Source: Candidatus Scalindua sp. (lineage in GTDB: Bacteria; Planctomycetota; Brocadiia; Brocadiales; Scalinduaceae). Taken from it: a stretch of DNA of 56,067 bases. The first letter of the stretch is position 1; each line of letters starts with the position of its first letter. This document shows positions 1 through 56,067 of this stretch, in pieces. The stretch covers positions 1 to 56,067 of the forward strand of contig JAIQZR010000046.1 of NCBI GenBank assembly GCA_021777035.1, in the 5' to 3' direction. The position numbers and the translations under genes were made by a program. The notes beneath the pieces were generated by a model. That model ran no database searches. It saw nothing but the letters and a program-made list of their open reading frames with translations, and was not told where the DNA came from.

Positions 1-96
1 GCAGGAAAAGGGCTGCACGGTGCGACGCAAAATGCCAATCTGATAAAACAGCAAAAGATCTTTAAGTGTGCAGGGTTGGAAATGGAAATATTTTAG
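1..96 (+). CDS. possible 3' end of a gene cut by the window start
   Basis: Frame 1 is open from the first base to a TAG at 94-96 and would encode about 31 residues ending in LEMEIF. Composition looks protein-like (GKGLHGATQ followed by a mixed helical tail), but the stretch is too short to recognise. If real, it is the C-terminus of a plus-strand gene whose body lies outside the window. A chance open frame cannot be excluded. Confidence 0.3.
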   Translation, partial: AGKGLHGATQNANLIKQQKIFKCAGLEMEIF

Positions 97-194
97 GGTT
101 TTATTGTGATGATTTCAATGCCTGTGAAAATCGGTGTTAAAAGTCTAAAGACTTAAATCCAATATGAGGAGTTAAGGCTTCAGCCTTTTATTTT

Positions 195-246
195 AATGTA
201 TAAGAAATTCAATGTTTGGTAGGAGCCGTCTCCCGACGGCGAGCGA
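195..246. repeat. REP-like palindrome, family A1, copy 1
   Basis: The core at 225-240 is a perfect small hairpin: GCCGTC, a TCCC loop, then GACGGC. It is preceded by a conserved lead-in ending in AATGTTTGGTAGGA. A second copy with nearly the same lead-in and core sits at 55617-55669, so this is a dispersed element rather than a chance palindrome. Confidence 0.75.
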
Positions 247-276
247 ATATCACTCACCGTAGCATGCAAACCACGG

Positions 277-340
277 TCGCCAACCCGCCACCGCCAGAAT
301 CATTGTCGCCCGCCCGTGCCGGTACGGACGGGGGCTGGCG
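277..340. repeat. dispersed GC-rich repeat, family A2, copy 1
   Basis: A 64-base GC-rich segment starting TCGCCAACCCGCC and ending GGGGGCTGGCG. It recurs almost unchanged at 56005-56067, where the window stops inside it. It contains a short palindrome around GCCGGTAC. In both places it lies downstream of a family A1 hairpin, though at different distances. Confidence 0.75.
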
Positions 341-775
341 AACGGTACGTAGCCATTTTAACCAGGCGTAGAGGGTTATAAAAACTGATGTGAAATAAGA
401 ATGGAAAGAACTAATTAAACAGTCTCTTGGTTTCCTTATAAAAAATTAGTATTAATGGCTATAAAGGAAACAACTATAAGGAAGCCAGGAATGCAGGAGA
501 AAAGCAAAAAAATAATTTGATCTCTGCTAGTCTAATTCCGGAATTGGGAAATGTTTTTGATAGTGAGCTGGGCAATCTAAAAACCATGACTCCAGAACAA
601 ATACGCGGCTGGATTCAAACCAGGGAATCCCAATATGAATTCCTGAAAACGTGGTTACGGTTTTTAATCACCTGCTTCTAAAAAAAAGATCATTTCATAT
701 AAGTACCTATTCTGGCAGGTTACCCGCCGACTTTGGAATTCCTCTGCATTAAAATAAAAGGCTACGTACCGTTCG
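339..775. repeat. 16-base perfect inverted repeat bounding a 405-base interval
   Basis: The left arm (339-354, CGAACGGTACGTAGCC) is the exact reverse complement of the right arm (760-775). Outside the core both arms continue into A/T-rich TTTTAA-like sequence. The interval holds only short open frames, so it could be a miniature inverted-repeat element or two copies of one short repeat in opposite orientation. Confidence 0.45.
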
Positions 776-881
776 GTACAGGCGGAATGTCTCCATACGG
801 TCGTTATTTGTTGTCTATTTTTTATCACACGGCTAAAGTCTCGCCATATGTTCCCGTAATTGAGTACATATTCTCCAAATC

Positions 882-1250
882 TCATTTCAAAAAACCCTCA
901 ACTTTTCGTGGGAATTCCCTTGTGTCCATGGGCTTTGAAATATATCCTACACAGCCAGCCTTCAATATGTTTTCTTCATCCCCCTTCATGGCATGTGCAG
1001 TAAGGGCAGCTATCGGAATATCTCTGGTTGCCATATCCTCCTTCAATATCCTTGTTGCCTGTAGCCCATCTATACCGGGTAGTTGGATGTCCATGAGGAT
1101 TAAATCAGGCTTTTCATTCCTGGCAAGGTCAATTCCGGTACTTGCATCATCGGCCTGCAACACCTGAAATCCATTCACTTCCAGGAGATCAGAAGCAAGT
1201 TCCATATTCATCGGATTATCATCAATGATTAATATTTTCTTTCCGGCCAA
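882..1250 (-). CDS. single-domain response regulator (CheY-like receiver)
   Basis: A stand-alone receiver domain of about 122 residues that should accept a phosphoryl group from a histidine kinase. An Asp-Asp pair follows the first strand (KILIIDDNP), the phospho-acceptor is D54 (LILMDIQLPG), a Thr sits in ALTAHA, and the Lys is in ISKPMD. No output domain is present. I place the start at a TTG at 1248-1250, because AAAGGAG lies eight bases upstream and the protein then begins directly before the first strand. The longer ATG start at 1280 would lie inside repeat DNA. It is downstream of the kinase gene at 1407-4490 on the same strand, its most likely partner. Confidence 0.88.
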   Translation of the reverse strand: MAGKKILIIDDNPMNMELASDLLEVNGFQVLQADDASTGIDLARNEKPDLILMDIQLPGIDGLQATRILKEDMATRDIPIAALTAHAMKGDEENILKAGCVGYISKPMDTREFPRKVEGFLK

Positions 1251-1274
1251 TTTTGTTTCTCCTTTCACATTTGA

Positions 1275-1405
1275 AAACATGCATCGTCACGGACGATGCA
1301 CTCCATAATTCTTTTTTTGGAGTACATTGACCGTGTCAATGTTTTATATAACACATCGTCACGCCTGCCCGCCGGTCTGTTGGGCGGGGACGATGTACTC
1401 CATAA
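1275..1405. repeat. palindromic repeat, family C, copy 1
   Basis: Contains CATCGTCACGGACGATG hairpins, each followed by CACTCC or TACTCC and ATAATT, and a unit reading GGAGTACATTGACCGTGTCAATG. The same blocks appear at 8705-8776 and 12138-12375. It fills the gap between the response regulator and the kinase upstream of it, so it probably lies within or between their transcripts. Confidence 0.65.
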
Positions 1406-1406
1406 T

Positions 1407-4400
1407 TTATCCACTTAATGCCTTGCACAATGCATCTACACTGTCACCATCTTCCGGATAGATCACCGTCTTTATGTTTGCGGCATAACCTCTCTCCTTA
1501 AGCGCCTCACTGATCCTCATGGCAGCATGGTAAATTTCCACTCTGTCAATTTCTAACAATGCCGTGTAGTAATACTTCTTCTCTTTGTCGTGTGTGAATA
1601 TCTCGTACTTTCGAATCACATCTTTGAAGACTTCAGCAAATGATAATGGGTCAAATTTCTTTTCTCCGGCCTCTAATTTCAGACACAGTAAGCCGAATTG
1701 ATGATTTACCCTTTTATGTAACCGTAATATCCTCTCGATATGTTTAAAGAAGCACTCCCATGTAAGGAGCTTGGTTGTCGGATCAATTATCCCGGCATCA
1801 GGTCGTTTCGGGTTGCATGGAATCGTAAATATAAATGAGCTTCCCTTTCCCTCTTCAAGCGCAGACTCTTTCTTTGGGGGGCTCTCCAGCCATATCCTAC
1901 CACCATGCATTTTCACAAGCCTCCGGGCCAGAGCCAGCCCCAATCCTGTTCCGCCATGTTTTCGTGTGTAGGAGCCGTCAGACTGCTCAAGCCCCATAAG
2001 AACACGCTCCTGGTCATCAGGTTTGACACCAATACCAGTGTCGGTAACGGACATCCGGACTTTATCTTCAATCTTGACCGCCTCAATGTTAATCATTCCA
2101 CCATCAGGAGTAAATTTGACTGCGTTACCCAGAAGTATGTTGATTATCTTCCTCAGTTTGACGTCATCTGCATTTATCGTTGACAGTTTTTCATCAATAT
2201 AAGTTTTGATCTCTATGTTTTTCTTGATGGCTGCAGGTTTTAATGTTGCAACGGTATCATTTAGAATATGAGACAGGGAAAGCCCTTCCAGTTCCAGTAC
2301 CATTCTTCCTGAGTCTGCCCTGGACAAATCTATAATATCATTGATCATCTCCAGGAGACGATTGCCGCTTTTGTGAATATTGTTCAGATATTTCTCCTGC
2401 TTCTCATTTATTTCACCAAAAGATCTGTCTAGTAAAATCTCGGAAAAACCTATGACTGCATTCAGGGGTGTTTTCAGCTCGTGAGACATGTTTGCAATGA
2501 ATTCGGATTTTGATTTATTTGCAACATCTGCCTTTTGTTTTGCCTCATTCAATGCCACTTCCGCCCGTTTACGTTCGGTAATATCAGTGTATTGTTCGAT
2601 ACGGCCACCGGTATAGATGCCTGATTCTACAGGTTGACTCCAGTGTTCAAGCCAGCGCTCTTTTCGTCCACCTTCAGGGAGGATATGACACTCAAAGTGT
2701 TCGGTATATGTATTATCGTCGTATGTAGCAAGTACCTTCCCGGCAAATCCTTCCGGATCCTCAAAGATATTCTCTATTCTTTCGCGAATGAGCAGCCGCT
2801 TGTCCCGTTCTACAACGTCTTCCCTGCGTATGCCGAAGTATCGTTCAATCGCCCTGTTTATCAAAACAACCTGGAAATCCGCATCGAGTATAAAAATGCC
2901 GATCGATGAGGTATCGAGCACATCTTCAGTTATTGAACGATATCTCTCCTCCGATATCTTGACATCTCTTGTTCTTTCCTCAATCAACTCTTCCAGATGA
3001 TCACGATATTTTCTTAGTTCATCCTCCGCCTGCTTGCGTTCGGTAATATTCCTCATGATCTGAACAGCACCGGTAAATTCACCATTAGCATCAAAACGGG
3101 GAAAGTTTGAGACTTCAAAGATACCGTCCAGACAGGGTATTTCTATATCATTTGTAACAGGTTTCAAGGTTTTAATCGTCTCTATTACTGCACATCTGCT
3201 TAAGTCTTCATTCTTAATACGAGGAAAAACCTCATGACAGCTCTTACCGATAATATCTTCAGATTTTACATCAAGATTGTCTAATAACGCTTTGTTGCAC
3301 CTGATTAATCCGCAGTCTTTATCCCACAGGATGATTATGTCTCTCACTGAATCAAAAGTTGATTCCCACTCCCTCTTGCCATCTTCAATATCCGTCATTG
3401 ATATACCAATCTTTATACGCATAGTATCTAACGAACTTGCCAGATCGCTTATTTCATCCCTGCTTTTTACTATTATTTCCTCTGTTAAATTTCCATGTGC
3501 AATGGTATTGGCAGATGCCACTAACTTATGGATGGGCCTTGTTATCCCTTTTGCAATAAGCACTGTCATTATCACTAAAACTATAATACCTGTAGTTCCC
3601 ATAATAATAGCAAAATTTCTTATGCGCACAGCGGAAACAAAGGCCTCAGAGATATCCTTCTCTGCCACTATAACCCAGTCCATCTCTTCAAAATACTTCG
3701 TAACACCCAGTACGGGAATGCCTCTATAGTCGGGATATATCCCAGTCATATCTGTTCGGTTTTCAAACGCGACCCGAATACCTTCAGTATCAACAATCTG
3801 TTTAAGTACGGCGCCTTTTATAAACCTGGATTCCGTAACCATTAATTTATCACTATTGACAATATACGATTCACCCGTTTCTCCAAATCTTTCCGGCATT
3901 CCGCTGCGTGTAACTTTCCTGAGACCATCATCTTTGTATCTATTTACAATTATGCCTACTGTCTTCTCTCCATCTTTGCTGATGAGTAATCTTGAAACAT
4001 CATATGTATTTGCACTAAATTCAGTAGAATAATGTAAATCAGTTATAAAAGGATCTATTTTTGTTGCCTTTTGAAAATAGCCTTCGCCTGAGACATCCTT
4101 GCCTATTCTATTAATCTCTGTCGAATTGATTACTTTGCCATCAATATCAACGATAAATACCTCTAAAATATCGGTATCCAGTGGTTTTTTATTATAAAGG
4201 ATGTGTTTATTCAGATTCAAAGTACAAGAATCAACGTCTATTCCATTAGTTATTTTCTCCGTACAATCTTTTATAAAACCATCAGAACTAAAGTCAATAA
4301 GTCGATTCTTTTTTTCATCCAGGAAAAGACAGATACGTGTGCTCAATTTGTCTAACGCTACCTCTAATTGATCATGAATATTTTGTTCAACTACTTTTCT

Positions 4401-4490
4401 GATAGAGTGGTAACCGATTCCAACCGCAAGGCTTCCGATTAAGAGTCCTGGTACCAGAAAATATAGTAATATCTTATTTTGAATCTTCAT
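1407..4490 (-). CDS. membrane sensor histidine kinase: Cache-HAMP-PAS-PAS-HisKA-HATPase with degenerate GGDEF-like tail
   Basis: A 1027-residue transmembrane kinase. An N-terminal membrane segment (about residues 8-28) and a second one near 290-312 bracket a periplasmic double-Cache-like sensor. HAMP follows (about 313-370), then two PAS domains with PAC-type ends (ITERKQAE, ITERKRAE). HisKA carries H670 in NMSHELKTPLN. The HATPase domain shows the N box, DTGIGV and HGGTGLGLAL. After the kinase core, about 130 residues beginning DPTTKLLTW and containing YPEDGD look like a GGDEF fold that has lost its GGDEF motif, so cyclase activity is unlikely. Cytoplasmic output probably goes to the receiver at 882-1250. 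The start is supported by AAAGAGAG upstream. Confidence 0.88.
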   Translation of the reverse strand: MKIQNKILLYFLVPGLLIGSLAVGIGYHSIRKVVEQNIHDQLEVALDKLSTRICLFLDEKKNRLIDFSSDGFIKDCTEKITNGIDVDSCTLNLNKHILYNKKPLDTDILEVFIVDIDGKVINSTEINRIGKDVSGEGYFQKATKIDPFITDLHYSTEFSANTYDVSRLLISKDGEKTVGIIVNRYKDDGLRKVTRSGMPERFGETGESYIVNSDKLMVTESRFIKGAVLKQIVDTEGIRVAFENRTDMTGIYPDYRGIPVLGVTKYFEEMDWVIVAEKDISEAFVSAVRIRNFAIIMGTTGIIVLVIMTVLIAKGITRPIHKLVASANTIAHGNLTEEIIVKSRDEISDLASSLDTMRIKIGISMTDIEDGKREWESTFDSVRDIIILWDKDCGLIRCNKALLDNLDVKSEDIIGKSCHEVFPRIKNEDLSRCAVIETIKTLKPVTNDIEIPCLDGIFEVSNFPRFDANGEFTGAVQIMRNITERKQAEDELRKYRDHLEELIEERTRDVKISEERYRSITEDVLDTSSIGIFILDADFQVVLINRAIERYFGIRREDVVERDKRLLIRERIENIFEDPEGFAGKVLATYDDNTYTEHFECHILPEGGRKERWLEHWSQPVESGIYTGGRIEQYTDITERKRAEVALNEAKQKADVANKSKSEFIANMSHELKTPLNAVIGFSEILLDRSFGEINEKQEKYLNNIHKSGNRLLEMINDIIDLSRADSGRMVLELEGLSLSHILNDTVATLKPAAIKKNIEIKTYIDEKLSTINADDVKLRKIINILLGNAVKFTPDGGMINIEAVKIEDKVRMSVTDTGIGVKPDDQERVLMGLEQSDGSYTRKHGGTGLGLALARRLVKMHGGRIWLESPPKKESALEEGKGSSFIFTIPCNPKRPDAGIIDPTTKLLTWECFFKHIERILRLHKRVNHQFGLLCLKLEAGEKKFDPLSFAEVFKDVIRKYEIFTHDKEKKYYYTALLEIDRVEIYHAAMRISEALKERGYAANIKTVIYPEDGDSVDALCKALSG

Positions 4491-4506
4491 ATAAATTTAA
4501 CTCTCT

Positions 4507-4910
4507 TTGGGGGAAAAGGGTTCTCACCTGCCCGACTTCGTCGTTCGGGTGGGCGCCAAGACGCAGAGAACGCAAAGAAATTACAAAAACAAGTTAAGTC
4601 GGGTAAGAAACCCGACCTACGACCAAAAAAATATAATATTTTGTAGGGCGGGTTTCTTACCCGCCGACTTTGAATTTCCTATGCATCAATTCACTTTAAC
4701 GCAGAGGCGCTGAGGTCGCAAAGAAAATACAAAAATGAATTAAAAGATAAAAGCTTTTTACCCTCTGTGTTCTCAGCGCCTCTGCGTTAAACCTTCTTTT
4801 TCCCCTTTGCGTTCTTTGCGGCTCTGCGTGAGTCCTAGCTTTTCGCCTTTTTTTCTCATCTGCCCGACTTCGTCGTTCGGGCGGGCACGGAGGTGCAGAG
4901 GCACTTCAAA
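4507..4910. repeat. composite palindromic repeat, family B, copy 1
   Basis: Two nested inverted repeats. The first pairs AAGTCGGGTAAGAAACCCGAC (first arm starts near 4593) with GGGTTTCTTACCCGCCGACTT (near 4648). The second pairs TTAACGCAGAGGCGCTGA with TCAGCGCCTCTGCGTTAA around a spacer carrying GAATTAAAAGATAAAAGC. About 220 bases are nearly identical to 14192-14420. Partial copies sit near 712-750 and 55734-55790. The edges also carry hairpins built on GCCCGACTTCGTCGTTCGGG. No coding content is evident. Confidence 0.8.
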
Positions 4911-4951
4911 TATTCATTGACAAAATAATAGCTTATTCATATAACTGCAGA

Positions 4952-5170
4952 ATGTCAACTATAACAAAACTGGTTACCAATGAGACTTTCTTTAACGAAT
5001 CAACAAAGTTCAGGGAAGAGATGGCCTCTTTCAGAGAAGAAATAAGAGAAGAGATAACTAAAATCAGGGTAGAGATGGCCAATATGAAGGCGGAACTCAT
5101 CAAGTGGAACGTTGGAACAATCATAGCAGTTGCCGGAGTAGTTACCGCAATTGTCAAACTAATCGGATAG
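4952..5170 (+). CDS. small coiled-coil protein with C-terminal membrane helix
   Basis: Encodes 72 residues: a charged amphipathic helix with near-heptad repeats (FREEMASFREEIREEI, about residues 20-50), then a hydrophobic C-terminal segment (TIIAVAGVVTAIVKLIG) that should anchor it in a membrane. The pattern, including ELIKW just before the membrane helix, resembles the C-terminal half of the DUF1640 / CCDC90-like coiled-coil family, whose members are usually longer, so the N-terminus may be lost. No clear ribosome-binding site precedes the ATG. It converges on the kinase gene at 5244-8678. The antisense frame over the same region looks like a shadow. Confidence 0.55.
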   Translation: MSTITKLVTNETFFNESTKFREEMASFREEIREEITKIRVEMANMKAELIKWNVGTIIAVAGVVTAIVKLIG

Positions 5171-5243
5171 CAAAGCATGGCTCTTCCTCCTAATATTTCA
5201 ATCATCAATCTCTCCTCCTTCATCCTGCGTCTCTCGTCTCTCT

Positions 5244-8200
5244 TCACCCTTTCCGTCTCTCCTTCTTCGTCCCTCGCCCCACGTCTCTCTTCCTTCTTTC
5301 AACCCTCTTCCTCATCTCTTCAATCTTTTTAATATCCTGTATCAAGTCTTCTTTAGAGAAATTGCCCTTTTGCGCGATAGAATTAACTGTTCCCTTTAAT
5401 TGCTTAAAATCATCTTCCGTAAGGTTCTTGGCAGTTGAGATGATAATGGGGACATTCCTTGCCCGTGGGTGTTTCTTTAACTCCTCCACAACCTTAAAAC
5501 CGTCTACTTCAGGCATCATCAGATCCAGGATGATCATGTCCTGAACCTCCGTCGTGGCCAGATCTACCCCCTCCTGTCCGCCATACGCCTTTTGCACCTG
5601 ATAACCTTCTGCCTCCAGGACTGTAGATACCAATTCAACCGTTTTGGGTTCATCATCAATAACCAGTACCTTAATCGGCTTCCCTCCCGGTTCAGGTGTT
5701 AAACTGCAGCGTTTCAACGTCCGGAGCAGGATTCCTTTACTGATTGGCTTCGTCAGATAATCAACTGCGCCGAGGTGAAACCCCCGTTTCCGGTCTTCAA
5801 GGATTGAAACAATGATTACGGGTATGTCTCTGGTCTCAGGTATCTCCTTTAATTCACTCAGCACCTCCCAGCCGTCCTTACCGGGCAGGTTAATATCCAG
5901 CGTAATTGCCATAGGGTTGAGTTCTCTCGCCTTCTTGACTACATCATTCCCATCGAAGACGGTAGCTACTTGATATCCTTGTTGTATCAAGCTGATTGTC
6001 AACAATTCACTGGATTTAGGATCATCCTCCACGACAAGGATCAGAGAGCCGTCACCGCTTCCTTTCCCGCCAGAACGACGTAGTCGGGCAGGTATTCCTT
6101 CTATATCTTCCAATAGCGATGATTCTTCAGGAAACAGTTTGCCTTTTACTTCCAGGGGGATGGTAAATGTAAATGTACTGCCCTTTCCCAACTCACTCTC
6201 CACCCACATCTTTCCACCATGTAATTCAACAAGCTTTCTTGTCAATGGTAGGCCCAATCCTGTTCCCTCATACGCACGGGAAGTCCTGCTGTCAATCTGT
6301 TGAAACTCTGCAAAAACACGTTCCTGATCCTCAGGTTTAATACCAATACCAGTATCACTTACTGAGATCCTGACAAATTCTTCCGCACGTCCAGCCTTTA
6401 GAGTAATTTGACCACCTTCCGGCGTAAACTTTACTGCATTACTCAGGATGTTATACATAATCTGTTTAAACTTCTTCCGGTCTGCAGTAATAGAGACCAG
6501 ATCTTCGTCAATCTTCGTTTCTAAAGATATCTTCTTCTTTTCTACCTGAGCTTTAATGATTGTCTCTATACTCTGCATTGTCTCAGGTATTAAGAATACC
6601 TCATAATTTATATCCATCTTTCCGGATTCCACCTTGGAGAGATCGAGAATATCATTAATCAACTGTAGTAGATGCTTGCCGCTGGTAAGAATATTATTCA
6701 CATATTTATCCTGTTTTGTGTTGAGTTTGCCAAAAGTCTTGTCTTCGAGTACTTCAGAAAAGCCGATTATTGAGTTGAGCGGGGTGCGCAGTTCGTGGGA
6801 CATATTTGCAAGGAACTCCGATTTAGCTTGATTTGCCATTTCTACCGCAGTATTCTTATCCTCCAACTCCTTCTGCTGCACACGTAATTCTTCAGACTGG
6901 GTTTCAAGCTCTTCAGTCTGCATTTGTAATTCCTCATTGAATCTCTTCAATTCCTCCGCTTGTTCCAGGGCAAGTTCAAAAGATCGGATATTACTGATAC
7001 CCACTGCTAATTGAATTGCTACATTGTCTACAAACGCCAGAATATCATCAGAGAACTCTTTCAGGCTTGTCAGAACCAGAACCCCTGACAATTTACCTTG
7101 ATAGAGAATAGGAAAACTACCGATGGTTCTGGGAATACACTCTCCGAGGCCGTACCTAATCCTGAAGGCGGTATCATCAGGAATATCATTTATCAATATC
7201 GGCTTTCTTTCCTGTGCTGTCTGCCCGGGTATTCCAATACCCAATCGAAACTTTTCCTGCTTAAGATTATGATCCCCAACGGCATAACCGGACGCCATGT
7301 TGAGACATTGTTCTTTTTCATCATAAAGGAATATACTGCCCATCTGTGAGTTAGTGAAAGAGACCATCCTGCTCAGGCTCCTTGACAATAATTCGTCCAT
7401 TTTCATAGATGAATTCAATATTGTAACAGTCTCATTATAAGCCTGCCCTGTTTCCTGTTGCCTCTTAAGGTCTATATTAGTTTTCTCCAACTCCTGAGTG
7501 CGCTCGGTAATCTTATACTCCAGGCCGGCATATGATTCTTTAAGTTTAGCAGCCATAACATTGAAAGTGTTTGCCAGAACGCCTGTTTCATCCTTAGTCT
7601 TCCCTATATCCGCCTGTACGTCAAGGTTACCCTCAGCCACCTTTTTGGTAAGAGCGGATAATTCCCTTATAGGCTTGGTGATTTCTATGGCTACATAATA
7701 GACTGTAAAGGCAACAATAAGGACGATGAGAATTGAACATAATAATATAATTAAACCTAATTGATTAGCCGGAGCAAATGCTTCGGCAGTGTCAATCTTT
7801 CCAACCATCCCCCACTCCATTGACGGAATATGTTTCCAAACTGCAATAACTTCTTCATTTCGATAATCCACAGATATGCCTTTTCCATCTCTTCCCTGCA
7901 CAGCCTTTTGGATCGGTAGCGCTGAATCACTTCCTAAAATAACTTTTGAAAGATCATCAGTATGACGTAACTGGGTAATAAATTCCGCTTTATCACCCAC
8001 CTTCTGACCAATCAAGACTTCTCCTGTTTTTCCCAACCCCTCTTGAGATCCTGCTATATCATTTAAAATCTGGGCATTTACTTTGAACAAAGCTGCCCCG
8101 GCAAACTTCTCATCTTCATAATCTCTTAAAGCCTGGAGAAAAATCAGGAAATTTTTTCCCGTTAAGGGATCTATTTGAAAACCACCTAAGAACGTTCCCT

Positions 8201-8678
8201 TTGACTTTACGCCCTGTAAGTAATGGTTCGGCATCTTCTTGCCTATCAACTCTCTATTTGTGTTGGCAACAATAGTCCCTTCAGTATCCCAAATACCTAT
8301 AATCTCAATCGCAGTGGCTTTATCAATATCACCATTATCACCATTTGGCGGCAGTTTCATCTCTTGAAGAACAGATTCAATATGGATCTGGATTTTAGCA
8401 ATATCCTCAGGATTATTAACCCCACTTGACTTCAATTGTCTGGGGGAAAACCCCCCGGCAAGTTCTTTGACCTGCTCCTGCCGAAGTTGAATCAGGTGAG
8501 TGATATCAGACACACGTGAATTAACGATTGCTTCCAAACTTGCTAAAGCATGCTTTTCCAGAGTGATCCTGGCGTATCTATAACTCACATAACCAATAAT
8601 AGAAAGAGGTATTATTGAAACAAGCAGAAACAGACAGACCAGCTTATTCTTCAAACTCTTAGTAATAAAATTAGTCAT
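5244..8678 (-). CDS. hybrid histidine kinase: Cache-HAMP-GAF-HisKA-HATPase-REC-REC
   Basis: An 1144-residue membrane kinase. The N-terminal helix (about 10-30) and a second near 307-332 frame a periplasmic Cache sensor. Then come HAMP (about 333-385), a GAF domain (about 415-560), a coiled coil rich in Glu/Gln (about 565-620), HisKA with H628 in [11 protein letters not shown], and an ATPase domain with DTGIGI and [13 protein letters not shown]. Two receivers follow, with acceptors D928 (ITLDINLPG) and D1052 (IILDLMMPE). The extreme C-terminus is a basic tail. The start is supported by GGAG nine bases upstream. Two in-cis receivers suggest a phosphorelay, but no HPt domain is visible in the window. 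Confidence 0.9.
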
Positions 8679-8704
8679 TTTAACGTCTCCATTTTAGTTT
8701 TATG

Positions 8705-8776
8705 GTTAATTTTGGAGTGCAGTGCCCATGTCACTGCTTTTAAAACACATCGTCACGGACGATGTACTCCATAATT
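8705..8776. repeat. palindromic repeat, family C, copy 2
   Basis: Compact copy of the element: TTGGAGTGCAGTG, then GTCACTGC, then TTTTAAAACACATCGTCACGG and GACGATGTACTCCATAATT. It lies immediately upstream of the hybrid kinase start and immediately downstream of the transposase remnant, so it may sit in the kinase leader. Confidence 0.65.
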
Positions 8777-8778
8777 AA

Positions 8779-9240
8779 TTAAAAATCGTCTTTCACAACT
8801 ACTTTGTCCCAGGGATATTGTTCTCTAATCATATCAAAATAATCGAACTCTCCCTTTAATCTAAAGGTATAGCTTCCCCACATATAATTGCTCGCTTCCT
8901 GAGTATAACCATGTTTTACCGAAAAAAAACAGTTCACCGCAAAGCTTGCTATATTGCAGCACCTATGATTTCTTTTGACAATCGATCTTCTTCTTTTATC
9001 ATTCTAGTTTAGTTTTCTTTGCGTTCTTTGCGGCTTTGCGGTGAATAATTACTCATTTTTTATTAAAGGGCTGTAAATTTATGAATTTCATTAAACATTT
9101 TACTTAGTGTGTCAGCCCTATTAGGCGCATTCAGCATCAGATGGTAATGATTAGCAAGAATAACCCAATCTTCTAAAGTCCAGTGATATTTTTCACAGCC
9201 TCTCTTTATTGAGTTTAACAACCTTATCTTTTCTGATAAA
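8779..9240 (-). pseudogene. REP-associated tyrosine transposase (RAYT, Y1 family) remnant, split by an inverted-repeat insertion
   Basis: Two in-frame pieces of one transposase remain. The upstream piece (about 9062-9240) encodes KYHWTLEDWVILANHYHLM then LNAPNRADTLSKMFNEIHKF, which carries the HxH metal-binding motif (HYH) of the Y1 transposase fold. The downstream piece (8779 to about 8925) encodes VKHGYTQEASNYMWGSY and ends in VKDDF. The segment joining them, which should carry the catalytic tyrosine region, is missing and replaced by the palindromic insert at 8932-9046. The N-terminus is also lost where the remnant runs into the end of cheR. RAYTs are associated with short palindromic repeats, which abound in this window. 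Confidence 0.72.
8932..9046. mobile_element. small inverted-repeat element inserted in the RAYT remnant
   Basis: Terminal arms GTTCACCGCAAAGC (8932-8945) and GCTTTGCGGTGAAT (9033-9046) are reverse complements at 13 of 14 positions and enclose about 87 bases with no gene. The right part also contains TTTGCGTTCTTTGCGGC, which also occurs in the family B element near 4807-4823. Its position between two pieces of one reading frame marks it as an insertion of MITE type, though local rearrangement is possible. Confidence 0.55.
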
Positions 9241-10057
9241 TCTTATTAAGGCTGTCTACGCAGACAAAATTGTTTTTCATATCATCCGAACGTGTTTCAG
9301 CTTCTCCCAGTACGAGATATCCGTTTTTATTCAAATTTTTTGTGAACTTGTTGAACACTTTATCTTGAAGGGCTCTTGAAAAATAGATGAGGACGTTTCT
9401 GCACAGGATCAGATCAAAATTGGCAAAAACACTATTAATTGGGGCAATGGATTTTTCAGACGTCAGATCGTGATAACTGAAGTCTACCAACTCTTTCACC
9501 TGCTCTTTGATTCTATAATTTCCATCACAATGGAAATACCTGTCCAGAAGTCCTTTTTTTACTTCTACAACACTATCGTCGGAGTATTTGCCGTTCTTTG
9601 CATTCTCCAGCGCGTCGGTGTCGATGTCAGTGGCATATATTGTTATGTTATAATTTTTTAAATTTTTACCAAGTAGTTCGATTAGTAATATTGCTATTGA
9701 ATATGGTTCTTCACCATGAGCACATCCGGCACTCCAGATTCGTATCGTATTATCCATGGATCTTTGTTTATACTCAATCATTTCTGGTAAGACTACTTTG
9801 TGTAGCAACTCAAATGTTAAGGGGTTTCTGAAAAAATGGCTTACATTAATGGTCAGGTCATCGAAGAGTTTTTTATATTCTTCGGGATTAGTGTCCAATC
9901 GCCTTGCGTAATCCAAATATGTTCCTGATCCGGTTGTGGTCAGCCTTCTTGCCAGCCGGCGTTTCAGCATACTTGTTTTATATTGTCTGAAGTCAAACCC
10001 TCTCTCTTCGAATATCTTTTGAAGAAGTTGTTTTATATCTTTGCAGTTGTTACCCAT
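9224..10057 (-). CDS. cheR: CheR-type chemotaxis protein methyltransferase
   Basis: S-adenosylmethionine-dependent methylation of glutamates on chemoreceptor signalling domains is the family activity. The 277-residue product has the N-terminal helical CheR domain (RGFDFRQYKTSMLKRRL, then NVSHFFRNPLTFE) and the methyltransferase domain with WSAGCAHGEEPYS as the SAM-binding motif and LILCRNVLIYF. I chose the ATG at 10055-10057 (product starts MGNNCKD), which overlaps the end of the upstream REC-HD-GYP gene and has CAGGAAG nine bases before it. The longer frame to 10129 would add 24 residues from inside that gene. No receptor or CheB is in view, so it may serve a non-motility signalling cluster. 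Confidence 0.9.
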   Translation of the reverse strand: MGNNCKDIKQLLQKIFEERGFDFRQYKTSMLKRRLARRLTTTGSGTYLDYARRLDTNPEEYKKLFDDLTINVSHFFRNPLTFELLHKVVLPEMIEYKQRSMDNTIRIWSAGCAHGEEPYSIAILLIELLGKNLKNYNITIYATDIDTDALENAKNGKYSDDSVVEVKKGLLDRYFHCDGNYRIKEQVKELVDFSYHDLTSEKSIAPINSVFANFDLILCRNVLIYFSRALQDKVFNKFTKNLNKNGYLVLGEAETRSDDMKNNFVCVDSLNKIYQKR

Positions 10058-11132
10058 CTCTATATTCTTCCTGAATAACAAGCACCTCGTCAAGATTTTC
10101 AAGGAATAGATCAAGGAGTCTTGGTTCAAAGTGCTTGCCCCGGCCTTCCTTCATGATGTCCAGGGATTTGTCGATTGAAAATGCCTCCTTGTAGGGGCGC
10201 TTGCTCGTAAGCGCATCGAAGACGTCAGCTACTGCACAGATTCTGCCAAACAATGGAATCTTTTCTCCTGCAAGTCCTTTAGGGTATCCACTGCCATCCC
10301 ATTCCTCATGGTGGGATAAAGCAATGATCTCTCCTGCCTGGAGTAATTCAGAGGATGAGCCATTGAGTATACGACCTCCAAAGGTCGCATGCTGTTTCAT
10401 AATCTCCCACTCTTCGGGGGTGTGTTTGCCAGGCTTGAAAAGAATATTGTCAGGGGTGCCAATTTTGCCCACATCGTGCATGGGGCTGGCAAGACGTATG
10501 ATTTCCGGCTCGTTTGAAGGCAAATGTAAACGCCTGGCCAGGAGGGCGGAGTAATTGCTCATACGTTTAATGTGGTTTGCCGTATCTTCGTCCTTGTATT
10601 CCGCCGCTACTACCAGGCGATTGATTGTTTCTATATGCGCTTCGTGGGTCTGTCGTTCCGCTTCAATACTTATTTCAAGGGATTTGCGCAGTTGCTCGGT
10701 TCTTTTTCTCACCTTTTCCTCAAGTTCTGCCTTATGCCGTTTGAGAGCATCTTGGGCCTCTTTTAACTTCAGAAGAGATGTCATGCGCACTCGCAGTTCG
10801 TTTTTTTCAACGGGCTTGGAAATATAGTCGTTGGCTCCTGCTTCAACCGCACGTAGACGGTCATATTTATTGGTGAGAGCCGTTGTCATTATTATGGGTA
10901 ACTCACCGTAATCCTGATCTTTCCGGATTTGACGTGTTGTCTCATAGCCGTCCATTCCCGGCATCATAATGTCCATAAGTACCAGGTCAAAATCCAGCTT
11001 TATTTTGGCGATTGCCTCCATCCCATCACAGGCAGTTTCAGCCTCATGTCCTAAAGAGGTTACAAAAGCCTCCAATAATTCACGGTTTACCTCTTCATCA
11101 TCCACAATAAGAATACGTTTAGCTTTATTCAT
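10050..11132 (-). CDS. REC-HD-GYP response regulator, probable cyclic di-GMP phosphodiesterase (RpfG-like)
   Basis: A 360-residue cytoplasmic regulator. The receiver has the Asp pair (IVDDEE) and acceptor D54 (LVLMDIMMPG). A coiled-coil linker spans about 120-165. The HD-GYP domain carries H219-D220 in MHDVGKIG, then HHEEWDGSGYPKG with the GYP signature, and later ADVFDALTSKRPYKEA. Family members hydrolyse cyclic di-GMP, so phosphorylation probably tunes second-messenger levels. It overlaps the cheR start by eight bases, indicating translational coupling, and AAGGAAG precedes its ATG. The pairing of HD-GYP with CheR and sensory kinases supports a shared regulon for surface or envelope behaviour (inference). 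Confidence 0.92.
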   Translation of the reverse strand: MNKAKRILIVDDEEVNRELLEAFVTSLGHEAETACDGMEAIAKIKLDFDLVLMDIMMPGMDGYETTRQIRKDQDYGELPIIMTTALTNKYDRLRAVEAGANDYISKPVEKNELRVRMTSLLKLKEAQDALKRHKAELEEKVRKRTEQLRKSLEISIEAERQTHEAHIETINRLVVAAEYKDEDTANHIKRMSNYSALLARRLHLPSNEPEIIRLASPMHDVGKIGTPDNILFKPGKHTPEEWEIMKQHATFGGRILNGSSSELLQAGEIIALSHHEEWDGSGYPKGLAGEKIPLFGRICAVADVFDALTSKRPYKEAFSIDKSLDIMKEGRGKHFEPRLLDLFLENLDEVLVIQEEYRDG

Positions 11133-11447
11133 AATTTGACTTCCTTGTTTTTAAATAAGACAAATGTGCATCAACTTTCTACAATTCCCGGTTATTCTGA
11201 TCTGCTCAAGTTTGTTCCGGTTATAATTGCTTTTTTGAGTTTAAAAGACATCTCTTAAGTACTTTTATATTCTCAGAAAACTCCATGAATGAAGCAGTCT
11301 AAACTTACAAAATCTATATAGCAACGTTTTTTGATACCTTTGATCGTTTCTATTAACCCGACTCTCGCAGTAGTGCAGCAGAAACAATACTATCAAAATC
11401 TGAACGTGTGACAAGCCTCATGGGAAACATCTTACGTCTACTGTTGT
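11133..11447. other. intergenic region, no feature recognised
   Basis: A 315-base A/T-rich gap between the toxin-antitoxin pair and the REC-HD-GYP gene, all on the minus strand. It must hold the promoter of the REC-HD-GYP operon, but I see no strong repeat, hairpin or open frame. Confidence 0.4.
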
Positions 11448-11744
11448 TTAAGATATTCGATTTTTCCAGTAATAGGGTTTTCTACTTGTGTGAGCAAAAG
11501 CTATTATCCAAATATATTCCTCATATTCATTGTAATAGATAAAATATGGAAATCTGTGAAGTAAAAGTCTTCTTGCTCCATATTTGGATTCGGTGTACGT
11601 TCTGGGATGTCTTTGTATTGAAAAAAGTGCCTTTTGTATTTCATATTCAAAGTTTAAGCCAAGTCCAGCAACTTTATCTTCATAGTAGTCCACAGAATGC
11701 CATAGTTCTTTTTCTGCATCATCATGTATGATTACTTTCTTCAT
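11448..11744 (-). CDS. ParE/RelE-superfamily toxin
   Basis: A 98-residue protein with the order typical of the ParE-type fold: N-terminal helical hairpin (DDAEKELWHSVDYYEDK), then FSIQRHPRTY, RRLLLHRFPYFIYY and a final strand IWIIAFAHTSRKPYYW. Family toxins block gyrase or cleave mRNA on ribosomes; which applies cannot be told from sequence. Its ATG overlaps the antitoxin stop (ATGA arrangement), so the pair is translationally coupled. It fits a class II toxin-antitoxin module between the signalling block and the peptide transporter. Confidence 0.88.
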   Translation of the reverse strand: MKKVIIHDDAEKELWHSVDYYEDKVAGLGLNFEYEIQKALFSIQRHPRTYTESKYGARRLLLHRFPYFIYYNEYEEYIWIIAFAHTSRKPYYWKNRIS

Positions 11745-11971
11745 TGATATTTTGCCCTGATTTCTGACAGTACTTCTTCTGCAGGCCTTCCTTTCGCTGT
11801 GCCATTTTTTATTTCATTCACTCTTCTACATATTTCTGCTTCCCATGCATTATCAACATCTGAATCAATTTCATCATCTAAGCTAGTGATTAGCTCATGA
11901 GCTAATTTAGCACGATCATCAACAGATAAAGACAATGCTTCATTCTTCATTTTGTTAAGCAAATCTGACAT
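11741..11971 (-). CDS. addiction-module antitoxin (Unstab_antitox-like)
   Basis: A 76-residue protein with the usual features of the putative addiction module component family (PF09720-like): an N-terminal helix with LSVDDRAKLAHELITSLD, then WEAEICRRVNEIKNG and a C-terminal segment GRPAEEVLSEIRAKY that would wrap the toxin. A strong ribosome-binding site (GGAGGTGA) precedes the ATG. It is the first gene of the two-gene operon with the downstream toxin. Such antitoxins neutralise the toxin by direct binding and often repress their own promoter; this one lacks an obvious DNA-binding domain. Confidence 0.88.
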   Translation of the reverse strand: MSDLLNKMKNEALSLSVDDRAKLAHELITSLDDEIDSDVDNAWEAEICRRVNEIKNGTAKGRPAEEVLSEIRAKYQ

Positions 11972-12382
11972 TTTCTCACCTCCATATTAATACCCAAACT
12001 ATATAATATTATTACTGTTTAGAAATCAAAAGATCGTTTCTGTGCCGTAACGGATTCTATATTATATTTAACTTATTTCAAGGGCTATTTCGTGTTCATA
12101 TTATTGCCATAAAGGTACTCAGGCGTTAAGTTTTTTTTTTGGAGTGCAGTGACCGCCTGCCCGCCGGTCTGTTAGGCAATGCCATTGAATTAAGGGGGGA
12201 AATATGGAGTGCATCATCCCCGTCCGAACGGCCTGGCCGGGCGGGCGTGATGATGCGTTTTAAAGCAGTGACACGGTCACTGCACTCCAAAAAAAAAGAT
12301 TTGTTTTTGCATTTGAAAATTAAATCCCTTAATTCAATGACATTGGGTCTGTTAGGCGGGGATGATGCACTCCATATTCATT
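11972..12382. other. intergenic region dominated by a family C repeat
   Basis: A 411-base gap. The part next to the antitoxin (about 11972-12060) is A/T-rich and must carry the toxin-antitoxin promoter. Most of the rest is the repeat at 12138-12375. No open frame here looks coding. Confidence 0.45.
12138..12375. repeat. palindromic repeat, family C, copy 3 (large form)
   Basis: Outer arms TTTGGAGTGCAGTGACCG (starting about 12138) and CGGTCACTGCACTCCAAA (ending about 12291) are inverted repeats. Inside and after them lie GGAGTGCATCATCCCCG, CGTGATGATGCGTTTTAAAGCAGTGAC and a terminal GATGATGCACTCCATA. The blocks match those at 1275-1405 and 8705-8776, rearranged. It ends a few bases from the stop of the double ATPase gene and could fold as a strong 3' structure there. 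Confidence 0.7.
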
Positions 12383-14113
12383 TCAACAACTTATTCTTTT
12401 CAGATCAATAGAAGGATCAGGTATTGGGATTGCATCAAGGAGTTGCTGAGTGTAAGGGTGTTCGGCTTTTGAATAGATGTCGGCAGTCGGTTTTAGTTCA
12501 ACAATCTTACCCATGTTCATTACCGCTACCCTGTCGGCAATGTAGCGAACGACAGCAAGGTCGTGCGAGACAAAAAGCATTGTGAGATTCATCCGAGACC
12601 TTATCTCTTTTAAAAGATTAAGTACATCTGCCTGGATTAGTACATCAAGTGCACTGACAGGTTCATCGCAGAGTAGGATCTCGGGCGCAAGTGCAAGGGC
12701 TCGCGCTATACTGATACGCTGACGTTGACCGCCTGAAAATTCGTGAGGATAGCGGTTTATCCAGGCAGGATCGAGCTGCACCAGTTCCATAAGTTCACGC
12801 ACCTTTTTAAACGCATCTGTCTTAGACATTAAACCATAGTTAATCAGAGGTTCGGCAATAATGCGACCGGCAACAAAGCGGGGATTGTGGCTTCCGTACG
12901 GATCTTGGAAAATCATCTGTATCTTTCTGCGGATGGCGTGAAGTTCTTTTTGATTAGCCTGTAAAATATTCTTGTTATCATAATATATCGAACCGGATTT
13001 AGATTTTATCAGACCCGCTATAGAACGAATAAGTGTCGATTTGCCTGAGCCGCTCTCTCCTACAAGCCCGAGTACTTCGCCCTTGTATAGCTCAAGATCC
13101 ACTCCGTTTATGGCCTTTGTTATCACTTTGTGAGAAGAGAAAAACCCATTTCGCTTTCTAAACTCAACATGAAGGTCTTTGATAGCAATAATTGTCTCAT
13201 TTCTTAATAATGATCCGGTGCTTACAACAGTCTCTTCTCTATTATGGCCGTGTTCATTCTTCCCAAGAAGATCGACATCCTTATCGACACGGGGAACTGC
13301 GGAGAGTAGTTTTTTTGTATATTCATGCTCTGGCCACGCAAACAGTTTTTTAACTGGAGCTGACTCAACAACTTTACCCTGGTACATCACCACAACCCGG
13401 TCGCAAAGGCCCGCAACTACACTGAGATCGTGTGTAATAAAAACCAGTGACATTCCGCGCTTGACAAGTTCATTTTTCATCAGTTTCAAGACTTTTTCCT
13501 GTATGATAACATCAAGGGCAGTTGACGGTTCGTCGGCGATCAGAATTTTTGGCTGCACGGATACGGCTGCAGCTATCATTACCCGCTGTTTCATACCACC
13601 TGAAAGTTGATGTGGGTAGCTATAAAAGCTATTGTCCACGTCACTGATTTCAACCTCCTTGAGAAGATCAATTGCTTCTTTTCTGGCGGTAGCAACCGAT
13701 TTTGATGTATGTCGCAGAATTGGTTCCATCACTTGTTTGCCAATTGTGAGGTAGGGGGTCAGACTGCTCATAGGGTTCTGGAAAATCATGGAGATCTCTT
13801 TTCCGCGCAGATCCTGCCATTGTGATGTCGTGTTTTGCAGTATGTTCCGTCCGCTAAACAGAACCTCTCCCTCAACAGAAACACGCTTCTTGTCATGCAG
13901 CCCCATTAATGAGTAAGCAACAGTACTTTTACCTGAACCACTTTCGCCTACAATAGCCAGCGCTTCCCCTGCATAGAGGTCAATGTCAATGCCTGCCACA
14001 GCTTCAACATCTTCAAGAAGACTTTTGTATGTAACCTTAAGATTTTTAATCTGAAGTATTTTCTTATTATTTTTCATAGTAACATCAATACATCTCCTCA
14101 ATCTCATTTTCAT
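12383..14113 (-). CDS. fused double ATP-binding protein of an oligopeptide ABC transporter (OppD-OppF / YejF type)
   Basis: Up to 576 residues with two complete nucleotide-binding domains that would energise import of peptides through the permeases encoded upstream. Each half has Walker A (GESGSGKST), a signature motif (LSGGMKQRVMIA; FSGGQRQRISIARA) and Walker B with DEP (ILIADEPSTALD; ILLCDEPVSALD). The segment after each half (EHEYTKKLL; EHPYTQQLL) is typical of the OppD/DppD family. The true start may be an internal ATG (product MKNNKKILQ), 12 codons in. A repeat block separates it from oppC, so cotranscription with the permeases is likely but no longer tight. Confidence 0.9.
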   Translation of the reverse strand: MKMRLRRCIDVTMKNNKKILQIKNLKVTYKSLLEDVEAVAGIDIDLYAGEALAIVGESGSGKSTVAYSLMGLHDKKRVSVEGEVLFSGRNILQNTTSQWQDLRGKEISMIFQNPMSSLTPYLTIGKQVMEPILRHTSKSVATARKEAIDLLKEVEISDVDNSFYSYPHQLSGGMKQRVMIAAAVSVQPKILIADEPSTALDVIIQEKVLKLMKNELVKRGMSLVFITHDLSVVAGLCDRVVVMYQGKVVESAPVKKLFAWPEHEYTKKLLSAVPRVDKDVDLLGKNEHGHNREETVVSTGSLLRNETIIAIKDLHVEFRKRNGFFSSHKVITKAINGVDLELYKGEVLGLVGESGSGKSTLIRSIAGLIKSKSGSIYYDNKNILQANQKELHAIRRKIQMIFQDPYGSHNPRFVAGRIIAEPLINYGLMSKTDAFKKVRELMELVQLDPAWINRYPHEFSGGQRQRISIARALALAPEILLCDEPVSALDVLIQADVLNLLKEIRSRMNLTMLFVSHDLAVVRYIADRVAVMNMGKIVELKPTADIYSKAEHPYTQQLLDAIPIPDPSIDLKRISC

Positions 14114-14539
14114 CCATTTATTTTCTATTCATGGCGAAAAGAAAAAAAGGGTTCTCATGCCAAGACGCCGAGATCGCAAAGAAAATACAGAAACAAGTTA
14201 AGTCGGGTAAGAAACCCGACCTACGACCAAAAAAATATAATATTTTGTAGGGCGGGTTTCTTACCCGCCGACTTTGAATTTCCTATGCATCAATTCACTT
14301 CAACGCAGAGGCGCTGAGGTCGCAAAGAAAATACAAAATGAATTAAAAGATAAAAGCTTTTTACCCTCTGTGTTCTCAGCGCCTCTGCGTTAAACCTTCT
14401 TTTTCCCTTAGCGCTTTGCGGCTCTGCGTGAGAACTGTTTTTCCCTACTCCTTCTTTTCTCCGTGCCTTAGTGTAAGTCCTGGCTTTTTGCCTTTTTTCT
14501 CTCACACGGAGGCCAGCACAAAGGAAAATTGAATTTAAA
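14114..14539. repeat. composite palindromic repeat, family B, copy 2, inside the opp operon
   Basis: Roughly 14192-14420 is nearly identical to 4588-4815, including the AAGTCGGGTAAGAAACCCGAC / GGGTTTCTTACCCGCC palindrome and the GCAGAGGCGCTGA / TCAGCGCCTCTGC palindrome. It occupies the whole gap between the permease gene ending at 14540 and the ATPase gene starting at 14113. The open frame across it (14290-14583, minus strand) is made of repeat sequence and is not a gene. Confidence 0.82.
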
Positions 14540-15931
14540 TCACAATGCCCTTTTTGGGTCAAAGCTATCACGGAGGCCGTCACCCAGGCAGTTCATTCCG
14601 AATAGTATAAATATCATTGTTAAAGAGGGACAGAGAAGCAGCCACCAGTTTTCTCCGGCATCTCCCAATGTTCGAACACCCTGTTCCACAAGACTGCCGA
14701 GTGAGTCGGACGCATTTGTAATTCCAAGCCCGATATATGCAAGGAAGCTCTCTTCGAGAATAACCAACGGTATTGTCAGTGTTGTATAAACTATTACCGG
14801 ACCTATCGTGTGTGGTATTAAATAGACAAAAATAATTTTCCCGGCACTTGCGCCTGACATCTTTGCTGCCTCGACAAACTCAGATTCACGGAGAGAGAGT
14901 ATCTGACCTCGAACAATTCGCGCTACTGTCAGCCACTGAACAAGGCCAAGAGCTACAAAAAACAAAATCAAGCTTCTTTCAAAAAGCACCATTAAAAGAA
15001 TCACAAGAAAAATAAAAGGTAAACCGTAGAGGAGATCAACTATTCTCATCATTACACTGTCTATCATGCCACCAAAATAACCGGACACTGCCCCGTAACT
15101 CAGACCTATTATAATACTTACCAGGGTGGCCACTATTCCAACCAGTAGAGAGATCCTTCCCCCATACAGTATCCTCATAAATAGATCACGACCAAGTTTG
15201 TCGGTTCCAAGAAGATGAGAAACTCTCTTTTCTTCACCATCAGCAATTACGCTGAGTACATCCCGTCCTTTTATAATAAGAGAATCACTGCTTGTTTCAT
15301 CTTTACCATTTTTTACTCTTATTGATGTTACAACCGAATTGCTTAGAGTGACTATGTTTTGTGATGCTTCTTTATCCTCTTTAATAAGAAGCATCAGAAG
15401 GACACGGGAATCTTTCTCAAACAGTCCTCCTGGTGGGTCGCTGTTTTTCTTCAGTTCAAACGCCTGCTCCAGTCTCACACCCGGGCTTCCATCATCATTC
15501 GAACGGAATAGTCCACCCTCCAGGGTTGAAGAGTTCAACTCATCAAGATGACGAGCACCTTCAGTGAACATGATGCTATTGATCTTTCCGCGTCGAGTTG
15601 TTACCCGAATCTCTTGACGGGAAATATTTCTTGTCTGATATATCAGCTCCTTAGCGCCGGACAACGAGGGGGATGTCTCAGCCACTTCTCCTATAATAAA
15701 AATATTTTTACTTAAACAGTCAGGATGTGTGAATCCCGGTGATTTTGCTCCAAGCCAGACTCTGGTAAGTTTCGGCTGAACACCGCAAAAAAGAGGGGCT
15801 ATGACAACTGTTACGGAGACAGCAACAACGAGGAAGAGTCCAAAAAGTGCAAGACGGTGTTTCAGCAATCTCATAAAAGCGAGACGTGTTGGTGAAAACG
15901 ATTTTTGTGATAGCTTCATTTCAGTTTTCAT
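14540..15931 (-). CDS. oppC: oligopeptide ABC transporter permease (OppC family) with large extracytoplasmic insert
   Basis: A 463-residue inner-membrane permease. After the first membrane helix (about 25-47) an insert of roughly 220 residues precedes the conserved HLLGTDKLGRD that opens the transport core. Core helices follow, with the EAA loop (FVEAAKMSGASAGKIIFVYLIP). Ordinary OppC proteins are about 300 residues with a short loop at this point, so the insert is unusual and probably periplasmic. The start at 15931 (MKTEMKL) overlaps the end of oppB by 11 bases with AAGGG before it; the longer frame to 15958 is less likely. Confidence 0.88.
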   Translation of the reverse strand: MKTEMKLSQKSFSPTRLAFMRLLKHRLALFGLFLVVAVSVTVVIAPLFCGVQPKLTRVWLGAKSPGFTHPDCLSKNIFIIGEVAETSPSLSGAKELIYQTRNISRQEIRVTTRRGKINSIMFTEGARHLDELNSSTLEGGLFRSNDDGSPGVRLEQAFELKKNSDPPGGLFEKDSRVLLMLLIKEDKEASQNIVTLSNSVVTSIRVKNGKDETSSDSLIIKGRDVLSVIADGEEKRVSHLLGTDKLGRDLFMRILYGGRISLLVGIVATLVSIIIGLSYGAVSGYFGGMIDSVMMRIVDLLYGLPFIFLVILLMVLFERSLILFFVALGLVQWLTVARIVRGQILSLRESEFVEAAKMSGASAGKIIFVYLIPHTIGPVIVYTTLTIPLVILEESFLAYIGLGITNASDSLGSLVEQGVRTLGDAGENWWLLLCPSLTMIFILFGMNCLGDGLRDSFDPKRAL

Positions 15932-16844
15932 TGCCAACCCTTGGATCAAGAAATCCATATACTATATCTACTGCGAGATTGCAGATTATTACTAATGTCC
16001 CGTAAAGAATGACAGTCCCCATTATCATGAAATAGTCGCGGTTGAGGGCGCTCTCAACAAACTCTCTTCCAAGTCCCGGAATGTTAAATATCTTTTCTAC
16101 AACCAGTGAGCCTGTAGTAATCGATGCAATAGCAGGTCCGAGAAAACTGACAACCGGTAGAAGGGCGCCTTTAAGTGCATGACGCAAGACTATCGTCCTT
16201 TCCGTTAACCCCTTAGACCGCGCTGTGGTTATGAAATCTTCGGATAGCACATCAAGCATCCCTGCGCGGGTAAGACGTGCAAATCTGGCTGCAAATGGCA
16301 GCCCGAGCGTTACTGCCGGAAGTATCAGGTGAAGGGATAGTCCTCTGTATCCGGAAACAGGAAGAATGTGAAGCACACGAGAAAAGAGGGTTTGTAAAAG
16401 CGGCCCAAAGACAAAAACCGGCAGGCTTATACCAATTACTGCTAATGCCATTATGGAATAATCAAGCATACTATTTGATTTCAATGCAGATATCAGACCT
16501 GCAACAACACCGGCACAAAGTGATATTAACAATGCTGTTATACCGAGAAGAAGTGATGGTGGAAAATGGTTTGAGATGATTTCGTTTACGGAGAAATCCT
16601 TCTGCTTCAGTGATGGCCCAAGATCTCCCTGCAAAAGCCTTACAAGATATCTACCGTACTGACTTACCAGAGGGCCATCAAGATGGTATTTTTCTGTTAA
16701 CGCCTCTTCAACTCCAGGAGGGAGTTCCCTGTCCGAACTGAATGGACCACCGGGCGCCATTCTCACCAGAAAAAAAGTAATAGTGATAAGGATAAGCAGG
16801 ATAATCGGAACAAAAATCAAACGTCTGAAAAGATATCTGTACAC
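15921..16844 (-). CDS. oppB: oligopeptide ABC transporter permease (OppB family)
   Basis: A 307-residue inner-membrane permease with the standard OppB layout: N-terminal helix (FVPIILLILITITFFLVR), a PGGPF motif, a short periplasmic region with YHLDGPL and GDLGPS, then five further helices and the EAA loop (DFITTARSKGLTERTIVLRHAL). The start codon is GTG at 16842-16844 with GGAGGG upstream, eight bases after the binding-protein stop. It pairs with OppC to form the transmembrane channel. Confidence 0.93.
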   Translation of the reverse strand: MYRYLFRRLIFVPIILLILITITFFLVRMAPGGPFSSDRELPPGVEEALTEKYHLDGPLVSQYGRYLVRLLQGDLGPSLKQKDFSVNEIISNHFPPSLLLGITALLISLCAGVVAGLISALKSNSMLDYSIMALAVIGISLPVFVFGPLLQTLFSRVLHILPVSGYRGLSLHLILPAVTLGLPFAARFARLTRAGMLDVLSEDFITTARSKGLTERTIVLRHALKGALLPVVSFLGPAIASITTGSLVVEKIFNIPGLGREFVESALNRDYFMIMGTVILYGTLVIICNLAVDIVYGFLDPRVGNEN

Positions 16845-16852
16845 TTTTTACT

Positions 16853-18478
16853 CTATTCCCTCCAAATGTACTTGAGCGGATGCACATCTCTGATGTTAGC
16901 TTCCCATCCCAGAACGGACTCTTTGATCAGGCCCTTGTTTACGTAGTCATAGATCGGAAGAACAGGACACTCCTCTTCAACAAGCAATCTTTCAAGCTCG
17001 GTATAAAGATTGTTACGTTCTTTTCTATCAAGGGTCACTGATACTCTGTCGAGAAGTTCATCATACTCTCTACAACTCCAACCGGTACGATTATTTCCAT
17101 CACCTGTTCTGAAAATGCTAAAAAAAGTAAAAGGGTCTGCGTAGTCTCCGATCCATGAAGAGCGGCTTATTGCATAGTCCAAATTATTCTGGTTGTCCAG
17201 GTAGACCTTCCACTCCATATTACGTATACCCATATCGATGCCAAGATTCTGTTTCCACTGCTCAGATATCGCTTCGGCAATCATCTTATGCCCTTCACTG
17301 GTATTATAGCTGATTTCCAATTTTGGAAACTCCATTTTATCTTTACCGTAGCCGGCAGCGGCTAGAAGTTTACGTGCAGCAACTATATCGTGCTTTAATC
17401 CTTCTATTGGTACATAACCGGCAACAGGAGGACAGAAGTGGCTGCCAGGTTGTTCGCCGCCCTTAAGTAATTCTCTGCATATCTCCACACGATCAGTTGC
17501 AAGGCAGAACGCCTTCCTGACTCGCAAGTCATCAAATGGTGGTTTTGTTACGTTAAATCTGTAAAAATAGGTGCCGAGCATAGGATAGACATAGTAGTCC
17601 GGGTTACGCTTAAGCTCTTCAACTCTTGAAACTGGAAGAGCTGGCATCCAGTGGAGCTTGTCGTCCTGAAAGAGTTTATAAGCAGTATTCAGATCTGATA
17701 TCGGCAGGGCGGTGACCATTTCAAGCTTAACAAAATTCCTGTCCCAGTAATAAGGGTTCTTCTCAAATAAAATCTGTTTACGAGGCGACCACTCCTTTAG
17801 AACGAAAGGCCCGTTGCCGATAATGTTTTCCGGCCTTGTCCATTTCTCATTAAACTTCTCTATCAATTCGACACGAACCGGATAATATGTTGGAAAAGCT
17901 ACGAGATCTAGAAAGTAGGGACAGGGCGCGTGGAGAATAACCTCAAGTGTATGAGAATCCCTGATATGAATACCGACCTCATTGAAATCTGTCAGTTTGC
18001 CTTCAGAGTAATTTTTGGCACCTGATATTGGGAAGAAGAGGTTTATATAGCGGTTGACAGGGTCAAGACCTCTTTTCCATGCAGAGAGGAAGTCCTGAGC
18101 TGTGACATCCTTCCCATCACTCCACTTCGCATCTTCACGGAGGTGAAAGGTGTATATAAGGCCGTCGTCACTTACATCCCAGTTTGCAGCAACTCCCGGG
18201 CGAGGTGTGAGATCGGAAGGATCATATGTTACCAGTCCTTCGAAAAGTGCCTCCGCCAGACGCATCTCCGGTAAACCGGTCATGAGGTGAGGATCAAGTG
18301 TCTCCGGGTCAGCCCCGTTATTGAAAACAAGGTGCTGCTCAGTATATTTCCAGATATCTCCTTTCGGAAAATATACTGCTTTCCAGTCAGGCATATCGTC
18401 TGACATAACGCTTCCAGCATTAAATAAGCAGAAGAATGCTAGAAATGAGATGATGAATATATATCGTAAATAGTCCAT
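16853..18478 (-). CDS. oppA: oligopeptide-binding periplasmic protein (SBP family 5, OppA-like)
   Basis: A 541-residue secreted solute-binding protein delivering peptides to the permeases. The start at 18478 gives a signal peptide (MDYLRYIFIISFLAFFCL). A longer frame back to 18781 would add 101 residues antisense to a transposase remnant and is rejected. Family 5 hallmarks include NNGADPETLDPH, EALFEGLVTYDP, WDVSDDGLIYTFHLR, KWSDGKDVTAQDF and NPYYWDR. The gene heads the opp operon: binding protein, oppB, oppC, then the fused ATPase. Confidence 0.93.
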   Translation of the reverse strand: MDYLRYIFIISFLAFFCLFNAGSVMSDDMPDWKAVYFPKGDIWKYTEQHLVFNNGADPETLDPHLMTGLPEMRLAEALFEGLVTYDPSDLTPRPGVAANWDVSDDGLIYTFHLREDAKWSDGKDVTAQDFLSAWKRGLDPVNRYINLFFPISGAKNYSEGKLTDFNEVGIHIRDSHTLEVILHAPCPYFLDLVAFPTYYPVRVELIEKFNEKWTRPENIIGNGPFVLKEWSPRKQILFEKNPYYWDRNFVKLEMVTALPISDLNTAYKLFQDDKLHWMPALPVSRVEELKRNPDYYVYPMLGTYFYRFNVTKPPFDDLRVRKAFCLATDRVEICRELLKGGEQPGSHFCPPVAGYVPIEGLKHDIVAARKLLAAAGYGKDKMEFPKLEISYNTSEGHKMIAEAISEQWKQNLGIDMGIRNMEWKVYLDNQNNLDYAISRSSWIGDYADPFTFFSIFRTGDGNNRTGWSCREYDELLDRVSVTLDRKERNNLYTELERLLVEEECPVLPIYDYVNKGLIKESVLGWEANIRDVHPLKYIWRE

Positions 18479-18567
18479 ATTGATTGTATTTATAATAATA
18501 ACCTTCTCCTCTATATTGCATTTTGGAATGCTTGTAAATTTGCAATATATAACAGGAGGAGGTAGAG

Positions 18568-18720
18568 ATGAAAAAAAGTTTATCACATACAGTATGGGAC
18601 TGCAAGTATCATATTGTTTGGGTTCCCAGGAAGCGACGCAGGGTAGTGTATGGCAAATTAAAAGAGGAAACAGGTACGATATGACGCCGTCTAAGTGAGT
18701 ACAAAGGCGGTAGAAATTAG
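18568..18720 (+). pseudogene. IS200-type Y1 transposase, 5' remnant
   Basis: The ATG at 18568 opens a frame reading MKKSLSHTVWDCKYHIVWVP then RKRRRVVYGKL, which is the typical start of IS200/IS605 TnpA proteins. A TGA at 18682 interrupts it after TGTI. The same frame continues RRLSEYKGGRN before another stop at 18718, where an intact enzyme would go on towards its HxH motif. AGGAGGTAGAG just before the ATG is a preserved ribosome-binding site. The rest of the element is gone, and its 5' edge abuts the oppA promoter region. Confidence 0.8.
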
Positions 18721-18849
18721 GTATTTGGTGCGAATTTTGAGAGAATAGAGAGAGTGAATATTGAACAGTTGATAATATCATAAAACTCTGATAGTATGCT
18801 TTCTCTATTAAACTTTCCTGGATCTATATAATTTATTTACCGTTCTATT

Positions 18850-19344
18850 ATGAAACTTACTGAAAATGAAAAATGTACACTTAAGTTGTTAGTTAAGAAC
18901 CCGCTAAGAACCAATAGTGATATTGCAAAAGAGCTTAAGCTAACTGCACAGGGTGTAAGCAAAATAAGAAAGCAACTCTACGAGAAGGGTATTATAAAAG
19001 GTTATGAATTGAATTTGGATTACGAAAAGCTAGACCTAAACATACATGTAATTGCTTTGATTAAAATAGCACCTAGCGCATTTAAAAAGTTTAGAAAAAA
19101 TGAGTTAGATAACGTTTTAAAATCCAAATATGCGGTAAGATCTTACGAGATACTGGAAACTGATGTAACGCATGTTGTAAAATACGCATTTAAAGATATT
19201 AAAGAATATCACATATATTTCAGAAGCGTTTTAGATAAATTTGGAGATTATGTAGAAATAAAGCACTCCTTTGTCCTATCATCAGAAGGTATGATAAAAT
19301 CATCAACTATGGATCTGTTCTTAGAAGCACTGGATGTATTATGA
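18850..19344 (+). CDS. Lrp/AsnC-like winged-helix transcription regulator
   Basis: A 164-residue protein. The N-terminal 50 residues form a winged helix-turn-helix (LTENEKCTLKLLVKNP, RTNSDIAKELKLTAQGVSKI, LYEKGIIKGYELNLDYEKL), the standard order of Lrp/AsnC regulators. The C-terminal half (IHVIALIKIAPSAF onward) is a divergent RAM-like alpha/beta domain ending FLEALDVL. Ligand unknown. No clear ribosome-binding site precedes the ATG. It is divergent from the oppA operon and could regulate it or the envelope cluster downstream (inference from position). Confidence 0.78.
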   Translation: MKLTENEKCTLKLLVKNPLRTNSDIAKELKLTAQGVSKIRKQLYEKGIIKGYELNLDYEKLDLNIHVIALIKIAPSAFKKFRKNELDNVLKSKYAVRSYEILETDVTHVVKYAFKDIKEYHIYFRSVLDKFGDYVEIKHSFVLSSEGMIKSSTMDLFLEALDVL

Positions 19345-20048
19345 AAGAATGGTTGTAAACACAAAAAAATAGATTCCAGGGTAACACACAAATACTAACC
19401 AGTTTGATAATCCTATTCTGACGGGTATAAAAATCAAAAATCATACGTAATCTATTCCTCCTTTTTCCTAATGCTATTATCGGACTTCAACCGTTATGTA
19501 ACAATGGATATTGGCATGATTATAGAAATAAAGAGATAATATTAAAGGCAATTTAGATCAAAAAAAATGGACTTGTAAACAATGTTCTAAAGGAATATAC
19601 TGACAAGTGTAGGGTAGCAAGCAGTCGCGGTAAGGGAGAAAAAATTTAAATCATTGTAATCCTGAGGCGATGACATGTGTTACGAAAAGGTATTCATCTA
19701 TGGTTCGAATCTCCATACAACATTGGTGGTGGTGTGTTTGTTACTAAGTGCCGCCGTCGCTTCCGATAGCCTCCTGTATCATCAAAAGTTGCAAATAAAA
19801 CGCATATTCGTGTTTATTTTTGCACTACAGATTACTTTTTACAGATCAACTCGTTCGTCTTATAAGGGGCCAATGCGCGGCAGACTCTTGTCATGTGAAC
19901 AGTCGTGGTAAAGCTTAATCTGAGGAGGCACTAAGACTATTCGTGCTAAATACTGGGACAAAACTACAGATGATCAAAACATGACGATAATGAGAATAAG
20001 CAGCTTATGCAATCACAATATTTTTACTAACAAATTGGGGGAATTAAG
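19345..20048. other. 704-base intergenic region upstream of the envelope cluster
   Basis: Contains the first copy of a 60-odd-base duplicated segment (19643-19709). A 78-codon frame begins in it at 19675 but has no good ribosome-binding site and does not resemble a known protein. The region should hold the promoter for the genes starting at 20049; I see no strong promoter hexamers or operator. Confidence 0.4.
19643..19709 (+). repeat. duplicated leader segment, copy 1
   Basis: About 65 bases from AATTTAAATCATT through GGCGATGACATG to TATTCATCTATGGTTC, matching 32400-32463 with under ten differences. Both copies contain an ATG opening MxYEKxFIYxS. Both lie a few hundred bases before a gene for a secreted protein. 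This could be a conserved leader, a regulatory element or the relic of a duplicated gene start. Confidence 0.6.
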
Positions 20049-20795
20049 ATGATGAAGAAAGTTGTCTTTTTGTTCATAATAAGCGTTTTCTTTTTTACAA
20101 GATCGGCGACAGCTTTTAACCTGCCGGAATTGAATGAACTATATGAAGAATATAAACAATGTAAAATTGATGATGCAATGGTTGAAAAGGAAATAAATGA
20201 GTTGTTAGATACCATAGTGGGATATGAATCCACTATTGAAGATTGGAAAAGTGTGTTGGCAGGTTACCCTGATAGCGATCTGGCAAAAGATGCTCCCGGG
20301 GAGATTGACAAGCACATGGGTTTTATAAATAAAGCGAAGGGGCTAATAGATGATGAATTAGTGCCGTTTCGAACAAGTGCAGATGACTGGATGAAGAAGG
20401 TCGTAACAAAAGAACCGGTAATACTAAATGAAAATGATAAGGAGTTTCCTGATGATCCGCCAATAAAGGAGATAGTTAAAACCAAACAGAAGGATACGCC
20501 AGAACAACCACCTGGGGATGACAAACCTGATATAGAAAAACCCAAGATTGTCAAACCAAAGATAGAAAAGCCTAAGATAGTTGAACCCAAGATTACCAAA
20601 CATAAAATTGATAAGAAGGAAACCGATTATTCAGGTGATTTTTTTGCCACACCGAAAGATGACGTTAAATCCCCTTACCAGGTAGAGGAGGATACTAAAA
20701 AACATTTTTATGATAAGAAACCTAAATCCCCACGTACACCATCAGGAGATGCGGATAATTACAAAGGGGTTGATGATGCATTAGGGGATTTATAA
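20049..20795 (+). CDS. secreted protein with Pro/Lys-rich repeat tail, function unknown
   Basis: A 248-residue protein with a signal peptide (MMKKVVFLFIISVFFF to about residue 23). A helical, acidic domain follows (NELYEEYKQCKIDDAMVEKE; residues about 28-125), then a low-complexity stretch of alternating PKI and EKP/VKP units (about 160-195) and a charged tail. I do not recognise a family. The Pro-Lys repeat looks like an extended spacer that could cross a wall or bind polyanions. GGGGGA precedes the ATG pair at 20049/20052. First gene of the envelope cluster. Confidence 0.72.
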   Translation: MMKKVVFLFIISVFFFTRSATAFNLPELNELYEEYKQCKIDDAMVEKEINELLDTIVGYESTIEDWKSVLAGYPDSDLAKDAPGEIDKHMGFINKAKGLIDDELVPFRTSADDWMKKVVTKEPVILNENDKEFPDDPPIKEIVKTKQKDTPEQPPGDDKPDIEKPKIVKPKIEKPKIVEPKITKHKIDKKETDYSGDFFATPKDDVKSPYQVEEDTKKHFYDKKPKSPRTPSGDADNYKGVDDALGDL

Positions 20796-20925
20796 CAGGT
20801 GTGGGCCAGATGATGAATATGAACAGGCGAGAAAACTACTTTGCGAAATTCTTCAAACAGATAAAAATTATAAAAAAGGCGAATAGAACCCTCAACTATG
20901 TTTTTGCTAAGATAGGAGAGTTACA

Positions 20926-23900
20926 ATGAAAAAAGTGTTAGTCCTGCTGTGTAGTTTTTTTATTATTCAGGGCATTGTGTCACAAGTAGATGGTGCAACC
21001 GGAGTGGCAAGAGGAGTTGCTTCCGACAGACAATCCGTGATAATACTTGAAGATGATTTTAATGATGGCATTCTTGATACAAATAAATGGATACACATAG
21101 GTATCTCAAAGAAAGTCCCATGGGTTGACAAGCCGGGAGCATCTGTTAAGGAAGCGAATGGTATCCTCACGATTTCTGAAGACAGAACTGATGCTGGGGG
21201 CGCTGTTAAGTCAATTCCATTTACGGTTAAAAGAGGTGATATATTAAAACTTACTCGAGAAGTGCGCATTTTCCCCAAGGGTAATTTTCGCAATACAAGT
21301 GCGTTTATAACCGAAAAGGGGAAACCTGTGGCGCAATACAGATATTTCTATAAATACAAAAAATTTAAGAACGGAGTATATTTCGATTATGACGGGAAAG
21401 AGAGTGTGGTTCCTCCCTGGGGTAAATGGTTTACAGAAATAGTCACATACAATACAAAGACGGGAGAGACTACATACTCAATTCCCGGCAGAGGAAAGAT
21501 GTCCCGTAAATTTGGCACTTTGCCTGTAAGTACTTTCCAATTACTCTTTGATGCATATGGGTGGTTTACAGGGCATAAAGTTGAAATTGATTATGTTAAA
21601 CTGGAAAAGCTTACAGTGGTAAAGAAACTATCTGCCGAAGATAGGGTCAAAAAAATTAAGAAATTAATATCCGAAAGGCCAGTACGTCCGGTAGTAGACT
21701 GGAGTAAATTTCCAGATCCTGTATATCCGCCTACCAGTAAGAAGTCCGGGCAATATGATAAAGAGAGTAAGGGTGTGACTGATAAAGAAGTAGCCGGTCT
21801 GTTGAGAGCACTGCAGTCGGCGGTAAGAAGAGGTGATGAGGCCGCTTTCAGCAGGCTTGTCGCAGATTCTGTAGAAAAAGCCAATTGGGCTTTCGATGAG
21901 GATCTTTTCGGCGTTTCGAATATTACAAAAAAGGACTTTATCAATTATTACTTTGCCGATCAGATTAAAGACTATAATGCGTTTCTTGCTAAAGATGATC
22001 TGGCTTCAAACATAATCTCAGTAAAGGAACTGGGCAACGGAGATAAGGTCGTCAGGTTTAAATTTAGGGATGTTGGGTACATAAAGGCGATTCCTGACTC
22101 TTACTATTGGAAAGAGAAGGTCTTCTTGAATGTATGGGACATGACAGTTGGTAAGGTCGGAGGGGTAATTAAGCTGAAAGGTATCAATCCGCATCCTAAA
22201 GATTTTCATAAGGATGTACTTGACAAATTCAGGGAATTTTTGTTTAAAAATTACCCTACGGGAGGCACGCCACCCTATAAGAAAGTAATAGACATATACA
22301 ATAAACTCATAAATAACTTTCTGAAGGATCAACCTGCTAAAATCGTGTCCAGAACAACTCCCCATTTCCGTGAAAAAAAGAACCCACCCCCGAGACTTTT
22401 GCCGAAAAGCAAGGTTACCGGGAAAATCAAAGAGTTCAGGGAAAATGTCCAAAAGATAATTGAGAACCATTATCCTGATATGAAAGACAAACTCCAGTTT
22501 GAAAAGATACAAACATTTAATGGTGTCGATTATTTTATCAGAATGTTCCAGAGACTCCTGATAAACACCATAGACGGAAGAGAAGTTAAATTTATCAAGC
22601 GTCTTGTTCTCAGTGTTGATGAAAGTGGTAAGACGTTGGATTATATTATACCAATTCTTGAGTTGATGGATCCTAAACAGAAGAAACAGCTTCCTCCTGA
22701 TGCCCGTTGGGACGGGGAGAAATTTGAACCACCGGTCCTGGAGATAGGCAACAATTCATGCATGGTTTTAACTAATTTACGAATTCTTAAGGCCAAGCAT
22801 GGCATTAATTACACTTCTATTAAACGATATCTGGATTCCTTTGGGCCGGTCATCGATATATCATCCGAGAGTGTTAATCCGGAGGACTATCGATCTATAG
22901 ACGCCATGCTTGAGAAACGCTTTGACAGGAGCAGATATAACTGTCTGTTCGTTTTTGGGGGAAACGATGTTGTACCCTTGGGCGTATACCACAATCCTGT
23001 ATACGATATAATCCCAAAAAACCCTGGAAAAGATTGGAGAGATCCGGACGAGTTTGTTTATTCAGATGATTATTACGCGGACTTTGATCATGACCCTGCT
23101 AACGATTGGGACGTGGTGCTAACACGTATGCCTGATGACAAAGGTATTCTTGCAGACAAGAACAGCACTATCTATCGTAGTGTTCCGGAGGACAACCGCC
23201 CGGATTATTCAGATTTTGTGGTATATGGTAATCGGAATTGGCCCGTTTCTGACAAAATGGCTGTTCTCGGCAGCGCCACTCAGCCAAAGGTCCTAAAGTC
23301 TACGCCCTTCACTGAGAATAATTTTTCTCCATCATATTTTGAGGGACGAAATGTATTTATCAACCTCCATGGTGCCGATTATGATGGGACTGTTTACTGG
23401 GGCGAAACGGAGTGGGACAGTGTTGGAAAAGGAGGAACGCCTCCGAGTGAAGCGTTGAGAAATGCTATAAATATTGATCAGGCACAGGCGCCCGGGGCTA
23501 TTATAGTGTCTGCAGCCTGTTATGGGGCCGACATTGTGTCAAACCCAACTTCAGACAGTCTTACGGCCCTTCGCTTTTTAAGAAATGGAGCACGTGCCTA
23601 CATAGGTAATACCAAGGTAGGATACATAGCTCCGGTACTTACACATACAATAGGACTATGGGCAAAACTTTTCAAAGATAATCTTGATAAAGGGTTGTCC
23701 CCTCAGGAATCATTCATGCTGGCGAAGAGGGCATATGCCAAACAGGGAAGTGGACCGCATCATTATAAGATGTACCATCAGATGATTTATCTTGGCTTAC
23801 CACCAATAAAGAGTGTTGGTAAATTAGTATATGACGAAGAGACAGACACTAGTAAAAAAGTCAGTAATGACTTTGAAAAACCACAAGTTGATGCGAATCT

Positions 23901-25200
23901 GCAAAACCGTGAATACACCTGGCCGAATGGTACTAAATATGTCGGAGAGTGGAAGGGAAATACAATGCATGGCCAGGGTACACTCATATGGACTAACGGC
24001 AGTAGGTATGAGGGTAAATTCAATAACAATATTGCCTCTGGAGGCTGGCTTTTCTGGTCTAATGGACAAAAGGCGTGGTCCCATCAGGATGCGTCCGGTA
24101 AGTGGATAACCGGTACAGTAGAATCTGCACGGCAGCAGGATCAACGTTCGTCCGATCTGGAATTCCGGGACTATACATGGCCGGATGGTACGAAGTACAC
24201 AGGACAATGGAAAGGCAACAAGATGCATGGAGAGGGGACGATAATATATCCAAATGGTGGCAAATATTCAGGAGAATGGAAAGATAGCATTAAAAGTGGA
24301 AAGGGGACTGAAACCTGGCCAGATGGTACAAAATATACAGGACAATGGGCAGACAACAAAATGCATGGTCAGGGCACTCTCACATGGACAAATGGCAACA
24401 GGTATGAGGGTGAATTCAATAATAATATTGCCTCGGCTGGCTGGCTTTTCTGGTCTAACGGACAAAAAGCATGGTCTTATCAAGATGGATCCGGTAAGTG
24501 GATAAATCAGCCGGGTAAACAGTCTCAACAACATGAACAACGTGATTATGCTCGGGAATTGGAAGATACTCAATCTATTAGTAAAAAAGTAAAGGCTATC
24601 AATAAGTTAATACAGGAGCGGCCAAAACGCCCGGTTGTAGATTGGAGCAAATTTCCTCCACCAAAATATCCGAACTCCACTACTGGATCATGGAAAAAAG
24701 TAAACGAAATTAAAACCTTACTGGCCCAGGGAAGAGAACAGGAGGCAAATACGATATTAATGGGAATGGATGATTATACAGCTGACAAGATACTGGAAGA
24801 GCTGTCAGAGAGTGAAATAGAGAAGATATTGAGTGTAGATGAAGATACGTATATTGATACGTTTGAAAATACAGGAGCAGATATAGCAGCAGCTGCAAGG
24901 TCGGCTCAAGCCGGCGATGTGAGAATGCAAACATCCTCACCCGTTTCAGATAAATTCATTTCTCCAACCATAAACGGATATCGATTAGACTGGTGCCGTG
25001 TATGGGGCGGAGACTGTGGCAAGGGAGCTGCTGACGCTTTCTGTCGTAAGAATGGCTACACAAGAGCAAAGTCCTTTGAGATAGATCATGACATAGGGCA
25101 AGGTTCACCGACATATACTATTGGATCAGAACAAGTATGTGACGAGAGCTTTTGTGATGGGTTTAAGTATATCGAGTGTGAACAAGATTTGACCAGGTAG
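20926..25200 (+). CDS. large secreted caspase-like peptidase (C25-type) with LamG-like domain and MORN repeats
   Basis: A 1424-residue secreted protein. Signal peptide about 1-24. A jelly-roll-like domain (about 42-228, DFNDGILDTNKW) recurs at the end of the 2033-residue neighbour. The central region resembles gingipain-type C25 peptidases: CLFVFGGNDVVPLG, a DDYYADFD strand, then the probable dyad H815 (NLHGAD) and C865 (SAACYGAD). About 995-1197 is a run of MORN repeats (YTWPNGTKYVGEWKGN, HGQGTL). An ERPxRPVVDWSKFP motif occurs twice (about 255 and 1232). A helical module spans about 1255-1305. The C-terminus (1350-1424) is Cys-rich with RLDWCRVWGGDCG. AGGAGAG supports the start. Expected at the cell surface or periplasm; proteolysis is inferred. 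Confidence 0.82.
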   Translation: MKKVLVLLCSFFIIQGIVSQVDGATGVARGVASDRQSVIILEDDFNDGILDTNKWIHIGISKKVPWVDKPGASVKEANGILTISEDRTDAGGAVKSIPFTVKRGDILKLTREVRIFPKGNFRNTSAFITEKGKPVAQYRYFYKYKKFKNGVYFDYDGKESVVPPWGKWFTEIVTYNTKTGETTYSIPGRGKMSRKFGTLPVSTFQLLFDAYGWFTGHKVEIDYVKLEKLTVVKKLSAEDRVKKIKKLISERPVRPVVDWSKFPDPVYPPTSKKSGQYDKESKGVTDKEVAGLLRALQSAVRRGDEAAFSRLVADSVEKANWAFDEDLFGVSNITKKDFINYYFADQIKDYNAFLAKDDLASNIISVKELGNGDKVVRFKFRDVGYIKAIPDSYYWKEKVFLNVWDMTVGKVGGVIKLKGINPHPKDFHKDVLDKFREFLFKNYPTGGTPPYKKVIDIYNKLINNFLKDQPAKIVSRTTPHFREKKNPPPRLLPKSKVTGKIKEFRENVQKIIENHYPDMKDKLQFEKIQTFNGVDYFIRMFQRLLINTIDGREVKFIKRLVLSVDESGKTLDYIIPILELMDPKQKKQLPPDARWDGEKFEPPVLEIGNNSCMVLTNLRILKAKHGINYTSIKRYLDSFGPVIDISSESVNPEDYRSIDAMLEKRFDRSRYNCLFVFGGNDVVPLGVYHNPVYDIIPKNPGKDWRDPDEFVYSDDYYADFDHDPANDWDVVLTRMPDDKGILADKNSTIYRSVPEDNRPDYSDFVVYGNRNWPVSDKMAVLGSATQPKVLKSTPFTENNFSPSYFEGRNVFINLHGADYDGTVYWGETEWDSVGKGGTPPSEALRNAINIDQAQAPGAIIVSAACYGADIVSNPTSDSLTALRFLRNGARAYIGNTKVGYIAPVLTHTIGLWAKLFKDNLDKGLSPQESFMLAKRAYAKQGSGPHHYKMYHQMIYLGLPPIKSVGKLVYDEETDTSKKVSNDFEKPQVDANLQNREYTWPNGTKYVGEWKGNTMHGQGTLIWTNGSRYEGKFNNNIASGGWLFWSNGQKAWSHQDASGKWITGTVESARQQDQRSSDLEFRDYTWPDGTKYTGQWKGNKMHGEGTIIYPNGGKYSGEWKDSIKSGKGTETWPDGTKYTGQWADNKMHGQGTLTWTNGNRYEGEFNNNIASAGWLFWSNGQKAWSYQDGSGKWINQPGKQSQQHEQRDYARELEDTQSISKKVKAINKLIQERPKRPVVDWSKFPPPKYPNSTTGSWKKVNEIKTLLAQGREQEANTILMGMDDYTADKILEELSESEIEKILSVDEDTYIDTFENTGADIAAAARSAQAGDVRMQTSSPVSDKFISPTINGYRLDWCRVWGGDCGKGAADAFCRKNGYTRAKSFEIDHDIGQGSPTYTIGSEQVCDESFCDGFKYIECEQDLTR

Positions 25201-25236
25201 GTAGGACTTGGACAGAAGTGGCGGGAGGTCAATACC

Positions 25237-28200
25237 ATGAAACATGGAAAAGAAGGGGTAATTCAAAATAAGAGTAAGGAGAAACGAGTGGAAAAGTGGA
25301 AAAAAACTGTCATTAATCAAGGACTGATTCCTCATAAGTTCTTTTTTATCAAAAAATTAAATATTTATAAACTGATTAACAAACGCTTTTTTCCTGTCTA
25401 CGTATTAGTTACATTCCTTTTGGTATTCTTGCTAGCATATTCTACTACCTTATCAGCTCAGGCAAAAGTCTGGCCTGTACCACCTCCATATCCCAAAATG
25501 CCTGTACAACAGACTGCTAAATGGTGGAGTGATTTCGGCAAAGCAGTCAAGTGGGAAATGGGAATGGGATGGCCGAAAAAAGAGTTAGATCAAGCCAATG
25601 AAGTCTTCCGATATATAGCAAAATATGGGGCGGCTTATAATCTAAAAGCAAGATGCCTATTGTTGGGGGTTTCTGGAACGGACACATGCGGAGAATGGGC
25701 AGATCGTTTAATTTGGGCATTTAATGGTGCGAAAATAAATAAAAACTTTGAAGAAGTTGATACTGACACTGTGAAGCTAAAACTGAAACATCGTGCTATT
25801 GGGACATGGGATAATAATGTATTTTATGTTTATGACATGTGGTTTGCCGCTTGTGACAGTAATAAAGGAAAGGTTGATTCCAAATTAATGAGGTCAAAAT
25901 GGAATAGAATGAATTTGAATGACTGGTGTGCAGAAATAAAGAATAGTCATAAGTGGAGCATTAAACCACAGCAAGAGGAAGAGTTAGTTCTTTCAAGGGT
26001 AAGGGAATCACTATTAAAAAAGATTAAACCAATGAAAAAAAACGGGAAGATTATACTGAAAATCAGAACTAACATTCTTCCAGATAAGATCACGGAAATT
26101 ACGCAGAGTGAAGTACATAATAATTGTGATTGTGACATTGTTTCTCTTCAAAAAAAAGTATACAGTGAATTATTTAAGAAAAAATTATTAGTAAAATCTA
26201 CCAGGATCCCTGATTTGATAGGAATGAACGAGAAAGCGGCAATAAATGAACTAAAGCAAGTAGGCTTAACACTTAAAAAAAAGGAAGCTGTTACGTTTGA
26301 CAAAACCCATAGACCTGGCGTGGTAGTTACCCAAAAACCTGTCAAAGGCGACATTATAGAACTCACCATACCTGTAAATGTTGAATTAAACCCCACAAAG
26401 GTAAAGGTACCTGACATTACCGGTATGGATGAAGCTAGTGCAAAAAAGGAATTAGAAAAATATGGATTAAAACTCAAGAAAAATACAACAACAGGTTTCA
26501 ATAATAAATTTGGGATTGGAAAGGTGCTTGTACAAAAACCGGTGAATGGTACAGCTTTAAGTGTGGGAGAGGAAGTTTGGGTTACAATTAACCCTGCAAT
26601 AGTAGCCGTACCGTTGCTTCTTGGTATGGACGAGGCGAAAGCAAAGAAAACGCTTAATAATTGGGGGTTAAAATTCAAGAAAAAAACTGCGACCGCATTA
26701 AGTAATAAGGCCGGGCCTGGTAAGGTCGCTAATCAAAAGCCAAAAGCTGGGAAAAAGGTAAATGTAAAGACAGAAGTTGTGCTATTTCTTAATCCTACAG
26801 ATATAACGGTTCCTGACCTGAAAGGTATGAGCAAGAAGGAAGCAGCAGAGGCATTGGAGAAGGTTGGTTTGAAGTTTAAGGGGGAGTATGTTAGTAGCTT
26901 AAATGTTAAATTTGAACCTGGTAAGGTAGTTGGCCAGGTTCCCGATCATTCAAGTCTTGTGAAGGCAGGATCACCGGTTATGGTATTTTTCAACCCCACG
27001 CCTCGCAAGCTGATAGGACTTGAGTTTGAGCATAGAGAAATGACTTTCAAAAGCAAGATGGGGGGAGAGTGGATAAGGGTATATGCCAAATATGACGATG
27101 GTACAAGTGACAAGGTAACACCTCAGTGCACATGGTCTACAACTGACCCTGGTGAAAAAATTATTCATCACGATGCAATTAAATCTCCACACCACGTCAG
27201 TGCCGTAGCGAGCGGTTGGGCGAGACTTACCGCCACATATACGGAGAAAGGTGTTACCGCGACTGCCTACTGTGATATTACAGTGGACGCGCCTGAACTA
27301 GAAGCAGGTATTGATACCGACAAGACTGATTACATTGTGGGAGAGACTGGGATATTCAGACAGAATTGCAAAAACACCAGAAGCAGGACTGAATATATTT
27401 GGAAGATAGATGACAAAGTGGTGGGTGAGGGGGCAACCTTGAAATATAAATTCGAAGAGATCGGCAGCTTCGACATGGAAATGACAGTGAAAACCGACTA
27501 CTGGAGAACGGAACAGGACACTGCTTATCTTACTATCTGGATCCACGAGAGGGAATTTGACTCCGATTTTTCGTACAGCCCGAAAAAGGATGAATACGAA
27601 GTAGGAGAAACTGTGGAGTTTACCAATACCAGCAAAGGATTAGGGGAAAACGTAATATTCAGATGGTCTACCGGAACCAGTTTCCACTTCATGAAAGAAG
27701 TTTCTAACAAGAGAAATTTTTCTTTCACCTTTCCCGAGGACGGTACTTACCACATACGTTTGGAAGTAGAGTCCGAGTTGACTGGAGTTGTAGAGAGAAA
27801 AGAGATTACGTTCAGTGCAGAAGACCCGTCCGTGGTTCCCTGGAAGAACTGGAGTGGGGGTAACAGGAATAAAATTGAGGTATCAGGCGGTAAGCATAAT
27901 CTTACCGTGTGTGTCAAGCAGTGGAGCATGGGTAAAGGGAAATGGCCTTCAAAATGTAACTACGAAGATTATATCGGCGCCGTTGAGGGATACGCATACT
28001 GTAATGGGCCTTTTGAAAATTTAGTAAATACAAGTTACCTAGTCTATATAGAAAAAGGAACCGGAACACTTAAGTACGTCGTGTATGGATATGATGGACG
28101 TTCTGTTAGTGGTGTGATACATAACAATAACAAGGAAGTAGACAATGATAGTATCAGTATAGAATGCGAACTAAGAGCGGCTGTAGTTAAGTGGACAAAT

Positions 28201-31200
28201 GACGATAATACCACTTGTAGCGCCCGCATATGGAAGAAATACAGAAATGAACCGGCAAAGGGAGTGGATAGCCTGGGATGTGTGCAGGGACAATTGAAAG
28301 AACCTGTCTTAATTATTCCTGCAAATATTATTGATGGAGACAAAGCAACCCTAACAATAGAGAATTATTCTAAAGCACTTAGATACACTTGGTATGTTAA
28401 TAGACAAAGAGCAGGTTCAGGTAGCGAAATTAGTAAGACATTTAAGGTCGGAGAATATGTAGTAAACGTAAAAGCAAGGGCCGGCGATGGTACATCAACA
28501 GAAAGCTCCGGAGGATTTGTAGTTGTACCTAAAGAGAGTAAATCTACCAAAGATCAAAAACTGTCAGAGAAATTTACATTTAGTCTGGCTCCCACAGATG
28601 CGTTTAATCGCATAATGGTTCTTATCCATATTGAGAACATGAAGAGAAACAAAGAATATAGAATGACAACAAATGTAGATGGCGTTGACGTAGATTGCAC
28701 ACGCTGGAACCAGTCAGATTGGAGCAAAGAGGAACAAACATATGGTCAGACAGATTTCTTTGTGGATGAGACTTTTTCTAAACCATTTAAAAAATCATAT
28801 GTCCTCGTTGTTAAAGAGTATGATGAAAGGGGCAAACCAACCGGTGTTAGGGTTGAGAAAACACTTAATCTGGAAAAATTTGTAAAATATGAACCCAAAC
28901 CAATTGAGGACTTAAATCGTAGTATAGGCATTAATGTAGCTCAGGCCGGAAGCCCGAAGGGGCTATATTATACCGGTAAGTGGATATCTTTCCAGGCCGT
29001 TGTCGGTTCTCTAGGTTTGAATGTTGATAGTGACTATGAGTGGGATATCAATGGAAAATCCGTTGAGAACAATCAAACAGTTTCTCAAATATTTACAAAG
29101 CCGGGGACATACTCTGCAGGAGTGAAGGTTGATGCTTATGACAAAGTGAATAAAAAGAAGATAATTGTAGGAGGTGGACGGATAACTATTGTAGTAGAAA
29201 ATGATCCGAGCAGAGGAGATATTGATCTCTCATTCAGTTACGAACCTGAAGGGGAGATATATGCAAACATCTGGACAGAAGAGATAATCACTTTATCAGA
29301 TGGCAGTAAATTCCCCAGTAAAGTTTATGAGGAGCAAAGTAAAGTAACCTTTTCAGTAAATAATCCTGAGAAAAATGCTACATATAAGTGGGAAGTTAAT
29401 GATCTATTACATGGTTGGCATAAAAAAGTACATTATGGTGACTCGCTAATCTTCGACGAATTTGATTATAGTGGTAAATATGAAATTACTCTTTTTGGAA
29501 AGTATAACTACGATAAAGCTTACTTAGATAAAAACAGCATTATCATCACTCCCCTTGATCCGAAAACTAAAAAGAGTGTAACAAAAAAAGAGCCTTTCAG
29601 TGGATCTGAGGAACTGGACTTCAAAGAACAGGAACAGGTACTGTCGGAACTTGACACTAACCTGGCTGAGTTCATCGGGCCAGATGCGGTGGAATTGGGT
29701 CAAACAGCAACATTCATATTGGCTCAACACTATCCTGATAATATATACGTATTTAAGATTAACCCTCCTGACAAGCGCTCTTTTTCAACCACCAGAGAGA
29801 CTTTCAGCCTTCCCGTCACAAGTGAGAAGGGGTTTGTTCTTGGGACGAATGTTATTCATATGAAGGTGGTCGATAAAAAAACCGCTGAAACCCATACCTA
29901 TGAGATGAATGTATTTGTTATGAAATCTGAATATAAAAAGACAGTTACTGTTACAGGAAGTAAACATCTACAATCGGAGAGTGGGGAACAGATACTCATC
30001 CCTGCTGAGCAGATTAAGCAGGCTGATCCTGCTTATGGACCACATTGTTACCTCTTTCAGGACCTGATATTGCGAGCATGTGGACAATTCGATAACAACA
30101 GTAACCCAAAAGTATCAAAACTTATGCTCTATGAAGATGGTAGACCTCTAGGCCCAGCACACTCCTATCATACGAATATAGGCAATACTGGTAAAGGGCA
30201 ATTCAGTCACTGGGATAATTATCTGCTTTTTTCTTCTTCTGATAATTCAGACCCGAGAACAAACGGGCGCAAGTACTCCTTAGCTTGCGTAGAGAAACAA
30301 GATATACATCAAGAGAAATCCGGGAAAATCAAAAGACTACTGGAAGAGGGAAAGCTGGTGGAAGCAAACAAAATCATGGAGTTTCTGCCAATCGATGAGG
30401 TGGAGAGCTTCTTGGATGAACTCGATTTTGAGGAGGTGGAGAAAATGTTAGATGCTGACTTGTCAAAGAGACCTGAGAGAATCGATACGTATAAGAACAT
30501 AGGTAATACCGAACGCCATTATAAGAGCTTGCCCGAAGGGGTAAGAGATACAATCTTATTACAGCAAAGGAGTACAAAAGCGCAAAGCATTAAAAAACTT
30601 CTGTCAAAAGGCAGGACAGTGGAAGCAAATAAGATCATAGAGTCGCTGTCGGACGAAGAAGCGGAGAGCGTTTTAAGTGAACTGACTACTGAAGAGACAG
30701 GGAAATTATTAGACGTTGACTTGTCAATGGATTCTGGGGAAATTAAGAAAGAATCAGCTGTTTTACTTGAGGACAACTTCGATGACGGTATTCTTGATAC
30801 AAACAAATGGATTCACATTAGCGTTGGAAAGAAAACACCATGGACAGATAATCAGGGTTTATCCGTGAAAGAGGCAGATGGTGTCCTTACGATTTCAGAA
30901 GATATGGTAGATGCCGGTGGTGCGGTCAAGTCCATTCCTTTTACGGTCAAAAGAGGAGAAGTATTGAAACTTACTCGAAGGTTGCGCGTTTTCCCAAAGG
31001 ACAATTTTCGTAATACCAGCGCGTTTATTACCAAAAAGGGAAAACCTGTTGCCCAGTATAGGTACTTCTACAAATACAAGGATTTTGCTGATGGTGTCTA
31101 TTTTGCTTATGGTGGAAAAGAGAGAGTGACAATTGCCTGGGGTGAATGGTTTACTGAAATAGTTACATACAATACCAAGACGGGCGAAACAACGTATACA

Positions 31201-31338
31201 ATTCCCGACCGTGGAAAAATGTCCCGCAGGTTCGGCACCTTGCCGGTAAGCACATTCCAACTCCTCTTTGACGCTTATGGCTGGAATACGGGACATAAAG
31301 TTGAAATAGATTACATGAAGCTAGAGAAAATTGAATAA
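25237..31338 (+). CDS. giant secreted protein with transglutaminase-like triad, PASTA, Ig/PKD-like and LamG-like domains
   Basis: A 2033-residue protein. A long basic N-terminus leads to a signal or anchor helix (about 49-75). The first domain has C151 (GTDTCGEWADRL), H185 (KHRAIGTW) and D200 (YVYDMWF), spaced like the Cys-His-Asp triad of transglutaminase-like enzymes. Four PASTA-like repeats span about 323-589 (VPDITGMDEASAKKELEK). Ig-like and PKD-like modules follow (590-870), then a domain shared with the 2537-residue protein. About 1585-1686 holds a module with GPAHSYHTNIG and SSSDNSDPRTNGR. Two helical modules (1695-1743, 1782-1831) precede a C-terminal LamG-like domain (1845-2033). GGGAGG precedes the start. 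PASTA units suggest binding to peptidoglycan or another cell-surface ligand (inference). Confidence 0.82.
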   Translation: MKHGKEGVIQNKSKEKRVEKWKKTVINQGLIPHKFFFIKKLNIYKLINKRFFPVYVLVTFLLVFLLAYSTTLSAQAKVWPVPPPYPKMPVQQTAKWWSDFGKAVKWEMGMGWPKKELDQANEVFRYIAKYGAAYNLKARCLLLGVSGTDTCGEWADRLIWAFNGAKINKNFEEVDTDTVKLKLKHRAIGTWDNNVFYVYDMWFAACDSNKGKVDSKLMRSKWNRMNLNDWCAEIKNSHKWSIKPQQEEELVLSRVRESLLKKIKPMKKNGKIILKIRTNILPDKITEITQSEVHNNCDCDIVSLQKKVYSELFKKKLLVKSTRIPDLIGMNEKAAINELKQVGLTLKKKEAVTFDKTHRPGVVVTQKPVKGDIIELTIPVNVELNPTKVKVPDITGMDEASAKKELEKYGLKLKKNTTTGFNNKFGIGKVLVQKPVNGTALSVGEEVWVTINPAIVAVPLLLGMDEAKAKKTLNNWGLKFKKKTATALSNKAGPGKVANQKPKAGKKVNVKTEVVLFLNPTDITVPDLKGMSKKEAAEALEKVGLKFKGEYVSSLNVKFEPGKVVGQVPDHSSLVKAGSPVMVFFNPTPRKLIGLEFEHREMTFKSKMGGEWIRVYAKYDDGTSDKVTPQCTWSTTDPGEKIIHHDAIKSPHHVSAVASGWARLTATYTEKGVTATAYCDITVDAPELEAGIDTDKTDYIVGETGIFRQNCKNTRSRTEYIWKIDDKVVGEGATLKYKFEEIGSFDMEMTVKTDYWRTEQDTAYLTIWIHEREFDSDFSYSPKKDEYEVGETVEFTNTSKGLGENVIFRWSTGTSFHFMKEVSNKRNFSFTFPEDGTYHIRLEVESELTGVVERKEITFSAEDPSVVPWKNWSGGNRNKIEVSGGKHNLTVCVKQWSMGKGKWPSKCNYEDYIGAVEGYAYCNGPFENLVNTSYLVYIEKGTGTLKYVVYGYDGRSVSGVIHNNNKEVDNDSISIECELRAAVVKWTNDDNTTCSARIWKKYRNEPAKGVDSLGCVQGQLKEPVLIIPANIIDGDKATLTIENYSKALRYTWYVNRQRAGSGSEISKTFKVGEYVVNVKARAGDGTSTESSGGFVVVPKESKSTKDQKLSEKFTFSLAPTDAFNRIMVLIHIENMKRNKEYRMTTNVDGVDVDCTRWNQSDWSKEEQTYGQTDFFVDETFSKPFKKSYVLVVKEYDERGKPTGVRVEKTLNLEKFVKYEPKPIEDLNRSIGINVAQAGSPKGLYYTGKWISFQAVVGSLGLNVDSDYEWDINGKSVENNQTVSQIFTKPGTYSAGVKVDAYDKVNKKKIIVGGGRITIVVENDPSRGDIDLSFSYEPEGEIYANIWTEEIITLSDGSKFPSKVYEEQSKVTFSVNNPEKNATYKWEVNDLLHGWHKKVHYGDSLIFDEFDYSGKYEITLFGKYNYDKAYLDKNSIIITPLDPKTKKSVTKKEPFSGSEELDFKEQEQVLSELDTNLAEFIGPDAVELGQTATFILAQHYPDNIYVFKINPPDKRSFSTTRETFSLPVTSEKGFVLGTNVIHMKVVDKKTAETHTYEMNVFVMKSEYKKTVTVTGSKHLQSESGEQILIPAEQIKQADPAYGPHCYLFQDLILRACGQFDNNSNPKVSKLMLYEDGRPLGPAHSYHTNIGNTGKGQFSHWDNYLLFSSSDNSDPRTNGRKYSLACVEKQDIHQEKSGKIKRLLEEGKLVEANKIMEFLPIDEVESFLDELDFEEVEKMLDADLSKRPERIDTYKNIGNTERHYKSLPEGVRDTILLQQRSTKAQSIKKLLSKGRTVEANKIIESLSDEEAESVLSELTTEETGKLLDVDLSMDSGEIKKESAVLLEDNFDDGILDTNKWIHISVGKKTPWTDNQGLSVKEADGVLTISEDMVDAGGAVKSIPFTVKRGEVLKLTRRLRVFPKDNFRNTSAFITKKGKPVAQYRYFYKYKDFADGVYFAYGGKERVTIAWGEWFTEIVTYNTKTGETTYTIPDRGKMSRRFGTLPVSTFQLLFDAYGWNTGHKVEIDYMKLEKIE

Positions 31339-32216
31339 TGAAAAGAAACACAATGATTGTGCTGCTATTAGTGGCTGTTATTCCTATTTTCAGCGCTTCC
31401 GGTTGTTTTATCTTGGAGGAGCATGGGCCATTTGAATGTAAGCTGATAGAATTGAGAAAGAATCCTTCCTCTCAATACTATGATGCTGTTGTAAGGGTTG
31501 ATTGGTTAACACTTAACGATGCGTTTAAAAGCAGGTTCAGCCTGGTCACGCCTACACAGAGTCATGAAATGAGAGAATTGAAATTTATTGAAGATGGCAG
31601 GAGAGATACAGAAATAGAGAATGATGATGTATTTATAGTGCCGTTGAACAGACCTGATTGGAAATTCTTTATCAGGGAACGCAACGACATCTATAGTTTG
31701 GTAAATTTTTGGGAAATGTTACCGGAGAATGACCGTTGGCATCCCCTTAAGTCTGAAGCCATGACGGTAGCAGAAGGTATAGAGTTAAAGGACGTAAATG
31801 GTACATACAAACCGATCCCAGGACTTCTGCCGGAAGGATGGAAGCTTTCAGAAGACAGGCCTATATCAACAGGTTATCGATACGGTGAATTGAATTACAG
31901 CAAGATGAAGGGACGAAATATCAAGGAAGAAGTGGACATCAGGTACTACAAATTAACCGGAGAGGAGATAGAGGAATTAACCACGATTTCTAAAACAGAG
32001 TTTTTGTCAGATTGGAGTGAATGGACAAGGAAAATGAGCTATCCAGGAGTTACAGCAGGCCATGATTCCGTTTGTTGGGACATGAAGGGCATTGGCCCTT
32101 ATGGATGGTCTTACCGATTCATGTATATAGACACTGACATGCTCATAGAAACAACCGTGAATTCAGATCCACTTGAATGGGTAAGAAAAGAGAAAGAGCG
32201 TCAAGTAATTCAATAG
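31338..32216 (+). CDS. lipoprotein, function unknown
   Basis: A 292-residue protein with a lipoprotein signal peptide: a hydrophobic stretch (MIVLLLVAVIPIF) and lipobox SASGC at about residues 19-23. The mature part is mixed alpha/beta with WHPLKSEAM, GLLPEGWKLSEDRP and GYRYGELNYSK; I do not recognise a family. Its ATG overlaps the stop of the giant gene before it (TAATG), so the two are probably coupled. A decayed copy of its middle lies at 42907-43248, showing past duplication inside the cluster. Confidence 0.78.
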   Translation: MKRNTMIVLLLVAVIPIFSASGCFILEEHGPFECKLIELRKNPSSQYYDAVVRVDWLTLNDAFKSRFSLVTPTQSHEMRELKFIEDGRRDTEIENDDVFIVPLNRPDWKFFIRERNDIYSLVNFWEMLPENDRWHPLKSEAMTVAEGIELKDVNGTYKPIPGLLPEGWKLSEDRPISTGYRYGELNYSKMKGRNIKEEVDIRYYKLTGEEIEELTTISKTEFLSDWSEWTRKMSYPGVTAGHDSVCWDMKGIGPYGWSYRFMYIDTDMLIETTVNSDPLEWVRKEKERQVIQ

Positions 32217-32435
32217 TTGGATAAGGTAATTTTATTTCTGGAATCTGATCAAGCACATCTTGAAGGTCGTGCCCGGCTGTTGCGCATCGAACACCTGGGC
32301 AAACAAGATCAAATCAAGGTGTTGTTTAATAAGTTAAGGAAACATTTTGAAGAAGATAAAGACGAAACCGGATCTGAGGAAAATAAAAGTACGTTGCATA
32401 ATTTAAATCATTCTAATCCTGTGGCGATGACATGA
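32217..32435 (+). CDS. 72-codon frame directly after, and in frame with, the lipoprotein stop; doubtful
   Basis: Starts at a TTG that immediately follows the lipoprotein TAG in the same reading frame. Encodes a charged helical sequence (DKVILFLESDQAHLEGRAR, then KVLFNKLRKHFEEDKDE). No ribosome-binding site is visible. It could be a tail once joined to the lipoprotein, a fragment of another gene, or a chance frame. Its last codons run into the duplicated leader segment at 32400. Confidence 0.22.
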   Translation: MDKVILFLESDQAHLEGRARLLRIEHLGKQDQIKVLFNKLRKHFEEDKDETGSEENKSTLHNLNHSNPVAMT

Positions 32436-32463
32436 GTTACGAAAAGATATTCATATACAGTTC
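32400..32463 (+). repeat. duplicated leader segment, copy 2
   Basis: Second copy of the segment at 19643-19709, again with GGCGATGACATG and an ATG opening MSYEKIFIYSS. It lies about 220 bases upstream of the secreted TPR/Sel1 protein gene. The downstream continuation of this frame (to 32686) does not resemble the continuation at the first copy. Confidence 0.6.
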
Positions 32464-32682
32464 AAAAGGATATAAAAAAGAGAAAGCAATATGTTTGATG
32501 CTCAACGTTGCATTAGTCTTTATTCCTCACAGATGTAACCATAAATCACTCCAAACCGTTATTCAGGAAACAAAACTTTCATTTACAGCTTACATCATAG
32601 TTACAATTAGTTTTTCACATATAAATTACAATTCTAAATTTCACCAGCAAGTTTATTCTCAAAACAAGTTAGTGAGGCAACT

Positions 32683-33498
32683 ATGAATACAAATCCTTTT
32701 ATTGTGATAATACTGTTAATTGTGTCTTGGGGTAGTATAGTTCTGGCAGACTATGACACGGGATTTAAAGCATACCTTAGAGGTGATTTTAAGGCTGCAT
32801 ACAAACAACTGGAACCGGAAGCTCAAAAAGGAGATTCAAAAGCTCAATTTGCCCTGGGTTTGTTGTACCAGAGGGGAAATGGAGTTAAAAAGGACTATGT
32901 TAAGGCGTATATGTGGTATAACCTGGCGGCAACTAATGGCAACGAACGTGCGATTAAAAATAAAACCGATCTTGCATGCAAGATGTCTTCAGAACAAATT
33001 AAAAAGGCTGAAGACTTGTTTGTCAAACATAAGGATACAAAATCTCCACTTGATGCAATAAAGCTTCCACCCCTTGTGTTAGCACCCCTTCCTAATGTAG
33101 AGGTGCCAACTATTGTTAATGCAAACATTCTTGCAGAGGAGGAGTTGTCTTGTTTAGAAGATGATCAATTACCTGCTGACGAAGCTATAAAGAAATTCAA
33201 GGTGTTGGTGGAAAGTAAGCCGGAATCGGTTGAAGTACTTTGCAACCTTGCCGACGCCTATTCACGTAAGTGCGAAGAGTTAGGTGTTAAGAAAGGAAAA
33301 CTGGAAGGTTTCAAGGCAGTCCAAAAGGCAAACAAGGCCAGGGAACTCGATCCAAAATCGGTACGTGCCTGTATCTCATTGGCAAATGCCTATTATGCCT
33401 GTGGCAAGAAGAATATGGCTGTTATGTGGGCGAATAAAGCGTTGGAGCTTGACACAAATAATCCTGAAGCTAAAAAACTTTTGGAACAACTCTGGTAA
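32683..33498 (+). CDS. secreted Sel1-repeat and TPR protein
   Basis: A 271-residue protein with a signal peptide (to about residue 22). Sel1-like repeats span about 24-105 (AAYKQLEPEAQKGDSKAQFA, LGLLYQRGNGVKKDYVKAYM). A linker with Pro/Leu-rich sequence follows, then TPR helices (about 165-271: SVEVLCNLADAYSRKCEELG, ALELDTNNPEAKKLL). The Sel1 half closely matches the start of the 2537-residue protein next door. The TPR half matches the small TPR proteins at 41457-42872 and the vWA protein. It is thus a hybrid of two modules that recur in the cluster. Such repeats scaffold protein complexes; partner unknown. Confidence 0.85.
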   Translation: MNTNPFIVIILLIVSWGSIVLADYDTGFKAYLRGDFKAAYKQLEPEAQKGDSKAQFALGLLYQRGNGVKKDYVKAYMWYNLAATNGNERAIKNKTDLACKMSSEQIKKAEDLFVKHKDTKSPLDAIKLPPLVLAPLPNVEVPTIVNANILAEEELSCLEDDQLPADEAIKKFKVLVESKPESVEVLCNLADAYSRKCEELGVKKGKLEGFKAVQKANKARELDPKSVRACISLANAYYACGKKNMAVMWANKALELDTNNPEAKKLLEQLW

Positions 33499-33691
33499 AA
33501 TGGCAAAGTGTAATCATTCAATCCATAGTTTTCTGATTATTTGAGGAAGAAAAAATGTTCACTGTTATTACGTTCTCACACAATGTCACATGCGGAGTGA
33601 GTTAAGTTGAAGAGTCGGATGTTAGAAATCCACAAGTTCAGTCTTGTTAGGGGTGTTGAAGTTCCTCACGCATGATTTGAATATTGTGATA

Positions 33692-33730
33692 CTCTACAAT
33701 CGAAAGAGTAGAGAAACAGGGGACGCAAAA
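33692..33730 (+). promoter_or_regulatory. leader hairpin before the 2537-residue gene
   Basis: CTCTAC (33692-33697) and GTAGAG (33708-33713) form a six-pair stem with loop AATCGAAAGA. It is followed by GGGGACGCAAAA and, 20 bases on, by the GGAGG ribosome-binding site. The ACGCAAA stretch recalls cyclic di-GMP-I riboswitches, but the rest of that fold is not evident, so I call it only a structured leader. Confidence 0.25.
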
Positions 33731-33755
33731 TAAACCTAAATGGAGGAATCATATT

Positions 33756-36700
33756 ATGCCTACTCGGCAACGAATAGTTTTAATTGCAATGCTGTTATTC
33801 ATTGTAATTGGCAGTGTGTCGGCCCGGGCGGATTACGATGCCGGGTATGAGGCATATCTAAAGAGCGACTTCAAGACTGCTTACGAACAGTTAAAGCCGG
33901 AGGCACAAAAGGGGAATCCGAAGGCGCAATTTGCCCTTGGTTTGTTGTACCATGGGGGCAAAGGCGTTGAACAGAACAGTGTTCGGGCATATGTATGGTA
34001 CAGCCTGGCGGAAGCCAATGGCCACAAACGTTCTGCCAAAATAAAGGAGGAGCTTGCCGGAAAGCTGTCCCCAGAGCAAATAAAAAATGCCAAAGAATTG
34101 ATAGCCAAACATAGCCTGGAAGATTTAGAAAATCAGACAGATGAGCTTTTTGATGAAGAGTTTATTGAAGATGGTGTATTCGTCCTTTATAAAGGTGACT
34201 TACTTACCGTTAATCTGGGAGATGGCAATGAGATCACCCTGAAGGGCAAGAATAAAATAATAGGCGAAGCCATGCTGGAATTGAAACAGGAACTGAAACT
34301 GTCTTCAACCAATAATGATGCTCCTAATAAATTCTACAAAATGGCCGCGAAAGGCAATGTGAACAAGGACGATTTGATTAAATTCAGAACAACGATTAGA
34401 GACAATGGGGACGATGCAATCAGAGTTTTCTTTGGAGAAAGTTACACTGAGGGCGGAACAATGATGGAGAGTACAATAATAACATATCGTAAAAATATAA
34501 CACTGGATTGCATCAAAAGTGCAATAGACCAAGTCAGGAATAGCGGCAAATTGACAGCAAGTCAATATAAAATATTCCTTGGATATGTAGGCAAGTGGGC
34601 TACCCAAGGCCGGAGAGCTTTTGCATTTCCTGGAGATATAGATTTTTCTTTTATATCAAACGATCCTAAAGTTATACAAATGCTTAAGGCGGCGTTTGAC
34701 GCCTTAATCCTTCTTAAAACCGGAATGAACGCCAGCGATATTGACAGTGTAAGTACTGCCCACGGTAAAGGATTGCCGGAAGTATATGTTGGCTGGTGGG
34801 GTAAAAATTACGGTGACGAACAAATTGATAAAGTTACGAAAAAGGACAAAACTCTCTTTATGATAGACCCTAAAACCGGTAACCAAATACCTGTAGACGG
34901 GCCTAATACCATTTTGCAAATGGCTATGGAGAAAAATTCTAGTGGTAAGATGTTTGGAGTAATAGCCAAGACTACATATCACAACATAGGCAATACCGAG
35001 CCCGGCTTAACACTTGAGATGATAAGACACTTTGATAAGGATATTGTGAAAAGCCAGGTTTATGATTCCCTTTCCGAAATCGTAAAAGCATGTAAATATC
35101 TGGGTAGAAGTTTTGACTCACTTGAGGGCTCCGGTATTAAGATAGACCCGAAATTCAGCACCCAACTGGATTTTGCGAAAAAGATTACACAATATGAAAA
35201 AGGCATCAGAGACGACGGCACAAATGCAGGGGGTAAATTGATTCAAGACCAGCTAGATCTGATCAAACAATATTTTGGCGGTTTTCCTGCGGATCTTAAA
35301 GAGGTTAAGGGTAATGTAGAGGGCGGTGTTGATGCTAAAATAAAGCTCAATGATTCTGCAAAACAGTTTTTCGATGAGTGCAAACGCATAATGTGGGGAA
35401 ACGGACGTGCAAGTTTAAATGAAAGAGTCAGGATAATTGAAGAAAAGATTGAATCTGCAAGAAAGCGTGAGGCATCAGGAAAAGATATAGATTCTGAAAA
35501 AACCGATATAAGAAATGAACTATCATCCATTGATGAAATGATAAAGACTGAATACGCGTTGCTGAAACATGATAGTGTGGACATTGATTCAAAATTTGAA
35601 TCTCTTAAAAATGGTTTTAATAAATTATACACTGATTTTACAGATGAGTTTAATGTACGCAGAATTACTGATGATGAGCTCAAAACTCTTGAGTTTATCA
35701 AAGAATGGCTTAAAAATAAAAAAGGTGGTGGCAGGCTTGTAGCCCTGGCCTACATGGTAAAGGCTATTGACGAATCAGTTGATAAAGCCAACTCAATACT
35801 TGACATAATTGCGATGGATGACTTACTCCTTGACGAACTTCGTAACGAACAACCCACAAATGAATATCTGATAAGTATCAGAAGCAAGATAAAAAGTAAT
35901 AAAACTTTACGGAAGTTGGGGTTGGATAAAGACTTATATTCCAACATAAAGTATACCGGCACGGTTGGGGCTATTCAACATATCAATTCACAACTTAATC
36001 AGTCCATTCAGAATTCAATCAGTGGCAGGATGGCTACTACGGGGCTTAAATATTACAACCTGTATGGTGAATTGAATGCGTATGCTGACGCGTATGAAAA
36101 GAAAGGCTGGAGTGGTGTTGCCACCGAGATATTTTCACGCAGAGTACCGCTTGGCGGTGCTATAGAAGCCTATTATAGGGACAAGCCATTCACTGCGGGA
36201 TGGGAATGTATAAAAACCATCTTTCCTCCCTTGGGGATTCCGGAGGCCATAGGAAGTGTAACACTTACCATTCTTCAGGAAAGTGAGAGTTTCTACTGGA
36301 CTAATGAACTTGGTTATCTAAAGGATAATCTGTTCGCGAGCGCCAGGTTCAAGCCAGTGCCGGGTTCTGTCAAAACACATGGAGATGTTAAATCCGCGCT
36401 GTGGCATCTTATTTCTGTAAAACACAATGGACAGACTATTTTGCGTAATGAAATCCGCGAGAAGCTTATTGAGGACGATTGGGGAGTAAAAGATACATTA
36501 GATAATACTATCTTAAAATCAGACCCTATCCTGTGCTCAATATTGGAAATAATTAAAAAAGAAGAAGTGAGTAAAAAGCTTGCCAGCTACAAATTCTGGC
36601 CGCAATACCGTGAAAGGAAAAAGAATCTATACGACTGGACTGCCAAAAATCTTATTACCGAGCTTGAGTCACGAATGAGCGCTGAATTCATTGAAATAAG

Positions 36701-39700
36701 CGGTACGTTACCTGAACTGAAGGAGAGGATGGGTGGGATCGCAAAGGACCTTGATGCAGAATTGGAAATGCAGGAGGCAATGGATAAAGAGGATTATGGT
36801 GACAGCAAGAATTTTATTTCGGCATGGATATGGAATACTTTCCGAAACTGGAATGGCAGTGGTGGGAATGTTAAGGACAATTATTCCACCTATCTTGGAA
36901 TTGTGAACAAATATATTGATGCCTACTCAGACGTTATTTCGTCGAGAGACTCGGCAGAAAAAGGTGCGGGTTTTACTGACAAAAATATAACCGTAGATAC
37001 CGGAATACGAATGCTTACAGGCCCGTATTTTCTAAGAGGCCGACCTGAAATAGATAAACCTGTAGAGACAGAATGGAAAAACAAACCCAAAGAGATCCTT
37101 GGAGAAACAATAACCAAGCTCCTGGAAATAAAGAAAACCGTCATCAAAGATGCGAAACTGGACAGCGAATTTGATCATGAAATTATTAAAGATATGCTTT
37201 TTCATAGAACATGGCAGCAGATATTCAGCTTTGTTTACAAGAAACACGACTACATCAAAGACAAGGTATTTTACCAGACGGAATATGTGGAAACTGCCAC
37301 CGGGGACGCTCGTCCCGTTACTAAAACCATAGTCAGGGTGGATCCTGCAATGAAGGAAAAAGCTCTGGAAAGAGCAAAATATCATGACGCTAAATACAAG
37401 GAATTTCTTGATAAATTCAAGGAGCATTATGGCAGCCAGTTGACAACCGTTCTCAATGTTCTGGTGCAATGGAAAGCCGACCCTCTCGGGGAAGAGATAA
37501 AGCCGGTAAAAAATTCCGAAGTTAAAATAAATGCATTGGAAGACCAGTTCTTTGGTTCAAAAGACCTGGAAGAAGATGATATCGAAGATGGAAAACATTC
37601 AATAGACCTTTTTTCAGGTAAGTACTCCCTCACAATCAAAGCAAACGGATTTTTAACAGAATACGATGAAGATGAACTTTTCGTGGAGGTAAATATCCCG
37701 AAAGTAAATGTTGACCATGAGGAAATTGAATCGGTTGAAAAAGAAGTATTCTTGAAAGCAAAGGAAGGGCAATTTACCACCACCGTCGTTGATAAAAACA
37801 CCAAAGAAGGAATAACTAAGGCAGAAGTGAAGTTGTTGCCACCATCTGCTGACTACGGTGAGAATTTTATATCAGTTGACAATAACGGCTCTTGTATATT
37901 CAAAGACCTTCCTCCGGGCGACCACTATAAGGTTGAAGCACGGGCGGAATGTTATCATGGGCCTGTTACTAAAGGTGGGATCATAATCGACAATGTAAAC
38001 CCCCAGAATTCTACTTCTGAATTAAAAGTAGATCTTTCACCTATCCTGAGTGTAGTAAACATCACAGTAAAGGATCCTGAAGGTAGAGGATTAGATGCCG
38101 TTGATGTTACCGTAAATGGGAAAAACGACAAAACAGGCTTCAGTGGAGAAGTTGCTTTCAACGAAGTTTTACCAAGCATTAAACAAGAAGACGGCTATAA
38201 AGTGACGGCAGTAAAGGATGGGTATACAACGGTAGAGGCAAATTTGAAAGTTCTTCCCAAAGACGGAGTAACTGAATTCAATAAGGAAATTATGATGATT
38301 GCCGGTGGCAGGATTGAAGTAGCGGTCGTTGACGAATTCGGAAAAATTATTACCGGAGCAGAGGTGTTTTTAAATTGGGGAACAAATAATAGCAAATCAG
38401 AAATCAGTAATTCCGACGGCATAGCTTCCTTTGATGAACTTACGATTAATGAATACTGGCTTAATGCTTCAAAGACCGGTTATATATCACCGGAAACACC
38501 TTATCGGGTTAATATCAGCTCCGGAAACATTACTCCGCCATTGTTAACAATCAAGCTCGAAGAAGGTATGAAAATAAAAGTCTGGGCAATGGACGGAGGC
38601 AAGCCGGTAGGCGCATCCGGCGCAATGATATCAATGGATGGTGCTACAAAAACTGCACCACAGGGCACAGCCGAATTCAGCCCCAGAGAAGGTAAACATA
38701 CTTTCTCTGTAGTTGCCAGAGGATATACGGAAAAAGAGGTTGTTAAGGATATAGTACCGGGTACGACAGACAAGAATATCTATATTCAGATTTGGCCTGC
38801 CGTAACACTTACGGTAGAGATATTTGATGAAAAAAAGAATGTAATGATTAAAAATGCCTCAGCCACTCTCCTGCTTGATGGAAAATTGATAGACAGCGAC
38901 CAGGGAGAGGTTATTTTGTTTTCCGATCTTGAGCAAAAGACGTATACAGTTGAAGTTGCCGCAGAAGATTATAGCTCTTCAAGTATTTCATTACCGATTA
39001 ATGCCACTTTGGGGAAAAACCAGACTCAGCGAATTTATCTCACCGAGCTTACGGGTTCTATAAGCGTATCGGTTTCAGGTTATGAAGGATCCGACCCTGA
39101 TAAGAAAGTTTTTATTTCAGTAAGTGGTCAAGGAGGTTCCGGCTCCGGTGTGGGTTTGTCCGGCTCTTTTACAGGGCTGAAGAGGGGGAATTATACTGTT
39201 TCTGCTTCTGCTGAAGGATATGAATCCAAACCCGTGGAAGTTACTGTTACACCGCCTGATTCGCAATCGGTGGGTGTTGAACTTAAAAGGGAAAAGTCTG
39301 ATAAAATAACAGAAAAAGATGAAACTGAAAAAATTGTGGATGAACTGAAAGATCTCATAAAAGAAGGGAAATTGGAAGAAGCATATAAAATTTACATGGA
39401 GCAGTTATCACCGGAAGAGGCGTTAGAGGTTGTGAAATTGCTGTCCGATGACGAAATAGCCGCTATTACTGAAGGTGGGCTCAAGAAAGAAGAACAGGAT
39501 ATTGAAGTTGCCACAGAGGACAAAGATGAGAATGATTTGAATACTGATACGGAAGAACTTATTGACGATGAAGAAAAGGATATTGTCATAGATGACAAAG
39601 TTACAAAAGAAGATGATAGTAAAGGAGATGAAACCGGTGATTATGTAGATGTAGAAGAGTTGGAAGCAATGGATAATGATTCATTACAGAATAGTGTAGA

Positions 39701-41369
39701 GCAAGGAAAAAGTAATTTGGAATCTGATGATAAAAATTATCCTGAAGAAAAATCTGGAGATATTGTGACTGATCATGAAGAAAGTAGTCTTATTGGTGCT
39801 GATGAAGAGTTATCTGGAGATGAGAAGAAAGCTGAAGAAGAATTTAAGGCTATGAAAGAAGACGAAGCGGACATTGTAAAAAATGAACTCAAGAATGTGT
39901 GGTTTGCCAAAGGTAGTTTTAACATGGATAATTATGTGGATAGATTAAGCAGAATTGCAAATAGTAGCTTACCCGACATCTTTGGGCATGTTAAGGTAAA
40001 GAAGGCCCCATCAATCTTAGCTTTAAAAATAAATTCTAAAACAGGAGATGTGGATGGTAGAGGAAAATTACAGATACTGGCATCTTTTAAACTGTTTGAT
40101 GTATTTGATGCCGATTTCAAGATAATAAATAATCCTTATTTAACCGGCACATACGAATCGACTCTAATTGAAGGGAAATACAATGATAATAACGGCAAGG
40201 GCATTGGAAGAGTGTCCTTATTTGGCAATTTAGTAGATAAGGAAACTTTCGATGTGGCCCCGATGTTTTCTTCATGGTCAGGTAAAGTAGAAAACAGTGA
40301 GAAAATAACCGGCAACCTTACTTTGAATTTCACTGGAAAACTTGGTGAATTTGATGAAACCTTTGCTGCGGACATAAACAAATATGATTACAAAAGCGGT
40401 GGTAGTATTGATGATGAAATCGCGGAAATTTTTGAGAGAGAGGATAGTAGCGAAAAGGATGACTTCACTTTTGGAGGGGATTGCAATCAATATGAAGCCG
40501 GCCTCAAAAATGGGAAATTGATTATTAAGGGTAATTATTATCATGATGAACTAAAGAGGTTCTCAAAGATGGAGATCATCCCGAATTCCATAACTGACGC
40601 GACCGAAGTAAGAATACAGACTGGCAGTATCTATAATTACAGCAATACAGGCTATCTTGTTTACTCCACCGAGCAAGGACACCTTAAATATATCATTCTC
40701 TGGCCTGACAGCACTCCAAGACTGACAAAAACATATAAAACTCCCGTTATTAAACATAGAGGAGAGATTACCAGGAGTTACAAAGAAGGCTCTATGAGAA
40801 TAGTAAATGTTGGCTCAAGAGCAGCAAAAGTTGCCTGGACAACTAAACAGGGAAAGTTAGATTCCGGATGGATTGATAGAAATGGCAAATTTACTAAGGC
40901 AGGAAGTTTTATAATTGAGGATTTTGAATTAGGCAGCAGGAATGCTTATAAAGTTGAAAAGGAAGGCGGCAATTTAATTATTTATGGAACAACGTGGCAC
41001 GACGAACTGGAACAGTTTACAAATCCAACTATCGTCAGCAACAGCATAAAGGATGCCTATAAATATAAATTCGAAGTTGGAGGCCTTTATAATAACAGTA
41101 ATCCGGGATACCTGATATACTCGACAGAATCCGGTTACCTTAAATTCATGATATTGGGCACGAGTGGTGACGCTTCCTATGGCTCTCAAAAGCCGTCTTC
41201 AAAACTGACAGTAATACATTCAGGGACTATTACAAGTAGCTACAAGAAAGGTACTATGGGCTTTGAGGACGCAAGTTCCATGGCTGCCGGGATATACTGG
41301 AAAACAAAACAGGGAATAACAGAATCAGGATATTTAAAAAAGTTCAAAGGCTTTAGTCGTGAATGGTGA
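33756..41369 (+). CDS. giant secreted protein: Sel1 repeats, nucleotidyltransferase-like motif, carboxypeptidase-regulatory-like repeats, acidic spacer, twin C-terminal domains
   Basis: A 2537-residue protein. Signal peptide about 1-26, Sel1 repeats about 27-125. A long domain includes G293-D294-I-D296 in FPGDIDFSFI, reminiscent of the GDxD-type active site of beta-polymerase-like nucleotidyltransferases, but other conserved residues are not obvious. Helical regions follow (about 500-1300). About 1333-1848 is a chain of roughly six beta-sandwich repeats of carboxypeptidase-regulatory type (TAPQGTAEFSPREGKHTFSV, KRGNYTVSASAEGYE). A helical module (about 1852-1908), an acidic low-complexity stretch (about 1909-2040), an unrecognised domain and two copies of a C-terminal domain (2245-2370, 2385-2535) complete it. 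GGAGG supports the start. Likely a surface or periplasmic adhesive/scaffold protein (inference). Confidence 0.8.
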   Translation: MPTRQRIVLIAMLLFIVIGSVSARADYDAGYEAYLKSDFKTAYEQLKPEAQKGNPKAQFALGLLYHGGKGVEQNSVRAYVWYSLAEANGHKRSAKIKEELAGKLSPEQIKNAKELIAKHSLEDLENQTDELFDEEFIEDGVFVLYKGDLLTVNLGDGNEITLKGKNKIIGEAMLELKQELKLSSTNNDAPNKFYKMAAKGNVNKDDLIKFRTTIRDNGDDAIRVFFGESYTEGGTMMESTIITYRKNITLDCIKSAIDQVRNSGKLTASQYKIFLGYVGKWATQGRRAFAFPGDIDFSFISNDPKVIQMLKAAFDALILLKTGMNASDIDSVSTAHGKGLPEVYVGWWGKNYGDEQIDKVTKKDKTLFMIDPKTGNQIPVDGPNTILQMAMEKNSSGKMFGVIAKTTYHNIGNTEPGLTLEMIRHFDKDIVKSQVYDSLSEIVKACKYLGRSFDSLEGSGIKIDPKFSTQLDFAKKITQYEKGIRDDGTNAGGKLIQDQLDLIKQYFGGFPADLKEVKGNVEGGVDAKIKLNDSAKQFFDECKRIMWGNGRASLNERVRIIEEKIESARKREASGKDIDSEKTDIRNELSSIDEMIKTEYALLKHDSVDIDSKFESLKNGFNKLYTDFTDEFNVRRITDDELKTLEFIKEWLKNKKGGGRLVALAYMVKAIDESVDKANSILDIIAMDDLLLDELRNEQPTNEYLISIRSKIKSNKTLRKLGLDKDLYSNIKYTGTVGAIQHINSQLNQSIQNSISGRMATTGLKYYNLYGELNAYADAYEKKGWSGVATEIFSRRVPLGGAIEAYYRDKPFTAGWECIKTIFPPLGIPEAIGSVTLTILQESESFYWTNELGYLKDNLFASARFKPVPGSVKTHGDVKSALWHLISVKHNGQTILRNEIREKLIEDDWGVKDTLDNTILKSDPILCSILEIIKKEEVSKKLASYKFWPQYRERKKNLYDWTAKNLITELESRMSAEFIEISGTLPELKERMGGIAKDLDAELEMQEAMDKEDYGDSKNFISAWIWNTFRNWNGSGGNVKDNYSTYLGIVNKYIDAYSDVISSRDSAEKGAGFTDKNITVDTGIRMLTGPYFLRGRPEIDKPVETEWKNKPKEILGETITKLLEIKKTVIKDAKLDSEFDHEIIKDMLFHRTWQQIFSFVYKKHDYIKDKVFYQTEYVETATGDARPVTKTIVRVDPAMKEKALERAKYHDAKYKEFLDKFKEHYGSQLTTVLNVLVQWKADPLGEEIKPVKNSEVKINALEDQFFGSKDLEEDDIEDGKHSIDLFSGKYSLTIKANGFLTEYDEDELFVEVNIPKVNVDHEEIESVEKEVFLKAKEGQFTTTVVDKNTKEGITKAEVKLLPPSADYGENFISVDNNGSCIFKDLPPGDHYKVEARAECYHGPVTKGGIIIDNVNPQNSTSELKVDLSPILSVVNITVKDPEGRGLDAVDVTVNGKNDKTGFSGEVAFNEVLPSIKQEDGYKVTAVKDGYTTVEANLKVLPKDGVTEFNKEIMMIAGGRIEVAVVDEFGKIITGAEVFLNWGTNNSKSEISNSDGIASFDELTINEYWLNASKTGYISPETPYRVNISSGNITPPLLTIKLEEGMKIKVWAMDGGKPVGASGAMISMDGATKTAPQGTAEFSPREGKHTFSVVARGYTEKEVVKDIVPGTTDKNIYIQIWPAVTLTVEIFDEKKNVMIKNASATLLLDGKLIDSDQGEVILFSDLEQKTYTVEVAAEDYSSSSISLPINATLGKNQTQRIYLTELTGSISVSVSGYEGSDPDKKVFISVSGQGGSGSGVGLSGSFTGLKRGNYTVSASAEGYESKPVEVTVTPPDSQSVGVELKREKSDKITEKDETEKIVDELKDLIKEGKLEEAYKIYMEQLSPEEALEVVKLLSDDEIAAITEGGLKKEEQDIEVATEDKDENDLNTDTEELIDDEEKDIVIDDKVTKEDDSKGDETGDYVDVEELEAMDNDSLQNSVEQGKSNLESDDKNYPEEKSGDIVTDHEESSLIGADEELSGDEKKAEEEFKAMKEDEADIVKNELKNVWFAKGSFNMDNYVDRLSRIANSSLPDIFGHVKVKKAPSILALKINSKTGDVDGRGKLQILASFKLFDVFDADFKIINNPYLTGTYESTLIEGKYNDNNGKGIGRVSLFGNLVDKETFDVAPMFSSWSGKVENSEKITGNLTLNFTGKLGEFDETFAADINKYDYKSGGSIDDEIAEIFEREDSSEKDDFTFGGDCNQYEAGLKNGKLIIKGNYYHDELKRFSKMEIIPNSITDATEVRIQTGSIYNYSNTGYLVYSTEQGHLKYIILWPDSTPRLTKTYKTPVIKHRGEITRSYKEGSMRIVNVGSRAAKVAWTTKQGKLDSGWIDRNGKFTKAGSFIIEDFELGSRNAYKVEKEGGNLIIYGTTWHDELEQFTNPTIVSNSIKDAYKYKFEVGGLYNNSNPGYLIYSTESGYLKFMILGTSGDASYGSQKPSSKLTVIHSGTITSSYKKGTMGFEDASSMAAGIYWKTKQGITESGYLKKFKGFSREW

Positions 41370-41456
41370 TAAGAAATTATTGCTTTAGTTGTATCTTTAC
41401 GGTCAGGCTTTTATGGCAATACTCTGAAAACTCTGGGATCTCCACATGAGTGGAAT

Positions 41457-42239
41457 ATGGAGCATATTATGGTAATTAATATTTCTCAAATAGTAATACA
41501 GGCATCCTTGCCTGTGCTAATAATAAAAAACCGCTTGAAGAGAAACAAGTGTACCACAATGTTAATTTTGATGGCGCTCGTATTTTCTTCCACTGTTTAC
41601 GGACAGACCATGTCTGATCGTGAAAAACGTAAACAGGAAAAGATTGGACAGGAGATAAAAGAAAAAATATCAAGATATAAAATTGAAGTCAGACAGAGTC
41701 CATATTCCGTTGAGAGTCTTTGCCATTTGGCGGACTGTTACACTGAAATGTTTATACTCACCGGAAAAAAGGACAAAAAATTGACTGTGATTGCATTAAA
41801 TCTCGCGCTTGACGCCCGGCGAAAGGATCATAAGTCCGCCCTCCCTCATATATCAATGGCCAAAATATTTACGGCACGGGATAAAAGGAAATCTGCCATT
41901 GAAAGGGCAATGTGGGCCAACAGACTTGAACCTGAAAATCCGGAAGTAAAAAAAATGCTTAAAGGACTTGATATCACAAAACAGGACGCGGACTTCTTTT
42001 TTGGTTGTGAAGGTTTTGAAGATTTTTTGATAGAGGAAGAGGAAGCTTCATTTGTCCAGGATTTGCTATTACTCTATGAAAAGTATCCTGGAAAGATGAG
42101 AATCGTTGCCATTTTTGGCGGCATCCTCCTGTTTATGGCGATTGTGATATCCCTCTACTCGCTTTACAAAATAATATGGTTTTTCTTGCGACTATTTATA
42201 AGGATTATTACGTTTTCATTTAGAAGGAGAAAAGCCTGA
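41457..42239 (+). CDS. TPR protein with C-terminal membrane helix (paralogue 1)
   Basis: Up to 260 residues. The first ATG gives an extra basic N-terminus; an internal ATG at codon 35 (MLILMALVFSSTVYG) would give a clean signal peptide and may be the true start. TPR region about 70-165 (SVESLCHLADCYTEMF, HISMAKIFTARDKRKSAIERA, RLEPENPEVKKMLKGL). A membrane segment near the C-terminus (IVAIFGGILLFMAIVISLYSLY) is followed by a basic cytoplasmic tail (FRRRKA). The architecture is identical to that of the next gene, so the two are tandem paralogues. Periplasmic TPRs anchored in the inner membrane would suit a scaffold for the envelope proteins around them. Confidence 0.78.
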   Translation: MEHIMVINISQIVIQASLPVLIIKNRLKRNKCTTMLILMALVFSSTVYGQTMSDREKRKQEKIGQEIKEKISRYKIEVRQSPYSVESLCHLADCYTEMFILTGKKDKKLTVIALNLALDARRKDHKSALPHISMAKIFTARDKRKSAIERAMWANRLEPENPEVKKMLKGLDITKQDADFFFGCEGFEDFLIEEEEASFVQDLLLLYEKYPGKMRIVAIFGGILLFMAIVISLYSLYKIIWFFLRLFIRIITFSFRRRKA

Positions 42240-42266
42240 ATTATCCTGCTAATCCTATAAAAAATT

Positions 42267-42872
42267 ATGAAAAAGATATTTAGTATATTTATACTGCTGG
42301 CTGTGGTTATAACAATTTGTTATATAGCTGATACACCTGTGGATGCCGGGCAAAAAATACCGTGTAGGGTTCAAAATCTTTGTAAACTTGCAGACCAATA
42401 TACAGATAAATATCGCATTAGCGGGCGTTCAAAAGAGAAATGGCCTCTTATCGCCTTAAAGCTCTCCATGGAAGCGTGGACACTTGATAAGAACTCCGCT
42501 TTACCACACATTTCTATGGCAAATACGTACATTGAGATGAATAATATACCTGAAGCTGTCAAAAGCGCGAAACGTGCTGCCAGATTTGATTCGGACAATC
42601 GGAAGATCATGGAATTGTTTAAGACACTTGGAATCAGAAAGCAAGAGAAAAAGTTCTTTACGGTAGAGGCCGCTGACAAATACCTTGCAGTTTATAAAGA
42701 AGATGGTGATTTGAAAATATTGTACAACAAATATAAAGAATTCATCATAGGCGGCCTTGTCATTGCCATTATAATAATTATTGTATTTTTTATAATATTC
42801 TTTCGCATTGTTTATCGACCCATGCGTTTCTTAGTGAGAATGTTTTTAAGACCTTTTCGTAGAAGAAACTAG
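42267..42872 (+). CDS. TPR protein with C-terminal membrane helix (paralogue 2)
   Basis: A 201-residue paralogue of the gene before it. Signal peptide (MKKIFSIFILLAVVITICYI), TPR region (QNLCKLADQYTDKYRISGRS, LPHISMANTYIEMNNIPEAV), then a membrane helix (IIGGLVIAIIIIIVFFIIFF) and an Arg-rich tail ending RPFRRRN. Gap to the previous gene is 27 bases. No strong ribosome-binding site, so translation may depend on the upstream gene. Confidence 0.78.
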   Translation: MKKIFSIFILLAVVITICYIADTPVDAGQKIPCRVQNLCKLADQYTDKYRISGRSKEKWPLIALKLSMEAWTLDKNSALPHISMANTYIEMNNIPEAVKSAKRAARFDSDNRKIMELFKTLGIRKQEKKFFTVEAADKYLAVYKEDGDLKILYNKYKEFIIGGLVIAIIIIIVFFIIFFRIVYRPMRFLVRMFLRPFRRRN

Positions 42873-42906
42873 CAAAGAAGATATAAAAGAGGCCAGGCGT
42901 GATAGA

Positions 42907-43248
42907 GAAATGTTGCCGGAAAATGATCGTTAGCATCCACTCAAATCTGAAGCGATGAAGGTTGCAGAAGGTATAGAGTTGAAGGATGTAAATAGCGCGT
43001 ACAAACCGATTCCAGGACTTCTGCCTGAGGGATGGAAACTATCAAAAGATAAACCAATATCAATAGGTTATCGATACGGCGAATTGAATTACAGTAAGAT
43101 ACGTGGGCGAAAAGTTAAGGAGGAAGTGAGCATCAGGTATTCAATATTAACCAAAGAGGAAAAAGGAATTAACCGCAGTGTCTGCAACAGGATTTTTATC
43201 AGATTGGTGTTAATGTCCGGGAAAGATGGCTGGATACATAAAGGATAA
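42907..43248 (+). pseudogene. decayed partial copy of the lipoprotein gene at 31338-32216
   Basis: From EMLPENDR onward the sequence matches the middle of the lipoprotein (VAEGIELKDVN, GLLPEGWKLSKDKPIS, GYRYGELNYSK). A TAG at 42931 replaces the Trp codon of the intact copy, and after about 43160 the reading frame departs from the parent. The N-terminal signal peptide and C-terminus are absent. The downstream ATG at 42955 opens a 97-codon frame, but it would lack any export signal. Confidence 0.8.
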
Positions 43249-43305
43249 AAACCATGGAAATATGATCTACTACTAGAGAAAATTCGTGTTAGTTGTAAAC
43301 TGGAT

Positions 43306-43560
43306 ATGTTTGGTGAATATAATAAAATTATTGAAAAGATAAAATGTAATAATTGGGGTGCCATGGTGTCAGACTTTATTGAAATTCCTTGCAAAGTTAA
43401 TACAAAAGGGTGGTTCTGGGTACCTATTAGTAGAAATAATAGAGAGGTTTTTTCAAATGCACTATTGAAGTTTGCAAACAGGGAACTTGAGTTAGGGTGT
43501 ATTGATATTAATGGTAATTACTCATTACTTAATAAGATACAAACTATGGATATTAAGTAA
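43306..43560 (+). CDS. small hypothetical protein or gene tail
   Basis: Encodes 84 residues (MFGEYNKIIEKIKCNNWGAM start, ending NKIQTMDIK). The frame is open further upstream (PWKYDLLLEKIRVSCKLD) with no start codon there, so this may be the 3' end of a truncated gene next to the lipoprotein pseudogene. No recognised domain, no signal peptide and no clear ribosome-binding site. It ends 25 bases before the vWA gene. Confidence 0.35.
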   Translation: MFGEYNKIIEKIKCNNWGAMVSDFIEIPCKVNTKGWFWVPISRNNREVFSNALLKFANRELELGCIDINGNYSLLNKIQTMDIK

Positions 43561-43585
43561 TTAAAACTTGTGAAAGGAGAAGATT

Positions 43586-46207
43586 GTGAAAAAAACATTC
43601 TGCTTTAAATTTCTTCTGGCAATAATCATAACCTTATCTTTTAATGTAACCATACATAACGCAGCGGCAGAAACCACTCACGATGCTATCGACCGGTATA
43701 GAGCAATAACTAAGGAGAATCCCGAATCCGTAGAAGCTCAATGTAATCTAGCGGATGCATATATCAGGAAATATCAGAAGACCTCTGAAAAGAAGTATCT
43801 CCTTTTAGCTAAAATGGCCGCAATAAAAGTATTGAATATTAACCCTGACTCACCTCTACCTCACCTATCAATGGCCAGGCTGTTCATCGCTCTCAATAAA
43901 AGCGACAAGGCTTTGGATCATGCACAAAAGGCGATAGGGCTTGATCCCGGGAATGCTGAGGCCCGGCAACTGCTTAAGGAACTTGGAGGCAAAGTTGCTG
44001 AAAATATAATTGACGCGGGGCCTCAAACAGCTCCAAATATTCCGGCCCCAGAATATACAAAGCCAAAAGGGACGTCAGATCTGATAGTAAACAACAGCCT
44101 TACACCAGAAAAACGAAAAGCGGTAAAAATAGAAGGTAAAGAGGCTTTACCCCTGCGTATCCTGACCAGACCGTTTTCCAATGTTTACACTGAGAAGGAT
44201 AATAGTAAAGGTACGGTGATGGAAAACGTACCTTCATTTCAGTCATTCTTTGTTTATACTAAACCATCTTCCGAAGATATTGAATTGGGAGATGCCTGGT
44301 ATGAAGTAGGTACTGACAATCTGGGGACAGTTGTTGGCTGGATGAGATATGATGATGTGTTTGAGTGGAAGCAGACAATGTGTCTTGCATATACTCATCC
44401 GGAAGGACGTAAGCAAGTCTTGATGTTTGAGAGAAAAAGCTATCTGAAGGGTATTATAGAATCATCAAGTGACGACAGAACCAAGAATGCGGAAGAACTA
44501 TACACAGCTATAGATTCCAGGGATATCCCTCAGGACTTTCCTGTGATATCAATAGAACCGAAAAAAGCAGTGGATATCTCAAAACAATTCTATCTCCTTC
44601 CTATTCTGGATTTCCAAACGATAGAGATAGATGGTCGGGAGGGCAGGTTATTAAAATTAGCAGCCGTAACAGGTACACGTGAAAAGAGCGATATTCGTGT
44701 TGACAATGAATTTCTTGATGATGCCCTGGGAGAATCTACCAGGGTGGATGAAAAAACATTAAAACAACTTACTGTGGATTTAGTCTGGGTCATGGACACT
44801 ACCGTAAGCATGCGACCCCACATTGCACAAACCCTTGACGTGGTGAATAATGCCTCTACTCAAATTACACAGGATAAGGAATTGACCGAGTCTATTCATT
44901 TCGGCATATGGGGTTACAGAGATAACCTGGAAGCTATACCGGACATCGGATATACTACAAAGAATTACTCACCTGCACTGCTGACCATAGACAAATTCAA
45001 AGACACTCTGGCCATGGTAAAGGTAACAACAACCGACTCAGTTGACTATGAGGAAGACGTGTTTTCCGGTATGAACGACGCTATTTACAGTACCAAGTGG
45101 AGCCCGAATGCTATGCGTTTGATAGTTTTAGTCGCCGACGCTCCCGGCCACGAACTTGGACATGAATGGAACCTTTCTAAATCCGATGAAAACACTTTAC
45201 ATGAACTCGCCAAAGATAATAATATTTATATCATTGCAATTCACATAAAGGAGCCTAGAGCCGGTCAATACCATGAAAAGGCGGAAACCCAATTTCTTAC
45301 TCTGAGCAGGAATGAGGGACAAGGCGTCGAATCTGCGTATTATGATATCCCCTCGGACAACATAGATGCCTTTCACAGGGTTACCACCGAATTTGTAGCA
45401 AAAATCAGTAAACTGGTTTATAGCGCCAAGAAGGGGACTATGTATGATGATACAACTGCCAAAGTTGCTGAAGATTCAACTAGTAAGCCAATTGAGGTAA
45501 ACCATAAAGCTAGTGGAGAAATGGCCTTCCTGAATGAGTCTGAGGGATCAAGTGATAAAACAAGTCCTAAGTCTTCTTTGGACGTTAAAAAAGATATACC
45601 AAAAGGAGAGATGGCTTTCCTGGAAGAAGCCGAAACTATAACAGCATCCGGAGAGCAGTTTGATTCGGTAATAAAGGCAGCATTGGTGAAGTGGATCGGA
45701 ATAATGTCAGAGGCCCAGTCTCCAAGTGACATTGTCGCGTGGGCCGTGGACAAGGATTTGGTAGAGCCTGCCATTCAGTCAATGGAGGTTCGTCTGCTTA
45801 TCAACAAGCGTCAGCTCGATTCGCTTAAAACCGTACTGTCTGATGTGATGTCGGCCGGGAGGCGAGGCCAAATTGGTGGAGAGAATTTCTTTGATGCGTT
45901 GCAGGCAACAGCAGCCACTGCCGCACGTAATCCGGACAAGATTATAAATGCAAAGGCCATGGCCCAAACCGGTCTCATCCCGGAGTTCCTGGAAGGACTG
46001 CCATATAAAAGTAAATTAATGGATATGAGTAATGAACTATGGTTCAGTTGGTCAGTAGACGAACAGTTTGAGTTCCTCAATGAACTTGATGCGAAGATTC
46101 ATGCCTATTTGTCTATCCACGATACCCCGGAAGGTTGGATACAACTCAATAAGGGTGACGATCCGGACGAACACGTTTATCCTATCAGCTTGGAGTTGCT
46201 TCCTTAA
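43586..46207 (+). CDS. secreted TPR/SH3-like/vWA protein resembling the PpkA periplasmic domain, without kinase
   Basis: An 873-residue protein starting at GTG (43586-43588) with AAAGGAG seven bases upstream. Signal peptide about 1-28, TPR region about 30-132 related to the neighbouring TPR proteins. An SH3-like segment follows (about 188-275: LPLRILTRPFSNVYTE, VVGWMRYDDVFEWKQTM), then a von Willebrand factor A domain from about 398 with a MIDAS-type motif D404-x-T406-x-S408 (VWVMDTTVSM) and GIWGYRDNLEAIPDIGY. The C-terminus reads GWIQLNKGDDPDEHVYPISL. The SH3-vWA-tail order is what I know from the periplasmic part of the type VI secretion kinase PpkA; here the kinase domain is replaced by TPRs. 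It lies three bases upstream of the TagT-like ATPase gene, implying one operon. Confidence 0.82.
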   Translation: MKKTFCFKFLLAIIITLSFNVTIHNAAAETTHDAIDRYRAITKENPESVEAQCNLADAYIRKYQKTSEKKYLLLAKMAAIKVLNINPDSPLPHLSMARLFIALNKSDKALDHAQKAIGLDPGNAEARQLLKELGGKVAENIIDAGPQTAPNIPAPEYTKPKGTSDLIVNNSLTPEKRKAVKIEGKEALPLRILTRPFSNVYTEKDNSKGTVMENVPSFQSFFVYTKPSSEDIELGDAWYEVGTDNLGTVVGWMRYDDVFEWKQTMCLAYTHPEGRKQVLMFERKSYLKGIIESSSDDRTKNAEELYTAIDSRDIPQDFPVISIEPKKAVDISKQFYLLPILDFQTIEIDGREGRLLKLAAVTGTREKSDIRVDNEFLDDALGESTRVDEKTLKQLTVDLVWVMDTTVSMRPHIAQTLDVVNNASTQITQDKELTESIHFGIWGYRDNLEAIPDIGYTTKNYSPALLTIDKFKDTLAMVKVTTTDSVDYEEDVFSGMNDAIYSTKWSPNAMRLIVLVADAPGHELGHEWNLSKSDENTLHELAKDNNIYIIAIHIKEPRAGQYHEKAETQFLTLSRNEGQGVESAYYDIPSDNIDAFHRVTTEFVAKISKLVYSAKKGTMYDDTTAKVAEDSTSKPIEVNHKASGEMAFLNESEGSSDKTSPKSSLDVKKDIPKGEMAFLEEAETITASGEQFDSVIKAALVKWIGIMSEAQSPSDIVAWAVDKDLVEPAIQSMEVRLLINKRQLDSLKTVLSDVMSAGRRGQIGGENFFDALQATAATAARNPDKIINAKAMAQTGLIPEFLEGLPYKSKLMDMSNELWFSWSVDEQFEFLNELDAKIHAYLSIHDTPEGWIQLNKGDDPDEHVYPISLELLP

Positions 46208-46209
46208 TT

Positions 46210-46980
46210 ATGCAGAGAACGCAAATAAACAAGTGTAGTGATAATGTTTTTTTATTGCGGGAAGTTCACAAGACTCGCGAAAAAGGAGGTGTTGTTTTTG
46301 AACTGAGAATACCTTTTATGACTGCACAAAGAGGTGAGTTTCTGGCCGTAGTCGGTCTCAGCGGGTGTGGCAAATCCACTTTACTTGATATGCTTGGCCT
46401 TGTACTGAAGCCGACTTACGCAAAGGAGTTTCTGTTAAGTATCGGAACAGAAAACAGGAAACAGATAAAAATTACTACTTTACTAGAAAAAGAACTGGCT
46501 TCAATACGTAAAAAATCTATAGGCTATGTACTTCAAGCAGGAGGATTGCTGCCATTTCTTACCGTAAAGGAAAACATAATGTTGCCGTGTCGTCTCAACC
46601 GGGTAAGTAACGGCAACGCTGTTTTTGATCTGGTCAAACGCTTGGGTATTTCTGACCAGCTTTCCAAAAAGCCTCAACATCTTTCAGGTGGGCAGAGACA
46701 GAGGGTAGCTATTGCTCGTGCACTGGCCTGCGGACCTCCTCTTGTCCTTGCGGACGAGCCAACGGCTGCTGTGGATAAGCTAACGGCCATTGAGATAAGA
46801 AATGAATTCAAGGAATTGACACAACAAATGGGAGTTACTTTAATTATGGTCACACATAATCAGGCACTAGTGGATAACGTTGCTGACAGAATTTTCACCT
46901 TTAATGTGGAAAAAAAAAGTAAGGATCATACCGTTTCTACAATTTATGAACTGAAAAAACATGACAGGCAAACATTATGA
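46210..46980 (+). CDS. tagT: ABC transporter ATPase, TagT-like (LolD/MacB type)
   Basis: A 256-residue cytoplasmic ATPase that should drive the permease encoded next. Walker A at about 48-56 (GLSGCGKST), Q loop (YVLQAGGLLPFLTV), signature LSGGQRQRVAIARA at about 158, Walker B LVLADEPTAAVD at about 178, H loop VTHNQ. It belongs with the LolD/MacB/FtsE ATPases that power mechanotransmission rather than import. Its stop overlaps the permease start (ATGA). Naming as TagT rests on the gene order with the SUMF1 protein and PpkA-like vWA protein. Confidence 0.82.
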   Translation: MQRTQINKCSDNVFLLREVHKTREKGGVVFELRIPFMTAQRGEFLAVVGLSGCGKSTLLDMLGLVLKPTYAKEFLLSIGTENRKQIKITTLLEKELASIRKKSIGYVLQAGGLLPFLTVKENIMLPCRLNRVSNGNAVFDLVKRLGISDQLSKKPQHLSGGQRQRVAIARALACGPPLVLADEPTAAVDKLTAIEIRNEFKELTQQMGVTLIMVTHNQALVDNVADRIFTFNVEKKSKDHTVSTIYELKKHDRQTL

Positions 46981-48956
46981 TATCTCTTCATAACAACCGA
47001 ATGAATGCAAACCAAACGAAAAAGGCCATGATCTCAACAAATATGGATAAATCAGCAGGAAGAATGAGAAGTCCTTTGAGCATTGTATTTCAGCTTTCTT
47101 GCGCTGATTTGAGACACGAATGGGTTTTGACTATTTGTCTGGTCATGGCCGTTACAGCAGTACTCTCACCCTTAATGATTCTCTTTGGTTTAAAATTCGG
47201 GACTATTGAAGTGTTGCGTTTTCGCCTGATACAGGATCCCAGAAATCGCGAAATAAGACCATTGACGAGTAAATCTTTTACTCAAGAGTGGTTTCACAAA
47301 CTAAGAAGCAGAGAAGATGTCTCCTTTATCGTGCCTACAACGCGCCAGATCTCTGCTTCAGTAGAAGCTCGGATAGAAGGAAATTCCGAAAATGAAGGCG
47401 AGAAAAAGTTTACTCTGGACATCATTCCAACGGACGATGGAGATCGGCTCATTATAGAAAACGGAGCTTCTATTCCAACTTCGGATCAGTGTGTTCTAAC
47501 CAATGCTGCCGCAGAGAAGCTTGGCGCAAAGATTGGCGACAGACTTATTGTGACAGCAAAACGTTACAAAGGTACTCGTTACGAAAAGGGAATGCTTTGC
47601 CTCAAGGTCACAGGTGTGCTCACAGACCGGGCAAGTGCCTTAAAGTCTATTTATGTCCGTCTGGCTATTCTGGAAGCGGTAGAAAGTTACAAGGACGGTC
47701 AGGCAGTGCCTGAATACGGTTGGGAAGGGTCAACGCCTAAGGCTTATCCTCTATACGACGGTTTGGTAGTCATCCTCTCAAAGAAACTAAACAAGATAGA
47801 AGAATTCAAATTAATCAATAATACTGGTTTTACAAAGATAGAGCCGTTAACAACACGGGAACTCTTTGAACGGGCAGGTTACCTTTTATCACCAGGAAAA
47901 ACTATTTACCTGCTCTCTACCAAGAGAAAACTTGCTGGCCATGAGAGCGTTAGATCTATAGGATTTCGCTTGCGTGGCAAAGGAGCTGTCTTGATTCCCT
48001 GGGTAAGTGAATTGAAGGCTGAACTTGTTGACAGATCCAACCATGTGGTTAATTCTCTTACTCTTTTAAGCCTATCCGTTCCAAAGGAAAAAGCAGTTGA
48101 TATAGGGATGATTCCAATTCCAGCCTGGAGTAGTGAGGTAGATCCCGATGAGAATAATTCAGACACTGCTCAATGGCGCAAAATCATGTTGCCAGAAAGT
48201 GTCAAAAGACCAGACGGTCCTGTACGACTGCATGTAATAAGAGACGATGATTCATTTATTTTTCCGATCCAAATTGAATCTGATTCTGTTCCGAAAGAAA
48301 TTGAGCAGGAATATGCTGCTTTTATTCCGGCAAGGCTTGCGGGCATACTGAATTTGTTTAAACACCGTAACATTACTTTTGATAATACAATCAGGGAGTT
48401 TGTTCTTTCACGTCGCGGGTATGCCGGTTTCCGCCTGTATGCGTCAACTATTGACGATGTAGACCGCATCAAACAGCACCTGGAGGAAGAGGGTATTCCT
48501 GTTCATACTGAAGCTGAGCGGATCCGTGATGTTACTGAGTTAGATATATACCTTACCTTAATCTTCTGGTTGATTGCAACGGTCGGTATTATCGGTGGTG
48601 TGGCCACATTAATGGCCAGTCTCTACGCTTCTGTGGAACGTAAGCGTAGAGATTTGAGTATACTTCGTCTGATTGGACTTTCCGGAGCTACCCTGTTACG
48701 TTTTCCAGTCTATCAGGGTATAATTATTGCGGTCGGCGGTTTTTGTGTGGCCTTTGTGTTTTTTGAATCATTGGCCTGGATCATCAATACACTGTTCAGC
48801 AATCATCTACAAGCTGAAGAGAGTCTCTGTCGTCTGGCTATCTGGCACTTTATAATTGTTCTGGGTGCCACTGTAGCTGTGGCAGTACTGGCGGGTACCG
48901 TTGCCGCATGGCGCGTCACCCGGATAGAACCGGCTGAGGCATTAAGAGATGAGTAA
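46977..48956 (+). CDS. tagS: FtsX-like ABC permease, TagS-like
   Basis: A 659-residue inner-membrane protein with the type VII ABC topology: one helix near 53-76 (WVLTICLVMAVTAVLSPL), a very large periplasmic domain (about 77-520), then three helices at the C-terminus (IFWLIATVGIIGGVATLMAS; IIIAVGGFCVAFVFF; FIIVLGATVAVAVLAGTVAA) and the closing RITRIEPAEALRD-type end (here VTRIEPAEALRDE). DPRNREIRP after the first helix resembles TagS proteins of type VI loci. Together with the ATPase it would transmit ATP-driven motion to periplasmic partners instead of moving a substrate. Confidence 0.83.
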   Translation: MISLHNNRMNANQTKKAMISTNMDKSAGRMRSPLSIVFQLSCADLRHEWVLTICLVMAVTAVLSPLMILFGLKFGTIEVLRFRLIQDPRNREIRPLTSKSFTQEWFHKLRSREDVSFIVPTTRQISASVEARIEGNSENEGEKKFTLDIIPTDDGDRLIIENGASIPTSDQCVLTNAAAEKLGAKIGDRLIVTAKRYKGTRYEKGMLCLKVTGVLTDRASALKSIYVRLAILEAVESYKDGQAVPEYGWEGSTPKAYPLYDGLVVILSKKLNKIEEFKLINNTGFTKIEPLTTRELFERAGYLLSPGKTIYLLSTKRKLAGHESVRSIGFRLRGKGAVLIPWVSELKAELVDRSNHVVNSLTLLSLSVPKEKAVDIGMIPIPAWSSEVDPDENNSDTAQWRKIMLPESVKRPDGPVRLHVIRDDDSFIFPIQIESDSVPKEIEQEYAAFIPARLAGILNLFKHRNITFDNTIREFVLSRRGYAGFRLYASTIDDVDRIKQHLEEEGIPVHTEAERIRDVTELDIYLTLIFWLIATVGIIGGVATLMASLYASVERKRRDLSILRLIGLSGATLLRFPVYQGIIIAVGGFCVAFVFFESLAWIINTLFSNHLQAEESLCRLAIWHFIIVLGATVAVAVLAGTVAAWRVTRIEPAEALRDE

Positions 48957-49024
48957 AAACTTATTTATTAGCGTGGTGTGACAATTCAGAATTATATAAT
49001 TCTATGAGAACATAAATATTTCTT

Positions 49025-50710
49025 ATGAAAAAAACCAACAATTATATGTCAAAAAAAATTCGCACTACTGGAGTATTCCACCAACATTGCTTTTTAAAAA
49101 AAGTAGACGCATCTGTTCGATGGTTGATTATTGCGTTGATCACAATCTTATCTCTGTCATTTACTTCTATGGTAAATGACAGCAGGGCTGACATATTCAA
49201 TCCTAAACCGGACAAAGAGGATTTTATATTACCAATGCCGGGTAATAGGAGTATGGTTTTCAGGCCTGTCTACATAGGAGAGAACGACGAACCATATGCC
49301 ATGCGCAAGTTTACGGTTGGAGATCCCAGTGGAGGATTCAAAGAATATCCCACAACCGTAGCTATTGGAGGTGCATTTGTCGGGGAGAATAATGGACGAA
49401 GGGATTGGTTATATTACATGGGAAAATATGAAGTTACAGAGGCCCAATATGCTGCTGTTATGGGACTTTCCAATGATGAAACGGAAGAAACCCTCAAGAG
49501 TCAGTATCCGGTACATGATATTTCATTGCTTGATGCCATGGAGTTTGTGGATCGATACAATCAATGGCTTTTTGCAAATGCACTTGACAAGCTTCCAAAA
49601 AATAAAACGACAGTAGGGTTTATTCGGCTGCCCAGTGAGATAGAGTGGGAGTTTGCTGCACGAGGTGGATCTGTTATGTCTGATGATGATTTTGACCGTA
49701 TAAAACCTTACAGGGGTAATCTGGCGGATTTTGAATGGTTCTCCGGTCCAAAGTCTTCCCACAATAAAATCAAGAAAGTTGGCAAACTAAAACCCAACGT
49801 GTTGGGCATTCACGATATACTTGCTAATGTTTCCGAAATGACTTATAGTTTGTACCAGATAGAATACTACCAGGGTAGACTTGGTGGATTTGTAAGCCGG
49901 GGAGGCCACTATTTGACATCAGAGAAAAGAATACGGTCTTCTCTCAGAACAGAAGAACCATTTTACATTGGCAGTACAAAGAAGGGTTTCAAACCAAACC
50001 GGAAACCAACTATGGGCTTTAGACTCGTGCTATCATCCATAATATACGAAGACCGCAGCACTGCCAGACAACTGAAGACAGATTGGAATGAATACCGGGG
50101 CGGTAAAGGTGCAAATATGCCCGCTGCCGTCTCAGTCAGCCCTACCATTGTCCAAACAGATGTAAAAAATGTTGATGCGTTCAAACATCTTGACAGACTG
50201 AAAGTGGAATTGTACAAAATGGGTAGTATTCCACAAGGCATACTACAAGAGATGGGATTTCTTGAAGCGGCCATGGGTGACATCAAATTTATCCTGAAAC
50301 GGGCAGATGAGAATTCCGCATTCGCCTGGGCAAAGATCGCTGCAGAGCGAGGTTTCTTCATATTCAGGGAACTGAGAAAACTACCAACTTTAAAGAAGGC
50401 TTTAACAATCGCAGAAAGATCTGAACGTACGAAAATGGCAGAAAAATTAAAAATTCGCAAGTCTGAATTAGAACTAAATATAGAGCAGGCCCTGACGTCA
50501 TACTCAGATTCATTTCGTCAACTTGCCACTATTGTTCCCGAGACTATTGAAAAGGGGTTTAAGAAATATATTAATTTTCTGGTGGAACATAATGCTCCCG
50601 ATCAACTTCGAGTGCTAAAAACAGTGCAAGAACATTTTGACACCTACAACAACGGCAAACGTGCTGATAAAGATACATGGAAACAGGATTTTATTAATAT
50701 CGGAAAATAG
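49025..50710 (+). CDS. tagR: periplasmic SUMF1/formylglycine-generating-enzyme-like protein, TagR-like
   Basis: A 561-residue protein with an N-terminal membrane segment or uncleaved signal (WLIIALITILSLSF, about 38-52). Next comes FNPKPDKEDFILPMPGNRSM, a segment I associate with TagR. The SUMF1-type domain (about 100-345) has YYMGKYEVTEAQYAAVMG, PVHDISLLDAMEFVDRYN, RLPSEIEWEFAARGG and GFRLVLS. A helical C-terminal domain (about 375-555) follows. In Pseudomonas, TagR acts in the periplasm with TagQ and TagS-TagT to activate PpkA; catalysis is not known. The ATG at 49025 has no strong ribosome-binding site and a later in-frame start is possible. Confidence 0.85.
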   Translation: MKKTNNYMSKKIRTTGVFHQHCFLKKVDASVRWLIIALITILSLSFTSMVNDSRADIFNPKPDKEDFILPMPGNRSMVFRPVYIGENDEPYAMRKFTVGDPSGGFKEYPTTVAIGGAFVGENNGRRDWLYYMGKYEVTEAQYAAVMGLSNDETEETLKSQYPVHDISLLDAMEFVDRYNQWLFANALDKLPKNKTTVGFIRLPSEIEWEFAARGGSVMSDDDFDRIKPYRGNLADFEWFSGPKSSHNKIKKVGKLKPNVLGIHDILANVSEMTYSLYQIEYYQGRLGGFVSRGGHYLTSEKRIRSSLRTEEPFYIGSTKKGFKPNRKPTMGFRLVLSSIIYEDRSTARQLKTDWNEYRGGKGANMPAAVSVSPTIVQTDVKNVDAFKHLDRLKVELYKMGSIPQGILQEMGFLEAAMGDIKFILKRADENSAFAWAKIAAERGFFIFRELRKLPTLKKALTIAERSERTKMAEKLKIRKSELELNIEQALTSYSDSFRQLATIVPETIEKGFKKYINFLVEHNAPDQLRVLKTVQEHFDTYNNGKRADKDTWKQDFINIGK

Positions 50711-50741
50711 ACAGAAAAATTATAAAATTGCTTGAAATCTT

Positions 50742-50768
50742 CTTCCGTTTATATCAAGATAACGGAAG
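50742..50768. other. hairpin between the tagR-like and tagQ-like genes
   Basis: CTTCCGTT (50742-50749) pairs with AACGGAAG (50761-50768) around an 11-base loop. No T-run follows, so it is a poor terminator; a TATAAT at 50776-50781 just downstream could be a -10 box for the lipoprotein gene, though I see no good -35. Confidence 0.35.
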
Positions 50769-50810
50769 GTGTATATATAATGATACAATTACAAAGAAAG
50801 GGGATTTGAC

Positions 50811-51476
50811 ATGAAAAAAGAATTAGTGATATTGCTTGTTATAGTAATCAGTATTTCATGCTTAACAGGTTGCCAGACTACTGATAAAACACGTACAAAG
50901 GCAGAAGGAACTGCTGTTGGCGCAGGTGGTGGTGCTCTCCTTGGCGGTCTCCTTGGTGTTGCATTTGGTGGTGGAGATGGTGCTCTTATTGGCGCGGCTG
51001 CCGGAGCAGTTGTAGGCGGGGCTGTTGGTTATGCTTATGGAACTCATGTGGCCAATGAAAAAGATAAATACGTAGAGGCCGAAGATTGGTTGGATGCATG
51101 TGTAGACAGTCTGAATGAGACAAACAAAGAGACCATGGAGTATAATCTAGAACTTTCTAAGAACATCAAGGACATGGATGCTACAACAGCCCAGTTAGTT
51201 ACTGACTACGAAAACAAAAAAGTCAAAAAAAGTGTTTTGAAAAAGGAAAAGAAAAAAGTTGATGCTACGCTTGAAGAGGCTGAGGAAAAGCTTGCTAAGG
51301 CAAACTTCGAATTGGAAAACCAACTGACAGTATTGGAAGAAACAAAGAGGGAAGTAGGGCAAGATGAATATACAAAAGCGTTAGATGAGAAAATTGCCGA
51401 ACTTAAAATACACATTGAAGATTTAGAGTCGCAGACTGAAGAGTTAGCTTCATTGTCAAGCCGTATGTCAGTATAA
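50811..51476 (+). CDS. glycine-zipper outer-membrane-type lipoprotein, candidate TagQ
   Basis: A 221-residue protein with lipoprotein signal peptide and lipobox LTGC at about residue 21. A glycine-zipper segment (about 37-77: GAGGGALLGGLLGVAFGGGDG, then AAAGAVVGGAVGYAYG) should insert in or lie on a membrane. The remainder (about 85-221) is a long charged coiled coil. TagQ is the outer-membrane lipoprotein of the TagQRST set, and a lipoprotein at this position after a TagR-like gene fits, but sequence-level assignment is weaker than for its neighbours. AAAGGGG precedes the ATG. Confidence 0.8.
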   Translation: MKKELVILLVIVISISCLTGCQTTDKTRTKAEGTAVGAGGGALLGGLLGVAFGGGDGALIGAAAGAVVGGAVGYAYGTHVANEKDKYVEAEDWLDACVDSLNETNKETMEYNLELSKNIKDMDATTAQLVTDYENKKVKKSVLKKEKKKVDATLEEAEEKLAKANFELENQLTVLEETKREVGQDEYTKALDEKIAELKIHIEDLESQTEELASLSSRMSV

Positions 51477-51533
51477 TTCTATTATTTCCTAGTTAAAACT
51501 TTAGTGATGTATTGGATTCCAAAATTATTTGTC

Positions 51534-51569
51534 TACCTGATAGGGGTAAAAAAATACCCTTATCAGGTA
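51534..51569. terminator. strong hairpin downstream of the TagQ-like gene
   Basis: TACCTGATAGGGGTA (51534-51548) and TACCCTTATCAGGTA (51555-51569) form a 15-pair stem (one G-T pair) with an AAAAAA loop. It sits 58 bases after the lipoprotein stop and 69 bases before the next frame. The absence of a T-run argues against a classical terminator; it may stabilise the upstream mRNA or attenuate readthrough. Confidence 0.5.
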
Positions 51570-51658
51570 TCATTAGCTAATGTGTATAGCTTTACTTAAT
51601 CTAACGTACTAATTGCTAAACACGAGCATAACAAAGTATGGAGGGATTCTGTAAACAG

Positions 51659-52132
51659 ATGAAGAGTGTGTGTGTCATAATGGCCATATTTGTCTTTATG
51701 CTTTTATCTGGTTGCCAAACCACTACTACTGATCCAAGAAAGGGTGGCCTGTTCGGTTATAATCCAAAGGCTTACGAAAAACGGCTTGATGACCGTAGAA
51801 ATCTAAAAGTGGATTTGGAAAGGCAAAATACCGAAATAAAGCAGGAATCAGAAAAACTCAAAGAAGAATATACAAGCAAGCAAGCTGAACAGGATGACTT
51901 GGCGAGAAAGGTAGCCTCACTGGACGAAGAAGTTGATAAGATTGAAAAAGAGATTGCAAACATAACGTTACGCACGGATTTACAAAAACACGCCAAGTGG
52001 AAAATTGACCTGAAACTGAAGAGCCTGAAAAACAAACTTGCCGATACAGAAATAAAGGAACGGAAATTAAAAGCGCTCCAGAAGAACCTCGACAGTTTGC
52101 TGGAAGAAGCTGCATCCCTTAGTGACCTCTAA
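51659..52132 (+). CDS. coiled-coil lipoprotein of the Tag-like cluster
   Basis: A 157-residue protein, taking the ATG at 51659 (MKSVCVIMAIFVFMLLSGC) so that the lipoprotein signal peptide is normal; the ATG at 51638 would overlap its own ribosome-binding site GGAGGG. After the lipobox LSGC comes TDPRKGGLFGYNPKAYEKRL and then a continuous coiled coil to the end (QESEKLKEEYTSKQAEQDDL). The head sequence resembles small lipoproteins I associate with TagR-containing loci, from memory. Probably anchored in a membrane leaflet and reaching into the periplasm as a rod. Confidence 0.75.
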   Translation: MKSVCVIMAIFVFMLLSGCQTTTTDPRKGGLFGYNPKAYEKRLDDRRNLKVDLERQNTEIKQESEKLKEEYTSKQAEQDDLARKVASLDEEVDKIEKEIANITLRTDLQKHAKWKIDLKLKSLKNKLADTEIKERKLKALQKNLDSLLEEAASLSDL

Positions 52133-52363
52133 GCAGAATCATTGCAGCATATCCAAAAAATGCTCTTGCAACACAACGACACAATTAAAGCAGGAAGATT
52201 CAAGCCTGTCTGCAATAAGATAGTACATGTAAATATGGTTGACAATTAACTGCTATCGTTTTACGCTTGCAAATATAGGCACACTGCACTCTCAAGCAGA
52301 AAGAAATAGCGCTAAACCGCCCTAGACCTAACTAAAGACTTTATTTTTCGTGAAGAAATTCTT

Positions 52364-53494
52364 ATGCTTTTACGTTTGTCATACCTCTTGTTAATTACTC
52401 TCAATATCGCTTTTAGATTATGTAGCACGGCCTTTTGTCAAACCAACCAGACGGCATGGACGAGTAACGACGATATGCTTTTGTTTTATGAAGCCGTAGT
52501 GAAGATACAGAAAAATACGCTTAAGTCCGAAACTACCAGACAAATGGTGTACAAGGCCATTCGCTTCTACATGCGGGAGCAGGATCTTTTTTCTGATTAC
52601 CTTCCTCCAAAAGAGTATGATGAATATAAGCATTCTCAAAGTGAGCGATACACAGGAGTGGGAATGGATATATTCAACGACCATTCCGGTAGAGTTGTCT
52701 GTATACCTTTTCCGGATGGACCAGCAAGTGAAGCCGGAGTGGATTACGGTGACGTTCTTACATTTGTAGACAACCATTCGGTAGATGGCAAATCTGTTTT
52801 TACCATTGGGTCTTTGATACGTGGCAATCCGGGAACTTCTGTTTCCCTGGTGTTTCAGGACTCAAAAGGTGCAACAAAACAGTATTCTTTACGCCGCCGG
52901 CAAATCAAGTTTCGATCAGTAATCCTTCAACGATCAGGTCAGTTCTTGGTGTTAAAAATAATCCGCTTTACAAACGAAACTTCAGAGGAACTAAGAAGTG
53001 TTCTAGACAGCCTGGTACCTGATATGACAAAAATCATTGATCTAAGAGGTAATACCGGTGGAGACCTTTTTGAGGCGATAGATACAGCTTCAATGTTTCT
53101 GGATTCTGGCACCAAAATTGTGGATCTTAAGACCAGCCAAGGTATTAAAACATACGCAGCCACCAGAAAACCAATAGACACAAATTCTAAATTATTCTTA
53201 TGGCAGGATGGATTCACTGCTAGCGCGGCAGAAGTGTTTATTGCGGCGCTGGTTCAGAATGGCCGTGGAATCTCCATTGGTCAAACCACTTTTGGTAAAG
53301 GGGTTTCCCAATGCATAATCGAACTGACTGACGGATCTGCGCTATTTGTTTCCAATGCCGCCTTGCGTTCACCTAATGGTGACTATTTTCACTTACACGG
53401 CCTTGAACCGGAATATGCCATAAGTGGTAAAAGCCATGATCTCTCTGTTGAAGAATATGCATCTAAAACGGTGGAAATTAATGAAATAGAGTAA
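52364..53494 (+). CDS. S41-family (C-terminal processing) serine peptidase with PDZ domain
   Basis: A 376-residue exported protease with a signal peptide (to about residue 25). The N-terminal helical part (about 30-85) includes DLFSDYLPPKEYDEY. A PDZ domain (about 95-175) shows YTGVGMDIF, GPASEAGVDYGDVLTFVD and LIRGNPGTSVSL. The peptidase core has IIDLRGNTGGD, the probable nucleophile S287 (FTASAAEVF) and general-base K312 (TFGKGVSQ), the Ser-Lys dyad of this family. Family members trim C-termini of exported proteins. It could process the giant secreted proteins nearby (inference). Confidence 0.9.
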   Translation: MLLRLSYLLLITLNIAFRLCSTAFCQTNQTAWTSNDDMLLFYEAVVKIQKNTLKSETTRQMVYKAIRFYMREQDLFSDYLPPKEYDEYKHSQSERYTGVGMDIFNDHSGRVVCIPFPDGPASEAGVDYGDVLTFVDNHSVDGKSVFTIGSLIRGNPGTSVSLVFQDSKGATKQYSLRRRQIKFRSVILQRSGQFLVLKIIRFTNETSEELRSVLDSLVPDMTKIIDLRGNTGGDLFEAIDTASMFLDSGTKIVDLKTSQGIKTYAATRKPIDTNSKLFLWQDGFTASAAEVFIAALVQNGRGISIGQTTFGKGVSQCIIELTDGSALFVSNAALRSPNGDYFHLHGLEPEYAISGKSHDLSVEEYASKTVEINEIE

Positions 53495-53527
53495 TGATAA
53501 AAGGTAAAAAGAAAAAAGCGTGAATTA

Positions 53528-54334
53528 TTGAAGAGTATATGGGGGCTTGGATCCAATTATTTTGCTGCCCTGCCTTACGGTAGGAAAATGGAATACGCTG
53601 CAGACGCTTATGGACTATTGTACATGGCAGCGGCCGGTTATGATCCAAGGCAGGCGATAGAATTCTGGGTAACCATGAGTAAATCCGGGACGAAAATGTT
53701 CGAATTTCTCTCTACACACCCATCAGAAGAGAACCGTATCATGAAGCTCAGGGAAAGTCTCTCGATAGCATTAAAAGTGTACAATAATGCAAAATTAAAA
53801 ACGGAAGGTATGGGTAGCCCGCTCTCCTTTAATGGGACATACTTTGTTCCGGAAAACAAAAAACCTTCAATCTCAGGTCTTCAACAACCGGCAAATTTAC
53901 CTGCTGCTAAATTCGAGGCAATCTGGATTGAACATAATGTTAAATTTAATAACACATATGGAATTACTCTCCATAGTACGTTTACTATTTTCAATTATAA
54001 AGGCCGGAATGGGTTTATGAATGTCTATTTTTCATTCCCTAATGGCAAATGGCTGCTATCAAGAGATAACGCCTATCAGTCTCAGGGTGGCTATGTAGTT
54101 ATATCATCAACGTTTCGTCCGAAATTTCCCAATACTAAATTTACTGATTTCAAGAGCTTTATTCCATATCATGAACTGCATCTGCAAAAAGGGTTTCACA
54201 ATATTGTAGCCAATGTTAATATAGTTGATCCAAAAAACAATCTCTCTCTTAGGAAGGACTTCCACTTATTTGAATGTAGTAGAAAAATAGTATTTGAGAA
54301 ATTTTGTGTCTGTTTATTTTCTTGTCTATGTTAG
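53528..54334 (+). CDS. 5'-truncated M48-type peptidase with extra C-terminal domain
   Basis: The 268-residue frame begins at a TTG without a clear ribosome-binding site. Its first 90 residues match only the C-terminal part of M48 metallopeptidases: EYAADAYGLLYMAAAGYDP (with the third zinc ligand Glu) and LSTHPSEENRI. The HExxH helix and membrane region that should precede it are absent, and the gap to the upstream S41 gene is only 33 bases. The C-terminal 130 residues form an unrecognised beta-rich domain (GFMNVYFSFPNGKWLLS). Most likely a deletion relic; it overlaps the convergent homoserine dehydrogenase gene by nine bases, so its 3' end may also be altered. Confidence 0.6.
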   Translation: MKSIWGLGSNYFAALPYGRKMEYAADAYGLLYMAAAGYDPRQAIEFWVTMSKSGTKMFEFLSTHPSEENRIMKLRESLSIALKVYNNAKLKTEGMGSPLSFNGTYFVPENKKPSISGLQQPANLPAAKFEAIWIEHNVKFNNTYGITLHSTFTIFNYKGRNGFMNVYFSFPNGKWLLSRDNAYQSQGGYVVISSTFRPKFPNTKFTDFKSFIPYHELHLQKGFHNIVANVNIVDPKNNLSLRKDFHLFECSRKIVFEKFCVCLFSCLC

Positions 54335-55492
54335 TTTATAGTCTCCACCTTTCCTGCCACTTAATCTTGAAAGGAGTTCTCTCCTTAGTCCCCAGGCTGT
54401 TACATCCGGTCCGGCACCCGGCGATTCTATGATATATTTCTTGTCGCCACAGAAAATGTCCGTCTCAACAATGACCTTGTTTGAGGAACCTTTCAGTGTG
54501 CCGAGAGGGGAATCCGGATAAACTTCTTTCAGGCCTACTTTGAAAGTAGGTTTACCATTTTCATCTAAACTGAAGTTGGCAACATATCTTAGTGTTTTGC
54601 CTTTGACTTTGGCAGATGCAAATTTGTTCTGCATCTCCTGATCGGCACCTTTAATAGATTCCATAAACTCATTAACGTTTTCTATGTTTAAGAAAGACTT
54701 ACTGATAAATCCTTCCAATTCGATGTCCGTCATCTCAGCATCATGCCCGAACGTTCTGGCACAGATAATCAGCTTTCTGGCAACGTCCAGACCATTTAGA
54801 TCATCTTTAGGGTGTGGTTCTGTATAACCCATTTTTTTTGCGTCATTCAGTATCTCTGAAAAGCTTCTTTCCCCTTTTTCCAATTCAGCACAGAGATATC
54901 CCAGTGTACCGGAAAAACATGCTTCTATCTTCTTTACTATCTCTGATGTGTCGTAATAGTCTAATAAATTGGATACGGTATTTGCACCAGCCATTACCGC
55001 GCACAGGAATCCGTATCTTTCTCTATATCGGGTAAGTGTTCTGAACACGTCAGTTGAATAAATGGAGAGAGGGTTTTTATTTGCAGTAATTATGGTTTCT
55101 TCTGAATCGTTGATCACTTTCAGATGAAAATCTCTTAAATCATCCTTACCGGCAGTAATGTCAACAAAAGTTATTTCGCCAGCCATCCCCTCATTTTGAA
55201 TTAACTTTAATAAATCGGACAAGTTGTTGTACTGGTGATACTCGTCTAAATCATGCATACATTCATTAAATTTCTCTTTTGAATCTTTCCATTTGTGAAT
55301 ATTTTCAGGACTCTTCTGGATTTTCAGGCCATGACGATTAAACCAGAAACCTTTACTATCTGTCAGAGCTATTATGTTAGTAGGATTAAGATGTTTATTG
55401 GAGCTAACAGTGTCATGTTCAATCACCTGGGAAACGAATTCCCTGCCAACGTTACCACTGCCTCCTAAAACAACTATATTTTGATAAACCAT
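54326..55492 (-). CDS. hom: homoserine dehydrogenase-like NAD(P)-dependent oxidoreductase
   Basis: A 388-residue cytoplasmic enzyme. The Rossmann motif GGSGNVG lies at about 10-16, followed by DITAG, TANKNPLS, a SGTLGYLCAELEKG strand-loop and EPHPKDDLNGLDVARKL, the conserved order of homoserine dehydrogenase catalytic domains. The C-terminus IIESPGAGPDVTAWGLRREL closes the cofactor domain. The family reduces aspartate semialdehyde to homoserine on the way to threonine and methionine. No ACT domain is present. I chose the ATG at 55492 because GGAG lies 10 bases upstream; the frame extends eight codons further. It is the only evident biosynthetic gene here and converges on the envelope cluster. 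Confidence 0.87.
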   Translation of the reverse strand: MVYQNIVVLGGSGNVGREFVSQVIEHDTVSSNKHLNPTNIIALTDSKGFWFNRHGLKIQKSPENIHKWKDSKEKFNECMHDLDEYHQYNNLSDLLKLIQNEGMAGEITFVDITAGKDDLRDFHLKVINDSEETIITANKNPLSIYSTDVFRTLTRYRERYGFLCAVMAGANTVSNLLDYYDTSEIVKKIEACFSGTLGYLCAELEKGERSFSEILNDAKKMGYTEPHPKDDLNGLDVARKLIICARTFGHDAEMTDIELEGFISKSFLNIENVNEFMESIKGADQEMQNKFASAKVKGKTLRYVANFSLDENGKPTFKVGLKEVYPDSPLGTLKGSSNKVIVETDIFCGDKKYIIESPGAGPDVTAWGLRRELLSRLSGRKGGDYKLT

Positions 55493-55616
55493 ATTGTCTT
55501 TACTCCATATTTTCAAAAAAGTATATATTTAATTTTCATGTAAAAGATGAAAATATCAGTAGATAGTCTCGTGTATTATCAAATATTTAGAGAAATTGTC
55601 AAATTCTTATTAATTT

Positions 55617-55669
55617 AATGCATAGGAATTTCAATGTTTTGGTAGGAGCCGTCTCCCGACGGCGAGCGT
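55617..55669. repeat. REP-like palindrome, family A1, copy 2
   Basis: Same lead-in and perfect hairpin (GCCGTC, TCCC, GACGGC at 55648-55663) as at 195-246. Preceded by ATGCATAGGAATTTCAATG, a string that also ends family B elements, suggesting these elements nest or share ends. Confidence 0.75.
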
Positions 55670-55733
55670 AAGTGTTTAAACGCGATAATTCTATAAGGAA
55701 ACCAGGAAGACAGGAGAATACAGAGGGGAAGAG

Positions 55734-55790
55734 CTTTTATCTTTTAATTCATTTTGTGTTTTCTTTGCGACCTCAGCGTCTTGGTGTGAG
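55734..55790. repeat. partial family B element, reversed
   Basis: Reads as the reverse complement of the segment GCTGAGGTCGCAAAG ... GAATTAAAAGATAAAAGC found in the family B copies near 4710-4755 and 14310-14360. Only this inner part is preserved. Confidence 0.6.
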
Positions 55791-56004
55791 TGAAAAAAAG
55801 GCAAAAAGCTCGGACTCACACTAAGGCACGAAGGCACGGAGAAAAGTGGGATTAGGAAGGAAAAGAGAGCTTAACGCTCCCCGGACAAAAAGCGCCGAGG
55901 ACAGGGAGGCGCTGAGAGCGCAAAGGAAAAATGCTTTTATCTTTTGATTTAATGCATTGGAAGTCGGGCAGGTTACTCGACATCATCATTGTCTAAGAAT
56001 TCGA

Positions 56005-56067
56005 TCGCCAACCCGCCCCCGCCAGAATCATTGTCGCCCGCCCGTGCCGGTACGGACGGGGGCTGGC
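56005..56067. repeat. dispersed GC-rich repeat, family A2, copy 2 (cut by window end)
   Basis: Matches 277-340 almost base for base, starting TCGCCAACCCGCC and running to GGGGGCTGGC at the last base of the window. Confidence 0.75.

Follow-up and report, generated by a model that had tools for sequence, protein, structure and literature searches.

The window, a 56,067-nt stretch of a Candidatus Scalindua contig, carries on its plus strand a gene set homologous to the TagQRST-PpkA system, in the order vWA protein, ABC ATPase, FtsX-type permease, SUMF1 protein, glycine-zipper lipoprotein, coiled-coil lipoprotein and S41 protease. The first six (vWA, TagT, TagS, TagR, TagQ-like and coiled-coil lipoprotein) are a conserved unit, and the S41 protease is a recurrent seventh member found alongside a branch-specific permease insert. 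Since the set recurs in 34 loci (fetched relatives L024-L057, five phyla), it is not a chance assembly. The best explanation, to which as a whole we give an even chance, is that Tag-type envelope sensors comprise a second branch, that the window module belongs to it and was acquired horizontally, and that the output of this branch is probably proteolysis in the periplasm, powered by a type VII ABC transporter.

Gene content and limits of the module

The six ORFs named in the preliminary description, their coordinates, their order and their motifs (GWMRYDDVFEWK, HVYPISL, DTTVSM, Walker A and LSGGQ) were recovered by ORF, Pfam and motif checks, with intergenic gaps of 2, -4, 68, 100 and 161 nt. 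The module is larger than first described: its right end was placed at 53494, so as to include the overlooked S41 gene (52364-53494). All seven reading frames were open, and an Rfam scan of the window returned nothing at gathering score.

The PpkA-ectodomain homologue (44066..46204, plus strand) has a beta-rich N-terminal part (labelled SH3-like by eye in the preliminary description), an integrin-like vWA domain with the MIDAS-type motif DTTVSM (44795-44812), and a conserved C-terminal part ending HVYPISLELLP. Pfam matches of the whole ORF were to TPR and, weakly, to vWA; a PDB sequence search returned TPR proteins, and the predicted structure (m80342ce2237a; pLDDT 79) matched integrin I-domains. 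The family profile matched residues 408-1039 of the PpkA of locus L099 over profile positions 30-703 (E 5.5e-146; 8e-146 in another run). The protein has the periplasmic vWA ectodomain of PpkA, and neither its N-terminal Ser/Thr kinase nor, by eye, its membrane anchor.

The TagT-like ATPase (46210..46980, plus strand; ABC_tran 7.9e-27) was matched through its family profile to the ATPase beside the L099 PpkA (231 bits), and the TagS-like permease (46977..48956, plus strand; FtsX 7.4e-13; alternative later start M at 47043, giving 637 aa) to the L099 permease (405 bits, E 3e-124). The permease model (mb44b66bd995e; pLDDT 84) showed LolC/E and MacB folds, with LolC/LolE as best match (E 8e-12; best target-normalised TM-score 0.60) and MacB matched too. 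The model has four long helices, in keeping with the four membrane-spanning ones of the family, and one large extracytoplasmic domain, a fold that fits type VII ABC transporters (FtsX/MacB fold, large periplasmic domain). The short T6SS-form TagS has ~405 residues; the window permease is a long form that deviates by an insert of ~205 residues in the extracytoplasmic domain (47748..48398, plus strand, limits approximate), identified by alignment and by split versus continuous profile matches. This insert was contained or entered in 30 of 30 permease sources among the window and L024-L057. It was also present in L097 (with S41) and in L098, where no S41 gene was found in the fetched flank and an ankyrin protein follows instead, and was absent from all 15 permeases of the other branch (L095, L096, L099-L111).

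The TagR-like protein (49025..50710, plus strand; FGE-sulfatase/SUMF1, PF03781, 8.4e-23) matched a Treponema protein, PorK/GldK and SUMF2. Formylglycine-generating SUMF1 enzymes use a catalytic Cys pair. The only Cys of the window protein is C22, and in the SUMF1 domain alignment Cys occurred in at most 2 of 25 rows at any column; from its residues, the protein is a predicted pseudo-enzyme that does not have the catalytic Cys. The TagR of L099 was matched over profile positions 14-529 of 531 (309 bits, E 3e-95), whereas an unrelated SUMF1 protein of L098, taken as a control, was matched over 104-280 only (60 bits). Because the L099 match reaches the TagR-specific N- and C-terminal parts, the window protein was assigned to TagR.

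The glycine-zipper lipoprotein (50811..51476, plus strand; lipobox Cys21; Gly-zipper 3.1e-7) is TagQ-like: its profile matched the corresponding lipoprotein of L099 (9e-25) and an NF041250 TagQ (1e-9). Against the NCBIfam TagQ model itself (NF041250, cut-off 300 bits) it scored 16.1 bits (E 0.0053), and the L099 lipoprotein beside PpkA likewise stayed below the cut-off (19.4 bits). The coiled-coil lipoprotein (51638..52132, plus strand; lipobox Cys26) had no Pfam match above cut-off. Behind its Cys lies the motif DP-x2-GGLF-x-Y-x-P-x2-Y, with columns conserved in 22-24 of 24 aligned members, and a homologue with DPRQGGLF stands behind the TagQ-like gene of L099 (E 1e-20). The lipobox Cys of both lipoproteins was conserved in 24/24 members; signal peptides were judged by eye.

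The seventh gene (52364..53494, plus strand; PF03572 4.6e-30, PDZ_6 1.3e-6) encodes an S41 or C-terminal-processing (CTP-type) protease, with a PDZ domain and the Ser-Lys dyad Ser287 (codon 53222-53224) and Lys312 (codon 53297-53299), each conserved in 24/24; its TIGR00225 score was 193.5 bits, below the cut-off of 218.6. An S41 gene was present in the window and in 24 of the 34 relatives (that of L041 is a piece at a contig end). The remaining ten comprise eight cut by contig ends, L028, cut on one side, and L048, where a vWA paralogue stands alone and two masked stretches lie upstream of it. S41 adjoins the coiled-coil lipoprotein in three layouts, namely colinear, block-swapped (Desulfobulbaceae) and inverted (L056). 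With 2-3 S41 domains per genome (8/8 tested), an S41 gene would fall within a given 22 kb with a chance of ~1.6%. S41 distances correlated with those of the vWA protein (r 0.92) and permease (r 0.93) as do those of core members, in a comparison made without an unlinked control gene. No S41 gene was found in the fetched stretches of the other-branch loci (L095, L096, L099-L111), some of which are contig-cut (e.g. L100, L109).

Relatives, branches and insertion site

In L099, tssK-tssL-tssM are followed by a kinase-vWA PpkA, TagT, TagS, TagR, the TagQ-like gene and the coiled-coil lipoprotein. Compared through this locus, the window and TagQ-TagR-TagS-TagT-PpkA (P. aeruginosa H1-T6SS) share the same families in the same order from vWA protein to coiled-coil lipoprotein, with homology over most of each module protein. 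The proposed homology to the PpkA ectodomain, TagT, TagS and TagR was thus borne out by profiles, and that to TagQ more weakly. The window differs in that the vWA protein has no kinase domain and no Tss genes were found close to the module; its glycine-zipper protein is far below the TagQ cut-off, its permease has a long insert, and an S41 protease is added.

Permease and vWA sequences fell into two branches, that of the window and one with T6SS and Srf loci (15 loci). The tree came from a fast search, and a long branch separates its two parts; it omits L024 and the vWA proteins of L104 and L106, which were found by six-frame scan and dropped out through ORF choice; L024 was also omitted from gene clustering. 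In L066 and a number of other-branch loci, contig ends leave the gene set incomplete. By profile, a kinase was fused in L099, L103 and L106 and separate but adjacent in L107 and L108, among the 15 other-branch loci, and L109 is truncated on the side on which a kinase would be expected. A kinase-free vWA protein, pointed out in the preliminary description, is therefore ordinary in this family. The srfABC-vWA-TagTSR plasmid operons of Klebsiella and Leclercia share the kinase-free vWA protein with the window; unlike it, they belong to the other branch, with a short permease, srf genes and no S41.

Gene clustering was searched for a further general module gene, and none was accepted, as no other cluster is general and each extends over just 4 to 7 loci. 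One example is a gene group behind S41 in gut bacteria, of which a single member (L042) was run against Pfam and gave ankyrin repeats. Another consists of proteins of 741-977 aa that stand behind the permease in five loci; the one submitted to Pfam (L057) gave no match.

The vWA gene was found in 2 of 13 Scalindua genus genomes (the window's own included) and in 1 of 4 others in the family. Weak vWA matches in G087, G109 and G124 of the same phylum (E 1e-8 to 1e-12) were partial and were not counted as modules.

The N-terminal TPR extension of the vWA protein (residues 1-160; 43586..44065, plus strand; signal peptide by eye) was 45% identical over residues 2-135 to a TPR protein of the sister genome G004, and was absent from all 34 relatives (33 loci examined in one comparison, L024 in another). 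At the right edge of the insertion lies a 5'-shortened M48 peptidase gene (53501..54334, plus strand): DNA similarity to the G004 locus L020 starts at window position 53501 (88.9%), the L020 M48 protein matches the window gene from residue 87 only, and the window gene lacks the HEIAH part that the G004 relative has. The module landed in a TPR gene and shortened the M48 gene. The TPR extension comes from this insertion, a local accident that fused what was left of a TPR-family gene to the module. The preliminary description had seen the TPRs as standing in place of the kinase; that role was rejected, given their absence from 34 relatives and the gene fusion that accounts for them. A repeated gene piece was also noted beside the module, near the shortened M48 gene.

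Searches for type VI secretion, kinase and Srf genes

When 51 proteins from seven T6SS loci were compared with 453 ORFs of the window and of the flanks of the 34 relatives (E 1e-6), no T6SS homologue was found. Neither TssK nor TssC was found in the Scalindua genome (G000, a 95% complete draft); a T6SS is likely absent from it on this two-gene search, a hidden one was discarded as a candidate, and the initial remark that no type VI gene is in view stands. TssK or TssC was present in 17 of 33 searched carrier genomes, which come from a pattern scan and are no random sample, and on that count the module may be linked to T6SS in some hosts. These searches and that for SrfC covered carriers other than the L057 and L048 genomes, with L046, of the same strain as L048, included. 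In an even sample of one phylum (297 genomes), TssC was missing from 12 of 15 vWA carriers and the vWA gene from 27 of 30 TssC genomes; the Fisher test (p 0.18) is not significant and proves neither a link nor its absence.

A kinase profile built from L099, L103 and L108 (E 1e-5) found none in the window or L024-L057, and a hidden kinase next to the module was rejected on this basis. No second vWA copy of the module family, kinase-fused or not, was found elsewhere in the genome. SrfC (PF10139) was not found in G000; it occurred in 9 of 33 carriers and in none of the 16 carriers without TssK/TssC, and Srf was dropped as a missing partner.

Tag genes without T6SS machinery have been known since 2013, when tagQRST/ppkA with srfB and srfC were described in host-associated Deltaproteobacteria, with T6SS machinery genes in only one, as far as the consulted part of that report goes (PMC3608642). 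The window resembles those loci in this respect, and the S41 branch adds a variant. To that extent the preliminary idea has a precedent, and the recurrent S41 neighbour fits the other output that it suggested.

Proposed output and alternatives

In the favoured mechanism, two outer-membrane lipoproteins with the periplasmic SUMF1 and vWA proteins would sense outer-membrane disturbance or contact, and the ATPase and permease would form a type VII (LolCDE/MacB/FtsEX-like) mechanotransmission pair. ATP binding would move the long periplasmic permease domain, and this movement would activate or feed the S41 protease. The output would be local periplasmic proteolysis, for example of cell-wall enzymes or damaged lipoproteins, replacing Thr phosphorylation of a type VI component. 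The preliminary idea of a stand-alone machine reusing the Tag module for another output fits the S41 neighbour in its second half; "stand-alone" misses the protease. In a wider version, which we hold somewhat more tentatively, a whole branch of Tag sensors would be wired to a periplasmic protease and detect envelope damage, with the ATP-driven FtsX-type permease switching on S41 via its branch-specific periplasmic domain and the type VI kinase version being only one among several plug-in outputs of an older or wider sensor. S41 could also merely process the module lipoproteins.

Known systems offer partial likenesses. In the portions of the sources consulted, YbbAP-TesA pairs a type VII ABC transporter with a hydrolase (PMC12646458), and both it and FtsEX-EnvC resemble the window in an FtsX-type permease and ATPase, which there act through a periplasmic partner; these partners are an esterase and an amidase activator, not S41, with no vWA, SUMF1 or Tag lipoproteins described. 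CtpA-LbcA of P. aeruginosa likewise joins an S41 protease to an outer-membrane lipoprotein; its description, in the part consulted, mentions no ABC transporter or vWA protein, and the lipoprotein neighbour in the window is a short coiled coil (PMC8764530).

It is unlikely, though worth weighing, that the signal goes instead to a partner in the cytoplasm whose gene lies apart from the module, for example a Ser/Thr kinase, with S41 only trimming or turning over module parts. In L108 a Pkinase gene (1.8e-48) immediately precedes a vWA-TagTSR block that has no kinase, and L107 has a kinase-profile match in the same place, beside the vWA gene; against this, the profile finds no kinase in the window or L024-L057, and by eye the window-branch vWA protein shows no membrane anchor with which to reach the cytoplasm. 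Equally improbable is lipoprotein or lipid handling (LolCDE/YbbAP-like transport) with no sensor, in which a substrate would be extracted, handed to SUMF1, vWA and lipoproteins, and degraded by S41. The closeness of the permease model to LolC/LolE, its MacB match and the YbbAP-TesA pairing suit transport; the fold match, however, cannot separate transport from mechanotransmission, and the homologous Pseudomonas Tag proteins are a signalling module (consulted parts of PMC6657622 and PMC11881912) that senses outer-membrane damage (PMC11881912, in part). That the module is an orphan left over from a type VI regulatory system, now decaying and functionless, is very improbable: its sporadic occurrence in Scalindua, the shortened M48 gene and the repeated gene piece would suit decay, but none of the seven frames is interrupted, conservation extends to the catalytic and lipobox residues, and G016 (contig of L025), of another genus of the family, keeps six module genes at 62-82% identity and the glycine-zipper gene by profile.

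TagQRST-PpkA has been studied as an alarm of type VI secretion. Occurrence of the set without T6SS or kinase in an anammox bacterium, and mostly with a periplasmic protease in its relatives, suggests that this alarm can be moved as a unit and connected to one output or another. With a branch in which the sensor is retained and the output exchanged, both the TagQRST-PpkA signal and what its ABC transporter does could be tested in bacteria without type VI secretion: the components shared by both branches (vWA, SUMF1, lipoproteins, ATPase, permease) should make up the sensor, and those that differ (kinase, Srf, S41 with permease insert) the output. If the favoured reading is true, a protease would join the partners of type VII ABC transporters, and anammox bacteria would gain an unexpected envelope-surveillance system.

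Gene set and homology to the Tag proteins

The window is one entire contig of a draft genome (4.16 Mb, 95% complete) and carries on its plus strand, at 43586-53494, a seven-gene module that encodes, in order, a vWA protein, an ABC ATPase and an FtsX-type permease, then a SUMF1 protein, two lipoproteins (the first glycine-zipper, the second coiled-coil) and an S41 protease. The named genomes closest to it belong to Candidatus Scalindua, which are anammox Planctomycetota. Open reading frames and Pfam matches bore out a preliminary description of the first six; the seventh, the protease, lies beyond its coordinates.

Profiles built from the window family and its relatives were searched against L099, a true type VI secretion (T6SS) cluster (TssK 2.8e-161, DotU/TssL 6.3e-75, IcmF/TssM 1.2e-99) in which tssM is followed by a kinase-plus-vWA protein (Pkinase 8.6e-35, Pfam), an ATPase, a permease (405 aa), a SUMF1 protein and, last, one glycine-zipper and one coiled-coil lipoprotein. 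Matches were obtained for vWA (477 bits), ATPase (231), permease (405), SUMF1 (309), glycine zipper (76-77) and coiled coil (64). Of the 531 profile positions, the SUMF1 match spanned 14-529; a control, an unrelated SUMF1 protein, reached 60 bits over positions 104-280 only. Judged by these profiles, the window genes are a Tag module by homology, not mere resemblance, and the proposed homologues of TagT, TagS, TagR and the PpkA ectodomain were confirmed, the names in L099 being assigned by homology and context. TagQ, also proposed, is the weakest of these identities: the L099 lipoprotein match stands, and the NF041250 (TagQ) cut-off of 300 bits was failed by the window lipoprotein (16 bits) and likewise by the L099 lipoprotein beside PpkA (19 bits).

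In the coiled-coil lipoprotein, the motif DP-x2-GGLF-x-Y-x-P-x2-Y (window 51713-51775) is strongly conserved after the lipidated Cys, and DPRQGGLF is kept in the L099 homologue beside PpkA; the motif is perhaps a docking peptide. Another Scalindua genome, SCAELEC01 (L025), has two divergent vWA copies (6865-9579 and 9911-12019) in opposite orientation beside one module.

The permease model (pLDDT 84) has four long helices compatible with membrane helices, a single large domain separates helices 1 and 2, and the fold matched LolC/E, MacB, YbbP and FtsX. The vWA protein, for which structure prediction had been proposed, was modelled at pLDDT 79; its matches were integrin I and beta-I domains, with a target-normalised TM-score of 0.71 at best. 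Relatives of the SUMF1 protein solved in structure include, by sequence, the ring protein PorK/GldK. The family alignment holds no conserved Cys in the SUMF1 domain, which argues that the protein is probably a binding scaffold (pseudo-enzyme).

Kinase and type VI secretion across the family

By pattern scan the vWA protein was found in 34 loci from five phyla, a count that leaves aside two contigs labelled Myxococcota. A kinase-sized N-terminus was found on the vWA protein in 0/34 loci, and a kinase profile gave no match in either the window or the 34 relatives' loci, a result that strengthens the kinase-free reading. In the other branch of Tag sensors the profile matched 5 of 15 loci, with the kinase fused to vWA in L099, L103 and L106 and encoded separately next to it in L107 and L108 (confirmed by Pfam in L099 and L108); L109 ends at a contig edge where the kinase would sit.

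Neither the window nor the flanks of the 34 relatives yielded a T6SS homologue in a homology search, in keeping with the described lack of type VI genes nearby. Among 33 carrier genomes searched, TssK was present in 14 and TssC in 3 of the 19 without TssK, so that the module recurs with either protein in 17/33 and with neither in 16/33, the latter including three Scalindua genomes and DSM strains of Desulfocicer vacuolatum, Desulfogranum marinum and Desulfobulbus alkaliphilus. Within the D. vacuolatum phylum, 297 evenly sampled genomes (vWA at E 1e-30, TssC at E 1e-10) gave vWA in 15, TssC in 30 and both in 3 (Fisher p 0.18); the four genomes with vWA at or above 800 bits all lacked TssC. The vWA/Tag family can do without a kinase and without type VI secretion.

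SrfC was found in 9/33 carriers and in 0/16 of those without TssK and TssC. On Leclercia and Klebsiella plasmids (L095, L096), srfA-srfB-srfC is followed by a kinase-free vWA-TagT-TagS-TagR set; of 125 plasmid records matching vWA, 114 come from Klebsiella. The Tag sensor may have Srf as a further output. A 2013 paper (PMC3608642) described tagQRST/ppkA together with srfB and srfC from host-associated Deltaproteobacteria, of which a single one possessed genes for T6SS machinery.

Probable module insertion and surroundings in the window

In the sister genome G004 (locus L020), the gene order is TPR gene, longer M48 peptidase frame with HEIAH, homoserine-dehydrogenase-type gene. Window similarity to this TPR gene ends near 43989, and the M48 gene is matched again from 53501, inside its frame; the shortened M48 gene (53501-54334) lacks the first 86 codons, HEIAH included, and is probably a pseudogene. 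The simplest account of this alignment is that the module displaced the intervening region and was fused in frame to the 5' end of the TPR gene. The suggestion that TPRs stand in place of the kinase was rejected on the same comparison, the TPR part being a local accident that comes from a TPR gene. Horizontal arrival of the module fits this account and the sporadic occurrence of vWA, found in 2 of 13 genomes of the genus (its own included), in 1 of 4 others in the family and, elsewhere among 147 genomes searched, only as partial matches in 3.

A dispersed repeat of about 250 nt occurs at 4555-4804 and 14159-14407 (two copies 97-100% identical) and inverted at 55729-55781, with similar stretches in the sister genome (L020 18032-18121). 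A piece of the 31338-32216 gene is repeated as a fragment just upstream of the module (31713-31971 and 42907-43165, 81% identical). The same 66-nt repeat lies at both contig ends (274-339 and 56002-56067, 97%) and is likely an assembly break point. A 1424-aa protein (20926-25200) carries MORN repeats and also matches C25 peptidase.

S41 protease, permease insert and proposed mechanism

A six-frame profile scan placed S41 in the window and in 24/34 relatives' loci (L041 counted on a piece before the contig end). Eight of the ten loci without S41 stop at a contig edge within or just past the module (L024, L032, L037, L039, L040, L045, L051, L052); of the other two, L028 is truncated at one end, and L048, from Succinimonas, consists of a vWA paralogue standing alone downstream of two masked stretches. 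Because only 2-3 S41 domains occur per genome in the 8 carriers tested, S41 is expected in any given 22 kb about 1.6% of the time. It adjoins the coiled-coil lipoprotein in colinear, swapped (the block SUMF1 to S41 ahead of vWA to permease, in Desulfobulbaceae) and inverted (L056 half) arrangements. Ser287 and Lys312 are conserved in 24/24 aligned sequences. Pairwise S41 distances correlate with those of vWA (r 0.92) and permease (r 0.93), against 0.69-0.94 among core members, in a comparison made without an unlinked control gene. An ankyrin-repeat protein lies directly behind the module in L042 (18561-20552, after S41; relatives in six other loci), and another occupies the place of S41 in L098 (1049-3505).

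The vWA tree (quick search, midpoint root, long branch between halves) splits 37 from 13 rows (SH-aLRT 100). In the window's branch complete permeases match the profile unbroken, partial matches being confined to L044 (split in two frames), L036 and L040 (both cut). For all 15 permeases of L095, L096 and L099-L111 the match breaks into two segments, with positions of about 220-425 missing, and the fetched stretches of these 15 loci hold no S41. Insert and S41 are both present in L097, an Azospirillum plasmid in the window's branch; L098 has the insert, with the ankyrin protein instead of S41. A branch-specific permease domain accompanies S41. Among the matches listed, titles and abstract openings of the open-licence literature held no description of the S41-linked branch or the insert.

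TagQ-TagR are required and TagS-TagT helpful for type VI activation (PMC6657622), outer-membrane damage is the probable signal of the Tag pathway (PMC11881912), and type VII ABC pairs typically have a periplasmic partner, a hydrolase in YbbAP-TesA (PMC12646458). A mechanism can be proposed from the observed composition and conservation of the module, carriers without TssK and TssC, the lack of a kinase beside it, S41 linkage and the permease insert: the lipoproteins and the SUMF1 pseudo-enzyme would act as sensors, the vWA protein as coupler and the ATPase and permease in force transmission, with the S41 protease as executor.
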